DNA of 64,000 bases from Procambarus clarkii (taxonomy: Eukaryota > Arthropoda > Malacostraca > Decapoda > Cambaridae). The translations under genes were made by a program, and so were the position numbers. The stretch spans positions 36,049,759-36,113,758 of the forward strand of contig NC_091193.1 in assembly GCF_040958095.1 (NCBI RefSeq). Reading direction: 5' to 3'. Under the pieces are notes generated by a model that searched no databases, had not been told where the DNA came from, and saw only the letters and a list, made by a program, of their open reading frames with translations. This document shows, one piece after another, positions 1 through 64,000 of the stretch. Position 1 is the first letter of the stretch. Each line of letters begins with the position of its first letter.

Positions 1-11
1 TAATTAAACCT

Positions 12-1058
12 ATGTTTATACTTTACTTACATCAACGAAGTGATGAGACTCCTCTAGAGGATAAAGTTGTTATCAAAGTTGTGAGGATGATTCTCTTAGA
101 ATACATTGGTCGTTGCCTTTCTAAATATAAGAAACTGGAAAAGAATTCCACACCCTTCACTGATTTCTTTGCCAAAACACTTGTTGATGAAAAGCTTAAA
201 GAAGAATGGGTGAAGAACTACATTGCGACCTCAGAAAACCTAACCCTTAAGGATTTTTATACCTTAGAAGAGGTTGAGAAGACAGCCAGAAAACATTTTA
301 AAGACGAGGACATGCAAAATATTAAGGAAAAGTTAATTGAACAGATCCCCATAGCTGTAGAGAAGCTACGGGATGTTTTTCTGGTTGGAGATATATCTTG
401 GTTTTCATTGCGAATTTTTGCTAAAGAAGTTGGTCTAAAGGAAGACGTTATTGACAATATGTTTAATGAACACAACGTGTTTATTTATACTGCACATGCC
501 CTACAGTATAGAGACTCTCGTGAACGGCTAACTTCAAATGTTAGTAATAACGTCCAAGCTTTAGTGACTCAGCGGGTTCACCAGGAGAATTGTCTCAATA
601 TTTACAAGGAGTTTGAAAATATAATTGTTCAACATTAAAAGGATTTGTGGTTGCAGGAATATTTATCAACACACAGAGAAATTGTGCGCCCCATGACAAG
701 GTCACAAATCCTAATAGAGGCTTCTGGACGAGGAGTTCAGGTAACAAATGATTCTTTTGAAGAAGTGTATAAGAAATACCGACCAAATGTAGGGCTGTTG
801 GGTAATGCTTGTCAATGTCGAAATTGTCCTTTTTACCTGATACCCAGTAAAAGGTATAATCAACACTTACATTTAGCACGTCATTATTCTTCAAATTATC
901 CTCATTATTTGCACTCGGCAGCCTATTATTGCAGGCATGAAGACATACCAGATGCTATCTTGTACCAAGAGTCTATTAGTAAGTCTCAATTAGATAATGC
1001 TTTCATTGAGGACCTTACATTTTTACTAAATATATATCGAGAAATGGCCCCCTACTGA
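12..1058 (+). pseudogene. Unrecognised gene broken by one in-frame stop
   Basis: Two open stretches in one frame (12-638 and 639-1058) are separated only by a TAA at 636-638. The frame is also open from the first ATG back to the window edge, so the gene may start outside. The first part is helical and charged, about 208 residues. The second part has a Cys-x-Cys-x2-Cys cluster followed by spaced His residues (around 810-890), which could bind a metal. I do not recognise the family. The simplest reading is one gene of about 350 codons with a nonsense change. A small intron ending at the TTGCAG near 650-655 is a weaker alternative, since no good donor is obvious. Confidence 0.5.
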
Positions 1059-1435
1059 TGATTAATTATTTAATAATTCATCCAGGGCCACCCGATGTGG
1101 GTGGGCCAACTCAATTGTTATTATTGCTGTGGCCACCCAAGTGCCACATGCCGTGACCACCCCTGTTGATTTTCCCCTACCTAAGCTTTATTAATTAAAC
1201 TTGGCTCGTGCCATATTTAAGGTTAGTAGTAGTATCTATCATTCATGCCCTATTGTACTCACTACACAATTTTATGATATTAAATTGGGTGGTACTGTTT
1301 TTTTTTATAATATAATTATTGTATTTATGTATGTAGTTAGAAATATATATTTATTGGAATGGTTGATTTCCTTCATTTTCCCAGAGCATCTTCACACAAA
1401 CTTTATAGCATATTAACACAAACAAGGTTGAATCT
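1059..1435. other. Intergenic, GGCCACCC-type repeats
   Basis: No gene is supported. Near 1081-1170 short motifs related to GGCCACCC and GGGTGGGCC recur on both strands, giving an imperfect inverted arrangement that could form a hairpin. The rest is AT-rich. Confidence 0.4.
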
Positions 1436-1437
1436 GG

Positions 1438-1466
1438 CACACACACACACACACAAACAAACAAAC
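1438..1466. repeat. (AC)n/(AAAC)n microsatellite
   Basis: A run of AC dinucleotides passes into AAAC/CAAA units. It is a simple repeat only. Confidence 0.9.
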
Positions 1467-1523
1467 ATTAAGGCATTCAAATAAACAATGTTTATTTATT
1501 ATAAACACTTTAATAATAGTGGA

Positions 1524-1869
1524 TATTCTATTTTCTAGTTCACTCTCTTGTTGGTTGGTGGAATCTTCTGTGTTAACATCTTACGCTCGTTCTTGAGGTA
1601 AAACAACTCTTTCTTTTTCTTCCTCTCTTATATATTCTATTTTCTAGTTCACTCTCTTGATGGTTGGTGGAAACTTCATTCTTCTGTGTTAACATCTTAT
1701 TCTCGTTCTTGAGGTAAATCAACTCTTTCTTTTTCTTCCCCCCTTATATATTCTATTTTCTAGTTCACTCTCTTGTTGGTTGGTGGAAACTTCTGGTAGA
1801 TAACAACATTCTTCTGTGTTAACATCTTATTCTCGTTCTTGAGGTAAATCAACTCTTTCTTTTTCTTCT
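1524..1869 (-). repeat. Three tandem copies of a ~115-base coding unit
   Basis: The block beginning TATTCTATTTTCTAGTTCAC is present three times head to tail (about 1524-1632, 1632-1748 and 1748-1866). The copies differ by small indels, such as an extra TAGATAACAACATTC in the copy nearest the gene start. On the minus strand the unit encodes a basic leucine-zipper segment. Only the copy proximal to the start lies inside the present open frame; the others continue after the stop in shifted frames. This suggests the protein once carried more heptad repeats. Confidence 0.75.
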
Positions 1870-1945
1870 TCAAGTGTGTTTCCATTCTTTTCAAGTTTTT
1901 AATCAACTCAGCTTGTCTCTGCCTAGGGTTAATCTGGGAAAGCAT
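1760..1945 (-). CDS. Short basic coiled-coil protein on the promoter cassette
   Basis: A 61-codon frame starts at the ATG after the leader CTTCCAAGAAAAAGTTGTAC. It begins MLSQINPRQRQAELIKNLKR and continues with a lysine run and leucine-zipper-like heptads. The first residues and the whole upstream region resemble the gene at 10440-10901 (MLSPQMNPRM...), so the two are paralogues sharing a promoter and start region. The stop at 1760 lies where one 115-base repeat joins the next, so the gene may be shortened. Function is unknown; a coiled-coil dimer is likely. A TATATAAATA box lies about 100 bases upstream. Confidence 0.55.
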   Translation of the reverse strand: MLSQINPRQRQAELIKNLKRMETHLKKKKKELIYLKNENKMLTQKNVVIYQKFPPTNKRVN

Positions 1946-2165
1946 CTTCGTACAACTTTTTCTTGGAAGGGCAGCAAAGCGTGTGTGGTGGGCTGGCTGG
2001 ATGGCCGTCCGTTAGTGGATGTAGTGAGAGTGGCCACGGATATTTATATATGTGGCTCAGCTAACACAGTGCTTCCGGCAACCAGCTATTAGTCAGAACC
2101 GGGAATTTTATGTGGTACTTATTACTATCTAGTTTATCTAGGCAATTCACAAACACAACGAAAAC
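1946..2165 (-). promoter_or_regulatory. Promoter cassette, copy 1 (minus)
   Basis: Read on the minus strand this contains AGCACTGTGTTAGCTGAGCC, then a TATA box (TATATAAATA, 2041-2050), a CCATCCACT-type stretch and a CTTTGCTGCCCTTCC leader just before the ATG. The same order of elements occurs at 10330-10481 (plus) and 21605-21835 (minus), and a partial copy lies at 25570-25740. It is a duplicated core promoter with leader. Confidence 0.7.
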
Positions 2166-2214
2166 AACATATGTCCCATACAGTCCTGCCCTTTCGATAA
2201 CCTACACTGAATAC

Positions 2215-2300
2215 ACTGAATAATAATTACCAAGGCAAAATTTAAAAAAATAAAAACATGCACACTTTTATTTAATGAAAATTACAGTGGAATTAATATG
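2215..2300 (-). repeat. Relic 3' end of a cassette-type gene
   Basis: On the minus strand this reads AATTCCACTGTAATTTTCAT, then TAAATAAAAGTGTG and AATTTTGCCT. It matches the 3' flank of the coiled-coil gene at 10440-10901 (11140-11215, and again at 11262-11300). It therefore looks like the tail of a lost gene copy upstream of the 1760-1945 gene, and suggests a former tandem array. The interval 2300-2466 shows nothing else. Confidence 0.5.
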
Positions 2301-2466
2301 GAATGAAACATGTCAACCCTTTGTGACCATTGAAAAAAAAAAATCCTTATTCTTGCATCTTTCATATTGTTAAGCTAAACAATGTCCCAGGTTCTTTCCT
2401 AAGTCATGCATTTGAAAATAATTTAGTTTTATTATCTTCTTAGCATGAAATGTTTCAGGATTGTTG

Positions 2467-3534
2467 TTATGGTAGTTTACATATATTATGTGTTTCTTCA
2501 TACCCTAAAAAGATCAGAATATTTGCTATGATATATGAATCTTGATGATTCACCCTTGTTTGCTTCATTATGTGTTTGTTAAAATTCCTAACCTCCCATT
2601 GAATCCAGTTATATTTATTTTTAACAAGAGAGTTTAGAATTGTTACGCCTACAACCATTCCATTTATGTTTCTCCTACATTGCCAATGTATTTTCTCGGG
2701 CCAAACCATACTGAGCAACAGCGCTTGCAGTTTGTATTCGACTTCACGTTCAGCCATATATTGGCACATTCGTTCCTTATCCCTATGATTACTATTAATG
2801 TAATCTTTATATTCTGTCGTATATAGCTCTTGACTAGCCGATATGAACATAAGAGTAAGGCGGTTTATTTCATTCAACAGACAAGCACAAGTTGAACTAC
2901 TCTCACCTTCTAAATGAAAATTACACTGTAGATCATTATTGCTGTTTTTATTTATGGTATAGAAGGTAATACTCTTTGTGGAATCCTGGTATCCATTAAT
3001 CAAATTTTGGGCGAGTAAATGACAAAGATTTGTAATACTATGTATAACTGGTGGAAATGTATAAATATTACCCCGACGGTATAATACATTTCGAGATTCA
3101 TTAAAAGATTTATTTATTGTTATTTTGTCTCCAAATGTGTGGATGTTCTTATTTCGGATATCGAAGACTGCCAGATTTTGTAAAACAGGTAATTGGAATA
3201 AGATTTGATTATTTCCATAGACCCAGACATATTTTATATCATATTCTGACACCAGAGTTTCTAGACATTCGCTTAAGTTATTTAATTCTTCTTGATTTTG
3301 GTTTAATTCTTCATCTGTTATTTCATCTTTGTTCGTTTTTGTATTTATATCTAGATACCTATTAATACATTTGAAGGGGAAATGAAAGACCGATTTATCT
3401 ACATAACAATAACCATTAGCCATATTTACTACTGAAGCAGAGGCTTCGTATAGGATATGTCGTTTATGGACATATCCATTCGATTCAGAAAAAGTTTGTA
3501 TATAATTAAAAGCTAATAAAAAACAATTTTCCAT
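2467..3534 (-). CDS. Intact unrecognised 355-residue protein
   Basis: This is one of the few long uninterrupted genes here. It is not clearly related to a family I can name. Visible points are an N-terminal Tyr/Phe-rich part with a His-Phe-Pro-Phe-Lys-Cys motif near residue 52, an acidic Glu/Asn linker near 70-95, hydrophobic beta-like strands (YVWVYGNNQILFQLP), and an Asn-His-Gln-Asp motif close to the C terminus before another hydrophobic strand. The strands followed by a late His-x2-Asp recall DnaQ-type exonucleases, but without the acidic triad I would not assign that. No signal peptide or membrane segment is seen. The gene points away from membrane copy A at 3813. The AT-rich gap at 3535-3812 may hold both promoters. 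Confidence 0.75.
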   Translation of the reverse strand: MENCFLLAFNYIQTFSESNGYVHKRHILYEASASVVNMANGYCYVDKSVFHFPFKCINRYLDINTKTNKDEITDEELNQNQEELNNLSECLETLVSEYDIKYVWVYGNNQILFQLPVLQNLAVFDIRNKNIHTFGDKITINKSFNESRNVLYRRGNIYTFPPVIHSITNLCHLLAQNLINGYQDSTKSITFYTINKNSNNDLQCNFHLEGESSSTCACLLNEINRLTLMFISASQELYTTEYKDYINSNHRDKERMCQYMAEREVEYKLQALLLSMVWPEKIHWQCRRNINGMVVGVTILNSLVKNKYNWIQWEVRNFNKHIMKQTRVNHQDSYIIANILIFLGYEETHNICKLP

Positions 3535-3812
3535 TATTATTAAACTTCTATTTTTTTAAAGAAACAAATGTATATAAGTATAGTTTAATATTATCAGATG
3601 ATATAGTTTAATTTATTGTTCATTGCGTTGTTTATAATAACAATACCTGCTGGTCTAATTGTAAAACTTATTGTTCAAAAATTATAAGTATAACCGTTAA
3701 TCAATGCTTTTTGGGGTTCAAACCAGCATATGTTTGATATTCTGTTAAAATAAATTTTTTTATGAATTTATTATAACTAAAAAACAATAGGAAAAAAAAG
3801 AAAAAAGTAGCA

Positions 3813-4910
3813 ATGGGGTTAATACGAATTTTAGTTGCTATAATCCTAATTATAGTCGTTATAATAATTATTTATTTACGCGGAAAACGTATCAATGTCA
3901 GTAAGGCTATCAGACATGATCCGATTCATGAAACAACATTACAATCCACCATCAGTCCAACAAAAACAAAATTCTCTGAAACATTACAAACCACCATCAG
4001 TCCAACAACAACAACGTCCTCTGAAGTACTTTAAGAAACAACATTACCATCCACCATCAGTTCAACAACAACAACAACAACGTCCTCTGAAGTACTTCAA
4101 GAAACAACATTACCATCCACCATCAGTTCAACAACAACAACAACAACAACAACAGAATCCTCTGAAGAATCTAATATAATCATCTCAAAGTTGGAATCAT
4201 TATTCTCCCCGTTTATCAGAGATATAAATACCTATAAAGGTCTCGTAATTATTCCTAAACCACCAATTTCGTATAATCCTAAGAATAGAATCGAAAGTGA
4301 GAATACAATCATTAAGCCTTTTAATAGCTTCCTTTTAAATTACAATAAAATCCACAGATATTTAGATAATAATATTGTCTCAAATAACGCAAATTATGTA
4401 TGGCAAAATTCTAGTTACGACAAGGGATATTATACCAAAAATCCAATTATTTTAATATTTCCTTGGAATATTAATGATTTGAAACCTAATGTTTATACAG
4501 ATCAAAGTGAAATACAAGATGTTAAATTACAAAACCATATAAATGCAGTACGGACCAAATCACATAATAAAAGAAAAAAATTCGACATGGACAAATTGTG
4601 GATATCATGTACGCATGCGGCAAGTCAAGATATATTTATTCAAGGATTCTCTAAATATGATTTTCCAATTAAAGAAAATTCATTACCACCATTTGTGGTA
4701 ATGAAACTTGAACTTCAAGATGGTAATAATGAGGTGGAATGTAAAATGGTGGCTAAGAACATTAATTCCCCAGAAACCTTTGCTAGCATTAAATTTAATA
4801 TCTATGTGGAAATCTCGGAAGAAGAACAAGAAACAGGAGGAAGATCAGGACTCCTCCCTGATATGGTTTCCGATTATGAGTCCAGAAACGTAATATTCGA
4901 GAGAATGTAA
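3813..4910 (+). pseudogene. Membrane-anchored virion-type protein, copy A, with nonsense codon
   Basis: The frame starting at 3813 begins with an uncleaved-anchor-like hydrophobic helix (residues about 4-22) followed by basic residues. Next comes a Ser/Thr/Gln repeat region (3930-4165) and a folded C-terminal domain of about 230 residues (4191-4910). A TAA at 4032-4034 interrupts it. In the next repeat copy the same codon is CAA (TACTTCAAG against TACTTTAAG), so a single C-to-T change explains the stop. The domain is clearly homologous to the minus-strand gene at 56679-58787. A short N-terminal helix plus a beta-rich ectodomain matches the layout of the nimavirus VP24/VP26/VP28 envelope/tegument family; that assignment is inference from layout, not from sequence signatures. 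Confidence 0.6.
3935..4170 (+). repeat. CCACCATCAGTCCAACAA-type coding repeats
   Basis: Repeats of about 35-65 bases with expanding CAA (ACA in frame) runs lie inside membrane gene copy A. They encode Thr/Ser-rich spacer sequence. Alternate frames are Gln-rich and also open; I consider those shadows of the repeat. Confidence 0.7.
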
Positions 4911-5071
4911 AATTATGGTATCGTGTATTCAATGCAAGAAATAATTATTTTGAATGCTGAAAAATCAACATTGAATGTCCTATTCAAAATAATGTGCGTT
5001 TCATTTCATTTCAATAAGATAAAATTAACATTGGACTTCAAAATAGGTATTTTTTTCTCACCCCATAAAAA
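4911..5071. promoter_or_regulatory. Intergenic CAACATTGAATG repeat region
   Basis: Between membrane copy A and the coiled-coil gene, ATCAACATTGAATGTCC, TATTCAAAATAATG and TTAACATTGGACTTCAAAAT occur close together. The same CATTCAA-TATTGAATG elements cluster upstream of membrane copy B (58850-59110). They are iterated, partly palindromic AT-rich elements next to both paralogues, possibly regulatory. Confidence 0.4.
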
Positions 5072-8000
5072 ATGAGTGAAATTGTTAAAACAATCTTGAG
5101 TATGGTACATTTCCCTGAGGATGGGACCTCAGGTTTAAGAGAACGTATAAATATAAAAACTTATTTAAACAATGTTTCTGCTAAAGATGATGATGAAACA
5201 AGAACAATCATATTACTAAATAAATTGTTTCATTTAATTGATCTATCTGATCGATACATAAAATTAATAACTAAAACATATCCTCTTATTAAAACTCAAT
5301 ATCAACAAAAGGAAACCATAGCTTTATTAAATAAACAATATGATGAGTGTAATATGGAAAAAAATTTCCTAGAAACTGCGATAGCAGAAAAAGAATGCGA
5401 AATACTCGATTTAAATAAACAAGTTGACAAGTTTACAACTGAAATAGAAAAACAAAAAAATATAATAAACAAAATAGAAATTGACAACAATGAATATGAA
5501 GAAGAATTGAAAACCCAAGTATTGTATTTAGGTCAATTAAAAGAATGTGAAGATAAAATAGAGGAAAAAGACAAACAAATAAAAGAATTAGATAACAGAA
5601 ATATAGAAAAAGACAAACAACTAACAGAAAAAGACAAACAAATAACAGAATTAGGTAATCAAATTAAACAGTTACATATTCTAACTAATTCAAATAATAC
5701 TGAAATAAAATCTAAAAATGTTGAACTCAATAAAAAACTACAACTATGTACCACACAATTATCTGAACAAACACAAAAAATAAATAGAATAAATGAAGAA
5801 TTAACTCAAAGTTATAGATATATTACCGAGTTAAAGAGTTCTTTAAACGATTGCGAAAGTGATAAAAAAATAAAAATTGATATAACTGAAACTTGTAAAC
5901 GAGAAATAAATGAAAAACAAAAACAAATAGAATTTTTTAATCTAAAGCGGCTTAATGAAAAACATCAACTAGAAGAAACTTACAAAAATGAACTTGAGAA
6001 ATGTAACTATGAAAAACATCAACTAGAAAAAACCTATATGAAACAACTTGAGGAACAAAAACAAGCCCATCAACGGCAATATGAGGAGTTATTATCACTC
6101 AAAACAAAAGAATTTGAGAAATATCAACAAGAAGAAGAAACTTATAAACAACTTCAGGACCAAATGCTAAATAAATATAAGGAATTATTGGCGAATATAA
6201 ACACAATAAATAATTTTAATAATACATTATTTAATAATTTAAAAAAAAATCTATATTATCAAATGATGATATAACTGAATGTTTTTCAAATATATTGTTT
6301 ATAAATAATAGTTATTCAAGTGAAACAAATAAACTAATTGAAGAAATAATAATAAAGATTATTGATCATTTTAATACAGAACACAAGAATTATATTCAAC
6401 AAGAACACACAAATAGAATGGCTAAGTTAAATGACATTATTAACAATAGTAATTATAATAATAATGATCTACAACCTGAAAATATAGCAAATATATTATT
6501 TACTAACGAGGAAGAAAGAGGGTTATTTAATCATATACTAAATAGTTTCAAAAATAATATTACTGATGAAATAGTAGAAAAACACAAAAAAGAATTAATG
6601 CCTTATGTTGATTTAAATGTTGTTTTAAAGCGTCGGTTACAAGAACCAAATTATTTGGCTAAAATGTTAGTAGATGAACTTGCATCTATGGATTTAGTTA
6701 AAGAAAAGATAATAGAACAACTTGTGGATTTATACAAATATACAAAAGAAACAAATTATGAAGTTATAAAGGTATATACTTTTATTACAATTATATATAC
6801 AATTTATCAGAACGAACTTAAAAAAGATTTTAGCATACGAAATATAAAACACTTTTATGTAATTATCTTGCAAGAGATTCGCAAATCATATGGTGATATT
6901 TCTAAAATATTAGCCATTCAACAAATGCAGGAATCAGAAAATTCGATATTAAAACAAACAAATAAAGAAATGAATTCTAAAATGTTAGTCATGACTTTTG
7001 AATTAAAAGAATCGAAAATACATTTGTCGATGATTAATACAATTGACGTTTCTTCAGACTATGATGAAACTCTAGTAGAAAAGTTCACTTCTATTATCAG
7101 AACTATTATTAATGAACTCGATGCTTACCTATCAGAGAAGTGCCGAAAAAAGTATTTGTTATTAGCATTCGATCAGATTAAAGTAAAAGAAATATTTTGT
7201 AGGAATAGTGTTGCCAAAAATGAAATGAAACAATTATTCTATTCTCTTTCGAATCATATTTCTAAATTTATATTCTGCGCCCAGTTCTATAAAAATCTTG
7301 TTACGGTAATAAACGATAAAATTCTTATGCCTTCTATTCAATTAAACCTATATTTTTCACAAAACCTATATGACATCGATACTATGAAAACAGCTTTATT
7401 AAACTCCCAAAATATAAAGAAAGCTATTAAAACCCCTTCTGTTTTTCCCATTATATATAATATTAAGGGTTTAACACTGATTGGAGAAAAAATTAACATT
7501 AACGACGATGAAATTTACAAAAACCAAATAGTGTCTATTGATAACAAGGATAACAATTTAAAATTACTTACATTATTGAACAGTGATGATATTGAACAAG
7601 AAAAGAAATGGTTTATTGAAACACAAATAATAAAGAAGTATTTAAATGTAATCGGCGATGAAATCATTTTAAAAACAATTTCCTCTCAGAAAGTTTCATC
7701 ACAGGAAACAACAAAAACATCAAAAACATATAAAACAACAGATTCGGGGACAAAACAAAAAGATGCCAAACAACGATCAAAATTAAATACCCAAGACAGA
7801 CGAAAAAATGAAATATTGACTCTGAAAAAGAATCAAAGAGGAAAACAGTTCATGAATAGGAGAGGAACAGATGGAAAGCAATTGGAAGAGGAAGTTGATA
7901 TTAATCCAATAAATGACACCAGTTCGTCAGTTGAAGGTAAAGAATGAGGATATTAAACCAATAAATGACACTAGTTCAATAGTGCTAGAAGAAAAGGAGG

Positions 8001-8167
8001 ATGAAAAGGAAATAGAAGAGGATGTAATAATGCTAGACGAAAAGAAGGATGATAAAAAGGACTTTTTTTTGGGAAGGGGGGTAATAATAAAAAAATTAAA
8101 AAAAGAAGTAGCAGGTCGGGGAGTAGGTAAATTAACTCAACTCCAAAAAAAGAGGGAAAGAGAATAG
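5072..8167 (+). pseudogene. Large coiled-coil protein, copy A, split by frameshifts
   Basis: The first part (5072-6274) starts MSEIVKTILSMVHFPEDG and is mostly long coiled coil (about residues 90-390, Glu/Lys/Gln-rich heptads). The second part (6295-7947) is helical and Lys-rich at its C terminus. They are joined by a one-base shift in the A run at 6239-6249: reading past it in the next frame gives an SNDDIT...CFSNI stretch that aligns with copy B (19350-19390). A second shift near 7930 leads into a Lys/Glu-rich tail ending at 8167, supported by a repeated INDTSS motif on both sides. The rebuilt length would be about 1030 codons. I know no family; a scaffold or tegument-like role is only a guess. 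The paralogue is 18246-21227. Confidence 0.6.
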
Positions 8168-8360
8168 AAAGATTTTAAGAAAACATTCAGCCTTTGATTA
8201 TATACTACTTATCCATTAAATTATGTGTTTATGATCTAACAAAATAATCAGAATTAGAATTTAGTAATCGGCCTATATTAATAAAAATATAGAAAATATT
8301 AATGAAAATAACTTGTATTGATTCAGCAACCTATGGTGGAGGGAGGGGGATGGGATAGTG

Positions 8361-8440
8361 GTATAAAAGGAGAATTTCTGCCTATTTAAGAGTCACAAAC
8401 CCTTGCTATCTCTCAAGCTCCAGTGTCAGGTGTCAAGTAA
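8361..8440 (+). promoter_or_regulatory. TATA promoter and possible 5' splice donor
   Basis: GGTATAAAAGG at 8360-8370 is a strong TATA box about 30 bases before a CT-rich likely start region. A donor-like CAAGTAAGA follows at 8434-8442. It would drive the small genes at 8598 and/or 8934. Confidence 0.5.
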
Positions 8441-8597
8441 GATTCAATACAGTCTACTGAAATTAAGCAGTTTATCATTCAGTAGGGTAGTGGCGGGCGT
8501 CATTACAGTTTAACTGTTGATCCATATGCAGTCATCTAGTCCATCAAGAATTACATAACAACAAGCTTCAATAATCAATTCCTTACCAGTTCAGTTT

Positions 8598-8753
8598 ATG
8601 AATCAAATCATAAAAAAACCACACACTCTATTTCTTATTGTTATAGTACCTACATTAACTACTTATGTGCGCAATGATCAGGTACAGCCAGCTATCTCAG
8701 CTGAAGGAACAAGTCAGAATATACCACTTCCTAAGCCATTTGGAAACATATAA
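8598..8753 (+). CDS. Possible 51-residue secreted or anchored peptide
   Basis: A short frame begins MNQIIKKPHTLFLIVIVPTL. It has a basic n-region and a hydrophobic core like a signal peptide, followed by a polar tail without cysteines. It lies about 230 bases downstream of the TATA box at 8361. I recognise no family. It could instead be a non-coding leader, with translation starting at 8934 after splicing to the TTTCAG acceptor near 8801. Confidence 0.35.
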   Translation: MNQIIKKPHTLFLIVIVPTLTTYVRNDQVQPAISAEGTSQNIPLPKPFGNI

Positions 8754-8933
8754 AGAGAGTATAGTGTAAAATGATTGACTTGTAATTATTTGTCTCTTTC
8801 AGGTATATTAACATTTAGAGATTGATTTTTTATTCATTATACTACAGTAAAACACAATTATAATAGTAATTTTAATTTATTGTTATTCGTTCTTTCCTCA
8901 CTCTATCCTCCCCCACCCCTTGTTTCCGAACTG

Positions 8934-9368
8934 ATGAAGGGTTTCGAGATAACTACTAACTCTTCTGGGGAAGCAAAAGAACAAGCTGAAAGAGGCCAAG
9001 CTGCATCTGTCTTACTTGAGCAAATGTCTTGTTTGGTTGAATCAACGGTAAAAGCAAGGTCATCTCCTTCCTCATTATCGTCTTTATCGTCGTCCTCATC
9101 GTCGTCCTTATCGTCGTCCTCAGACGCATTCGAAAGTGACTGGTTCATTGACAAACTAAAGGGCTTGGTACTAAATAAGGCCATAAAGAGAAAGATGAAG
9201 AAGAAAGAAAAGGCACTAAGGAAGCTTGATTCTAGAAAAATCAAATGGCCATGGTCTTCAGATGGAGATGATGACACCAAGTCAGGGGAGGAATGGGAGA
9301 AGCAGGAGAATGTGGAGGAACGTGTCTTCGGTCAGGAGACAACAACAGGCACAGGTATGTATTTGTAA
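8934..9368 (+). CDS. Unrecognised acidic/basic protein exon
   Basis: From the ATG at 8934 the frame encodes about 144 residues: a Glu/Ala-rich start, a serine run encoded by TCG/TCC/TCA repeats (about 9060-9125), a Lys/Arg-rich middle (KRKMKKKEKALRKLDSRK) and an acidic C terminus. A donor-like CACAG|GTATGT lies at 9350-9360 and an acceptor TTTTAG at 9400-9405. Splicing there would replace the last codons and end at the TAG just after. The basic segment looks nuclear-localising. Function is unknown. Confidence 0.4.
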   Translation: MKGFEITTNSSGEAKEQAERGQAASVLLEQMSCLVESTVKARSSPSSLSSLSSSSSSSLSSSSDAFESDWFIDKLKGLVLNKAIKRKMKKKEKALRKLDSRKIKWPWSSDGDDDTKSGEEWEKQENVEERVFGQETTTGTGMYL

Positions 9369-9409
9369 TTAACTTAACTAATAAGTGAAAATTATGACGT
9401 TTTAGGTCT

Positions 9410-9969
9410 GACCTAGTTAGTCTAGGATGGACTGAAATTAATCCTTTTAATTTCAGTTGTACGTTATTTATTTTTTTGTGATTAAAAGTTTTTTTTTAAA
9501 TCTGTGAATTCCTATGCTCTGTTAAAATTTATTCGGTAGAGAATATATTAATGTCTTTCTTATTTGCTACTACACAACTCCACAACTTCCCCAAAAGAGA
9601 TGTCGAAGTGACAGACACTAAATGGAAGATAAAATGAGGAATGCCTGTATAGCAGAACCTTGAAACAGGTTTCTGAATGTTGTTGGCTGCATTGTGGTGG
9701 CTTATTTCCCCAAGAAAATACTTTTACAAAATAAGCATGAATGGACAGTTCAATCAGAAAATAGTAGTAGTTGTTAGTCACTCTAAATAAATAATTGGGG
9801 TAAAAAAAGGTAAAAGAATGAGATACTGAATATATTATATTATTTCCACAAATTAATTTATTTTATTATCCTACCCCAACCCAAATTTTTCCAAAAGGCT
9901 CCCAGGCCCCCACCTTTTTCTAATATTTGGGCAATTTTTAATTCAAATTCACTTTTTTACGTAACTTCT
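9410..9969. other. Intergenic, nothing recognised
   Basis: AT-rich with homopolymer T/A runs and no supported gene or repeat. Confidence 0.5.
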
Positions 9970-10149
9970 TCAACCCAGCAGCCAAAAACACCCGTGTCGA
10001 GCAATAGTGGGATCGCATCCGTGAGTGGGCGTCCCGTAGCAGTCATACTCCCCAATTTCATTAACTTTCTGTCGCCCACAAGTTAAGGTAAAGAAGCTGC
10101 GCTGGAAAAAAAATGAAACAATGCTTATTGATGTCACAGAGAGAACATC

Positions 10150-10329
10150 AATACACCTCAATCAAAAGAGTATTGATTAGAAAAAACGATGAACACCACC
10201 AACCTCAAGCAGAAGAATACTGATTTAATAAATTTTTTTGGACCGTTGAAGGTTGAAGTCAACATTTTTAAAAGTGATATTTTAGATAAAGTGTTGAAAA
10301 CCTTGTGATCAAACTCATGGCGGCGAAGT
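10150..10329 (+). repeat. Relic of a cassette-type coiled-coil module
   Basis: Around 10195-10255, ACCAACCTCAAGCAGAAGAA and GAACCGTTGAAGG-like sequence match the coding module and 3' end of the gene at 10440-10901. This is a remnant of an upstream tandem copy. The part at 10300-10360 (ATGGCGGCGAAGTCCACCTA) is also found at 25620-25640. Confidence 0.5.
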
Positions 10330-10481
10330 CCACCTAGTAATGTAATAGCTGGTTGCCCGGAGCAGTACTGTGTCAGTTGAGCCATATATATAAATATTCG
10401 TTGCCGCCGACCACTCTCACTCTTATATTACATCCACTGATGGCAAGCTTCGCTGCTCTTCCAAAGAAAAAGTTGTCCGAG
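10330..10481 (+). promoter_or_regulatory. Promoter cassette, copy 2 (plus)
   Basis: TAGCTGGTTGCCCGGAGCAG, then TGTGTCAGTTGAGCC, a TATATATAAATATTCG box (10385-10400) and an ATCCACTGATGG stretch. A TTCGCTGCTCTTCCAAAGAA leader follows and runs into the start codon. The element order matches copies 1 and 3. Confidence 0.75.
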
Positions 10482-10901
10482 ATGCTCTCTCCTCAGATGA
10501 ACCCCAGGATGGAGAATAGGACACAAGATACGCTGAAAAAAACCTTGAAACTATGCTGGGAAGAGGAAGAGGAGACACTAATATTGAATATAGAGAAAGA
10601 TTTGTTACAAATAATCCACGACATCAAGCTGAACAACACCAACCTCAAGCAGAACAACACCGACATCATCAAGCAGAACGAGACAATATTTTTGAAGACA
10701 GACCAAGAGTTGTTACAATTAATCAGCAAAATAATCACCAACATCAAGCAGAACAACACCGACATCAATCAGAACAACACACTATTGAAGATGATGGAGC
10801 AAGAGTTATTAAAAATAATCACTTACCTGAAGCAGAACTACACCGACCTCAAGCAGGAGATTGATGATTTAAAAATTGAAATTAAAGAGTTGGAAGGCTG
10901 A
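10440..10901 (+). CDS. Asn/Leu-rich coiled-coil protein on the promoter cassette
   Basis: ATG codons in one frame occur at 10440 and 10482. The second (MLSPQMNPRM) matches the start used by the paralogue at 1760-1945 and is preferred. The protein has about 140 residues and consists of repeated segments of the type IKLNNTNLKQNNTDI and LLQLISKIITNIKQNN, which look like amphipathic heptads. It ends in a Lys/Glu coiled coil. Other frames over 10553-10864 are open because of the repeat and look His/Gln-rich; I treat them as shadows. Function is unknown. Degraded extra modules follow to about 11130. Confidence 0.55.
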   Translation: MASFAALPKKKLSEMLSPQMNPRMENRTQDTLKKTLKLCWEEEEETLILNIEKDLLQIIHDIKLNNTNLKQNNTDIIKQNETIFLKTDQELLQLISKIITNIKQNNTDINQNNTLLKMMEQELLKIITYLKQNYTDLKQEIDDLKIEIKELEG

Positions 10902-11330
10902 AACCACCCGCCTTTCTTTTGAGGAATTGATATGTGCAACCACTTGGAAGTCATATTAATTTATAATGGGACCAAAGAGCCAATGTTTTTCAAAACTCCC
11001 GCACAGTGACTGACATAGTGACTGACGTGGGTACATCACCGACCTGAAGAAGAAGAATACAAACCTCTGGCAGGAGATTGCTGATTTAAAAAAAAAAAAC
11101 TTTTGAACAGTTGAAGGCTGCCTCATTTCATTTTTAATTCCACTGTAATTTTCACTAAATAAAAGTGTGTATGAATTATAAAATATATTGCTTTATTTTT
11201 TTTTTAATTTTGCCTTTATTATTCTAGTGTACATAGGTAGGGGAATGGGGGCACCTTTTAATTTCACTGTAATTTTTCACTAAATAAAAAGTGAGCCCAG
11301 AATGGGAACAGATGTAGTATAATTAAAAAG
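10902..11330 (+). repeat. Degraded modules and duplicated 3' flank
   Basis: At 11030-11120 there is a decayed copy of the C-terminal module (ACCGACCTGAAGAAGAAG, CAGGAGATTGCTGATTTAAA). It is followed by two copies of an AATTCCACTGTAATTTTCAC-type 3' flank (11140-11170 and 11262-11295). This supports an ancestral tandem array of the cassette gene. Confidence 0.5.
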
Positions 11331-11622
11331 TAAGATGATAATGTCAGTATGGCTGGCACTAATTCTGGTGAGTGTCAGTACAAGTTGTCATATGTCGGTA
11401 TTGTGAAGACTGTCTAGATACGTGAAGGTGGGTTTGGAGTGAATGAGGACGACGCCTTGCACCCACCTCCTCCAAATAGAGGGGAGGAGGGACAGGAGAC
11501 ATTTATAGCTTTTTGTTTAAGCTATCTCATTGATATATCAAGTGATTCTTCCATTGAAGTTGGGGAGGAGGAAAACATCTATTTGGAGCCGAGGAAATAA
11601 TCATTAAATTTTGTGTGTAAAG
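11331..11622. other. Intergenic, nothing recognised
   Basis: No supported gene. A G/A-rich stretch lies at 11460-11580. Confidence 0.4.
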
Positions 11623-12174
11623 TTACTTCACCCGATTATCCCACGCTGGGCTGGATGCCCATTCATCTTTAAAAATTCGTATGTACAAAGTAGTGGGTAA
11701 TTTTTCTTCATATTTAAAAAAACTACGGATAGTTAATTGGATGAGGGTATACTCGCACACAACATATTTGTGTTTTTTCAGGTGGTAACTTAAGTTGTCA
11801 TCACACCCATTAAACAAAACCAATTCATCATCTTGAAATACTACTTTAATATGGTCTATTTCAATTTTTTCCTGTGATGAGGCCTTCGACATCAAAATCA
11901 CTTGATAGGTATTTTCAAGCTTGACTCCATTATTTTGTCTCATGAATAATTCATATTTTATTCCCCACTTTAGTAGTATTTCTTTAAGTTTTATTAACAT
12001 AATCTTTACAGATTCAATTTCCCATATTTCATTGGGGTTAGTAGGGTTGGGTTCAGTCTTTACAGATTCAGCTACACATATTTCATTGGGGTTCATTGCT
12101 TTGCCTGTAGGGTTGGGTTCACTCGAAGTCTTATCATTTTCAAAATTTGCTGTTGTCTCGTTAATATCAGTCAT
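11623..12174 (-). CDS. Intact unrecognised 183-residue protein
   Basis: The frame starts MTDINETTANFENDK. The N terminus contains a short internal duplication of an NPNEI...ESVK unit (about residues 25-58). A mixed alpha/beta C-terminal part follows with a Trp-rich end (EWASSPAWDN). No signal peptide, membrane helix or cysteine motif is seen. It is convergent with the cassette gene and divergent from the RNA ligase gene. I do not recognise it. Confidence 0.6.
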   Translation of the reverse strand: MTDINETTANFENDKTSSEPNPTGKAMNPNEICVAESVKTEPNPTNPNEIWEIESVKIMLIKLKEILLKWGIKYELFMRQNNGVKLENTYQVILMSKASSQEKIEIDHIKVVFQDDELVLFNGCDDNLSYHLKKHKYVVCEYTLIQLTIRSFFKYEEKLPTTLYIRIFKDEWASSPAWDNRVK

Positions 12175-12520
12175 AATGGTGATCTATTTCAAATCTGTGA
12201 ATGTAAACAAAAAAAAAATATGTTAAGGCATATGTAACTTAACTGATCAATCAACATTTTTATCTAAGATAGTATAAGGTGATGCAGGACTAATAATTAG
12301 AGTAAGACCAAACAAGACCCTACCTTACCCAAACTAAGTCAATATAATTATATTATCTTATTATATTATAATATTATCAAAGTGGACTCACTAGATACAG
12401 CACAGGACTAGGGTTGTAACTGACAGTTGAATTCTTTTATATCTATCTTTTCAATTCTGACTTGAGGAGTAGGAGGATGAGGAGGAGGAGGAGGGGGAGG
12501 GGTGAGTTAAATCGCCTTCA

Positions 12521-12560
12521 AGTATATAAAAGCGTTATGCCCAGTATTATTACCTCAGTG
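12521..12560 (+). promoter_or_regulatory. TATA promoter of the RNA ligase-like gene
   Basis: AGTATATAAAAGCG (TATA at 12523-12531) lies about 110 bases before the start codon at 12641, after a GGA-repeat tract at 12465-12510. Confidence 0.6.
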
Positions 12561-12640
12561 TTAAGTGGTCTGATGCAGCATGCATATGTCCATAGTGATA
12601 ACTATTTAATATTATTTAATTGTTGACATATACAACAACT

Positions 12641-14392
12641 ATGGATTCACCACTTTCTATAAATATGTTAATGATGACCCTTGATAACATATACCAAAAA
12701 AAGATGAAAGAAAAACTTCCAGATACATTTGGAGCATCATTTCAGAAGATGATTTGCTATGCTGAAAACAGTTTAAAGTCTTCGGAATTGTAAGTATCAT
12801 TATTATAATATGTTAATAATATATATCATATATATATTTATAATATCCATACCCCAATAAATTATTACTTCTTATTTTTTTTTTCTTTTGTTTGTAGGTA
12901 TGAAAATCTTTTAAAAACATTGAAAGAAAAAAAGAAGATAAAAAGAATAAGTGCAAATGTCCCACATGGAATCCTATCCCCTGAAGACGACCCTGCTATT
13001 CTTCATGACATAAAGGTCAACTGCTATGGCCCTGATGACACAATCTACAACAATGATCCTGAAGTTCGAAAAAATGTTCCTCGTGGTGTAACACTCTTGG
13101 AGTTTAAGGGACAGTTTGATTTAGTGATCTTTGCCAATAAAAAAATTACTGGTGGTATTGGTGATGAGGATGATAAACAACCGGAAACAAATGATCTATG
13201 GAAACAATATTGCTTAGAAGATCCCAGTACTACTACTTCTAAAGTAGTTTGTATGACTAAAGTGAATGGTGAATCAGCTCATTTCAGTGGCAGATACGTT
13301 AATGGTAATTTTTTTTTAATTACTGAGAGTAAAAGTGTTCATATGTTAATTGGAGAAAGGGAAGACATTGAGCGGTATGATTGAGAACGTTATGTTGTTG
13401 CTAAAGTTGTGGCCAGATCACTGTGGGATACATTGAATAATATGGATATTATGAATCGACATTTGGTATATAGTATCTTACACTATACTAAATGTACAGC
13501 TGTGTGTGAGCTTCTTCAACCTGACAACCAACATATTGTTAACCTCAGTCACTTGGATAAGCATCAACTCAACGTTATCTGTTTTACTCCATTGTACAAC
13601 GAATATGAAGAGACTAGCCTTCTTGCATTACCTCCACACTACACACTCAACCTGTTTACGGCATTAGGCTTTACATCTCCTGCCTATTCAATAATTGAAG
13701 CTAAAGATGTAGTGAAACACCAGAATAAGGTAGGCAAACAAAAAGTTTATTGTACAAGGAAGTGCCAATTTATATTGTCACATTTTTCAATATAATTTCT
13801 TTTATGAAACTATATTATTAAATTATTTTTACAGGTGCGAAGTGATCTTTACAAAGAAGGTGAAGTTTTTTATTTTCTAAATGAGAATGAAGAAACAATT
13901 GGAATGATAAAAGTAAAAACAAGATGGTATGTAATACTTAGAGCCTTGAGGGAAAAAGCAGTTTATTGTTTTTTATCCAAGAAAAAAAAAAGCAAAATTG
14001 GAGTTTAGAGAATAATATTCACTTAACTCAATTACGACTAAATGAAATTCAGAAATGGCTCAAGTTCTCGATTTATATTTTACAAAGATGTAAGGTGAGT
14101 ATGATGAGTAAAGCACCTACCTACTTTGTTTTCATAAAAAGACCCTCTTAAGAAATTAATTATTTGAAAAATTAGGTTGAAAATTAAGGGATTTATAACA
14201 CTAATAAATAATTATCATTACTTTCAGGAAATGGGGACAAGTTTTCTACAGTGGCTAAATGAAAAAGTAGAAAAAAAACATATTGCTGTGGAAGATATTA
14301 GGCCTCAATTTCCAACAATATGGAGCAGGTTTCTTTTTGAAAAAAATTTGACCGACAATTTTGAAGATGATGAAGAAGAATTAGGTGGTTAG
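12641..14392 (+). pseudogene. Spliced T4 Rnl1-type RNA ligase, with in-frame stop
   Basis: Four exons with consensus GT-AG borders can be read: 12641-12789, 12898-13729, 13835-14094 and 14228-14392. Nucleotidyl-transferase motifs of Rnl1-type RNA ligases are visible in order. Motif I is K-V-N-G-E (about 13259-13273), where the lysine would carry AMP. A CELLQPDNQH segment (about 13507) fits the motif III/IIIa region. Motif IV is E-G-E-V-F (about 13857). Motif V is KVKTRWYV (about 13909). The enzyme would seal 3'-OH/5'-phosphate RNA ends. A TGA at 13382-13384 interrupts exon 2, and an A10 run near 13981-13991 shifts the frame of exon 3. It is a captured host-type gene or a host gene; baculoviruses also carry Rnl1-type ligases. 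Confidence 0.65.
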
Positions 14393-14948
14393 TTACCATT
14401 AATTTTATTATATAGTGGAAGGCATTGGGAAAACAACCAACTCAGTTACACATTTTCGTTTTGATCATCTTTAGAAGTCTATGGAGACAAATTACCGTCT
14501 TCATTACTGTGGAGAAGTGGACTAGGGACAATTAATTAAAATATGTTTTCTAGTAACACCTGTGGTAGGGATGACATCTTTTAGACTGGAGTTTGTATTG
14601 ATTTACACATGATATATAAAGTGTTCATCAATAAAAATAAGTAAGTAGTTAGGTAGTAGTATTTTTTTTATCTGGGACGTGATTTTTTTTTTTTGGGGGG
14701 GGGGCGCCCAGGTTGAGAAAAAAATCTGTGTAAAAAATGTAGTAAAATTTCCACAATTAAAATTTCTATTTTTTTCACAGAATTTCCACTTGGTTCCCAG
14801 TATTTTTCTTACCATTATTTCAGCTTTTTACTAAGGATCTGGTAAAGGATTTCAGCTGATAAACTGGGTATAGAGTTTAAGTCTATGAGTCAACAGGAAG
14901 AGGAGGAGGAGGAGGAGGAGGGGGAGGAGGGGGGAGGGAGATTGTGTA
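14393..14948. other. Intergenic, homopolymers only
   Basis: AT-rich with T8-T10 and G9 runs near 14655-14705 and a GGA-rich tract at 14895-14940 just before the next promoter. No gene is supported. Confidence 0.5.
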
Positions 14949-15038
14949 TTATATATAAAGAGAGAGAGAGTGAGAGATGCCTCTCTCAGTCACTAACTAG
15001 TCAGTCTAATACAACACTCACATTTTGTTTTCATAGCA
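14949..15038 (+). promoter_or_regulatory. TATA promoter and leader of IAP-1
   Basis: TTATATATAAAGAG (TATA at 14952-14959) lies downstream of a GGA-rich tract. A (GA)n and CTCTCTCAGTC leader leads to the ATG at 15039. Confidence 0.6.
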
Positions 15039-16915
15039 ATGAGCGAAGAAAAAAATCGTTTGGAGACTTTTAAGGACTGTAACTTCAGTGTAAACAGTCA
15101 TGTACTTGCAAAGGCGGGTTTCTATTATACTCATAAAGCAAATATTTTAGAATGTTCAATGTGCCATTTTCAAATTGATGCCACGAACGTAAACAAAGAT
15201 GAAAATAGAATTATTGCTTTACATAAGAAAGAGAAACCAGAATGCACATTTAATCAGAACGTGAAAAGATCTATTTCTAAGAAGTTTGATTCATATGACA
15301 GTTTACGGTTTGAAAAAGAACGTTTGGATACCTACATAGATTGGCCACTTGAATGGTTAGAACCATCTGATTTGGCTCGTGATGGCTTTTACTACCTTCG
15401 AACAAATGACCACGTTGCTTGTGTCTTTTGTCGAGGCATTCTTGGTGCCTGGGAAAGAGGAGACACTCCCAGAGGCGAACATCAGTATCACTTTCCCCAT
15501 TGTCCATTCATTCGAAACCAACCAGTGGGAAATTTTCCACTGATATTTAATGAAAAATTCGAGGGTTATTCCGTTCCACTGAGAAATAGTACAAATTCGT
15601 CCAATAGACAAGGAATAGATGTCTATGGTCTAAGTCCTATGACAGACAATGGAGTTCACCAGCATACCATTGCCAAGCGAAAAGACTACTTAACACTTGA
15701 AAGTCGCCTAGCAAGCTTTAACAATTGGCCTGAACGTGTAACACAGAAACCAACTGAATTGTCAGAAGCTGGATTCTTCTATTGTGGTTTAAGTGATCAT
15801 GTGCGCTGTTATCATTGTGGGAATGGACTTCGAAACTGGGAAACTGATGATATACCTTGGGATGAACATGCTCGCTGGTACCCAGAGTGTACCTTCCTCT
15901 TCTTGATGAAAGGAAAAGAATTCATTGATCAGGTATGTCAGCTACAGTAACTTGAAATGAAGGTTGACTATTATTATTGTAATCTTTATAAAAGCCATTT
16001 GTAACATTAACTTTATTTTTTTTTCAGGTTCAAGGGGAAAGGCCACCTTATGAGACAAACCCTTCAATAACCCATATCAATGAAGATCAACACAAACTTA
16101 TTAAGGAACTAGACATAACTAAGCACCTTATTTCAATGGGTTTCCAGGAAGATCATGTGATGACAACGTATCATAATCAACTCAAAGAGAAGGGGTTACC
16201 TTTCTTTGACATTGCGTCATTTATTGAAGCAGTCTTACAGTACATAGAAGACGAAGTTAGAAAACTTCTAGTAAATAAATTGGCATTGGCTGAAGTTTAT
16301 GTTGTCCCAAGCCCACCAATGTCTGATGGAAATGAGTTGGTTTCTGACACAAACCAACAAGTAGAATCATCTACAACTTTAATACAGCCTATAGTAGATG
16401 AATTAGCCTTGGCTGAAGTTGATATTGTCCCAAGCCAACCAATGTCTGATGGAAATGAGTTGGCTTCTGACCAAAACCATCAAGTAGAATCATCTACAAC
16501 TTTAATACAGCCTATAGTAGATGAATTGGCATTGGCTGAAGTTGATGTTGTCCCAAGCCAACCAATGTCTGATGGAACTGAGTTGGCTTCTTACCCCAAT
16601 CAGCAAGTAGAATCTACAATAGTTGATGAATTGACATTGACTGAAGTTGATGTCCCAAGCCCACCAATGTCTGGTGATTCTAACCCACAACCATTATTTG
16701 GTAGAATAACTGATCAAGTTGCCGCTCTCCCAAAATCAGAAGGTACAATTAGACACAGAGTGATTGAGTGTAAGATTTGTATGGAGAATGAGAGTGAGTT
16801 AATGTTTTTACCTTGTAATCACATATGCACTTGTTTCAAATGTGCATCAAACATATCCACATGTCCAATTTGCAGAGCTGAGATAAAATATACTATTAAA
16901 GCAATTATATCATAG
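15039..16915 (+). CDS. Inhibitor-of-apoptosis protein, 3 BIR + UBA + RING (spliced)
   Basis: Exon 1 (15039-15932) encodes three BIR domains. BIR1 is degenerate (C-x2-C then H and C, residues ~5-80). BIR2 (~87-165, CVFC...H...C) and BIR3 (~220-295, CYHCGNGLRNWE...H...C) are canonical. A GTATGT donor and TTTTTTTTCAG acceptor remove 15933-16027. Exon 2 gives a UBA-type region (ITKHLISMGFQEDHV...), a linker of four ~40-residue repeats, and a C-terminal RING (CKICMENE...CNHICTCFKCA...CPICRAE). The layout equals arthropod DIAP2-type E3 ligases, which bind caspases or act in IMD signalling. Large arthropod DNA viruses often carry IAPs. It is intact, apart from the divergent BIR1. Confidence 0.88.
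16270..16680 (+). repeat. Tandem coding repeats in the IAP-1 linker
   Basis: Four copies of a ~120-base unit (GATGAATTGGCATTGGCTGA..., coding LALAEVDVVPSQPMSDG) lie between the UBA and RING of IAP-1. Copies 2 and 3 are nearly identical, so the expansion is recent. Confidence 0.8.
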
Positions 16916-16954
16916 TAAAGAATGTTTTAGATGTGTGATAATGATATGATATGT

Positions 16955-17330
16955 ACGATTCGAGAGCAATACTGCAAAGCCTAACATGTTGGAATTTATG
17001 GAAATGAACGTACAGATGTGCTGGCGGCTGAAGGTGCTGAGGGAGACCATATTGATAATACTTCATACCCAAGACTCTTCTAAGAAATTAGAAAACATCA
17101 TCGTCAAGAAAGTTGAGTTGGATACAAAAATATGTCCACACCTACAGTAATAAGGATGATTTTAGACCATTTGCATAACATAATGTATCCTATCTATCAA
17201 CCCGGCTGGAAATATATGAATTTCAAATCTTATTATTCCTATAATAAATACCTTATAATTATTATTGACGAAATATTATTCCTTTCCCCAGATATAATCT
17301 CAGATGAGGAAAAGTTGTAGTTTAGTTATA
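16955..17330 (+). mobile_element. Degraded 3' fragment of an I-type LINE
   Basis: GGAAATGAACGTACAGATGT, CTGAGGGAGACCATATTGA and the tail to about 17330 match 54230-54800, the RNase H and 3' end of the I-type LINE. There are internal deletions (after GCAAAGCCTAA and inside the ATTAGAA segment). Confidence 0.75.
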
Positions 17331-17390
17331 CCAATGTGTATGTGTGTATCCTTTCAAAATAGATATTTCTATTTTTTTTTTGTCTTTAAG

Positions 17391-17762
17391 GTAGTATAAA
17401 AGTGTCACTAAGGTAGCCTGCAGCAGAACACAGTTTATGGATTAATTAGTGGTAGAGTCGCAATCCAAGCACACTACACTACATACTACCTCTTGATATA
17501 ACTTTCTAGACAGTGAAAGTGAACAAACAAGCAGTGGTAGTTGCAGTACTACTCAATCTCTGGCGGAACTGAAGAAGCAAACAACCATTCCACAAACTGG
17601 TCAAGCCAATCAACCAACTTGTCTGTCAACTGATCTACAACCACCCAACCAATCTGTCCATCAACTGGTCTACAACCACCCTTTTTCTGTTGGAAGTTTC
17701 TTTCTAGGGAAGTGGATAACAATTGATCATATAAAATAAGAGAGCACATACTGTTTTTCATA
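17391..17762 (+). promoter_or_regulatory. TATA promoter and repeated leader of the zipper gene (copy A)
   Basis: A TATAAAAG box lies at 17395-17402. The leader then holds about two copies of a 35-base CCATCAACTGGTCTACAACC unit (17610-17690). A stretch from CTGTTGGAAGTTTC to the ATG (17683-17762) is nearly identical to 22565-22638. Confidence 0.65.
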
Positions 17763-18152
17763 ATGGTTGCACCAAATGAATTTGATGACATGCAATTGTC
17801 AAGGTCTTTAGTACGTGTCTCAGGCAGTGCCTATAACAGAGGAGTCATTTTAGACTTAAGCAGAACATCCACTTTCGCTGCTACAGTTCCAGTGGACCCA
17901 TTGCCTCCGAAATTAGCAGGACCCAGAACACAACAGCAACTATTGCTGAATATTAATAAGCTGAAACATGAAAACCATATTATTCAACAAAATTTGTCAG
18001 TTTTGTATAAAATGTTTAAAGAACAGGAGAAACAAATTTCTATGTTGAGAAGGGGTATAAAGGAATGGAGCATCCAAAAAAGTTCCTTTTCCGAAACCAC
18101 TATCTCCTCCTACTTACTCAACACACCCACCATCTCCTCCTCCTCCAATTAA
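17763..18152 (+). CDS. Short zipper protein, copy A
   Basis: Starts MVAPNEFDDMQLSRSLVRVS. The first 60 residues match copy B (22639-23433), including VDPLPPKLAGPRTQQQL. The middle repeat region of copy B is missing here and the protein runs straight into a coiled-coil segment (NKLKHENHIIQQNLSVLYKM), then a Ser/Thr-rich end. At 129 residues it is either a natural short paralogue or an internally deleted one. Function is unknown. Confidence 0.6.
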   Translation: MVAPNEFDDMQLSRSLVRVSGSAYNRGVILDLSRTSTFAATVPVDPLPPKLAGPRTQQQLLLNINKLKHENHIIQQNLSVLYKMFKEQEKQISMLRRGIKEWSIQKSSFSETTISSYLLNTPTISSSSN

Positions 18153-18245
18153 TTCTCTCAATCCATCGTCCCCTACAATTTCTATGAGAATCAGGTAATT
18201 GTCACCTGATCGTAGAATTATATTAAATCAATAATTTAAAAAAAA

Positions 18246-21227
18246 ATGAGTGAAATTGTTAAAATAATCTTGAATACTATAACATTCCCAGACAATGGTT
18301 CCTCGGGTTTGAGAGAACGTATATTCATAAAAACTCTTATTAACAATTTTGTTGTTGTGAATGATGATGATAAAAGAATAATTTTATTATGGAATAAAAT
18401 GCTTCATTTTTTACTATCTCTGATCGATATATTAAAATAATAACTGAAACATATCCTCTTAAGAGTCAGAATCAACAAAAACAAACAATAGCTCATTTGA
18501 ATAAAAAATGTAATGAATGCGAGAATGAAAAAAGTGAATTAGAAATTAAATGTGGATATCAAGATGCCACAATAACAGATTTAAATACAAATGTGAGAGA
18601 TTTAGAAGTTACTATTGTGCAGCTTACAGAGAAATTAGGAGACCAAGAAAATGAAATAGAGAATTTAAAGAAGGAAAATTTAACTCTTCAAGATAATCAA
18701 AATAAATTGAAAAATAATCTAGAAGATCGAAATAATACTGAATTAATGAAGCTTAGAATTCAATACGATGATGAAAAGAAAAAGTATGAAACAGAATATG
18801 CATTTTTGGTAAATGAGAAAGATAGACAAATTCAACATATCTCCGAAGACAAAGACAAACAAATAAAAGACTTAGCTGATGAAAAAGAAAAACTAATCGA
18901 TTTAATAAATTCAAATAATACTAGAATAAGATCCAAATACGTTGCACTCGAAAAGGAACTAAAAAGTGCACATGAACAATTAACTATAAGTCGTCAACAA
19001 CAAGAAGAATTAAATAGGAAAATAAATACAAATTTAATGTCTCTTAAGGAATACCAACTAAAATTAGCTGCATGTGAAAACGATATAAGGATCCAGAATA
19101 TGCAATTTCTGGAATGCCAACAAGCCCTACAAAAATGCAACTATGATAAACAATCAGACCAAGAAGAATATAATAAGCTATTAGTATCCCAAAAACATTA
19201 TCTTGAGGAATGCCAACAAAAACTACTTGATTGTGAAAATTCTAAACAAATTAAGTATGATGAATATAATATATTAGTAAAGAATATAAATGAAGTAAAT
19301 AAATATAATATTGAAACATTAGAGCGACTTTATAGAAAACCTACATTATCGAATAGCGATATAATTCATTGTTTTTCAAGCATATTTCCTTTAGATGATG
19401 ATGATGAATCAAAGGAAACAAGAAAATCACAAACTGAAGCAATAATAAATCAGTTCATTAGTCAGTTGTTCAGTTACATTTACAATTCAGTTATTTATCT
19501 GAAGTTATCGTCAGTTAACTGACGTCAGTTAACTATCTAAGTTAGCTATCAGTTAGCTAACTATCGTCAGTTATCAGTTCATTTACAAGACTGTAATTAC
19601 CATATTTGTATCCTCACATTCCTTATGTACATTCTTGTATATGCATAAATAAATAAATAAATAAATAAAGTTGAATACCGAACGCGAAAACTACATTTAC
19701 CAAGAACGTGAAAAGGACATTAAAGATAGGATTTCCCGTTTAAATTATTATATTAATAATATTGAATCACTCCAAAATAATGATTTACTTAATATTTTTA
19801 CTAACGAGGAAGAAAGAAATTTATTTAATCAAATATTGGAAAAATTTAAAACTAATATTATCGATGAAACAGTATATGAACACGAACGTCAAATAATGCC
19901 CTATGTAAATGAAAATGATCATTTAAAACGCCAATTAGACGAACCTTATTATGTTGCTAAACTGTTAATAGACGCGGTGGCATCAATAGTTTTAGTTCAA
20001 GAAATTATAACCAAACGAATTGTTGACCTGGAAAAAGATCATAAAGGAACGAATGAGGAAGTTATAAAAGTTTATGCATTCGTTACTATTCTATATACAT
20101 TATTCCAGAAGGAAATAAGGCAAGATTTGAATGCAAATAATGTACAACGCTTTTATTACATTATCTTGAACGTGATTCGTAAGTTTCCTTCTGATAATAT
20201 TCATGAAATACTGGCTTTACAACAACAAAATGATTTACATGTTAAGACCTTACAAGAAGAAAATGAAACAATAACTTCTAACCTGTCGACCATTCAACAG
20301 ACAAATGCTAGTCTCCAGGATTCCAACAAACAAATGTTTTCAGAATTAAGTGAGACAAGAATGCATTTGTCGATGATTAACTATGATGAGACTTCGGTGG
20401 ACCCCATAGAATATGAAGAAACTCAAATGAATAAATTCACATCAATCATCCAAGCCGTCACTACTCAGCTCGATGCTTACTTGGCCGAGACATGCAACAA
20501 TAAGTATTTGAGATCAGCATTCGAAAAACTCTCAATAAGAAAAATGTTTTGTAAGAATGAAATGGCGAAATCTGAAATGATGCAATTATTTATTTCACTT
20601 TCAAATCATATCTTCAAATTTATATTCTGCGCCCAGTTCTAAAAGAATCTTGTCACGGTAATAAACGATAATATTCTTCGGCGTTCCATTCAATTAAACC
20701 CTTATTTTTCAAGAGAAATGTATAACCACCAAGATATGCTATCTGAAATATTGAACATACTGATGATAAATGAAGCTATAGAAATAGCACCCGTTTTCCC
20801 AATTCTATACAATATTAGTAAATTAACCCTGATAAATGGTACGTATTCTATAAGCAACTATGAGGATAATAATCAAATAGTATCTATCGATAACGAAAAG
20901 AAGAATTTAAAATCGATTGCGTTATTACACGAGGCTAATATGAAAGCAGAAAAATCGTGGTTCCTTAAAAACCTAAAAGTTAAGTACGAAATTGTATTGG
21001 GTGATGACAGCATTTTAAAAGCAATCGCCTCTCAGAAAGTTTCTTCGCCTGAAACTGTTGAGAAAACAACAAAATTAAAAAGAGATAAAACGAACTTAAA
21101 AGACGCAAAACAAAGGACAAAAGATAAGACTCAAGGCAGGCGACAAGTCGAGGCATTAACAGAGAAAAAGAATCTAAAGGATAGACATATAAACACTATA
21201 AGGGGAGGAATAGTTGAAAATAAATAA
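18246..21227 (+). pseudogene. Large coiled-coil protein, copy B (dead)
   Basis: A paralogue of 5072-8167, with starts MSEIVKIILNTITFPDNG against MSEIVKTILSMVHFPEDG. At least three lesions are seen against copy A. An extra base near 18420 ends the first frame at 18440. An insertion at about 19455-19671 carries a LINE 3' tail. A TAA at 20640-20642 stands where copy A has TAT. Reading resumes in frame from 20643 to 21227. The coiled coil covers about 18500-19320. Three independent lesions make it a clear pseudogene, and copy A shows where each break lies. Confidence 0.8.
19455..19671 (+). mobile_element. LINE 3'-end fragment inserted in the coiled-coil copy B
   Basis: 19583-19671 (TTACAAGACTGTAATTACCA ... 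TGCATAAATAAATAAA) is the reverse complement of 41150-41255, the 3' end of the LINE at 41119-45417, including its (AAAT)n tail. It is preceded by a local CAGTTA/GTTAACT-rich patch (19455-19582) of unclear origin. Copy A of the gene has no such sequence at this point. Confidence 0.8.
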
Positions 21228-21248
21228 GAGGATGTCAATGGTAAGCAG

Positions 21249-21604
21249 TCAACTCATTAGAGAAAGGAATTTTGTAAATACCTCCCCCCCCCTCAAAAAA
21301 ATATAAAAAATAAGAGACATCAGAGATTGGAAAAGGGGTTCAAGTTCATAGTAAGTGTGAGTTTGTAAAGATTTGCCACCATTCTCCAGTGTGTAATAAG
21401 CCAAATCAACTCGATGAGGATCTTTGGTGTTATGGCCAATTTTCACACAGGCATTACTAACCTTGTAATTAGCCGAGATTTCAAATGACAAGGTATATTT
21501 TAATTGTTTTGGATTTCATCTAGATCAGGTGTCTGATACTTTTGAGAAAAAATAATATCACATATTATATTTGTATGAGGAATAAGCTTACATTCTAATT
21601 CCAT
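21249..21604 (-). pseudogene. Third cassette-driven gene, frameshifted
   Basis: The minus-strand ATG at 21604 (MELECKLIPHTNIICDII) follows directly on promoter cassette copy 3. That frame stops after about 33 codons. After a one-base change in the TTTT run at 21507-21510 a second frame stays open (FEISANYKVSNACVKIGHNT) to 21249. The body is not related to the other two cassette genes, so the promoter has been reused for a different protein. No family is recognised. Some decay in a C-rich run (21281-21291) near the end may have changed the terminus. Confidence 0.4.
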
Positions 21605-21835
21605 CTGAGGAAACAGCGTGAGTTCTTTCTGAAGAGAGCTTTTCGTACCACTTTTTTTTCTTTGGAAGAGCAGCGAAGAGTGTGTGACTGGCCGTCAGTG
21701 GATGGCCGGCGGCCACGAATACTTATATATGGCTCAGCTGACACAGTGCTTAGTCAGAACTGGGACTTTACGTGGTACTAGTCTAAGGAAGATCAGCAGG
21801 CAATTCCCAAAAAACAACGAAAACATTGTTGATAT
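21605..21835 (-). promoter_or_regulatory. Promoter cassette, copy 3 (minus)
   Basis: On the minus strand: CAGTTCTGACTAAGCACTG, TGTCAGCTGAGCC, an ATATATAAGT TATA box (21721-21730), CCATCCACTGACGG and a CTTCGCTGCTCTTCC leader. It includes a CAGCTG E-box-like core right before the TATA. The upstream part (21765-21835) matches 2090-2165. Confidence 0.7.
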
Positions 21836-22080
21836 TTTCAAGCTTTATTTTATGTCATATCCTATATCAAAATGGCAATTGTATAAAATGATGATTCTTC
21901 AGTTATCACAAAAATATATTTATTATGAAAATGAACATGAGCTTCTAATCAATCACATCCATCGTAAAGGTGAGCTTATATATGTCGATTACTTTAATGA
22001 AGTTATAGCCAGTGTAGTTTTGAAGATGGTATGGCGGCATTCAACTAAGCGACTCTCTAATTATTGAGTCACAACTGCAA
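21825..22080 (+). pseudogene. Fragment of the FBH1-like gene
   Basis: LLINHIHRKGELIYVDYF and SVVLKMVWRHS match the 60005-60110 part of the FBH1-like gene (LLINHVPSKGEITRVDYV, SIVLKIVKRHS) in the same order. The fragment has no start and stops shortly after. It also lacks a Walker A motif, so the loss pre-dates the duplication. Confidence 0.65.
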
Positions 22081-22339
22081 TATACAACAATGCTGAGTTA
22101 GGGGATGAGGGGGGGGGGGGGGGGAGCTAAAAGGGCAAAAGATAAGCGAGTGATGGTAGGTGGCGACGGAAACACTGCAGTTAGTCTTATTCAACTCCTG
22201 CTAAGAGGTCCACACCTTCGGGCCAGGCTCCGCATCATATCGAAAGGTTATTATAGATGGCTCTCTCAGCTACAGAGATATTTAATATACTAATGTATGT
22301 GTGTATGTGTCTTATTCTTTTTCAAATATTTTTTTTTTC

Positions 22340-22560
22340 TTTCACGGTAGTAACCTGTCCATCAACTGCTCAACCACCACCCAACCAACCTGTCCATCAA
22401 CTGGTCTACAACCAACCAACCAACCTGTCCATCAACTGGTCAACAGCCACCCAACCAACCTGTCCATCAACTGGTCAACAGCCACCCAACCAACCTGTCC
22501 ATCAACTGGTCAACAGCCACCCAACCAACCTATCCATCAACTGGTCTACAACCACCCTTT
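22340..22560 (+). repeat. Five-plus tandem copies of a 35-base unit
   Basis: CCACCCAACCAACCTGTCCA then TCAACTGGTCAACAG is repeated head to tail in the leader of zipper gene copy B. Copy A has about two units. All frames are open through it because 35-mers rotate the frame; I see no reason to call a protein. Confidence 0.85.
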
Positions 22561-22638
22561 GTCTGTTGGAAGTTTCTTTCTAGGGAAGTGGATAACAATT
22601 GATCATATAAAATAAGAGAGCGCACAGTGTTTTTCATA

Positions 22639-23433
22639 ATGGTTGCACCATATGAATTTGACATGAAATTGCTAATAAGGTCTTTAGTACGTGTCCGAGG
22701 CAGTGGCTATAACAGAACAACTGATGATTCGGTTTGTTTAGACTTAGGCAGAACATCTACTTTCGCTGCTAGAGTTACAGTGGACCCATTGCCTCCGAAA
22801 TTAGCAGGACCCAGAACACAACAGCAATTATCTAAAAGAAGCAACATTGGAGTAAATTCAACTGGAGCGGCAACTCCATCATCTTCCACAGTAGGTCAGA
22901 CTGTTGTTGCAACAAATTCCCATGAACTCAGTGCAGAAAATGCCAGTAGAAGTGTAAGACCCGCTAGACTCAGAACACATAGACCTATCAGTATTTCCCA
23001 AGGAAGCGACATTGGAATATATTCAACTGGAGCAATAGGTCTAGAAAATGCTGGAAGTAGTACCAGACCCGCCAGACCCAGAACCTATGGACGTACCAGA
23101 ATTTCCCAAGGAAACGAGATTGGAGTAAAGACTGTTTCAACTTCCCAAAAGCGTCCTTGTCCCCAAGACCCAAGTGAAGAAAATCAACCCATAACAACAA
23201 TGAAGGAAATTCTTCTTGCAAGTAAAGGGTCCCGTATTTTAATCTTGACCCACCAACAGGTTCATCAATTACTTGCCAATACGTTGACCACAGAAAAACT
23301 TGTGCTGGATATGAATAATCTGATCCAAGAAAACAAAGTTCTTCAACATAAAGTGTCACTTTATCAGGAAATCTTTAGAAACAAGGAGAAATTAATTTCT
23401 ATTAATAAGAAAATGGGAATAAAGGTTGCATAA
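22639..23433 (+). CDS. Zipper protein, copy B (long form)
   Basis: Starts MVAPYEFDMKLLIRSLVRVR, preceded by a leader nearly identical to that of copy A. The middle (residues ~60-170) holds three imperfect repeats built on an ISQGxxIGxxSTGA and RPARxRT pattern, rich in Ser/Thr/Arg. The C terminus is a leucine-zipper segment (MNNLIQENKVLQHKVSLYQE) that aligns with the one in copy A. The frame is intact, 264 residues. The basic repeats plus zipper would suit a nucleic-acid-binding protein, but that is inference. Confidence 0.65.
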   Translation: MVAPYEFDMKLLIRSLVRVRGSGYNRTTDDSVCLDLGRTSTFAARVTVDPLPPKLAGPRTQQQLSKRSNIGVNSTGAATPSSSTVGQTVVATNSHELSAENASRSVRPARLRTHRPISISQGSDIGIYSTGAIGLENAGSSTRPARPRTYGRTRISQGNEIGVKTVSTSQKRPCPQDPSEENQPITTMKEILLASKGSRILILTHQQVHQLLANTLTTEKLVLDMNNLIQENKVLQHKVSLYQEIFRNKEKLISINKKMGIKVA

Positions 23434-23635
23434 ATAATTATATGATTATTTAAGATGATTTTTTTTGAATTCATAACATGATAAACTCTGTCAATGTTTC
23501 TGAGGTCAATAGCATATGTTATCACAGAATACTTTATGCTGTGTCATATATATTACTTTGTAATGTGAATGTGGATTTGTGTGTATGGTTCTAGTTGAAC
23601 CAAGTTTCATTAATAGTATATAAAAAAATATTAAT
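23434..23635. other. Intergenic
   Basis: AT-rich spacer with no feature beyond a possible poly(A) region. Confidence 0.4.
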
Positions 23636-24015
23636 ATGCAGTATATATCTGGGCAAACTATTCCAGATTTAATCGATATAACCAATAAATATTTTTATAT
23701 TTTTCCCCCATCATCATATTCCTCACCTTTTAATCAAGATATGAAAAATATTATGGCTTGTGTGAGTATTTTAGTTCAAAAATTATTTAGTGAAGCTAAT
23801 GTAAATCAAGCAAATATATATGTAATAGATAATAGATAATAGATAATAATAATAATAATAATAATAATAATTATAAACCTCTGCCAATAAATATATTTAA
23901 TATAAATTCATATGTGGAGGTAGGTTTACTAAGAAAAAATAAAGAATCAACCAAATTAAAAATACATTTTTTAACTACTAGTGATGAAATAAAAGCTATT
24001 TTAACTATTCAGTAA
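23636..24015 (+). pseudogene. Small unrecognised gene broken at a (TAA)n microsatellite
   Basis: The first part from the ATG at 23636 (MQYISGQTIPDLIDITNKYF) is open to 23839. A (GATAAT)/(AAT)n microsatellite at 23826-23870 then puts stops in frame. Beyond it a second frame stays open (INSYVEVGLLRKNKESTK) to a stop at 24013-24015. I read one protein of about 120 residues whose frame was lost by microsatellite change. No family is known. Confidence 0.4.
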
Positions 24016-24084
24016 AAAAAAAATATATATTTCTTTTATGTTGATATATAGAAGAAAAGACACAAGGATTAATCAGTATAAAAG

Positions 24085-25412
24085 ATGCTGTGTATAGACA
24101 ATGATTTAAAATACGAGCAAGAGCGATTAGAAACATTTATTAATTGGCCTGTAAGTAACCCAAAGCCCAAAGAGTTGGTAACTAATGGCTTCTTCTATCT
24201 GAAAAAAGGAATAGAATGCGCTTGTGCATTTTGTTATGTCTATGTAAATTCTTGGGATGATATTTTAAATTATGACGATTATTTCAATGAAGATATAATA
24301 CTCATTTTAAATAACAACACTATTAAACTTAGTGAATTTCATAGGAGAATAAGCCCTGAATGTCCATTTTTGAAGGGCGAACCAGTAGGTAATATTCCTA
24401 TTGAATTTTCATCTTATCTCATAGAACCCAAGTATATTAAGTATAATAAAGATTTGGAATTTGAATTAGATCAAAAAAACAATTTACCCAAGGGGATACT
24501 CTTGCATAAAACTCCACATCATGAAAAATATAGTGAGGTTAGAGTTCGCTTGTCTAGTTTCAAAGACTTGTGGCCACTTTCAATAAAACATCCCAGCCCA
24601 AAAGAGTTAGCCCAAGCTGGTTTTTTTTATAAAAAACCACCTCGTGGAGATGAAGTAATCTGTTTCTATTGCAATATGCATTTTCGAAATTGGAAAGAAG
24701 GTCATGATCCATGGATAGAACATGGGCGTTGGTCAACACAATGTTATTATATATTGATCATGAAAGGGCCTGATTTTATTAAAAATATACGTTCATCTAC
24801 AATCACTAAAAATCCCCCAAAAATATTTTCTAATGATATAATTATGCAAATGATGAACAAATTAGATATTTTAGTAACTATATCTAAAAGTTACAAACGC
24901 GATATTGTTAAAAGAGTATTTAAAGAGGTAGTAATATACTCTGGACGATCATTTAAATCATATGATCAAGCTATAACTATTATAACAAGATATTTATATA
25001 TTAACCAAAGAAAATTTAAAAGGGTTAAAATCATAGAAGAAAATAATCAAAACGAAAAAGATGAAGTTGAAAATATATGTTTAACCTCAATGAATAATGA
25101 CACAGTAACATTAACCAGGACTAATAATGAGCCTAATACAACTACTTATTGTATATCTGATCCCAAATGTGATCAGATATTGAGCTTTACTATAAAGAAT
25201 TTAGGACATCAACAACCCACAGTTTTATCCGATTGTCAACATGATAAGAATTTAATGAATACACGCTGTAATATCTGCCAAGATAAAGAACGTTGTGTTC
25301 TCATTTTTCCTGCCAACATTTTTGTGTCTGTGAATTGTGTCTTTTACAACTTAGTAACTATCCAATATGTCGCAATTTAATTAGTCACGTAACTAAAGTA
25401 TATTTTTCTTAA
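24085..25412 (+). pseudogene. Inhibitor-of-apoptosis protein 2, RING frameshifted
   Basis: Two BIR-type domains are visible: residues ~8-105 (CAFC...H...C, with an acidic insertion) and ~150-230 (CFYCNMHFRNWKEG...H...C). A UBA-like helical region follows (~250-310), then a RING start (CNICQDKE). After about 25300 the frame is wrong. From TGC at 25311 the next frame gives CQHFCVCELC and YPICRN, the rest of a RING, ending at 25410-25412. One small indel near 25300-25310 therefore truncates the E3 domain. Unlike IAP-1 there is no intron and codon use is AT-rich, so this looks like the long-resident viral copy. Caspase or ligase function would be lost without the RING. Confidence 0.75.
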
Positions 25413-26017
25413 TCTGAAATAATTTAGAGTAAAGGAGTTATTAAAAATGAAATAAAAAATATATATCTCTTTGATTTATAAAACAACAAATGAAATATAT
25501 TTTTTGGTTTAACTAACTAATCTTTTATAACTTTCGTTTTACTTAAAAAAAAGGTCGCCTCATGCTGTAATGATGGTATTGTGGTAATTGATAATTCTCC
25601 AATCTGAACTATTCATTAAATTCATGGTGACGTCCACCTAAACTAAAGTTCCTGTTCTAAATAATAAGGTTGCGACATAGCTAGCTGGTTGCCCAGAGCA
25701 GATGGCAGCACTGTGTCAGCTGAACAAGAGAATATGAAATTTACGAACAATGGCTGGCTTGTGCTAAACACAGCCAAAAATATGGATCCATTTATTTAAA
25801 AATGATTATAAAGCATTTTTTTCTTGGAATAATAGCGAATGTATTATTTATTTTTTTTTGACCTGAAATCTTCAACTGTTTATGAAAATATTTCAAACTG
25901 GGGAAAAGGATAAAATTTTGGGGATACTGAAACCGAATGTTGGAATGTAGCTACTTTGTATAAAGAGATGGATACCTTCATAACAAAAATACATTTCAGT
26001 TTTTATAATTTGATTTA
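25413..26017 (+). repeat. Intergenic with partial promoter cassette (copy 4)
   Basis: At 25620-25730 TTCATGGTGACGTCCACCTA, TAGCTGGTTGCCCAGAGCAG and CACTGTGTCAGCTGAAC match the upstream part of cassette copy 2, but the TATA box and leader are missing. The remainder is AT-rich with no gene. Confidence 0.5.
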
Positions 26018-26558
26018 TTAAATACAATTTTGTACAAATTTATTATAAATTTTTTTAGCTATCAGATATTCACGGAAGCTACATGTGACTGATTGGCAAG
26101 TAATCGGCCCAGTATTATAGATACCATTTAGCAATCCTTGTTCAGTTGTCACAGTCCCAATAATCACATCCACATGAGAACGTTTAATTAGAAGCTGTCG
26201 TCCAGCAAGATGATTATCATGTAATATTACTGGATGACCAAACATGTAATCACCTTTTTCATTACGAGATAAAACATTCATTCTGATGAGAGCGTCATAT
26301 GTGTGCACTGGACTCTCAAGTAAGACAAACAGGCGTTTACATAAGTATTTTGGGTTAAAGGAACCGTGGATACTTTTTCCCAATACCTATCTAAATTGAA
26401 GAGGTTATAAATCATTTTATCTCCTTTACCATGGCCATTAATAAGCATGTCCACTATTTTCTTCACTTTGTCTGTAATTATTTCTCTGAAGAATTTCTCA
26501 TTATGGATACTTTTTTTCTTGACAATTTTTTTTTGTTTTTGTTTTTTGATGATACCAT
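26018..26558 (-). pseudogene. Unrecognised gene with one frameshift
   Basis: A minus-strand ATG at 26558 begins a Lys-rich N terminus (MVSSKNKNKKKIVKKK) followed by a DMLINGHGKGDKMIYNLF segment. The frame is lost near 26370-26385 in an AAAAA run and continues in the neighbouring frame (SIHGSFNPKYLCKRLFVLLE) to 26018, about 180 residues in all. On the minus strand, TTGTATAAGAGG lies some 50 bases upstream as a possible TATA box. I do not recognise the fold; the C-terminal half is beta-rich. Confidence 0.45.
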
Positions 26559-26599
26559 GACTTTTATGATTGCCTTGGAACTTCCTGCCTCCTCTTATA

Positions 26600-27320
26600 C
26601 AAAAGTATAATTAACATAAATCTATATCAGATTCCTTAAATATATATATGTGTGGTGAAAATAAAATTTGATTATCTTCTTTTAGCAACTGATGTGATAA
26701 AAATCTTTTCATCAATAACATTATAATATAGTTTGTATATTATTTTAAATTTTAAATTATATCCTAGTTAGTAGATGAATAATTGGTGTTTCAGGGAGAA
26801 AAGTAATCTGTAATCCCCAACTCATTATGATATAATTCAAATTGGGGAAAAGGATATAATTTATAGTTTTATCTTATAAGATAAAGGTATATTATCATCT
26901 CAGAGGATAAGTTATATTTTGCACTCTATAATTGTATAATTTTTGTAGTGATGCTGAAATAGACTGTATAAAGAGATTGATATACTCACACTCACTGAAG
27001 GTCCTGAAAATCTAAGAGCTGTGGAAGATTTAAAATCAGTAGTTAACAAGAGTAATAATATACACGATTTTTAGGATCTGGACCAGTGAACATGGATGGT
27101 AGTGTAAAGTAAGTGTGACCGAAGTTTATTAGGGGGGTACTTCTTTCTTAATGTTGATGATGTACTCTGGGTCACCTGATCTAAAAAAAATAATAAACAT
27201 TATGGCTGATAAGACAAGCTGAATAAGTCAACCTAAGCTTAGTTTAATATAAAACTCGACCAAAAAGATAGTGGAAAGTGTTCTTCACAACCGGACGCCC
27301 TGGAGTCTGGCTGAGGTAAC
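26600..27320. other. Intergenic, nothing recognised
   Basis: AT-rich with no supported gene. CAAATTGGGGAAAAGGATA-type sequence occurs twice (25895-25915 and 26840-26860), a small direct repeat. Confidence 0.4.
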
Positions 27321-27324
27321 CTCG

Positions 27325-27558
27325 CTGTATATAAGATGGCGCGTGTCGCCGTCGTCGTCACCACAGTGTTCAAAACCACAGCAGTCTAACCAACATCCTA
27401 CAAGAAAACTCATTCTCCTACAGCAACAGCACCCGCTATTTGAGAGAATTAATTATCTGCAGTAGAATAATAAGAATATACTGCTCATACACGTTTGACA
27501 GGGCCGGCGCCTGCTACTCTGACGGCATCTCGTGCTGGGTTTTGTATGTGTACAGAAG
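27325..27558 (+). promoter_or_regulatory. TATA promoter and leader
   Basis: A TATATAAG box (27328-27335) lies in an unusually GC-rich patch followed by a CGTCGTCGTCACC leader, about 225 bases before the likely start codon. Short upstream ATGs are present. Confidence 0.5.
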
Positions 27559-28056
27559 AGCATGGAAGGGGAAGTATTCAAGATAATAGTCTTTTGTCTA
27601 CTAGTTTCCACGAGAGTTGAGGCTGACACAATGGTCGGTCCCGAGAAGATCAAGGTCAAGGGGGACACTGCCGATTACATCCAGATCTCTGCTAATAATA
27701 ACCTCATTGTTGGACATCAGAACCAACAATCAGCTGCAGGTAAGATCAGTCATCCATATATACACACATACTCCAATTGAAAGTTTATTTAAAGTCAATA
27801 GTTATGACCAGATTCTTAGACACATTAAGTAAGATAACACAAATCAAGTGGTAATTTCTATATAAGAGACACAAAATATTAACCTTACTTACGCCTTATT
27901 ATCTGTTTTACAGGACTGTTTCTATCAGCAACGTATGATTCTGTCTCTCTGGTCAGTCACTCGGCCGGCTTCCCCAGTGCAAAAGAAGAAGAAGAAGGAA
28001 GAATAAAGTTATTTACCGATTGCATAACACACATTCTTCACTTACTCCAATTCTAA
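27559..28056 (+). CDS. Spliced small secreted protein
   Basis: Exon 1 from the ATG at 27559 encodes a clear signal peptide (MEGEVFKIIVFCLLVSTRVEA) followed by a polar segment rich in Val/Ile/Asn (IKVKGDTADYIQISANNNLI). A CAG|GTAAGA donor (27739/27740) and TTTTACAG acceptor (27913) join phase-1 codons and give about 48 further residues. These have an acidic EEEE run and end at TAA 28054-28056. The mature protein is about 85 residues with one cysteine near the end. The family is unknown. Signal peptide plus consensus splice sites make a real gene likely; whether host or viral is open. Confidence 0.55.
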
Positions 28057-28065
28057 CACAGGTTA

Positions 28066-28440
28066 TGTCCTTGTGGCAAAGAGCCAGTTTTCATAGCTGA
28101 GGTGATTTCCAGTCACTGCAGTTATTTTTCCTTGTGGCAAAGAGCCAGTTTTTTATGGCTGAGGTGATTTCCAGTCACTGCAGTTATTTTTCCTTGTGGC
28201 AAAGAGCCAGTTTTTTTTATGGCTGAGGTGATTTCCAGTCACTGCAGTTATTTTTCCTTGTGGCAAAGAGCCAGTTTTTTTTTATGGCTGAGGTGATTTC
28301 CAGTCACTGCAGTTATTTTTCCTTGTGGCAAAGAGCCAGTTTTTTATGGCTGAGGTGATTTCCAGTCACTGCAGTTATAGAGAGCTAGTTTACTAGTGTC
28401 ACAACAATTATTTCCCTGTGGCAAAGAGTCAGTTTAATAA
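28066..28440. repeat. Tandem array of ~62-base units
   Basis: CCTTGTGGCAAAGAGCCAG, a T run of variable length, ATGGCTGAGGTGATTTCCAG and TCACTGCAGTTATTT are repeated five times, with a decayed sixth unit (28409-28435). The main difference between units is T-run length (4 to 9). It sits directly at the 3' end of the polymerase-subunit gene. Confidence 0.85.
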
Positions 28441-31400
28441 ATAATAAGGCTTAGGTGAATGTATATTATTAAACAAGCATATTTAACAATAACAATATTT
28501 TTTTTTTTTTTAATTTCTTCAATATTTACCATGGATGTACATTTGTATGCTAAGTTAATATTTGCTAACATTAAATCGTCATGATAACGTTGAAGGTATT
28601 TTGATCCACAGATAACTCCACTTTCATTTTCATTTTTTTCTGTTTCTGTTTCATTATTTTGAATAGTTTCCAATTCAATGTGTTTCATGTCTGAGCGTAT
28701 TTGAGTCAATTCTGTATGAATTCGAGCAGCTCCTATACTACGGAATGATACAAGTTCCATGGGCCCTGTGGAAAGACCACCACGTCGTCCTCGAACTGGT
28801 GCTCCGGTCAGTTCAGAAAATACAACTTCATCTGCTCGTGAAGTGTGCATCGTAGCATTTGCGCGGTGATTGGTAACACACATATAAGAACCTTCATATA
28901 AACTAGCTAAAACTGGCTCATTATCTCTATTTAAATATGGTTCACCCTTATAGGGATTCATAAGGATTCCAGTACAAGTTTTTCGACCCCACTGTAGATG
29001 TTCAATAACATTTTCAAAAGTGAGAGTAAAAGCTGCATCCATGTAATTCAAATTATTAAAGGTATTGCAATATAAATCTGGAGCTTGTCTTTTAAGTGAA
29101 TGAGGGTTAACTAAAACATCAATGGGTACATTTGATGAAAACATATCACCCTGACTCATTAATTTAATGTAAGGCATATCCTGTTCACTAACTAATCGCC
29201 CAATTACACCTTTTTGTGAAGTGGGTGTTTGTAACTTATCACCTAAAGATGGTATATATGGTGACACTGTTATCAGAGAAAAACGCCAACTTTGTAGTAC
29301 TGGTAAATCTACACTATCTATTTTAAAGTACCTAAATGTAATGTAATTAGGATGATGTTCTTTAAAAGCTAAAGAATATTGAGATTTCTTCAACCGTTGT
29401 TGCCGTTCAAGGGAAGGGTGGTGTGGATCATTTACTGTAACTCGGTAGTCATTTCGACTCCCTTTTCCATTCTTCGTCCCTGTGGATACTGGAACAGAAT
29501 CGTCATATATAGGCTCTTTTAAATCCCCAATTTTACCATTCCAAATAAGAGCAAGAGTATTGGCATCTATGTGAACGAATTCTATTTCTCCATTTGTAAA
29601 ATTAAGCAAACTATTATCTTCTTGAAACTTGGGATTAACCCCTTTTAAAATTCCCAACTGAACACCACGTTGAAGTGGGGTATGCTGATCAAAATAGGTC
29701 TGACAAAAAGTTGGTAGTGCATTCTGTCCTGATCCATAATTATATCGAACAATTGATGTTTCATAAGAAACACCTGAAAATAACCCACGGTCTATACTAT
29801 CTTGTTTTACTGTAATACTGTCTTCGGGATTGTGCCAGTTTACTACTGCCACCATAGGATTTTGACAAGGAATGGGTAAAAGTTTACTCATTCGAGATGT
29901 TGTGTATAATGTATGAATAACTGTCTTTTGATGAATTTCACCTACAGAATGAGTATTGACAGTAATACCAGCATAATGACGATACAATTGCAGACTGTTA
30001 CTAATTCGAGGGGGATGGGCAGCATTAGGACGGCTAATCGCTCGAGCATTTGGCCCCATAATATTAGGTATTTTTTCCCGGTCATAACCAATATAGAGTA
30101 ATTCAAAATCCTCTTTGAGATCACTATTTTCTTTTCTGAGAAAAATCTGAGGTTGCATTTGAGGTGGTAAATAAAAAAATGGATTAGCCTCCATTTGAAA
30201 AGTGTCTATTTCCTTAGACGTATAGAGTTGGCCATTGGGTAAAATTTTATAAGACATACGTGGCAGACTGGTGCATATCCACAGTTGATTTTTTTTGTAT
30301 TCTAATAATTCTATACAGGCGATATTTAATTTCAAAATATATTGAACAAATCGGTATAAATTGTCTACTCCAAATAAACAAACATATTCCCATTGAACTA
30401 GAGGCAAATGAGGAAAAAAATGTTGAGCTGCAGAACCATTCTTGATCGAATCTAATGGGAAATTAAACAGTTTATTTTGAATAATTATGTAGACATATAT
30501 AGATTCTAACTGATCAAGTTGTGAAGGATTTCCCACTTGTCTTAGTTGAGGGAGATATGTAAATAAGAATTTATCAGGTTGTGAATTACACATGCTGGTA
30601 GAGGCGATTATCACATCAGGTATCATTTCTAATATGATACCACATCGTTGAGGAGTATCAGGTGTATTGAGTAAATCAATGAAACCGACCTCACTTACCG
30701 TTATAGATTTAGGCTCTTTGGCTTTGGAATCTTTAGGCAATAATTTTTGTAATCCACATGCCACCAGACATATATTGGCATATGAATTAGATGAATAATT
30801 CCGACTAAACCGACCAATTTTATTCCATTCATTATTCCCGCTATTATTAAATGAATTACCACCATTATTTTCATTTAAAGTATTTATACTTGCAGAATTG
30901 CTTAATATTTTTGTTTGCGTAATACTCTCATCAATATGACCACACCGAATAGCAGTGGCTTTAACTTTCAAAGGATTAATTGCAATCATAGCTACTCGTG
31001 GTCCTGATAATTTTAATCTTATATCATTGTTCCCTTCATTCATATTATTATTATTATTATTATTATTATGATTGGATGTATAATTTTCCAAAATTTTAAT
31101 ATTATTTTTGTTAGCATCGCTCCTTTTTAATCGATAATATTCCATTAAAACTGTTAAATTTTCTTGAGAAAGTGAATGGTTAAGATCTTTCAAAATTTTA
31201 ACCACCTTGTTATGGAGTAGTGTAGCATTTACTTTGCGTATAGCTAGATTTAAAAAACAATTAATAAATATTTCACCAGTTGTAAAGATTGCCATATTTC
31301 CTAAATGATTAATATCCTGGTTTATATAGGAAGAGAGAAAAGGCCATTTTTTAATCTTAGATTCTTCATAAATAATAACTGCTTTTTCTTTTCTGCTAAA

Positions 31401-32009
31401 ATGAGGACGTCGACGATCTGGCCATATTATCGACTTGATGGAACATACAGATTCACTCACAATGAAATTGCCCGGATAAACGTCAAAGGGGAAGTTTTCA
31501 CATATAAGACATTTAAACGGGAAATGTGTATTTGGGGGGATTAGCCGATTACTTTGCCAGCACTTCCATTGTTCATAATCAATAGGTCCCTCAGGATCTT
31601 CTACCAACATTTGCCACATTTGGCCACTTTTCATTACAGGCACTGCAAAATTATACTTGGCATAATCTGCTAGTCGCTTGTCATTATCCCATTCAGGAAG
31701 TTGTAGTCCTACCCCTAGTACAAATTTGCGATCTAGATAATATTTTATAAATTGGGATTCATCACTTTTGGATTTTAGTAGATATGGTTGATTACTCAGA
31801 TGAAATGTTATGCCAGGGTAAATTTTAAATAACTTTTCAAAACTATCATTTTCGATTTGAAGCTTATTGTAGAGACTGTGTCTAAGAAATAATTCTAATT
31901 CAGCATCGGCTGAATCAATGATCGAACATTTAGGACAGGGTTTAAGGTTTCCACCAGGTAAAGCCCATTGTCGATGCCGATAATTTAAAATACCTCTTGT
32001 GTTAATCAT
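28434..32009 (-). CDS. DNA-directed RNA polymerase second-largest subunit (Rpb2/LEF-8 type)
   Basis: An intact 1191-codon frame close in length to cellular Rpb2. Landmarks in order: a CPKC metal-type motif near residue 25; Asn-rich inserts near 310-330 and 375-395 from AAT microsatellites; the NPEDS and DRGLF block (~720-740) equal to the Rpb2 GYNxEDS...DRGLF region next to the catalytic Mg site. Near ~920 comes GDKLQTPTSQKGVIG, with the two active-site lysines eight apart, then EDMP-like QDMPY and the NPHS segment. Near ~1070 lies RGRRGGLSTGPMEL, the C-terminal GGLRFGEME equivalent. It would pair with an Rpb1/LEF-9 type subunit, not present in this window. The last ~30 residues lie behind an A12 tract and may be a run-on. 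I am sure of the family, less of the virus lineage. Confidence 0.93.
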   Translation of the reverse strand: MINTRGILNYRHRQWALPGGNLKPCPKCSIIDSADAELELFLRHSLYNKLQIENDSFEKLFKIYPGITFHLSNQPYLLKSKSDESQFIKYYLDRKFVLGVGLQLPEWDNDKRLADYAKYNFAVPVMKSGQMWQMLVEDPEGPIDYEQWKCWQSNRLIPPNTHFPFKCLICENFPFDVYPGNFIVSESVCSIKSIIWPDRRRPHFSRKEKAVIIYEESKIKKWPFLSSYINQDINHLGNMAIFTTGEIFINCFLNLAIRKVNATLLHNKVVKILKDLNHSLSQENLTVLMEYYRLKRSDANKNNIKILENYTSNHNNNNNNNNMNEGNNDIRLKLSGPRVAMIAINPLKVKATAIRCGHIDESITQTKILSNSASINTLNENNGGNSFNNSGNNEWNKIGRFSRNYSSNSYANICLVACGLQKLLPKDSKAKEPKSITVSEVGFIDLLNTPDTPQRCGIILEMIPDVIIASTSMCNSQPDKFLFTYLPQLRQVGNPSQLDQLESIYVYIIIQNKLFNFPLDSIKNGSAAQHFFPHLPLVQWEYVCLFGVDNLYRFVQYILKLNIACIELLEYKKNQLWICTSLPRMSYKILPNGQLYTSKEIDTFQMEANPFFYLPPQMQPQIFLRKENSDLKEDFELLYIGYDREKIPNIMGPNARAISRPNAAHPPRISNSLQLYRHYAGITVNTHSVGEIHQKTVIHTLYTTSRMSKLLPIPCQNPMVAVVNWHNPEDSITVKQDSIDRGLFSGVSYETSIVRYNYGSGQNALPTFCQTYFDQHTPLQRGVQLGILKGVNPKFQEDNSLLNFTNGEIEFVHIDANTLALIWNGKIGDLKEPIYDDSVPVSTGTKNGKGSRNDYRVTVNDPHHPSLERQQRLKKSQYSLAFKEHHPNYITFRYFKIDSVDLPVLQSWRFSLITVSPYIPSLGDKLQTPTSQKGVIGRLVSEQDMPYIKLMSQGDMFSSNVPIDVLVNPHSLKRQAPDLYCNTFNNLNYMDAAFTLTFENVIEHLQWGRKTCTGILMNPYKGEPYLNRDNEPVLASLYEGSYMCVTNHRANATMHTSRADEVVFSELTGAPVRGRRGGLSTGPMELVSFRSIGAARIHTELTQIRSDMKHIELETIQNNETETEKNENESGVICGSKYLQRYHDDLMLANINLAYKCTSMVNIEEIKKKKNIVIVKYACLIIYIHLSLIIY

Positions 32010-32229
32010 TATTATATAATAATTATATGGAAATGAAATGTAATTTATATTTTAGTTAATAAAAAAAATATATATTGTAAGTATCTTTTATCCCTGGAAT
32101 TGAAATACATAGTAAATAGATTTTGTTGAGATTTTTATTACAACAAAAGTCTTAAAACGTAAATAAAATAAAAGTGTAACAATTTAATTTTAATTCGGCC
32201 TATAAAAAATTATGTATTTTTTTTTTTTT

Positions 32230-32631
32230 TTAGTCGTTACGATTTGAAATATCAATGAGCCATCCTGCTATTATTTTACTAAGGATAGGTTTAATCAAAA
32301 ATATAGTTAGTAAAATGATTATTCCCAAAATCCAATTATTTTCCCAAAGACTTACTAAAAATAGAATAAAAATAGTTATTATTAATATTTTTTCCATCTG
32401 ATAATTTATGTATGAAGTTATTTTCTTTTCTTTTAATGATCTTATTTCTGTTTTAAAAGAAGGAATTTCAGTTTCTTTTACAGCATTTTGATGGTCACTT
32501 ATAATTTCAGTCTCTAATGGATCTTCATTTTCTCTCGATGGTAGTGAAGATTGTGTGAGATTTATTGTTCTTGTTCGTATAGAATTTTCATGGATTAAAT
32601 TGGGTGGTATACTTAGTGTGTCCAATGTCAT
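32230..32631 (-). CDS. Small membrane protein with two C-terminal helices
   Basis: 133 residues: a polar N-terminal half rich in Glu/Ser/Thr, then two adjoining hydrophobic helices (about residues 80-97 and 100-118, IITIFILFLVSLW and LGIIILLTIFLI) and a short tail. It lies directly upstream of the polymerase gene in the same orientation, with 220 AT-rich bases between. No family is recognised; a virion or ER membrane protein is plausible. Confidence 0.6.
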   Translation of the reverse strand: MTLDTLSIPPNLIHENSIRTRTINLTQSSLPSRENEDPLETEIISDHQNAVKETEIPSFKTEIRSLKEKKITSYINYQMEKILIITIFILFLVSLWENNWILGIIILLTIFLIKPILSKIIAGWLIDISNRND

Positions 32632-32639
32632 TGTTTTCC

Positions 32640-32885
32640 TATTTTTTATAGTATAAAAAAAGTTACGTAGAACCCATGAATGTGTGTACGGATGGTGTGA
32701 GTGGTGGGTAGGTAGGAAGGATACAATGAAGAAAGTAAAGTTTATTATTTAGGTAGAACCCAAACGAGTGTGTACTTGCTGCAGACAGGAGGGATGGTGT
32801 GGGTGGTGGGTAGGCAGAAGGGATATGATGAGGAAAGTTAAAGTTTATTATTTGATGCTCAATGCAAATATTCTTTCTCATCTTC
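32640..32885. repeat. Two tandem copies of a ~115-base unit
   Basis: AGAACCCATGAATGTGTGTAC and AGAACCCAAACGAGTGTGTAC start two copies that continue through GGTGGGTAGG and AAGTTTATTATTT. It is a direct duplication, with no coding sense seen. Confidence 0.7.
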
Positions 32886-32918
32886 TAAGTTATCATCATT
32901 GAGTGAGGGCTAGGGAAG

Positions 32919-33385
32919 GTGCCAAAATCTTGCCCCATCTCTAACAAAACTACCAATTCTGCCTCACCTTCATCCCCTCATAAATGGGATGATGATGATC
33001 TTCACCTTCAATCGACAGCTTCATTATCCAAAAACCTTACATCGCAGCTCGTCACAACCTTACCTAAAGCATCAAACAACAGCAATATTAATCAGATAAG
33101 TACAACCCTCTCCCTGCGCCAGAGAACCAAGAAGATTCATCGTCACTGATATTATGGAATTCAGACACAGAAAGTTTATCAGAAGGAAATGGTTGTGGTA
33201 AGTAAGTGTGTATTTTAGTTTTAGTTTTGGACATCAAAATATATTTATTATTTGAAATTTGTTGAAAATTAAGCTATTAAAAATGAATGTTCCTGGTTTC
33301 ATGGGTTTACGAAAATCCTTGAAAAATCATAAATTCATTATTTTAATTTTCAGGGATTGGTGAACAGATGAAGTTAAAGATGTAA
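32919..33385 (+). pseudogene. Possible relic of a small spliced gene
   Basis: A Ser/Asn/Thr-rich frame (SPSSPHKWDDDDLHLQST) without ATG runs to 33149. A one-base shift near 33130 gives a continuing Ser-rich, acidic frame to a GTAAG donor at about 33200. A TTTTCAG acceptor at 33348-33355 joins a short last exon ending at 33385. It is weak evidence: composition and splice sites only. Confidence 0.25.
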
Positions 33386-33881
33386 AGTCCAACAACAGTC
33401 TTTCCGAACTTCACAGAAGCAGCTCTTCTCCCAACTATATGTGATTGTAAATACTTAGTTATGGTGTTTTTCTTCATGTTACTTGATTTGAAGATTTTTC
33501 AGAGACTGACTCTGATAAGCACCTCAATCAATGGCTATTTGAATGATATCATACTGTTTTGAATAGTACTTTAAGATTGATAGAAATATTTTTAATATAT
33601 GAGAGAAGGAGTTGAAAAAATAGAGAGACTGATTTCATTCCACATCCTAGTTATATTGTATTTTAGTAAGCAATATAAAATTCTGCAGTTTGGTCGAATA
33701 CAATTGAACAATTTAAATAAATGGCAACGAACATATATAATCATGGTTTTATTGGAATTTTGTCCTAAATAATTGTATTTGGAATGGTAAATAGAGAACT
33801 AAATTTCTATAGTATTTTTTTTTTAGAATGGCCTAAAAGGAGATTAATTCTTTTTTTTTTTTAGTCTTATAAAACTTAACA
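33386..33881. other. Intergenic, nothing recognised
   Basis: AT-rich with no supported gene or repeat. Confidence 0.4.
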
Positions 33882-34630
33882 ATGAATCGACGCCAACACA
33901 TTTGTAAAGACTTTGTCGATGACATAGTTCAGGAGGTGATTGAACCATTAAGTAATCTAGGTTCTGGGTCTGATAAAAATGTTGATAGTAATTTTATTGT
34001 TTTAAAAATGAAAGAAGATCCCTCTAAATTTGTAAATACATTACTGGATTCTGTTACTAATAATATATTAGACTATTATTATAATAGAAGTCAAAATGTA
34101 CCATTGTCAACTGTTCCATCACCCAAAAGAAAAAGAAAAAAAAAAACATATTATCAAATGAAGAGGATGAATTAATTAAAATTGAAATTTTAGGGAAAGC
34201 AGTTTTAAACATTTTTTCTCTTCATAATGAATATAATCGTATTAAGGATAGTATTGTAAATCAACATATGAAATCAAAATCACCAAAAAAACAAAAAATA
34301 CAGTTACCACCAATATTAAAAAACGATGAAACTGTAGATATGATCAAACTCTTCAATTCCTTCCATTCAACCGTTTTGAAATACCTTTTGAAAACAATAC
34401 AAAAAATAATTACAGAAGTTTATGGAATAAAACTCTGTGAAGATTTAACTAAGCTAGTTAATTCTAAAAGTTATCCATATTTTTTATTTGAATATTTTCT
34501 TAAACATCAATCATCAAGCGACGATATTAAACAGCAGTTAGAGTGTCTTAAACATTCAAGTATACTAGTCTATAACTGGATAATTCAAAATTGTATTGAT
34601 ATTAAAATTAAACCCGAAAATGAAAGTTAA
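33882..34630 (+). pseudogene. Unrecognised basic protein, frameshift in an A run
   Basis: The ATG at 33882 (MNRRQHICKDFVDDIVQEVI) opens 97 codons up to a nuclear-localisation-like PSPKRKRKKK. The A11 run at 34134-34145 then shifts the frame. In the neighbouring frame reading continues without stop (DELIKIEILGKAV, later VDMIKLFNSFHS) to TAA 34628-34630, giving about 249 residues. The stop abuts the ATG at 34631 of the capping-protein gene, so the two were closely packed. It is helical with no cysteine motif. Family is unknown. Confidence 0.55.
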
Positions 34631-36124
34631 ATGTAATTTATAATCGATGAAATATTAGCAAATGCTATTTTTGTAAATGGTAGAGAAATTCTACAAAATA
34701 ACATTTTAATGGCCTATGCAGCTCATAAATATTCGATGTTTAAAAACAATGGTAAATTGTATTCTGCTACGGAAATTATACATTCATGTATCAAGACTAA
34801 TCGTAACCTACCCCCTCATAAAATTTCTATTTCATTTGAGGCTATAATGACGGTAGGACAGAATACTGACCAAAATTTAATTTGTAAAAATACTCATTTT
34901 GTAGAAGAACGTGAATGTCGGCGTCATGTGGATATTGCACATCCACTTATTCAAGCTCATTTAGCTCCCTTGGGTGAACTATCCATGCAATATATTTCTA
35001 GGGTTTTAGAAATGCGGATTGGAGACTATCGCCTAATTATTGAACCACAACAGAATAGATATTTTATTCAATATAAGAAATTCCGTGACAAAAAAGTGGT
35101 TTTTCGTTTAGATTCCTTCACATTAGAATTTGTTTATATTAGTGATGAAGGGGAATCTTTTTACGATGCCCAGTATATACAACATAATAGTAGTGATGAT
35201 AGCAGTGGGGAAAGCATGTTAGTAGGTATGGCTAGCTTTCTTGATGGAAGTGATCTTTGTATAAAAACAACTTACCTCCTAGATTATTCAACCAAAACAA
35301 TTCTATATCATCGATACATTCCTAATGATCATACCCAAATATTCCCTTTCACTTTAGAAACAGAAGATTTACAACAAAGTGAGGCGGGACCTGCTTTAAC
35401 AATGAATACTGAGGGTGTACCTACAATATCACCGCCTTCGGGAACTTCAATTTACTGGTATACTTCTTGGAGATTAGAAGCTCAACTTCCTTTAAATCTT
35501 AGTATGTATCAACATGTTCATGAAGATAGTACTCCCCATCATCCAACTCCGTCTGAGAGTTTGAATCAATCTCCTGTTTATATATTCCCAAAGTTGGATG
35601 GTAATAATGGAATTTTACGTTTTTACCCAAGTCTTTTTGTTATTTCAAATCCTCTGATGTTATCGACATCACATCCACATTTAATACCCCAACATATTCT
35701 CCATTCTTTGATCGATTTCATTTTTACAGTAGAAACTGATCTATACTCTATAAACAACAATTCATCTTCCTTTATGGTACATAATTATCGACCAGTTGCC
35801 ATTATAGACATTGTCTCTACGGCTTTTAATGCTGCAGAAAGGATGAATATATTACAAGTATTACGAGCCCATTTTAGAAATGATTTAGCACCTTATTACA
35901 TCTTCTTTCAAGGGGAATCAAGCATATCCAAACCATCAATATCCCCATCATTACCATTTGAAAATTTTCATGACGGTGAGATATATGAGGTGTTGTTAAA
36001 TAACAACAGAAACATTATAAAGGTTTGCCGACATCGCCCAGATAAATCTCGAGCGAATCCACTTAAAACAGTTAATATTATATTGGGTATTCAAAAGTTA
36101 GAAGAAAGTTTTTTGGAAGTATAA
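34631..36124 (+). CDS. LEF-4-like mRNA capping enzyme (triphosphatase/guanylyltransferase)
   Basis: The protein is about 471 residues from the ATG at 34709, similar to baculovirus LEF-4. Guanylyltransferase motif I is seen as IFPKLDGNNG (about residue 293), with the lysine that would hold GMP. Further on are an IDIV segment, an HDGEIYEVL motif-IV-like block, an IIKV motif-V-like strand and RPDKSRANP, like the RxDKxxPN motif VI. The N-terminal half (ISFEAIM..., RLDSFTLEFVY) would be the metal-dependent triphosphatase. The reading frame is open upstream of 34709 back to TAA 34634-34636, which directly follows an ATG at 34631. The original start may be 34631, with codon 2 mutated to a stop. The function fits the nearby polymerase subunit. 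Confidence 0.62.
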
Positions 36125-36371
36125 TCAGGAGTACGCTTGTGCTGGAAGAAGAAGGATGGTGGATGGTTTGTTGTCTAGGGAGGAATCATTGTGATTTAAT
36201 GAAATCCATAACTATAAATAATTTTTATTATTATACTCCATATTAATACAGTTTAGAAATTATATTCCTAACTAGCTAGTTAGCTAACTTAGTCGTTTTT
36301 TTACCATATTCGACTATATGATATATGTGTGATTAGTAAGAGGAAAGTTATGACGAGTCAGGTGAACATTT
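36125..36371. other. Intergenic
   Basis: AT-rich spacer after the capping-protein gene with no feature. Confidence 0.4.
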
Positions 36372-36695
36372 TCATGACGGGTTTGTAAGAAAAAAAAGGG
36401 TGACTGGTTGCGGACCGGACCGAGGGGTTGCTGGGCCCCGGGGTTGTCCTAATATGGCCTCAAGCAATTTGACCACCACCACCAGGACCAGGACCTTCAA
36501 GAACAATACTTCCACTACTGGGACCAGAACCTCAAAAAGCACCACCACCACCACAGCCAGGACCAGAACCACCAAGAGCATCACCATTACCGCCAGGACC
36601 AGTGCATCCAAGAGCGCCATCATCACCGCCGCCAGAACTTGCGCCTCCAAGAACAACACCACTAAGGCCATCGCTGCAAGCACTAGCTTATCCAT
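36372..36695 (-). CDS. Hydrophobic or glycine-rich repeat gene with TATA box
   Basis: The minus-strand ATG at 36695 starts MDKLVLAAMALVVLFLEAQV, which looks like a signal peptide. A TATAAATATA box lies some 40 bases upstream (about 36740-36750). In this frame the rest is an endless Val/Leu/Ala stretch. One base shifted, the GGTGGT-type repeats encode a Gly-rich sequence (GPGGNGDALGGSGPGCGGGG). I suspect a secreted Gly-rich protein with a frameshift after the signal peptide, but cannot prove it. The plus-strand frame over the same repeats is Thr/Ser-rich and has no promoter. Confidence 0.35.
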   Translation of the reverse strand: MDKLVLAAMALVVLFLEAQVLAAVMMALLDALVLAVMVMLLVVLVLAVVVVVLFEVLVPVVEVLFLKVLVLVVVVKLLEAILGQPRGPATPRSGPQPVTLFFLTNPS

Positions 36696-36769
36696 TGTAA
36701 TCTGTGATAGAATGAGAGAAAGATATTCTTTATCTGTATATTTATAATGGTTTCACGAAATTAATCACA

Positions 36770-37095
36770 GATAGGATGGGGTGGAGAGCCAAGTGCAAGT
36801 ACCATAAAAAAGTATCTATCTTACATTGTTAAGATGAAATTTGGGAAAATCATAGATACCACTACTCACACTTTATCCACACACACCAGTGACAACTCCT
36901 ACCAGAACCCCCATCATCACCTTCTTCTTGTAAATCATCGTTGTTGTTATTTATTTGAAAATTATACATTTTTGGTTTCAATTATATACATTCAAACTTT
37001 CCACCTATGTCTTTTTCTTACTCAAAATGTAACATATTTTTTTTTTTTTAATTTTTTTTAAGTGATTTTATCTTATAAAGAAAAATCTATTGTAA
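36770..37095. other. Intergenic
   Basis: AT-rich, homopolymer T/A near 37030-37060. No gene is supported; the short frame at 36834 has no family resemblance. Confidence 0.4.
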
Positions 37096-37483
37096 ATGGG
37101 ATATAAAAAAACTATGAATAAAAAATATAAAAATTTTCCTTTTGGAAAATTTAAGAGTAAATTACCATATCGTGTATATAAATCTATATTTTATCATTTA
37201 ACAAAAAAACAAAAAAATAATAATATCAAAGTAGATATAAACAAAAGAGGACTATTAAAAAATAACAAACTATTTGAAATTGATATATATTTCTCAGATT
37301 TACAATTAGGTATAGAAATTCAGGGTCCTACTCATTATATAGACATTGAACAAATTAACAGAGATTTAAAAAAAAAAAAAGTTTAATAATATTGGGATTA
37401 TTTTGTTATATGTAGGATTTAATACTGTAAAGCATGATATACTAACTTGTCTAAATATTATTACTAAAAAGATAATTAGTTAA
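37096..37483 (+). pseudogene. PD-(D/E)XK-type nuclease, frameshift in an A run
   Basis: From the ATG at 37096 the protein is Lys-rich, then shows FEIDIYFSDLQLGIEIQGPTHY. The acidic residue in EIDI and the ExQ of IEIQG on neighbouring strands match the nuclease core seen in Vsr/DUF559 and RAP-type domains. The A12 run (37369-37380) ends the frame at 37386. In the next frame NNIGIILLYVGFNTV follows, the strand expected after the core, to a stop at 37481-37483. Whole length is about 129 residues. It would cut DNA or RNA; substrate unknown. Confidence 0.6.
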
Positions 37484-37659
37484 AAAATAAGGTATGTAAA
37501 TCAAATCATATATAGATTTTTCAAGGAAATCCGGCTGAGTCGGTCCATTTATCAGCTGGGCAAGTCTATTGTGATGTATATGATGACAGGATGTAAGAGA
37601 GATACCCACGCTGTCTTGTGCATTCTAATAAGGGACGGAGAGGATATATGTCGGTCTGA

Positions 37660-37960
37660 GCTGGGTTAAGAGTTACTCCAACGCGCATCTTCAGCTAATC
37701 CTCAAAATCATCTCTTGAAGGTATTATATGACATTTACATTATTTATATTAAAAAATCATAATCTTGTTATTTACCATTGTATTATATATATATATATTT
37801 CTGAGCTTATAATATACAAAGACCTATTTTTTTTTTCATTTTCAGATAATTATAAAATGATGGTGATGTTAGTGGTATTGTGGGTGTTGGTTGTTGGAAC
37901 TGTTTTCAATCAATCAATCATCGTGGGAGTGTGATTCTTTATTTATGTTTTCTTTTCAGA
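37660..37960 (+). promoter_or_regulatory. Likely 5' non-coding exons of the PPP1R15-like gene
   Basis: TCTTGAAG|GTATTATATG (37711-37721) is a good splice donor. TTTTCAG acceptors lie at 37845 and 37959. Between them, 37857-37932 (MMVMLVVLWVLVVGTVF) encodes a signal-like stretch that ends at once; it may be an alternative exon. Confidence 0.35.
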
Positions 37961-37996
37961 CCTGAACCTAAACGTGTACTTGTCAAATAGAGAATA

Positions 37997-38248
37997 ATGG
38001 AGGAGAGAAAAGAAAAAATGAAAAAGGAAGTTCAATTTAATCCACATATAACGATACGATATTTATATGTATGGGCATATGCCTATCAGAAAGCTAGAAT
38101 AGATGGTAAAATGTGGAACACAGCTGCTGCAGATCGGGATCGTTTCAAGATGCGATGTGTGAGCACTTAAAAAATACTAAATGATGCAAGAATATTTGAC
38201 AAGGATCATAGAGAAAAGGTTTATTTAGAGCGAATAAAAGAGATATAG
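37997..38248 (+). pseudogene. PPP1R15/GADD34-like PP1 regulator, with in-frame stop
   Basis: A 57-codon frame from 37997 ends at TAA 38168-38170, then the same frame stays open for 25 more codons to TAG 38246-38248. The start has EVQF after Lys-Lys, a PP1-binding RVxF-type motif. It is followed by a hydrophobic strand, VWA and QKAR, then W...AAADRDRFKMR, the Trp plus (A)RDRxRF core. Downstream, REKVYLERI fits the final helix. This order is that of the conserved C-terminal domain of PPP1R15 proteins, which bring PP1 to eIF2alpha-P and reverse translational arrest. Viruses such as African swine fever virus (DP71L) and herpes simplex virus (ICP34.5) carry this domain alone. Whether viral or a host relic is open. 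Confidence 0.68.
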
Positions 38249-38775
38249 AAATTAAATATCCTTTATTTAATTCCTATCTTATAAAATTTAGTAGTATAGA
38301 GGGGGGGGCAAAAACTGGTTGTATCATTTTATTTAAAAGTTAGGTAACCACCTAACACTAGGACAATTTGTCTTAACATTATATTATATTGATCATGTCT
38401 TCGTTATCCATCTGACCATTATTATAACACCAATATATCAACATAATAAATATTAACAAAGCCAAAACTTTGTGAATTTTACACATCATCTCATTTTCAT
38501 TGATTGATTTACTTCCCACATCTTGTTTGCTAGATGAAGATTGACTTGGAGAAACAAATAATATTTTAAACTAACACTTGGAGAGAGAGAGAGAGAGAGA
38601 GAGAGCAGGTCTAAATAAACCCTTGCTCTTCTTGTTGAGGGCAGTCACCTACTACTCAGGCAGTGTTATTGTGCTGGGTTTTTCTTTGACAAAACACATC
38701 CAAGTGAGCCATCCTCTTCTCTTCCCTTCATTGTAAATATATAATATAGGGTAGGAGAAAAAGAGAGAGAGAGAG
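38249..38775. other. Intergenic with (GA)n microsatellites
   Basis: GA repeats at 38580-38605 and 38761-38775. No gene is supported. The solo LTR inserted into the second GA repeat. Confidence 0.6.
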
Positions 38776-39812
38776 TGTTACGAACCCGGATCCAGCGTCC
38801 GAGCACGGAGTAGTAACGACCGCGCCATCTGTGGGTCAGCTCCCGAAACCCCCGCCAAACGACGACGACACCTGGTGAGGGTGCCGTGTATCAGCTACGA
38901 GGGCCAGTTTCCAGTCCTGTTCAGCACTCTACACCGCCGCCACTGACCTCTGGTGAGGTGGTGCTCCGACGACAGCGCCATCTATGGACTGGATACGTCA
39001 GGTGTTTGTGCCCGAGCCCGTAAGTGAGGTGTTTTAGTGTCCCAGTTATTGATGACGTGTCTGCTTACAGAGCCGACCTGGGACTGCTGTGATGGAAGTG
39101 GAGTCAGTCTACCCGAGGCAGCCAGTCTCCATACCTTGAACCTTGCTGCAGCTGTTGTGAAGTCGTCCCCCCGGAAGAACACTGTGGTGTGTTAGCCTGC
39201 CAGTGGAGTGGCAGTAAAAAGGATTTACCCGGGACCGACTGTTGGAGACGATCATCCACTGGGGTACTGAAGACAGGAGAGTGATTTGTGGTGTCACACG
39301 AGGCTCCTGTCTAGGGCGTTCCCCTTTTATCGTTCGTGGAGTGGCCGTACCAGCCTTGTTGGCTCAGAACCTGCCAGCAGACCAGCTGGACGTGTGGTTG
39401 ACGGCCTCCACGGCGGTGCCCCCAGTGGACCTGTGTTTTGGCTGACCTGTGGCCAGGGTAGGCTCAACTTCTTTGGAGAATTCGTTGTGAGGCCACGAAG
39501 AAAGCACCAAGGACTCGGCACCGAGAGTTATGGCACCAGCGTCTTCAGCAGAAGACATCGATTGTGGATTAATCCCCTTGTAAAGTGTTAATACCTCTCC
39601 CCCTTGTGCACTCTTTTATTTTATATATTTAATCGGTGATGGTGTTAATTATAATATTAAGTTCTTAACTTTCTTTCCCTACTCCCTTTTAAGTTACTTG
39701 CGTCACGGATCTCATCCCTTGATAGCCACTACTGGCTTGGGAACGGATACATATATCTTCCTCTAACAACATCAGAGTAAGAACCCCGTTGCGTCCCGAG
39801 AGGGCCGTAACA
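38776..39812. mobile_element. Solo LTR of a retrotransposon
   Basis: A GC-rich 1037-base block begins TGTTACGAACCCGG and ends GGGCCGTAACA, giving TG...CA termini with a short inverted repeat. It is flanked on both sides by GAGAG (38771-38775 and 39813-39817), a 5-base target duplication. No internal retroviral genes remain, so it arose by LTR-LTR recombination. Gypsy-type elements make 5-base duplications. Short open frames inside it on both strands are shadows of the high GC content. Confidence 0.8.
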
Positions 39813-39939
39813 GAGAGAGAAAAATATATTCTCAAATGGTTATTGATCAGTTAAATAATTACAAAAACATAATGAAAAATACGTCACAAATAACTGAGTA
39901 ACTATAGCCTCTCAAGTCTGTATCAGTCTGACTGGATTG

Positions 39940-40082
39940 GTATATAAAAGAGTTTGCCAGGCTATGCAAATCATTACAGGTTCGCCATACTTCATGGACA
40001 CTTCATTCTGAGTAGTAAAACAACAATCACACAATCTAAAGCACATTCAACATTTAATGTTTCTTCAACCTCAACCTCATAC
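39940..40082 (+). promoter_or_regulatory. TATA promoter and non-coding exon of the zinc-finger gene
   Basis: TATATAAAAG at 39941-39950 is followed by a leader with a CATAC|GTATGT donor (40082/40083). Confidence 0.6.
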
Positions 40083-40212
40083 GTATGTTGTATAATTTAC
40101 TTAAGTCTATTATAACAAAAGTATATCATATTACTATAATGTAATAAGAGTCAATGTATATATTATAAATCAGAATAATTATATAAATTAATTAATTTTG
40201 TTTTCTTTTCAG

Positions 40213-40829
40213 GTGGAAGTGAGATAATTCTCTTAGAGATGTCACTTGATCAAACAAAAACCCATACAACAAACAACTTTTTTTTATGTGATGTATGTGG
40301 AAAAAAATATAGTACAATAAGAACACTAACAGTCCATTTCACAACTCATACAAAGAAGACTATCCTTTTTACAATTTATACCGGTAAAACTCCAAAGTGC
40401 AGTGAATGTGAAAAAACAAACTAACAACACATTAGAGAAAAATGGTTTTCATGTGAAGTATGTAGAAAAAAATTCATTAAAAAATGCGACTTGACTAGAC
40501 ATATGGGAACACACAGAGTAAAACGGTTAAAATGTCAATTGTGTGGGAATAGATTTAGGGATGAATATAACTTGACCCAACATTTGAAATCAATCCACAT
40601 GATTCAGCCTTTGAAAACAAACAGTGAAAAAAAATATGATATATGTGGAAACAAACAGCAAATCAGTCCCAAATCTTTAAACAACTTTTTTACTTGTTTT
40701 GAATGTGGAACTGTATTTAAAAGCATAACCAGCCTGGATGAACATTTGTTGGAACAGTTTACCAAAGATATATCAGCTTTAGATTTGATAACTCCAGACA
40801 TTCATTTTCAGACGTTTTTTGAAAACTAA
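40213..40829 (+). pseudogene. C2H2 zinc-finger protein with in-frame stop
   Basis: A TTTTCTTTTCAG acceptor (40201-40212) opens an exon with an ATG at 40239. Fingers visible: FLCDVCGKKYSTIRTLTVHF..H; a half finger PKCSECEK interrupted by TAA 40422-40424; FSCEVCRKKF...H..H; LKCQLCGNRF...H...H; and a last FTCFECGTVF...H. The frame is the same on both sides of the stop, so it is a nonsense change. It would be a DNA-binding regulator of host type. A duplicated scrap of the last finger (AAATCTTTAAACAACTTTTT) recurs at 40850-40872. Confidence 0.6.
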
Positions 40830-40908
40830 TAAGTGTATTGGAACATTGACCAAATCTTTAAACAACTTTTTTACTTGTTTCTGGTGGTAACTGGCACCTC
40901 AAAGAACA

Positions 40909-41030
40909 TATAAAAGGAGTAGAAATATTAATGAGATTATTAATTCTGTCGGAGTGAGAGTAAACACAGATATATATCTCTCCTACCTGAACTTCTTTTC
41001 TATTACCACCACATTTTCTTGGCATATATC
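40909..41030 (+). promoter_or_regulatory. TATA promoter of the dUTPase-like gene
   Basis: TATAAAAGGAG at 40909-40919, about 110 bases before the first dUTPase exon. The leader contains further TATATATCTC. Confidence 0.5.
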
Positions 41031-41106
41031 ATGTCAGAAGAACAATACGTAAACTTGTTAAGGTTCATTTTGGATCTACACTAGCTGCTGGATATGACTT
41101 GTACAG
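41028..41106 (+). pseudogene. dUTPase-like gene, exon 1
   Basis: In one frame the exon ends with VHFGSTLAAGYDLY, the conserved dUTPase motif I (AGxDL). It is followed by TACAG|GTATAG, a splice donor at 41106/41107. The ATG at 41031 is in another frame, so the start is either damaged or further upstream. dUTPase hydrolyses dUTP to dUMP and keeps uracil out of DNA; large DNA viruses often encode it. Confidence 0.65.
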
Positions 41107-41118
41107 GTATAGTTGGAA

Positions 41119-41135
41119 TTTACTTTTTTTTTAAT

Positions 41136-41190
<55 letters not shown>

Positions 41191-44100
41191 TGCATATACA
41201 AGAATGTACATAAGGAATGTGAGGATACAAATATGGTAATTACAGTCTTGTAAAGCCACTAGCACGCGCAGCGTTTCGGGCAGGTCCTTAATCTAAGAAA
41301 ATTTTAAGGAGGTAAATACATGCAAAATTTATAGAAAAAAAAATGATAACAGATTACATGAAATGAAAAAAAAAAGAAGATGAGAGAAAATTGTAGGTAC
41401 AGTATATTAAAGCACATAGGTAGCTAAGATTGATTGCAATGACAGCTTAAAATGGTAGTTGACAACAAATTGGTAGGTACAATACAGCAGAAACAATATA
41501 AGATTGATTGCAATGACAGCTTGAATGGTAGTTGACAAAAATTGGTAGTCACAATACAGCATATGGCTAGCACATAAAAGAAGACAGCAATGAACACAAT
41601 GATAAGGTTGTTTGATATTACATAAAAATTAGGAGATTGGGTAACACTAGGTACAGAGCAAATTTAAAGCTCAGTGTAGGAAACTAAGAAGATGAAGTTA
41701 GGTACTTTTTGGTTTTGCTTTTAAATAAGGCAAAAGTTTTACAGTTTTTCAATTCACTAGGGAGTGAGTTCCATAGACTAGGTCCCTTAATTTGCATAGA
41801 GTGTTTACACAGATTAAGTTTGACCCTGGGGATATCAAAGAGATATTTATTTCTGGTGTGGTGATAATGGGTCCTATTACATCTGTCCAGGGAGAGTTTC
41901 AGAGCATGGTTTGCATTTAAGAACAGGGTTTTGCAAATGTAGTTGACACAAGAGAATGTGTGGAGGGAGTTAATATTTAGCAAGTTTAGGGATTTAAACA
42001 AGGGAGCTGAGTGTTGTCTGAAAGCAGAGTTAGTTATAATTCTGATAGCAGATTTTTGCTGTGTGATGATGGGCTTAAGGTGGTTTGCAGTGGTAGACCC
42101 CCATGCACAGATACCATAATTAAGATAGGGGTAGATTAGTGCATAATATAGTGAGAGGAGAGCAGAGTTAGGAACATAATATCTGATTTTGGAGAGTATA
42201 CCAACTCTCTTAGAGACTTTCTTAGTTATGTGTTGAATGTGGGTGCTGAAGTTGAGTCTCTTGTCTAGGAATAGGCCAAGAAACTTGCCATCATTTTTAT
42301 TACTGATGTTAATGTTGTCTATCTGTAGCTGAATTGCATTTGATGATTTGCTTCCAAATAAGATGTAGTAAGTCTTTTCGATGTTTAATGTTAGTTTGTT
42401 CGTTGACATCCATAAGTGGACTTTTTTTAATTCATTATTCACAACATTATTTAGTGTATGTGGGTTGAGGTTTGAGTAGATAAGGGTAGTATCGTCAGCA
42501 AACATTATAGGTTTGAGAATATTAGAGACATTAGGCAGATCGTTTATATATATAAGAAATAGAAGAGGTCCTAAGATGCTGCCCTGTGGCACTCCAACGG
42601 TAATTGGTAGAGTGGAAGAAGTTGTATCATTGATGGTTACATATTGGTGCCTGTCACTAAGATAGGATCGGATGTAGTCAAGGGCAAGGCCTCGGATTCC
42701 ATAATGCTGGAGTTTAAGTAAGAGGTAGTTGTGATTAACAGTATCAAAGGCTTTTCTTAGGTCAATGAAGAGTCCAATCGGAAACTCATTTTTGTCAAGG
42801 GCTGAGTAGATAATGTCAAAGAGACTAATGATTGCATCATTGGTGCTCTTTTGGGACCGGAAGCCAAACTGGCAGGGGCTGAGTATGTCGAATTTTACGA
42901 GGTAGGAATAGAGCTGTTTGTAAATAATTTTTTCAAATATTTTTGATAGAGTGGGTAGATTTGATATTGGTCTATAATTGTTTATGTCCGCCGGATTGCC
43001 TCCTTTATGGACTGGCGTTACTCTTGCTTTTTTGAGGATATCAGGGAAGGTGTGATACTCTATAGATTTGTTGAACAGTAGTGCTATGGGTGGGGCAAGG
43101 GCATGGGAGGCTCTCTTGTACACAATGGACGGAATTTCACTGGTGTTCCCTGCCTTGGTTTTTAGAGAATGTATGATGGACACAACATCTGCCGGGCTGA
43201 TTGGTGAAAGGAGAAGAGAGTTTGGATAGCTGCCTGAGAGATATGTGTCTGAGTCTGTGGGATTTTACTGGCAAGATTAGCACCAACCGATGAAAAGAAA
43301 CTATTAAATTCATTTGCCATTTCTAAATCAGTTGACGGTATATCCCCATCCTTGTAGAGTTTTATTTGGTTATGTGAGTGTTGTTTAGTTCCTAGGATAC
43401 TAGAGATAGTTTTCCAAGTGCTTTTCATGTTGCCTTTTGCTTCATTGAATCTATTCACATAATATGCAAGTTTTGCCTTTCTTATGATACTGGTAAGCAT
43501 TGATGAGTACCTTTTAGCTACTTCCTTTGAAACTAGGCCAATCCTAACTTTCTTTTCATATTCATGTTTCTTGTTGATTGAGTTGAGAATGCCACTTGTG
43601 AGCCATGGATTGTTTAATCTTTTATCAGTTACTTGCTTGGTAAGAAGGGGACAATGAAGGTTGTAGAGGCTTAGAGTTTTGGAGATGAAGAGGTTAGCTA
43701 ATGAATTTATATCATGGGTATTATTGAATTCAGAATCCCAGTTAATATTGTAAAGTGCCTCTGTAAGATTGTCTAAAGCTGATTCACTGTGTAGCCTAAA
43801 TGAAAGTTTCTTGCTTTTTGGTGGTGTTATGTCCATGTTCGCTATGAGAAAGGTAGGATAGTGGTCAGTTGTTCTGTCGTAGATTATACCAGATACAAGG
43901 GGAGCTGTTATGTTCGTCCATATGTGGTCCAAGGTAGTGGCTGATGTTTGAGTGACTCGGGTAGGTTTGGTGATTGTGGGGATTAGCATACAGGAGTTCA
44001 TGCTGTTAAGGAAATAGTCAACTTGAGAGCAATTTTGTTGACCCAGGTCAATATTAAAATCTCCTCCCAGAATGATGTGGTTTTTGTTGAGATTGTTGTT

Positions 44101-45417
44101 TATAATAAGATTCCTTAGGTTGTCTGAGAAAGAAGCTATGTTAGTATTGGGAAATCTATAGATGGCTCCAATAGTCAAAGAGGATTTAAGGGATTTAATT
44201 GTAAACTGAGCAAAAGTATATTCACAGTAGTCATCTCTGTCACTAATAACACTGTTGCAGATAAATGTATCTCGGTAATATATAGCTGTGCCACCACTTT
44301 TTTTATTAGGCCTACAGTTATGAATGGCTTTATAACCAGCTAAGTTGTAGAGTTGGGTATAGTCTTTATTTAGCCAAGTTTCTGTTAAAATAATGAACGA
44401 TAGGTTAGTACCTATTGCTGTGAGTAATGCATTTAAATCGTCAAAATGTTTACCAAGTGATCTAACATTTTGGTTATAAACTGATAGACAGGTGCTATTT
44501 TGAAGTTTGTTTTTAGCCTGGTGTGCTGTGAAATACTTGCAATAATGATGATCAATGTGCTGGTTGGTGTAGATATGAGACAGAAGATTTTGATCAGGAT
44601 CAATATCAGTGTGCATAGGGATGCAGAGGGATCACGATACAAGATACACGATAAAGCAAAACACAAGAATAAAAGCAAATACAATAAAATAGTAACAATT
44701 TAGAAGTAAAATAAAGATCCAATAGATAGCCAGGGAGGACACAGAAGTTACATAAAATAAAAAACAAAAAATCAGTAGAGACTGACAATATAAATGTAAA
44801 ATAAAAAATAATAAGAAAAATAATAATCATAAAAAAAATGATCTTTAAGATAATTAGCTTAGTAATGGTTAATTAACAGGATAATAAAAAGCCCTAGGTT
44901 TAGTGACAAGGGGATTAACTAAGAACAAATAATTAAGAGTATAAAACAGGCAAAGATGACAAACAAAAAAGAAATAAAAAGATAAAAATAAAAATAAACA
45001 CCTTTGGAAAGGAAAGGCAGAGCTTAAGTACACTTTGGTTGTATGTGAGACTACAAATTATGTTCTGGTTATTCAGCTGATATCCCACAGTCATCCAGGA
45101 AAGAAGTGAGGTGTGCTTCAGTGGTTATGACATAAGTTTTTCCAGAGTCAGTCTTCCTAGCTATTATTTTACCATCGCGCACAAAACAATGTTTAATAGC
45201 AGTGGATCTATTGCGAATTCCACGTAGTTTAAATAAGAGATTTTGTCTGAATCTGGTAAGACATTCGTTCACATAAACATTGGATTTCATAGCGACTGCA
45301 GTAGTGATAAGGTCTGACTTGCGGGAGCAGCTATCTAACTTCACCCTTATCTTTCTGTTGTTTGTACCAGATGATTTGGTACCCACTCTATAAGCTGACT
45401 TAATGTCTCTTGCTTCG
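41119..45417 (-). mobile_element. LINE (jockey/CR1-like superfamily) copy A, 5'-truncated
   Basis: Read on the minus strand. The partial ORF1 end (45386-45069, coiled-coil/RRM-type nucleic-acid chaperone C terminus) comes first. It is followed by the AP endonuclease frame 44616-43162 (NQNVRSLGKHFDDL, GGDFNIDL) and the reverse transcriptase frame 43183-41684 (GVPQGSILGPLLFLIY, FADDTT). Endonuclease and RT overlap in different frames at 43162-43183, so a frameshift separates what is one ORF in copy B. The 3' end has GCCCGAAACGC and an (AAAT)n tail at 41119-41190. The 5' truncation lies inside ORF1. The element sits within the dUTPase intron. Confidence 0.9.
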
Positions 45418-45505
45418 ATTGAATATGTGATTTATGACTTATTTATATTTAAATATATTTTAATTACCATATATATTTTAATTAACAATCTACCTTTTGC
45501 TTCAG

Positions 45506-45793
45506 TGCTGCCTACGATGTTACTGTGCCAGCACAAGGAAAAGGTGTAATCAAGATAGATATTCAAGTAAAAGTACCAGAAGGTTGTTATGAAGAATAGC
45601 TCCAAGATCTGGTCTTACTTTTTTTTTTTTTTTTTAATCACATTGATGTTAGGGGTGGTGTCATTGAAAGTGAAATGTTTCTGTGGTTCTCTTCAATTAT
45701 TCTAAAGTAGATTTTATTGTGAAAAAGAGAGATCGATTTTCACAACTAATTTGTGAACGAATATTTATTCCTAATTTGTTAGAGGAAGTTTAG
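45506..45793 (+). pseudogene. dUTPase-like gene, exon 2
   Basis: After a TTTTGCTTCAG acceptor (45495-45505) the frame joins exon 1 as a serine codon and reads VTVPAQGKGVIKIDIQ, a dUTPase beta region. A missing base near 45590 shifts the frame. RIAPRSGL (motif II) then appears in the next frame, a T20 run follows, NHIDVRGGVIE (motif III) lies at 45637-45670 and [15 protein letters not shown] (motif IV) at 45722-45768. The TAG at 45791-45793 comes before any Gly-rich motif V. At least two shifts and the lost C terminus make it dead. Confidence 0.75.
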
Positions 45794-46056
45794 GACATTG
45801 AGCATACCAAATGCCCCTGTGCCGCAAACCTTTTTTTTTTTTTGAATCAACAGAAATTAGTAGTAGTAGTAGTAATCAAACAACTAGCTAAATATACAGT
45901 GTGAATTAGTGATTCTCAACGATTACAGTGATAAGTGTGAGTAACTTATGTGGTGATGAAATGACTGAGGCGGTCTGCCTAAGGAGGCGGTTGTTATTTC
46001 CTAAAACATGCCTACTGAACTTCAATGAAAAGATGGTGTAGACTGTACGTTTAGCT

Positions 46057-48259
46057 ATGGAGTATCCAGATTTTAAACCAGTGTTCAAGGAGGGTCAGGG
46101 TCTTCATCAGCCATATATCACAGTTGGAACAGAAGAGGCCGTTAAACATTTAACTACAGATGGCTTTCAGAATATTGTGATGGTTGTTCCAGAAGAAGGT
46201 ATTTTCACAAAGGTCATACTTTTCAAATACCCAACTTACTTAGTTCCCGATCATCTCCTTTACAATGACAGTGTTGTTTGGGTAAAGAGAAACATTGTTC
46301 ATTATAAAAAACAAAGTCAGGTTATAGCTTTAATAAAAGGTGAGGCTCCTAAAAAAAATTTTGTACAAGGACTAGGCTATAGAAAAGTTTCAAAATACCA
46401 AGAGAAGCCAAAATTATGCCTGAAGTGTTATTATTGGGGGCATTTGGTTTGGAAATGTCAGTATGACCCCAGGTGTAAGTACTGTGGTAATAAACATGAC
46501 TCTAAAGAGTGTACAAAGAAAAAAAATTTCCATTTTGTTGTAATTGTAGAGGTAAGCATACTCCTTGGTCTTATCTATGCCCCATGAATCCTACAAATGC
46601 TGTTGCAGGGGGTGGTATTCTGCCAGCTAAGGGGAAACAAACTAGCTAGGCCCACACAACTGAAAGTCCTAAAGTCCTGTAGTATACAAATGTAACCTAA
46701 TTACTACTATTATATTGAATTTTTTGTAGTAACTTTACTAAACTAATCTATGCCTTTGAGATATATATGTATTTATGTAAGCATCTTTCCCATTCAAAAC
46801 AATATATAATTAACAAATTACAATGTTCGATAATTAAAGAAGGATAATTGGATTAATAAAAGAAAACAAATTAAAATAAATATTTTTTTTTAGGGATATA
46901 AAAGAGGATGTTCTCCTGTTCAATTCACTTGACACAGATGTCAGTAGCATATTATATACCTTGGGCAAAAGTTTATGTTGTGACCACCGGGCACACTGAT
47001 TACCTTTGTCAACATGAACAATTTGAGAAAGAATGAGTCAAATAAAAGAAGAAGGTGGTTATCACACAGACGAGATATGAAGCCAATCTTCATAGACAGG
47101 ATGAATGACTGGTTCAGGGAATACCAAATCCCAGAAGATATTGATACATTTGTTGATGACCTTAATCACCAAATTGAAAGTTGTCTTAGAATTCAGCGCC
47201 GTACGCCTCGGCGAAGACCCCCTCGGAAGAAAATGCCTCGAGGCAAAGATCCACAGAGTAAAGCTGAAGAATTAATTCACATGTGGAGTAAGGCAGCATC
47301 CTCCTCCTCCCTCTCAACGGAAATCGTCATGGAACAGCTCCTGCTACAGAATGACAGAAGAACTAGAATAGCGAGAGCACAGTCTAGTGAGGACGAATAT
47401 GGAGAACCTATCACAGCCCAGGAAGTAAGGGCGGCTGTTAAGAGAGGTAAAATTACAGCACCTGGTGAGGATGGCATTACCTACGACATACTTAATGCAC
47501 TGTGTGAAGTGTCTGGGAATCCACTACTCCTATTGTTTAACAAATCATTCCTAAATGGAGTTCTGCCCACACAATGGAAACACGCCAAAATTGTTCCCAT
47601 ACCAAAACCCAATGACCCTGGTAATTACAGATCTATCAGTCTCGTGTCATGTACTTGCAATTACCTGGTTAATGACACGGCTAGGTACTCTGTATTTGTT
47701 GACATAAAAGGAGCCTTCGACAAAGCCCAGGGAATTGCGATCCTGGACGAGCTTGCATGTATGGGTGTCAAGGGGAGACTCATGAAATGGATTGAAGACT
47801 ACCTCACAGGGAGGAAAGCTAAGGTCTACTTCAATGGAGCAATCTCAAGAACAATGAATATGGAACTCGGGACCCCCCAAGGAGGAGTCTTAAGCCCTAC
47901 ACTATTCAATGTACTTATGAATGCAATTGCCAATATTGATTTTCCTGAAGGAACACAACTAGTGGGATATGCAGATGATGTCCTAATACAAGCTCCCACC
48001 TTTGATAAAATAAAACAGGCCATTGAACTCCTTGGAAGGAAATGTATTGAGCTCGGTTTCACTCTCTCCACAAACAAGACAAAAGCATACTCCCATCGCA
48101 AGCGGAGAGAAAATGAAGAACTGCAAATTAATGGTGTAACACTTGAATGGGTTGACCACTATCGGTACCTTGGCGTCACCGTCGGCTCAAACAAGGGAAA
48201 GAAAGAGGAGCTCAATCAAATCATAGGAACATGCAAAAGTCGACTCAGGGAACTAAAAC
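46057..48259 (+). mobile_element. I-type LINE, 5' part
   Basis: 46057-46587 is a gag-like ORF1 fragment with two CCHC zinc knuckles (CLKCYYWGHLVWKC, CKYCGNKHDSKEC). 47014-48259 is reverse transcriptase (KGKITAPGEDGI, FVDIKGAFDKA, GTPQGGVLSP, VGYADDV). The endonuclease is missing. An internal deletion near 47665 removes most of the RT fingers region between SLVSC and the NDTARYSVF strand. It is inactive. The RT continues at 53408 beyond the inserted LINE copy B. Confidence 0.85.
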
Positions 48260-51200
48260 GGTCAACGAACGAACGTCAACAACACCTGTCGGCCCTGCCC
48301 TCCCTCCTCATTTATCAGCTGATCCTTGAGCTCTCGGCTACCAACAAATGATGTAGCATCACCCGAAGGCAGCTAAGTACACAGTGACCTAAATGTGATT
48401 GAAAAAACCAACAAGACCAACCCGTAATTCTCTCATTTCGACCTCATTAGTGTTGCTCCCTGGAGCTAAGAAGCTGTACCCGACGGTCACTGCTGCCTAT
48501 CAACGAGTCTTCCCTATTTGTTCCTGCCTACATTTATCCTGCAATCATGCAAAGTAAGGCCGGTAAGACCCTTAAGAAAGATAGCACACCTAACAAGAAT
48601 AACCCTAGTAGCCAGGCTAACAACATGATTAGTTCAGCTATCTCCCCCCTCGGTGGCCGCCGTGGGGGGTACCGACTCTCCCCCCGTCAACAATAACAAA
48701 CAATCTCAGCTGGGCGCAGCGCCGTCTCTGACACGGGCCATGCAACAATTAGGTAGCCATATGGACCAACTTAAACGAGCTACTGCCCCTTGTTCTGACT
48801 TCAAGCGCTTTGCTGATATCCCTTGGCTCAAGTTATTAACTCAAGTACATGAAGATCAAATGACAGTAATCAAAGAGCAGTCGGCCTTAATAATGAACCT
48901 GCAAGGCTCATTATTATCTTTGCAGAATGAAGTTGTAGACTTACACAAGAACAATCAAGATCTATCTACCAAAGTCGTCAACCTCGAACAAGAATTAAGC
49001 ATTCTCAAGAACACAGTTACAAACTTTAATCCAGATGCAACCACTAAAAAACAGGAAGAAATATTGCAACAGTTTGAGAACCATCTGAACAACCTACAAC
49101 AACAACACACTGTTACCCAAGACGAGACAGACCAACATAAACTACTTGAGTCTGTAATTATCTCTTCACGTGATTTTCCCCAAGAAACTGATGGTGAAGA
49201 CTGTGCTGCCATTGTGATCAAAGTATTGCAGGATAAGTTAAATTATTCGATCCAAAAAAATGACATCAAAGCAGCTTATAGAGTGGGTACCAAATCATCT
49301 GGTACTAATAATAGGCGAATTCGTTTAAAATTAGATAGCTGCTCCCGCAAGACTGATCTTATCTCATCTGCAGTTGCTAGTAAATCCACTGTTTATGTGA
49401 ATGAATGTCTGACCAGGTGCAGGCAAAATCTCTTTTTAAACTGCGTGGCTTCTGCAAAAATTCCCCTACAATTAAACACTGTTTTGTGCGAGATGGTAAA
49501 ATTATAGCTAGGAGGACTGACATTGGAAAAACCTATTCAATAACCACAGAAGCCCACCTTAATTCTTTCCTCAGTGACTGTGGGATAGCTGCTGTATAGC
49601 CTGAATTCAGATTATAATCTCATATAACTACCTTTGTGTACTCTAGCTCTGCCTTTCCCTTCAAAAGGTTTTAACTTTAGTTAAAAAAAAAAAAAAAAAA
49701 TAATGTTGTCATCTTTATTATTGCCTTTTTTTTCTTTTTACTCCCATGTTCCATAGTACACTGGCTTTGCCTGTGTCCTCTAGTATTAACTTCATTATCC
49801 AGTGTTCCTGAGTGTATCTCTATTTAAACTACCTCAGTTTGTTTTAGTGTAACTTTAGTATTCAACTATAGTGTACTTATAATAGCAAGCTTTTCATCTT
49901 ATAGATCTCATAATTGTTTTTTTTTTACTTTTTTGGTCATCTATTGTTATTAATTATTTTAGTTAATTTTTTACATTCCTAGTTCCCATTAAGTTTTTTT
50001 TTCTTTTTACTTAAAATTACCATTAAGTTTATTTTACTTTAGAATTTTTAATCTACTTTTTTCTTTGTTTTCTATTTTGTAATTTGCCATTCTTATCTTG
50101 TTTTCTTGCAATCAGCCTTTTTATGCAGACAAGTATAGACCCAGAACTAAACCTCTTATCCACTATCTATGACAATCATCACTTCAATGATCAAAATTGC
50201 AGATATTTTACAGCACATGATGTAAACAATGTATTAACAGATAATCTCAATATCTCTGTAATCAACTTGAACGTTAGATCCCTAGGTAAACACTTCGATG
50301 ATGTTAGTGCCTTGATTGAAACTATTGACAACAAATTCTCTTTTATTATACTTACTGAAACGTGGTTGAAAGAGGATAATACTCAACTCTTTAACATGCC
50401 TAACTACTCGGCAATTCACAACTGTCGTCAAATGCAGAGAGGTGGTGGTACTGCTCTTTACTACCACCAAGAACTAACATGCTTAAAGATAATAAGAACT
50501 AGAGACTGCTGTGGGGAGTATATCTTCGCCAGTTTCAGAGTCAAGGGTGCCGAGTCTGTCCAGTCTGTGGGTGCAGTCTATAGAATTCCTAACACTGATG
50601 TGTCTGAATTCAACTCAAACCTTAGAAATCTAATACTAGATAACAGATTGAACAAAAACCATCTAATTATCGCAGGGGACTTTAATATTGACCTCTGCGA
50701 GCCTGAACACCCTACTGCTGTTAGCTTCCTCAACTGTATGAATTCCTGCTTCCTCATACCCTTAATCACTAGACCAACTAGAATCACTGATAGTACTGCT
50801 ACGACTCTAGATCACATCTGGACCAACATAACCTCTCCGCTTACTTCAGGTATAATCACCGATAGCACTACAGACCATTACCCCACATTTCTCTTAACTA
50901 ACATTAGCAAACCACCTCTAGAGACAAGGGAGTTAAGCTTTAGGCTGCACAATGAAACTGCTATAAACAATTTTATAACTGCTGCTGATAATGTCAACTG
51001 GGAGTCCGAGTTAGGTAACATAGGGGACATCAACCTAACAGTGAAATCTTTTCTACAAACAACTCTTAGCCTTTATAACACCCACTGTCCTATGCTTACA
51101 AAACAAGTCACAAGCAAAAGACTTAACAATCCTTGGCTTACAAAGGGAATACTTAAATCCATTAACAAAAAACACGACCTTGAGAAGAAGTATAGGCTAG

Positions 51201-53407
51201 GAACAGTCTCCAAAGAATTCTCAAAGAATTACTCGTTATTGCTATCTAAAATAATTAGACGAGCCAAAACTAAATACTATGAAGATAAATTTACCCAAAT
51301 AAAGAGCAACATTAAACAAACTTGGAGCACAATTTCACAAATATTGGGATCAAAGAAGATTTTAAATAACAAACCAACACTCCTTTCCAATAACGTTGGT
51401 CAGCTTTCAGCCTCTGATTCTGCTATTGAGTTCAATAGGTTCTTCTCTTCCATTGGGTCATCCCTTGCAAATGATATTCCATCTTCCTGTACTGATGTTA
51501 ATGACTATCTTACAGGTAACTATCCACAGTCTCTGTACCTAAAGCCTACTAGTTCCACTGATGTCCATGAAATAATCCTTTCCCTTAAAACCAAGTCTAG
51601 TGCCCTCGAGGAGATACCAACTTTAATTTACAAAAAAGCCTCCAGATCTCTAGCCCCTGCTATTGCATTGCTCTTCAACAAGTCACTTGAACTCCAAACC
51701 TTTCCTGACATTCTAAAAAAAGCAAGAGTAACCCCTGTCTACAAATGTGGTGATCTCACTGATGTTAACAACTACAGACCTATATCAATCCTGCCTAACT
51801 TGTCAAAAATATTCGAAAAGCTAATCTACAAGCAGCTTTACTCTTTTCTAGCCAAAGACAATATACTTAGCTCTTGTCAATATGGCTTCAGACCCAAAAA
51901 AAGCACTAACGATGCACTTATTAGTATGATTAACTTAATTCACGCAGCTCTTGATAAAAAGGAGTTTCCTGTTGGGTTATTTGTGGACCTGCGTAAGGCT
52001 TTTGACACTGTCAACCACCAAAACCTTCTTCTTAAATTACATCATTATGGAGTCAGAGGACACTCCCTGCAATACCTCAAATCTTATCTTACTGACAGGC
52101 TCCAGTATGTTTCTGTGAATAATACAATTTCTCCCACCCTACCCATCAACATTGGTGTTCCTCAGGGCAGCATACTTGGCCCTCTCCTCTTTCTCATCTA
52201 CATTAATGACCTTCCAAATGCCTCCCAACACCTCAAACCAATTCTATTTGCTGACGACACAACCTTCATTTACTCCAGTCCTGACCCCCTTGCTCTAAAT
52301 GCCACAGTAAATACTGAGCTAGAGAAAGTCCATCTTTGGCTAACTGCCAACAAACTCACCCTTAACATTGACAAAACGTTTTATATTCTGTTTGGCAATA
52401 AATCCTCTAATCAGATAAATCTCAAAATAAACAATACCCAAATTTGTAACAAATTAGATGGCAAATTCCTTGGCGTTCTCATCGACCACAAGCTGAATTT
52501 CCAGGGTCACATTCTAAATATATCAAAAAAAGTTTCAAAAACTGTTGGCATTCTTTCTAAGATCAGATATTATGTACCCCGCCCTGCCCTGGTTACTCTC
52601 TATTACTCCCTCATCTATCCATACCTCAACTATGGTATTTGTGCTTGGGGTTCTACTACCCAAAATCATTTACGTCCTCTTATTACCCAACACAAAGCTG
52701 CTATTAGGACAATATCCAACTCTGGCCCCAAACATCACTCGGTACCCTTACTCAAATCTCTGAATATGTTAGATATTAAGTCACTGCACATTCTCTCTTG
52801 TGTATTATACATATATAAAACGCTGAACTGTAATACCAATCCTGACCTCAAAAGCTTCATTGAAGGTTGTAACAGAACCCATGAGCACCACACCAGGAAT
52901 AAATACAGTTTTGATATTCCTAGAGTACGACTTAATCAAACTAGAAATGCTCTACAAATCAAGGGACCCAGAATGTGGAATGACCTTCCCAACCATGTTA
53001 AAGACTGTACCTCTCTCAACCAGTTTAAGATAAAAACTAAACACTACCTAATAAATTCCCTGTAACCCACCTCACTCCTTTATTGTCAACCCATGTCTGT
53101 TATTTTATTATTATTATTTTTTTTTAATCAACACTGTCAACCTATTGTATTTGTGCTGCATTTTCAGTCATGTTCCCCCTTTTTTTATCTTTATTTGTAT
53201 TTGTTTTCAACACTTTTTATTCTTTATGCTCAATTAGTATTAAGTTCTAGTTATTAATGTTTTTCTTGCCCGAAACGCATTGCGTAATAGTGGCTTTAGG
53301 CATTGTATGTCCTAGCTCTATCTATATATCAATCCATTAATGTAACATCACTTGTATGTATGTACCTTACCTGAATAAACATATTTATTTATTTATTTAT
53401 TTAAAAC
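48260..53407 (+). mobile_element. LINE (jockey/CR1-like) copy B, nearly full length, nested
   Basis: It starts after TAAAAC (48254-48259) and ends in an (ATTT)n tail followed by TAAAAC (53402-53407), a 6-base target duplication. ORF1 runs from about the ATG at 48547 to 49599, with coiled coil. It has two homopolymer frameshifts (C7 near 48645 and a T run near 49433). ORF2 is intact, ATG 50123 to 53065, with an AP endonuclease (AGDFNIDL, DHIWTNI) and a reverse transcriptase (GVPQGSILGPLLFLIY, FADDTT). The 3' flank has GCCCGAAACGC...TAGTGGCTTTA, shared with copy A. Confidence 0.92.
50123..53065 (+). CDS. LINE ORF2: endonuclease-reverse transcriptase, intact
   Basis: About 980 residues. The N-terminal exonuclease-endonuclease-phosphatase domain (LNVRSLGKHFDD, TETWL, GGTALYY, AGDFNIDL) nicks target DNA. 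The RT domain (KARVTPVYK, NYRPISILP, LFVDLRKAFDTV, PQGS, FADDT) copies RNA by target-primed reverse transcription. Copy A is only moderately similar, so the two represent related but separate lineages. No stop or shift is seen, so the insertion is comparatively young. Confidence 0.93.
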   Translation: MQTSIDPELNLLSTIYDNHHFNDQNCRYFTAHDVNNVLTDNLNISVINLNVRSLGKHFDDVSALIETIDNKFSFIILTETWLKEDNTQLFNMPNYSAIHNCRQMQRGGGTALYYHQELTCLKIIRTRDCCGEYIFASFRVKGAESVQSVGAVYRIPNTDVSEFNSNLRNLILDNRLNKNHLIIAGDFNIDLCEPEHPTAVSFLNCMNSCFLIPLITRPTRITDSTATTLDHIWTNITSPLTSGIITDSTTDHYPTFLLTNISKPPLETRELSFRLHNETAINNFITAADNVNWESELGNIGDINLTVKSFLQTTLSLYNTHCPMLTKQVTSKRLNNPWLTKGILKSINKKHDLEKKYRLGTVSKEFSKNYSLLLSKIIRRAKTKYYEDKFTQIKSNIKQTWSTISQILGSKKILNNKPTLLSNNVGQLSASDSAIEFNRFFSSIGSSLANDIPSSCTDVNDYLTGNYPQSLYLKPTSSTDVHEIILSLKTKSSALEEIPTLIYKKASRSLAPAIALLFNKSLELQTFPDILKKARVTPVYKCGDLTDVNNYRPISILPNLSKIFEKLIYKQLYSFLAKDNILSSCQYGFRPKKSTNDALISMINLIHAALDKKEFPVGLFVDLRKAFDTVNHQNLLLKLHHYGVRGHSLQYLKSYLTDRLQYVSVNNTISPTLPINIGVPQGSILGPLLFLIYINDLPNASQHLKPILFADDTTFIYSSPDPLALNATVNTELEKVHLWLTANKLTLNIDKTFYILFGNKSSNQINLKINNTQICNKLDGKFLGVLIDHKLNFQGHILNISKKVSKTVGILSKIRYYVPRPALVTLYYSLIYPYLNYGICAWGSTTQNHLRPLITQHKAAIRTISNSGPKHHSVPLLKSLNMLDIKSLHILSCVLYIYKTLNCNTNPDLKSFIEGCNRTHEHHTRNKYSFDIPRVRLNQTRNALQIKGPRMWNDLPNHVKDCTSLNQFKIKTKHYLINSL

Positions 53408-54800
53408 TGAAAGCTATGACTTGGAATGATGGCCATGGAGCCTCTATTGCTGTACTTAAAATGATGTACACAAACTATGTACGCTCCGTCATTGACAATG
53501 CAGCACCTGTTTTATGTACTTATTCACAAAGTGATATGAATAGGCTAGAAAGCATACAGGATGAAGCCATTTCAATCATTCTTGGAGTTCCAAAGAAAAA
53601 AAACTGCTGAAATGTCCAATCTACAAAAAGAGTTATTATCCCTTCCCAGTATTAAAGAAAGAATTGTGGAACTGAATGCTAAGCTTGCAATTAGGATTGC
53701 CAGAGATCCCCATTATAATGACATGGCTAAAAAAAAATTGAGCTCTGTGCTACTTTCAGGGGGAAACAAGAGAAGCAAAAAATGGCATCACAGAGCAGTC
53801 GGCTACCTTGAAGATCTTCACCTACTTCAACAAGCTCGTGAGCTCATGCCTGTAGAAAGATTACCTCCCTGGGTGGATCCCCTGAATGACTTGTGCAGGA
53901 TTATCATCAATGATATGGTAAAGAAAAAAACCAACATGGTACCCCAAGAAATAAGCCACAAGTATCTTAAGGAAATTTATAATGAAGCTGGAGATGAACT
54001 AGATCAAATCTTCACTGATGGGTCATCTAATCCTATTAATGGCCGGGCGGGTGCAGCATACACGGTAATTAAGAAGGATGATGTATTTTTTCCACCAAAA
54101 AATGAGGAAAAAGCGCGCATTGAGAACTATACCTCTTCAACACAAGCAGAGTTAACTGCCATTGCTATGGCGTTAAGGTATATTATTGAACAGAATACTA
54201 CTGATGCAGTGATTTGCACCGATTCGAAAGCAGCACTGCAAAGCCTAAATAAAGATCGGGACGAGAATCTTTCAATAGTAGCTGAAATTAAGAGAGTTGT
54301 GAAGGTACTAACCAACCAGGGAAGAGTTGTCAAGTTCCTGTGGATTCCCTCCCATGTTGGAATCTATGGAAATGAACGCGCAGATGTGTTGGCAGCTGAA
54401 GGCGCTGAGGGAGACCATATTGAATACTTCATACCCAAGACTCTTCTAGAAATTAGAAGTATTATTAGGGAACATCATCGTCATCTCAATCATTATGAAC
54501 CCCCCAAAAAAAGAGAATGTGGTGGTTGCGGGAGAGAATTAATAATAGAGAAAAAAAATCTTGGATACAAATGTCCACACGTACAGCAGCTTTTTGTTAA
54601 CAACATATAATAAAGATGATTTATAATGTATCTTATCTACCATTTGACAGAGGCTGTTTACCTTGGAGACTGGTTGGAAATATATGAATTGAATTTCAAA
54701 TCTTATTGTTCCTTCTATTACATTTTTATATATGACTAATAAATACTTCTATAATTATTGACACAATATTATTATTATCCCTTTCACCAGATGGAATTAT
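53408..54800 (+). mobile_element. I-type LINE, 3' part with RNase H
   Basis: It continues the RT C terminus (LKAMTWNDGHGASIAVLK) directly from the part at 46057-48259 once the nested LINE is removed. A frameshift lies in the A run at 53594-53604. An RNase H domain follows (DQIFTDGSSNPINGRAGAAY, STQAELTAI, ICTDSKAA, IPSHVGIYGNERAD), typical of I-group LINEs, then a Cys-rich end. The 3' flank to about 54800 is also found at 17040-17330. Confidence 0.88.
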
Positions 54801-55185
54801 TATGTTCATAAAGAGTTAAGGATTACAGGTTACCAAATTATACATTCACTCTTCCAATTAGAATGAGTAAAAATGTTTTTTTTTTAATGGTTTATAATCA
54901 TTTCAAAATAAAATAAATGATCCATATTCTTTTTTGACTCACAGTTTTGTTATAAGACAGAGCAGCTGCACACTTGCTTTACAGTTGCTCAGTTGCTCTC
55001 TCTCCACGTGACCAGGTTAGCGTTCTCTCTCTCTTTCTCTCTTCACACAATTAGGTCAATGTTTTTAATAATATTCCTTTACATAACGGATTTTTATTTA
55101 GTTAAAATCTAGCCAAGGAAACCTGGTCCCAAATTCGAGTACTTAGAAGTAACATTTTCGTTCCCCAGGATAGTGCGCTGAGAGC
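54801..55185 (+). other. Leader region of the SAM synthetase gene
   Basis: It contains GTTATAAGAC, a CACGTG E-box near 55012 and a CT-rich tract (55000-55045). It resembles a host promoter/5' leader more than the AT-rich surroundings. Confidence 0.35.
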
Positions 55186-56352
55186 ATGGATGGAGATCAT
55201 GAGACGTTCCTCTTCACCAGTGAGAGCGTAGGCGAAGGCCACCCCGACAAAATTTGCGATCAGATCAGCGACGCAGTGCTTGATGCCCATCTTAGCCAGG
55301 ACCCTGACGCCAAAGTTGCTTGTGAAACGTGTACCAAAACTGGTATGATCCTGATCTGTGGGGAGATTACGTCCAAGGCCCAAGTTAATTATCAACAAAT
55401 TGTGCATGATATTGTTAAGAAAATTGGTTTTGATGATTCACGAAAGGGCTTTGACTACAAGACCTGCAATATTCTTCTGGCCCTGGAGCAAAAGTGTGCG
55501 GAGTCTGCTAATGGTGTACACATCGGGCGCAGTGATGACAACATTGGTTCAGGGGACCAGGGACTGATGTTTGGTTATGCCACTGATGAGACCGATGAGT
55601 GCATGCCCTTAACTATTATGCTGGCACACCGTCTCAATCAGAAGACTGCCGAGCTGCGAAGAGATGGGACGTTCTGGTGGGCGCGACCTGACTGTAAGAC
55701 TCAAGTCACATGCCAGTATGTCTTCGATGAAGGAGCTGTTATTCCCAAAAGAGTGAACACTGTTGTCGCTTCTGTACAGCACTCGGAACAAATTACTGTC
55801 GAAGCTTTGCGTGACGAGGTTATAGAGAAGGTCATCAAGGTCATTATTCCTGAAAAATATATAGATACTCAAACGAAATACCACATCAACCCTTGCGGAG
55901 AATTCATCATAGGTGGACCTCAAGGTAACGCTGGGCTAACTGGTAGGAAAATCATCATTGACACTTACGGTGGGTGGGGCGCTCACGGCGGGGGAGCGTT
56001 CTCTGGCAAAGATTACACAAAGATTGACCGCTCAGCGGCCTATGCCGCCCGATGGGTTGCCAAGTCACTGGTGAAAAACAAATTATGTAGACGCTGTTTG
56101 GTTCAGGTATCTTACACCATTAGTGTTGTGCACCCCATAAGCATCAGCATCTTCCACTATGGCACCTCACAGTACACATCAAAACAGCTTCTGAAGATTG
56201 TTAACCACAACTTTGATCTACGACTAGGACATATTGTCAAGGAGCTGGGCTTAAAGAGACCAATTTACAGTGATACCTCGTGTTATGGACATTTTGGACG
56301 GCAACAGTTCTCTTGGGAGCAGCCCAAGAAGTTGACCATCCCTGAATTTTAG
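55186..56352 (+). CDS. S-adenosylmethionine synthetase, intronless
   Basis: Full-length (388 residues) methionine adenosyltransferase, which makes S-adenosylmethionine from ATP and methionine. [20 protein letters not shown], the ATP-binding GSGDQG (121-126) and the P-loop GGGAFSGKD (268-276) are present. The usual GD(A/C)GLTGRK reads GNAGLTGRK, with Asn at residue 248 in place of a near-invariant active-site Asp, which may impair catalysis. There are no introns and the codons are more GC-rich than the neighbours. This suggests a retrocopied host gene, or a captured one that could feed viral cap or DNA methylation. No poly(A) tail is seen after the stop. Confidence 0.92.
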
Positions 56353-56774
56353 AGTCAAATAATTCTTAAGGATGACTATCATTTTTACGTTTTTCATCAA
56401 GTCCCTGTTAATATGGGAGAACACTATGTCTATGCTTGATTCACAACTCTCCTAAACACGAGAGTGAAGTTATACAACTTTAGAACGCTTTCCCACCAGG
56501 AGACTTGAACCCTAGCCAGCACAGAAGCCTGGTGGGAACCTTTAATTTTATATTCAATTGATAATTTTATATACTTTTTTGACGTTTTATATACCAGAGT
56601 ATATAAAATCTCCGGGCCTTTTATATATCAGAGTAAATAAAATTAAAATGACCCTATAAATAGATAGAATTTGGTTTTTTATCTTATAAGGTGACCAGCG
56701 TCTGGGTCAAGATAAATACGTTTTCTTCCTTTAAACTGAATCCAGTTTTTATCTTTTCGGTGGGGGGTTCTATG

Positions 56775-57230
56775 TGATCCTCCTCCTCCTCCTCCTCCTC
56801 CTCCTCTGCCTCCTCCTCCTCCTCCTCCTCCTCCTTCTCCTCCAACTGTTTGTGGTTCTCCTCCTTCTCCTCCAACTGTTTGTGATTCTTCTCCTCCTCC
56901 TCCTCCTCCTTTTACTGTTTGTCCTCCTCCTCCAACTGTTTGTGATTTTCCTCCTCCTCCTCCTTCTACTGTTTGTGATTCTCCTGCTCCTCCTCCTCCT
57001 TCTCCTCCAACTGTTTGTGGTTCTCCTCCTCCTCCTCCTCCTCCTCCTCCTCCTCCTCCTCCTCCTCCTTCTACTGTTTGTCCTCCTCCTTCTACTGTTT
57101 GTGATTCTCCTCCTTCTCTTCCAACTGTTTGTGGTTCTCCTCCTCCTTCTACTGTTTGTGGTTCTCCTCCTCCTCCTCCTCCTCCTCCTCCTCCTCCTCC
57201 TCCTTCTACTGTTTGTGAAGTTTTTACCTT
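56775..57230 (-). repeat. GGA-rich coding repeats (C-terminal)
   Basis: Runs of GGA alternate with a SQTVEGG/PQTVGGE-coding unit, at least ten units. Slippage-prone. Confidence 0.85.
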
Positions 57231-58069
57231 TCCTACTCCTTCTCCTGCATTTTGTAATTCTCCTCCTCCATGTGATTCTTTTGTTTGTTCTTCTTTCTCA
57301 ACTTCCACATAAATGTTAAATTTAATGCTAGCAAATGTGTCTGAGGAATTAATATTCTTAGCTAACATTTTACATTCCACCTCATTATGACCGTCTTCGA
57401 GTTCAAGTTTCATAACCACGAATGGGGGTAGTGAATTTTCTTTCATTGGGAAACTGTCCGAATAAAATCCACAATTAAATATATCTTGACTTGCAGCATG
57501 GGTACATGATATCAACAATTTGTTCATGTAAAATCGTTTTCCTTCCTTTCGACATTTTTTACGTGATGCATCTAAATTGTTCTTTAATTTGACGTCTTTT
57601 ATTTCATGTCGATCTGTATAAATATCAGGTGTGAAATTATGGAAATTCCATGGAAATATTAATATAATTGGATTTTTTGTATAATATCCCCTATCAATAT
57701 TAGAATTTGTATATAGTTTATTTATGTAATATGCAGAATAACAATTGGTAAAGTTTTGGATTTCATCATAATAACTAAGGAATTTATTAAAGGGTTGAAT
57801 TAGTGTCTTATCAGTTTCAGTAATAGTTTTAGGATTATACGAAATTGGTGGTTTGGGAACAATAAAGAGACCTTTATAAGTTTTTATGTCTTCGATAAAT
57901 GGCGAGAATAATGATTCTATAAGTTTGGATTTCATTTGGGATTTTCGAAGTTCAGACGAATCTGTGGAGGATTGTAATAATTCTTGAAGTAATTCATGAG
58001 GTTGTTCGACGGATTCCATTTGACTGATGACGTGAGGAACGCCAGAGGACTCATTTTCACTTGTTTGTA

Positions 58070-58136
58070 ATTCTCCTCCGCCTTCTCCTTCTCCTCCTTC
58101 TCCTTCTCCGGCATCTTGTAATTATCCTACTCCTCC

Positions 58137-58171
<35 letters not shown>

Positions 58172-58620
58172 CTTCTCTGGTGTCTTGTAATTCTCCTCCT
58201 CCTCCTCCTCTTCCTTCTCCGGCATCATGTAATTCTCCTCCTCCTCCTCTTCCTTCTCCGGCATCTTGTAATTCTCCTCCTCCTCCTCCTTCTCCAGCAT
58301 CTTGTAATTCTCCTACTCCTCCTCCTCTTCCTCCTCCTCTTCCTTCTCTGGTGTCTTGTAATTCTCCTCCTCCTCCTCCTCTTCCTTCTCCGGCATCATG
58401 TAATTCTCCTCCTCCTCCTCCTCCTCCTCTTCCTTCTCCGGCATCTTGTAATTCTCCTCCTCCTCCTCCTTCTCCAGTGTCTTGTAATTCTCTTCCTCCT
58501 CCTCCCTCTCCATCGTCTTGTAATTCTTCTGCTCCTCCTTCCCCTGCGTCATGTAACTCTACTCCTTCTCCTGCGTTGTGTAATTCCCCTCCCACTCCTC
58601 CTCCTACATCTTGTATTAGC
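58070..58620 (-). repeat. GGA-rich coding repeats (N-terminal)
   Basis: About a dozen 40-70-base units coding GEGRGGGGELQDA-type sequence. The unit at 58110-58130 carries the stop codon. Confidence 0.85.
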
Positions 58621-58849
58621 TCAATGGACTCTGGTGTTGTGTCATGGCTGATGGAATTGTAATTGTTTTCCTTTTTATATAATTTTTTAGTATTTTTAGA
58701 TTTTTTCCGTGAATTAATGACTACTATAACTGTTAGGAAAATAATTAATATTATTAACATAATAATTGTTGACAGTAGATTATTCATTCTTAATTTTCTC
58801 TTTTTTTATATGATTTTTAATTCAGATATTTTTAAAAAATAAAGTAATT

Positions 58850-59115
58850 ATGCAACCAAAGTCAAATATGTTATTGTTTTTATCCTGTTGAGTAGTTTTC
58901 CAGTATTAAGTGATATTGGATATTATATTAAATATTGGAATACCATTCAATATTGAATGAGTAATTCAATGTTGAATGAGTCATTCAATGTTGGATTGTT
59001 TTCCAGTATCCAGCACTATACTATATACTCTATACTATGTCGATATTGATTAGTTTTCTGGTTAGTATCCAATGATATTGGATAGTATATTCAACATTGA
59101 ACGTGTGCAGATGTG
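58850..59115. promoter_or_regulatory. Iterated CATTCAATATTGAATG elements
   Basis: CATTCAATATTGAATGAGT, AATTCAATGTTGAATGAGTC, CATTCAATGTTGGATTG and GATATTGGATAGTATATTC repeat in the region between membrane copy B and the FBH1-like gene. ATTCAATATTGAAT is a perfect palindrome. Related elements lie at 4935-5045 beside membrane copy A. They may be regulatory, or an hr-type repeat. Confidence 0.5.
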
Positions 59116-59280
59116 ACAACAGTCACAAACACCCTGATGGATAGTTGAAAAAAAAGAGATTTGAGTCCCTGATTAAAAAAAAAAAGACTACTACTACTAC
59201 AACCCTACTTAAATTACTTACTGTTTTGCTTACTGAACACTGTAATACAACAGGTGTTGATGCAAACTCTAATCCAAAAA

Positions 59281-61206
59281 ATGTCGTCCCTACCACAGGT
59301 GTTATTAGAAAACATATTTGCACTGGTTCCATATCGTCATCTTTTATTTATTTGTTCCAGAGTTTGTAAAATTTGGAGCCATGTTATTCTTGACTCGTCA
59401 TACATGCCATTCCGCACTCTTTATCATCGATTAATATGGGATTCGTATACTCTTTTCCCTAGTCCATTTCTACATAGCAATGAAGATGGTAATTTGTCTC
59501 TTTACAATGCATCCTATATTGTGAAACAATTATGTTACATCAAATACAACATAACCGATGGAAGAGACTGTATGAGAGACCTTCTAAAGATGATCGAGAC
59601 TAAAATGAATAACTGGTCGAAAATGGGTCAAGAAAAAAAAGACTCTGAACTATTTGAGTTATTGAATGATCATCCTATGTTTTCATCAACATTAAAAACA
59701 ATGACGAGTGTTAATCATCCTTTAAAAGGTATGATAAACAAAAACAAAGTGTGGTCTTTAGTGACAGCTATGACAATGTTCTCTCGGGATACAGATGAAA
59801 TTTTACAATTGTTAAATATTTGTCTTCGAATGTATCCCACGTCAACTGTTCTGGATATTTTTTATGGATATACAGTTATTTTTCTTTTTTCTTTTCAAAA
59901 CTTACAGCAATCTAATATTAATCATTATAAGGTACATTCTGCACTCTATCTGACCGAAAATATAATTCTTCAATCGTCAGAACAAACATATTATTGTGAA
60001 CAGGCCCTTCTAATCAATCATGTTCCAAGTAAAGGTGAAATTACACGTGTCGATTATGTTCCTGGAGTGGATATAGTCAGTATAGTTTTGAAGATAGTAA
60101 AGCGGCATTCATCTTTGCAATTTTTAATTATCGAATCGCAGCCACAATCACCACTTGTACAACAGTTACCGCAAAATGCTATTTGTTCATTTTCTATGTT
60201 TAATTCTTTTTCTTTTTCTTTTGATGTATTGGTGCTTATGCCAGATTCTTCTGATATTAATAGGGAGGAAGACTGGAGAAAAAAAGTGAAAGAAATTTCA
60301 GTAATCAAATTTAGAAACATTTTATCTGAACAAAATAAACCCTGTTATAATTTAAATATTAATGTATATCTACTAATGGTAAGTAAGAGGAATCAGGATT
60401 TATGTTGGATTATGTATTGTATTTTGGGACTACGTAACTTTATAATTCCTGTAAGTACTGAAATGTGTCAGGTGCAAGAAAGGAATTGTGAAGACAATGT
60501 TTTAGTTATTTGTTCATCTATTTCAAGTATATATATGTACTGTTATGACCATTATTGTAATTCTTATATGGAAAAATTTTGTGTTATTACAATAGATGGG
60601 AGTTTTTAAAGATTTCTAGATGATGTTCTCTCTATATATAATTTATATGACCGACATGAATATGATGGTGAATGCAATTGTTGGTTACCACCTTCGTTAA
60701 CTTACAGTGAGATTTATAGTGCCTATGCATTATCTTATCATAGAACACCAGATTTTATATTTTGGTTAAAAACAAAATGCACCTTTAATGGTGAATATCA
60801 TCCAAGTTATAATTATTATATCATTTATACAGATATGTTAATAACATTTCAAACTATGCCAACATTTTCATTAGTTCGATTATTTAAAGGAAAAGATGTA
60901 ATTTGTGAACATCATATGATTGCAACAATCACTAACAATTTAAAATTTGATGTATTGGAAATTGAATTGAATAATTCATTTGAAAAAGATATTAATACAA
61001 TTCTTGGACAACAATTGGCGACATTTAATGAAATTAATATAAGTGAACGCCACTACTGTCTTCATTGTTCTAAATCTCTAAAGGATGAATATTTTGCTCT
61101 AAAACAAAAAATAAATTGGTGTGATATGGTAGCGGTAAGATTTACACGTTTTAATAGTTTTGATTTAATATGTGCTCAATGTGCAAATATCAATGATGAG
61201 GAATAA
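59281..61206 (+). pseudogene. FBH1 (F-box DNA helicase 1)-derived protein without P-loop, in-frame stop
   Basis: From the ATG at 59281 the N terminus is an F-box (LPQVLLENIFALVPYRHLLF...VCKIWSHVI). It is followed by MPFRTLYHRL, KVWSLVTAM and NHYKVHSALYLTEN, all in the order of the FBH1 N-terminal region. EQALLINHVPSKGEITRVDY equals the start of the UvrD-type helicase core, but at the Walker A site it reads PGVDIVSI, so the P-loop is gone. TAA at 60607-60609 interrupts. The same frame continues to 61206, ending in two Cys-x2-Cys pairs (CLHC, CAQC) like the FBH1 C terminus. At ~640 codons it is far shorter than FBH1 (~1000). FBH1 is an SCF subunit that strips RAD51; this protein could keep only the SCF role. 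Confidence 0.68.
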
Positions 61207-61821
61207 CTGTATATTAATATTTTATTTCATCCTATTTTATATAAAAAAATGCACATTTAAACTGACCATATATTAATTATTATATTATAAATATAGATAT
61301 GTTACAACAGGTTGTCAAACTATACCAACTAACTTTGTATTTTAGTTACCATCTCAATGAGGTTTATAGTGTTTATACATTATCATAGAACACCAATTTT
61401 TATATTTTTGGGGGTTAAATTAAGTTTTGAGTTGGGGTCAAGGATGGCAGTGGCGACACTTCACTGATGAAGAAGATGATGTGTTCATGGACGCTTGCAA
61501 AAATAAGGACGTCGACAATCTGGCCATATTATCGACTTGATAGAGAGATTCTTGGATGCACCCCCCTCCCCCTCCCCTACCTCCATGTCTTAGTCTCACT
61601 ATATTTTATGGAAAGATAATAATAACACAAATGAGATTATAATAGAGATAGTAATTATTGTATACCTGGGATGGAAGGTATATAAACAGGCAAATTATGA
61701 TGGTTTATAGACCAGTTCATCTGCTCCTGTAATCACAGTAAGTACTGTTCCTGAGTGTAGTCGTATACCAAAAACAAATTTATTTACCATACCATTTGAT
61801 TTTTTATTAAATAAAAAAATA
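61207..61821 (+). other. Intergenic with scraps of two nearby genes
   Basis: At 61355-61400 AATGAGGTTTATAGTGTTTA and TTATCATAGAACACCA repeat part of the FBH1-like gene (60705-60760). At 61505-61545 AGGACGTCGACAATCTGGCC and ATATTATCGACTTGAT copy about 40 bases of the polymerase gene (31405-31445). A TATATAAAC box lies at 61679-61687, about 140 bases before the next gene. Confidence 0.6.
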
Positions 61822-62601
61822 ATGGGAGATGTTATTACTGAATCACAAGTTAAAATTTTAGTTGGAAAATATTTTATTGATATATTAAATTATTCAATTA
61901 ATCTTTATAATTATAATATAAAGCATATTTATTTGCCAATGTTTGATATGTTAGATAGTGAATTTAATAATATTATATCAGTTATGTTTGACACATATAT
62001 AGATATATGTCAAAATATTGGGTTTTTAATAATAAATGGAAAATGGGATCATTACCGATGTGAATTTATTCTTGATTTTATTCGAAGACAATTCAGTTAT
62101 TATTTATACAAACTCCTAAAAAGAATTCATATTATAAAATTATACATTATTCTCTTAGAAAATACGTTACGATATGAAGGATGGGCTCTTATGGAATCTA
62201 TTTGGACTATACAAGGAAAAATACCTTATTCTCTAATTAGAAAACCTATATTGAATGAAAGATGTATTAAACCCATTCTTCTGTCCCATACCGATATATA
62301 TGACCTAAAAGATAATTTAAGTAATGTATATAATCGATCACCTACTGTAAAATATGTAAATGAAGTAACAAGAATTGTTATATATAATTTGTATAATTTA
62401 CTTATGAAAAAATTTAAATATGTAAATTGGTTAGAGACTATTCTTCTCTGTTCTCTCCCCAAACAAAATCTTAAAAGATTAAACTGCCTTCCTAAAACAA
62501 AATCTGAAAACAATTTAGAATGTTTAGGGGATATTCTTCGAACTATTGATCTTCATATATATAAAGATGGGGAAGTCTATAAATATAAGAAACATCGCTG
62601 A
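61822..62601 (+). CDS. Intact unrecognised 259-residue protein
   Basis: Starts MGDVITESQVKILVGKYFID, preceded by an A-rich AAATAAAAAAATA leader. It is highly helical, rich in Ile/Tyr/Leu/Asn, with many hydrophobic residues but no clear membrane segment. It ends with a basic tail (YKYKKHR). There are few cysteines and no metal motif. Composition matches the other AT-rich virus-type genes. No family is recognised. Confidence 0.65.
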   Translation: MGDVITESQVKILVGKYFIDILNYSINLYNYNIKHIYLPMFDMLDSEFNNIISVMFDTYIDICQNIGFLIINGKWDHYRCEFILDFIRRQFSYYLYKLLKRIHIIKLYIILLENTLRYEGWALMESIWTIQGKIPYSLIRKPILNERCIKPILLSHTDIYDLKDNLSNVYNRSPTVKYVNEVTRIVIYNLYNLLMKKFKYVNWLETILLCSLPKQNLKRLNCLPKTKSENNLECLGDILRTIDLHIYKDGEVYKYKKHR

Positions 62602-62734
62602 TTTATGTATGTGTGTGTTGTATGGTGTGGAAATAATCTAAATCATATTTTTTTCTTTTGTCTACAGGATGTTTAAGTAAGAATAGACTTATTGATTGGC
62701 TTCCATCATCATCATCATCATCATTATCATCATT

Positions 62735-63208
62735 ATGTTGCTGTTAGAAGATTTCATTTGGCAACCACTTTCATATGAAATTCAACTGTATTTAGATGAT
62801 GTTTATAGTACACACATATTTAACCTGTGGACAGTTCTTTGTGGTCTTTTTTGGTATTATTCAGGGCTTAGAGAAGTGAATTTTGTTGCACTTCTTTTTT
62901 GCCTAATATGTGAAAGAAACAGAGAAGTTTGCAGGAAGCAAGTTCAATATATGGTTATATATTTCTGCTTAGGAATTGGTATATGTACTATAGATGACAC
63001 AAATGTCTTATTTCTAGTAGCATGTTTAATGATTACTTATTTTATGTGGAAATTAATCTATGGAGTACATGGTTATTATATGGTTTTAAGTATGGGATTA
63101 ATGTTACTCCTTTTTTTATATGAACTGTTATCAGGTTATATTAACTTTATTTTATTTAATTATTCTATTTTACAGTACATATATCATAATAATCAAAGAA
63201 TTTCCTGA
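62735..63208 (+). CDS. Multi-pass membrane protein
   Basis: The first ATG in frame is at 62735, after a (TCA)n tract. About 157 residues with three to four hydrophobic helices (around 30-50, 75-95, 97-115 and 118-145). It overlaps out of frame with the next gene by up to 90 bases. Given the many frameshifts here it may instead be the N-terminal part of one longer protein. No family is recognised. Confidence 0.5.
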   Translation: MLLLEDFIWQPLSYEIQLYLDDVYSTHIFNLWTVLCGLFWYYSGLREVNFVALLFCLICERNREVCRKQVQYMVIYFCLGIGICTIDDTNVLFLVACLMITYFMWKLIYGVHGYYMVLSMGLMLLLFLYELLSGYINFILFNYSILQYIYHNNQRIS

Positions 63209-63258
63209 AGGCAACCAAACAGATTTATTTCATGGTGCATTTTTACATTTAATAGTGT

Positions 63259-63995
63259 TAATGATACACCCAAAGAAAAAGAAATCCTCTCTACCTAAGT
63301 TAGTAAATATTGAAGTTGATTTAGATCACATTCTGTTGCAAGATCTTTCAGTTGCACATATTCCATTCTGGGGACATCATATAAATAATAAATTTTCACC
63401 TCAATTCCACCCTGAACTACCAATAGATGGTTATCCACGTTCATCTTTCTTTTCTGAAGATGAACGATTATCTTGGCAAGGTGAGATTGCTTATTTCCAG
63501 CCGAAATCTACTGTCTTAAATTGTGCATCAAAAATAAGATTAGAACATCTTCAAAATATTTGTAATCATGCTAACGATTGTTATTGGCAAGAGCACATTT
63601 TTATTTTTGGAAAGCATATACTTACCAAGAAGGAACTTGATGAAATAATGAGTTTTATAAACCCAAAGGACACTGTGGTGTCTATTTATGCTCGTGGTGG
63701 ATGGGTTGAGAGTTTTTTGCTGAATCGAGATGTGAGCATTATTCCAACAGAAAACACAGAAAGATTAGAGTATATAACTGCAGTTAAATGGTTACCAAAC
63801 GGGTATATTAGGCATATAGATAAAGAAACTTGTATTAATAAAGAATATTCAAATGCCAATATACTTATAATCAATGAACCAATTGGAAATTTTTATATGA
63901 CTAACGTTAGTATACTTAAAAGTTTCAAAGGACGACTAGTGATAATGTTTGGTTCCAACTTTCCTATGGTCATTAAAAGTGTTTTAACCCCTTAA
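63259..63995 (+). CDS. Unrecognised protein with a Rossmann-like C-terminal half
   Basis: The frame is open from 63120. I favour the ATG at 63259 (MIHPKKKKSSLPKLVNIEVD), because the part before it overlaps the membrane gene and is itself hydrophobic. An alternative is that the hydrophobic start belongs, making an anchored protein. The second half shows alternating strands (DTVVSIYARGGWVESFLLNR, NANILIINEP, KGRLVIMFG) that suggest a nucleotide or S-adenosylmethionine-binding fold, without a firm glycine motif. It ends five bases from the window edge. Confidence 0.45.
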
Positions 63996-64000
63996 CTGCG

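What the first reader, a model, noticed from the sequence alone, without database searches (positions are those of the whole stretch)
28434..32009. Intact viral-type RNA polymerase second subunit in an endogenous locus
The protein shows the hallmark blocks NPEDS/DRGLF, two active-site lysines eight residues apart in GDKLQTPTSQKGV, QDMPY, NPHS and RGRRGGLSTGPMEL in Rpb2 order. To my knowledge nimaviruses have no recognised RNA polymerase, yet the surrounding genes look nimavirus-like. This is either a decapod virus lineage with its own transcription machinery or a link between nimaviruses and the lef-gene viruses. An unbroken 1191-codon frame among so many broken genes also hints at recent integration or retained function.
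Basis: partly seen in the sequence, partly recalled or inferred. Interest (0 to 1): 0.92.

Follow-up and report, generated by a model that had tools for sequence, protein, structure and literature searches.

The report
Crayfish endogenous virus RNA polymerase gene
The crayfish genome holds dozens of recent copies of a large DNA virus that carries its own RNA polymerase subunit and, next to it, a likely RNA-capping enzyme, a transcription kit not described for the nimaviruses known from crustacean genomes.

Summary
ORF 28434-32009(-), 1191 aa, is a divergent Rpb2-type RNA polymerase subunit (PF00562 E 5.5e-13; profile-profile probability 99.3% against canonical Rpb2), in a clade apart from nine canonical Rpb2 proteins. 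A gene 2.7 kb away, 34709-36124(+), has capping-enzyme motifs in LEF-4-like order. Poor structure models rank nudivirus RNA polymerase first and an entomopoxvirus second, and nudivirus LEF-4 first: leads, not proof. The host is Procambarus clarkii (contig lengths). At least 57 matches lie there, 19 with frames of 1179 codons or more; 50 of 57 have a capping match within 25 kb. Changes private to one copy look neutral, shared ones look constrained (small numbers), so the unbroken frame reflects youth, not host use. Nimavirus surroundings were not confirmed. Best reading: a young, multi-copy endogenous large DNA virus with its own, probably lefavirus-type, transcription genes. PIF and LEF-9 tests stayed open.

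The parts
28434..32009 (-). Rpb2/LEF-8-type second-largest RNA polymerase subunit, 1191 aa, single open frame
34637..36124 (+). LEF-4-like capping enzyme: inferred N-terminal RNA triphosphatase motifs and C-terminal guanylyltransferase-type domain (KLDG; RPDKSRAN). In this copy the frame is broken within the first codons; the ATG-started frame used for searches is 34709-36124
15039..15950 (+). three-BIR protein (IAP-like)
   Evidence: PF00653 E 1e-52, 3 stretches
16136..16915 (+). RING-finger frame following the BIR frame
   Evidence: PF13920 E 3.3e-14
24085..25380 (+). second BIR protein (2 stretches), similar (30% over 241 aa) to 15039-15950
4035..4907 (+). frame paralogous (62% over 220 aa) to 56682-58121(-); function unknown
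56679..58019 (-). Gly-rich repeat protein, paralog of 4035-4907
41684..53065 (.). non-LTR retrotransposons (endonuclease and reverse transcriptase frames on both strands) lying within the locus
59260..61203 (+). F-box protein frame (to 60609), followed after one stop by a same-frame open piece to 61203; a broken gene is possible, not shown

Best explanation
The ORF encodes the second-largest, catalytic-lysine-bearing subunit of a DNA-dependent RNA polymerase that belonged to a large DNA virus of crayfish. The virus also carried a capping enzyme built like LEF-4 (triphosphatase plus guanylyltransferase), so it most likely transcribed and capped its own, probably late, mRNAs in the nucleus, as lefaviruses do. 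The virus is a very divergent relative of the lef-gene viruses (Naldaviricetes/Lefavirales). It has multiplied recently in the Procambarus clarkii genome, where copies decay neutrally after insertion. Shown: Rpb2 homology, conserved catalytic blocks, linkage to a gene with nucleotidyltransferase/capping motifs, multi-copy presence. Inferred: triphosphatase and guanylyltransferase activity, a LEF-9 partner, nuclear late transcription, membership among naldaviruses.
Confidence: 0.6

Rival explanations
1. A nimavirus, or a sister of Nimaviridae, that kept or regained an RNA polymerase and capping enzyme: a link between nimaviruses and the lef-gene viruses.
For: Multi-copy endogenous behaviour, decapod host and BIR/RING genes resemble majaniviruses as described in PMC10871703 (passages and sections 5 and 15) and PMC7016691 (passages, section 13, gene table). 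[quoted passage not shown]
Against: No nimavirus core gene was recognised in the window, though no nimavirus reference sequences were at hand. No telomere-type (TAACC)3 run lies in the window, which need not hold an end of the element. No nimavirus is named in the 50 rows shown of either viral structure search, some of which carry no name.
Confidence: 0.2
2. A Nucleocytoviricota-type virus (for example poxvirus-like, iridovirus-like or Mininucleoviridae-like) with a fast-evolving Rpb2 and a capping enzyme.
For: In the viral structure search an entomopoxvirus polymerase ranks second over 1262 columns, and sheeppox, vaccinia and pithovirus rows have probabilities of 0.98-1.00. The vaccinia capping enzyme is among the capping matches. 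Mininucleoviridae infect crustaceans and have highly divergent RNAP subunits (PMC6960288 passages).
Against: Mininucleoviridae lack a capping enzyme. LEF-4 heads the viral list for the capping protein, a giant-virus capping enzyme is eighth. The six canonical Rpb2 proteins carry PF04561, PF04563 and PF04566, which this family did not show even at E <= 10. Column counts are weak evidence either way: unrelated rows also reach over 1000 columns.
Confidence: 0.18
3. A host-derived Rpb2 paralog or pseudogene carried by retrotransposition.
For: The locus contains LINEs and an intronless S-adenosylmethionine synthetase frame.
Against: Far stronger PF00562 matches, taken as the host's Rpb2 genes, lie elsewhere (best E 1.3e-103). 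No cellular class stands out in the profile search. The family has its own clade and relatives on contigs from other samples.
Confidence: 0.02
4. Some unbroken copies have been taken into use by the crayfish (domestication); this could be true beside the best explanation.
For: 19 of 57 rows keep frames of 1179 codons or more.
Against: Private changes in the 17 copies without stops have a ratio of 1.06, and several copies are identical to each other over 1160 codons, so they look simply young.
Confidence: 0.04

Closest known systems
LEF-8 and LEF-4 of Lefavirales (Nudiviridae, Baculoviridae)
   Same: Second-largest RNAP subunit plus a triphosphatase/guanylyltransferase-type protein of similar length (471 aa here, 451 aa in Homarus gammarus nudivirus); first viral structural matches are nudivirus RNAP and nudivirus LEF-4
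   Different: No LEF-8 or LEF-4 Pfam match listed; active-site segment reads TPTSQKG (TPTSMKG in P0015) where canonical Rpb2 has SSRHGQKG or similar; LEF-9 and PIF genes not found or not testable here
Endogenous nimaviruses (majaniviruses, pemoniviruses, clopoviruses; PMC10871703, PMC7016691)
   Same: Multi-copy endogenous large DNA virus of crustaceans; BIR genes (majaniviruses)
   Different: Lefavirus RNAP genes are stated to be absent from nimavirids (PMC10271883); no RNA polymerase is mentioned in the main text of PMC10871703 or in the 117-gene table of PMC7016691
Mininucleoviridae (PMC6960288)
   Same: Crustacean hosts, highly divergent virus-encoded Rpb2
   Different: They lack a capping enzyme; here a capping-type gene accompanies 50 of 57 polymerase rows
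Canonical Rpb2 (archaeal, Pol I/II/III, poxviral)
   Same: Fork, hybrid-binding and anchor blocks, two lysines eight residues apart
   Different: Recognisable homology starts at about residue 426; the usual protrusion and lobe Pfam domains are not recognised and the clamp domain only below its cut-off

Membership tests
Multi-subunit RNA polymerase second subunit (Rpb2/beta) | Rpb2 domain 6 profile and both active-site lysines | tested here: met
   PF00562 49.2 bits against cut-off 23.4; K925 and K933
Multi-subunit RNA polymerase second subunit (Rpb2/beta) | Collinear homology beyond the active site | tested here: met
   hhalign probability 99.3, 564 columns, residues 426-1105
Lefavirales | lef-8 homolog | tested here: inconclusive
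   Rpb2-type subunit present; nudivirus RNAP first, entomopoxvirus second, with a poor model; no LEF-8 Pfam match listed for 9 members
Lefavirales | lef-4 homolog | tested here: inconclusive
   Motif order 12 of 12, nucleotidyltransferase rows, LEF-4 first in BFVD at E 0.005; no LEF-4 Pfam match listed
Lefavirales | lef-9 (largest subunit) homolog | tested here: inconclusive
   Nothing recognised in this 64-kb window; the genome-wide PF00623 request did not complete
Naldaviricetes | pif genes | tested here: inconclusive
   None recognised in the window; PIF2 profile gave 0 matches in the genome, with no ringing control; PF04583 (p74) and PF05092 requests not answered
Nimaviridae | nimavirus core genes (wsv-type) | tested here: inconclusive
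   None recognised by Pfam in the window; no nimavirus reference sequences available
Nimaviridae | RNAP (lef) genes absent, as stated for known members (a diagnostic remark in the literature rather than a formal criterion) | tested here: not met
   PMC10271883 against an Rpb2-type gene here
Mininucleoviridae | Transcription set without capping enzyme | tested here: not met
   PMC6960288 against a linked capping-type gene
Host Pol I/II/III Rpb2 | Position inside a cellular Rpb2 clade | tested here: not met
   Own clade against 9 canonical Rpb2 proteins (unnamed database proteins, not labelled Pol I/II/III, midpoint root); no PDB class stands out; far stronger matches elsewhere in the genome

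The most novel reading that the evidence does not exclude
An undescribed family-level lineage of crustacean large DNA viruses, between Nimaviridae and Lefavirales, with its own divergent RNA polymerase and LEF-4-type capping enzyme. It behaves like a giant, recently active mobile element in the crayfish genome and has relatives in other samples (31-36% identity in public contigs), which would move virus-encoded transcription back to the common ancestor of naldaviruses.
Probability: 0.35. Interest if true: 0.88.

Novelty: new variant of a known kind. Interest (0 to 1): 0.72.

Why it matters
Presence or absence of RNA polymerase genes is the character used to separate Lefavirales from nimavirids (PMC10271883). 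A crustacean endogenous virus with an Rpb2-type subunit and a LEF-4-like capping gene, in dozens of near-identical copies, makes it testable whether nimaviruses lost this machinery or never had it. It also shows that P. clarkii carries many young copies of a large DNA virus whose polymerase gene is at present filed as 'uncharacterized protein'.

Tried and rejected
IMG/VR scans with the protein, with alignments A1 and A4, and with a degenerate DNA signature gave no relative; the signature also gave none in GTDB contigs. Phage records gave four weak matches over 16% of the query. The profile search did not relist 5 of the 8 strong relatives found, so it is insensitive and its silence about nimaviruses is weak. 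The AlphaFold model of the polymerase is too poor to interpret residue by residue. Retained host function was considered and rejected. Rfam and tRNA scans were empty. PHROGs gave one weak match for the polymerase and one for 2467-3534, both to families of unknown function. Literature: ten searches, judged from their listings, showed no report of an RNA polymerase in an endogenous crayfish virus; subscription papers and preprints are mostly not held, and Kawato 2019 was not held. Passages of PMC12198294 had nothing to the point.

Choices behind the counts. The 57 polymerase rows (of 110) were picked by me: partial matches around profile positions 198-263, no stops, E 1.0e-4 to 6.4e-4. I fetched 40 of the 56 other than the window. 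All 40 align to the window ORF at 93.6-99.6% identity, the lowest values partly from misaligned ends; the other 16 were not checked. 9 of 41 (coverage under 0.98 or more than 4 frameshifts) were dropped before the substitution counts. The ordered capping pattern was written after seeing the alignment, so its shuffle control (0 of 20,000) is not independent.

Full report
Observation. The named motifs are there and in Rpb2 order. Pfam PF00562 matches at E 5.5e-13, above its cut-off. Single-sequence PDB matches are archaeal, Pol II, Pol III, Pol IV/V and bacterial subunits. With a family profile they include archaeal Rpo2 (6.2e-17), vaccinia rpo132 (1e-15), Pol II (2.6e-15), Pol III (3.3e-14), Pol I (5.2e-9) and ASFV (9e-7). 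No class stands out.

Family. One search listed 14 proteins at E <= 10: eight strong relatives (P0001-P0008) and six weak canonical Rpb2 proteins. One search added P0015 and P0016, and three more canonical proteins. P0001 and P0016 are Procambarus clarkii 'uncharacterized protein' entries; P0002-P0008 and P0015 are on ENA contigs of 4-15 kb at 31-36% identity. The alignments keep the fork, hybrid-binding and anchor blocks. Profile-profile comparison with seven canonical Rpb2 proteins gives probability 99.3% and E 9.9e-21 over residues 426-1105. A tree of 11 family rows and 9 canonical rows separates them with 100/100 support. No LEF-8 and no labelled host polymerases were in that tree.

Genome. 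The window lies in a 4.03-Gb assembly. Contigs of 36,267 and 50,858,517 bases match those reported for the P. clarkii proteins P0001 and P0016, so the host is P. clarkii. The PF00562 search listed 110 rows; 57 of them, on 42 contigs, are copies of this gene by my selection, and 19 have frames of 1179 codons or more. Much stronger PF00562 matches, taken as the host's own genes, lie elsewhere. The capping protein gives 93 rows, a lower bound. Of the 57 polymerase rows, 50 have a capping row within 25 kb: 41 on the opposite strand as here, 9 on the same strand; 7 have none.

Age and selection. Forty copies and the window were compared; 32 of 41 aligned well. Among 17 copies (window included) without stops and with at most one frameshift, the median pair differs at 6.5 sites over 1160 codons, and some are identical. 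Changes private to one copy: 7 synonymous and 28 non-synonymous in those 17 (1.06 relative to neutral); 33.5 and 104.5 plus 14 stops in the other 15 (0.83). Changes shared by two or more copies: 12 and 19 (0.42). Pairwise mean dN/dS is 0.56, 0.60 and 0.55 for unbroken, broken and all copies. This fits a gene that was constrained while the element multiplied and drifts after insertion; the counts are small and no significance test was run. Locally, 5 inferred breaks in 21,759 bp predict 0.8 breaks in a frame of this length, so the unbroken frame is ordinary.

Surroundings. Two BIR proteins and a RING frame, paralogous gene pairs, LINEs and an intronless S-adenosylmethionine synthetase frame. 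The third-position G+C of polymerase (0.227) and capping gene (0.235) lies within the range of other virus-like frames (0.15-0.32) and below the reverse-transcriptase frames (0.36-0.43) and the synthetase (0.50). No PIF, DNA polymerase or largest RNAP subunit was recognised in the window; a DNA polymerase exonuclease match of frame 12-638 (E 0.036) is below its cut-off and was not counted.

Literature. [quoted passage not shown] PMC10871703 (passages, outline, sections 5 and 15) has no mention of RNA polymerase, Procambarus or crayfish in its main text. PMC7016691 (abstract, passages, section 13, gene table) lists no RNA polymerase. PMC6960288 (passages) states that Mininucleoviridae lack the capping enzyme. 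PMC12548425 (passages and section 8) shows that lef genes of remote naldaviruses have been missed before.

Verdict. Confirmed virus-type RNA polymerase subunit; good evidence for a linked capping enzyme; strong evidence for a young, multi-copy endogenous element in P. clarkii; limited evidence for lefavirus kinship; no evidence yet for nimavirus identity.

Noticed in passing
G000:C21:3624748-3637994: Five capping-gene copies on one strand spaced 2957-2960 bases apart: a local tandem amplification of the capping gene.
   Followed up: no
G000:C11:5.4-12.0 Mb: Eighteen strong Rpb2-like partial matches (profile from position 168-177) on one contig, each with at least one TAA inside: an amplified Rpb2-like array or pseudogene family, separate from the viral genes.
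   Followed up: no
P0021: A protein filed under the microsporidian Astathelohania contejeani is 64% identical to the crayfish-borne capping gene; probably crayfish DNA, or a virus in it, in that assembly.
   Followed up: partly
window 55186-56352: Intronless S-adenosylmethionine synthetase frame with all three domains and third-position G+C of 0.50, next to LINEs; looks like a host retrocopy rather than a viral gene.
   Followed up: partly
window 5069-7944 and 18398-21224: Duplicated pair of coiled-coil-like genes (48-56% identity over the matched parts), the second set interrupted by a stop.
   Followed up: no
window 28068-28378: Five copies of a 62-bp tandem repeat just behind the polymerase stop.
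   Followed up: no
window 63120-63995: 291-aa frame near the window's end, no family match above noise; the sequence looks Rossmann/methyltransferase-like by eye only.
   Followed up: no
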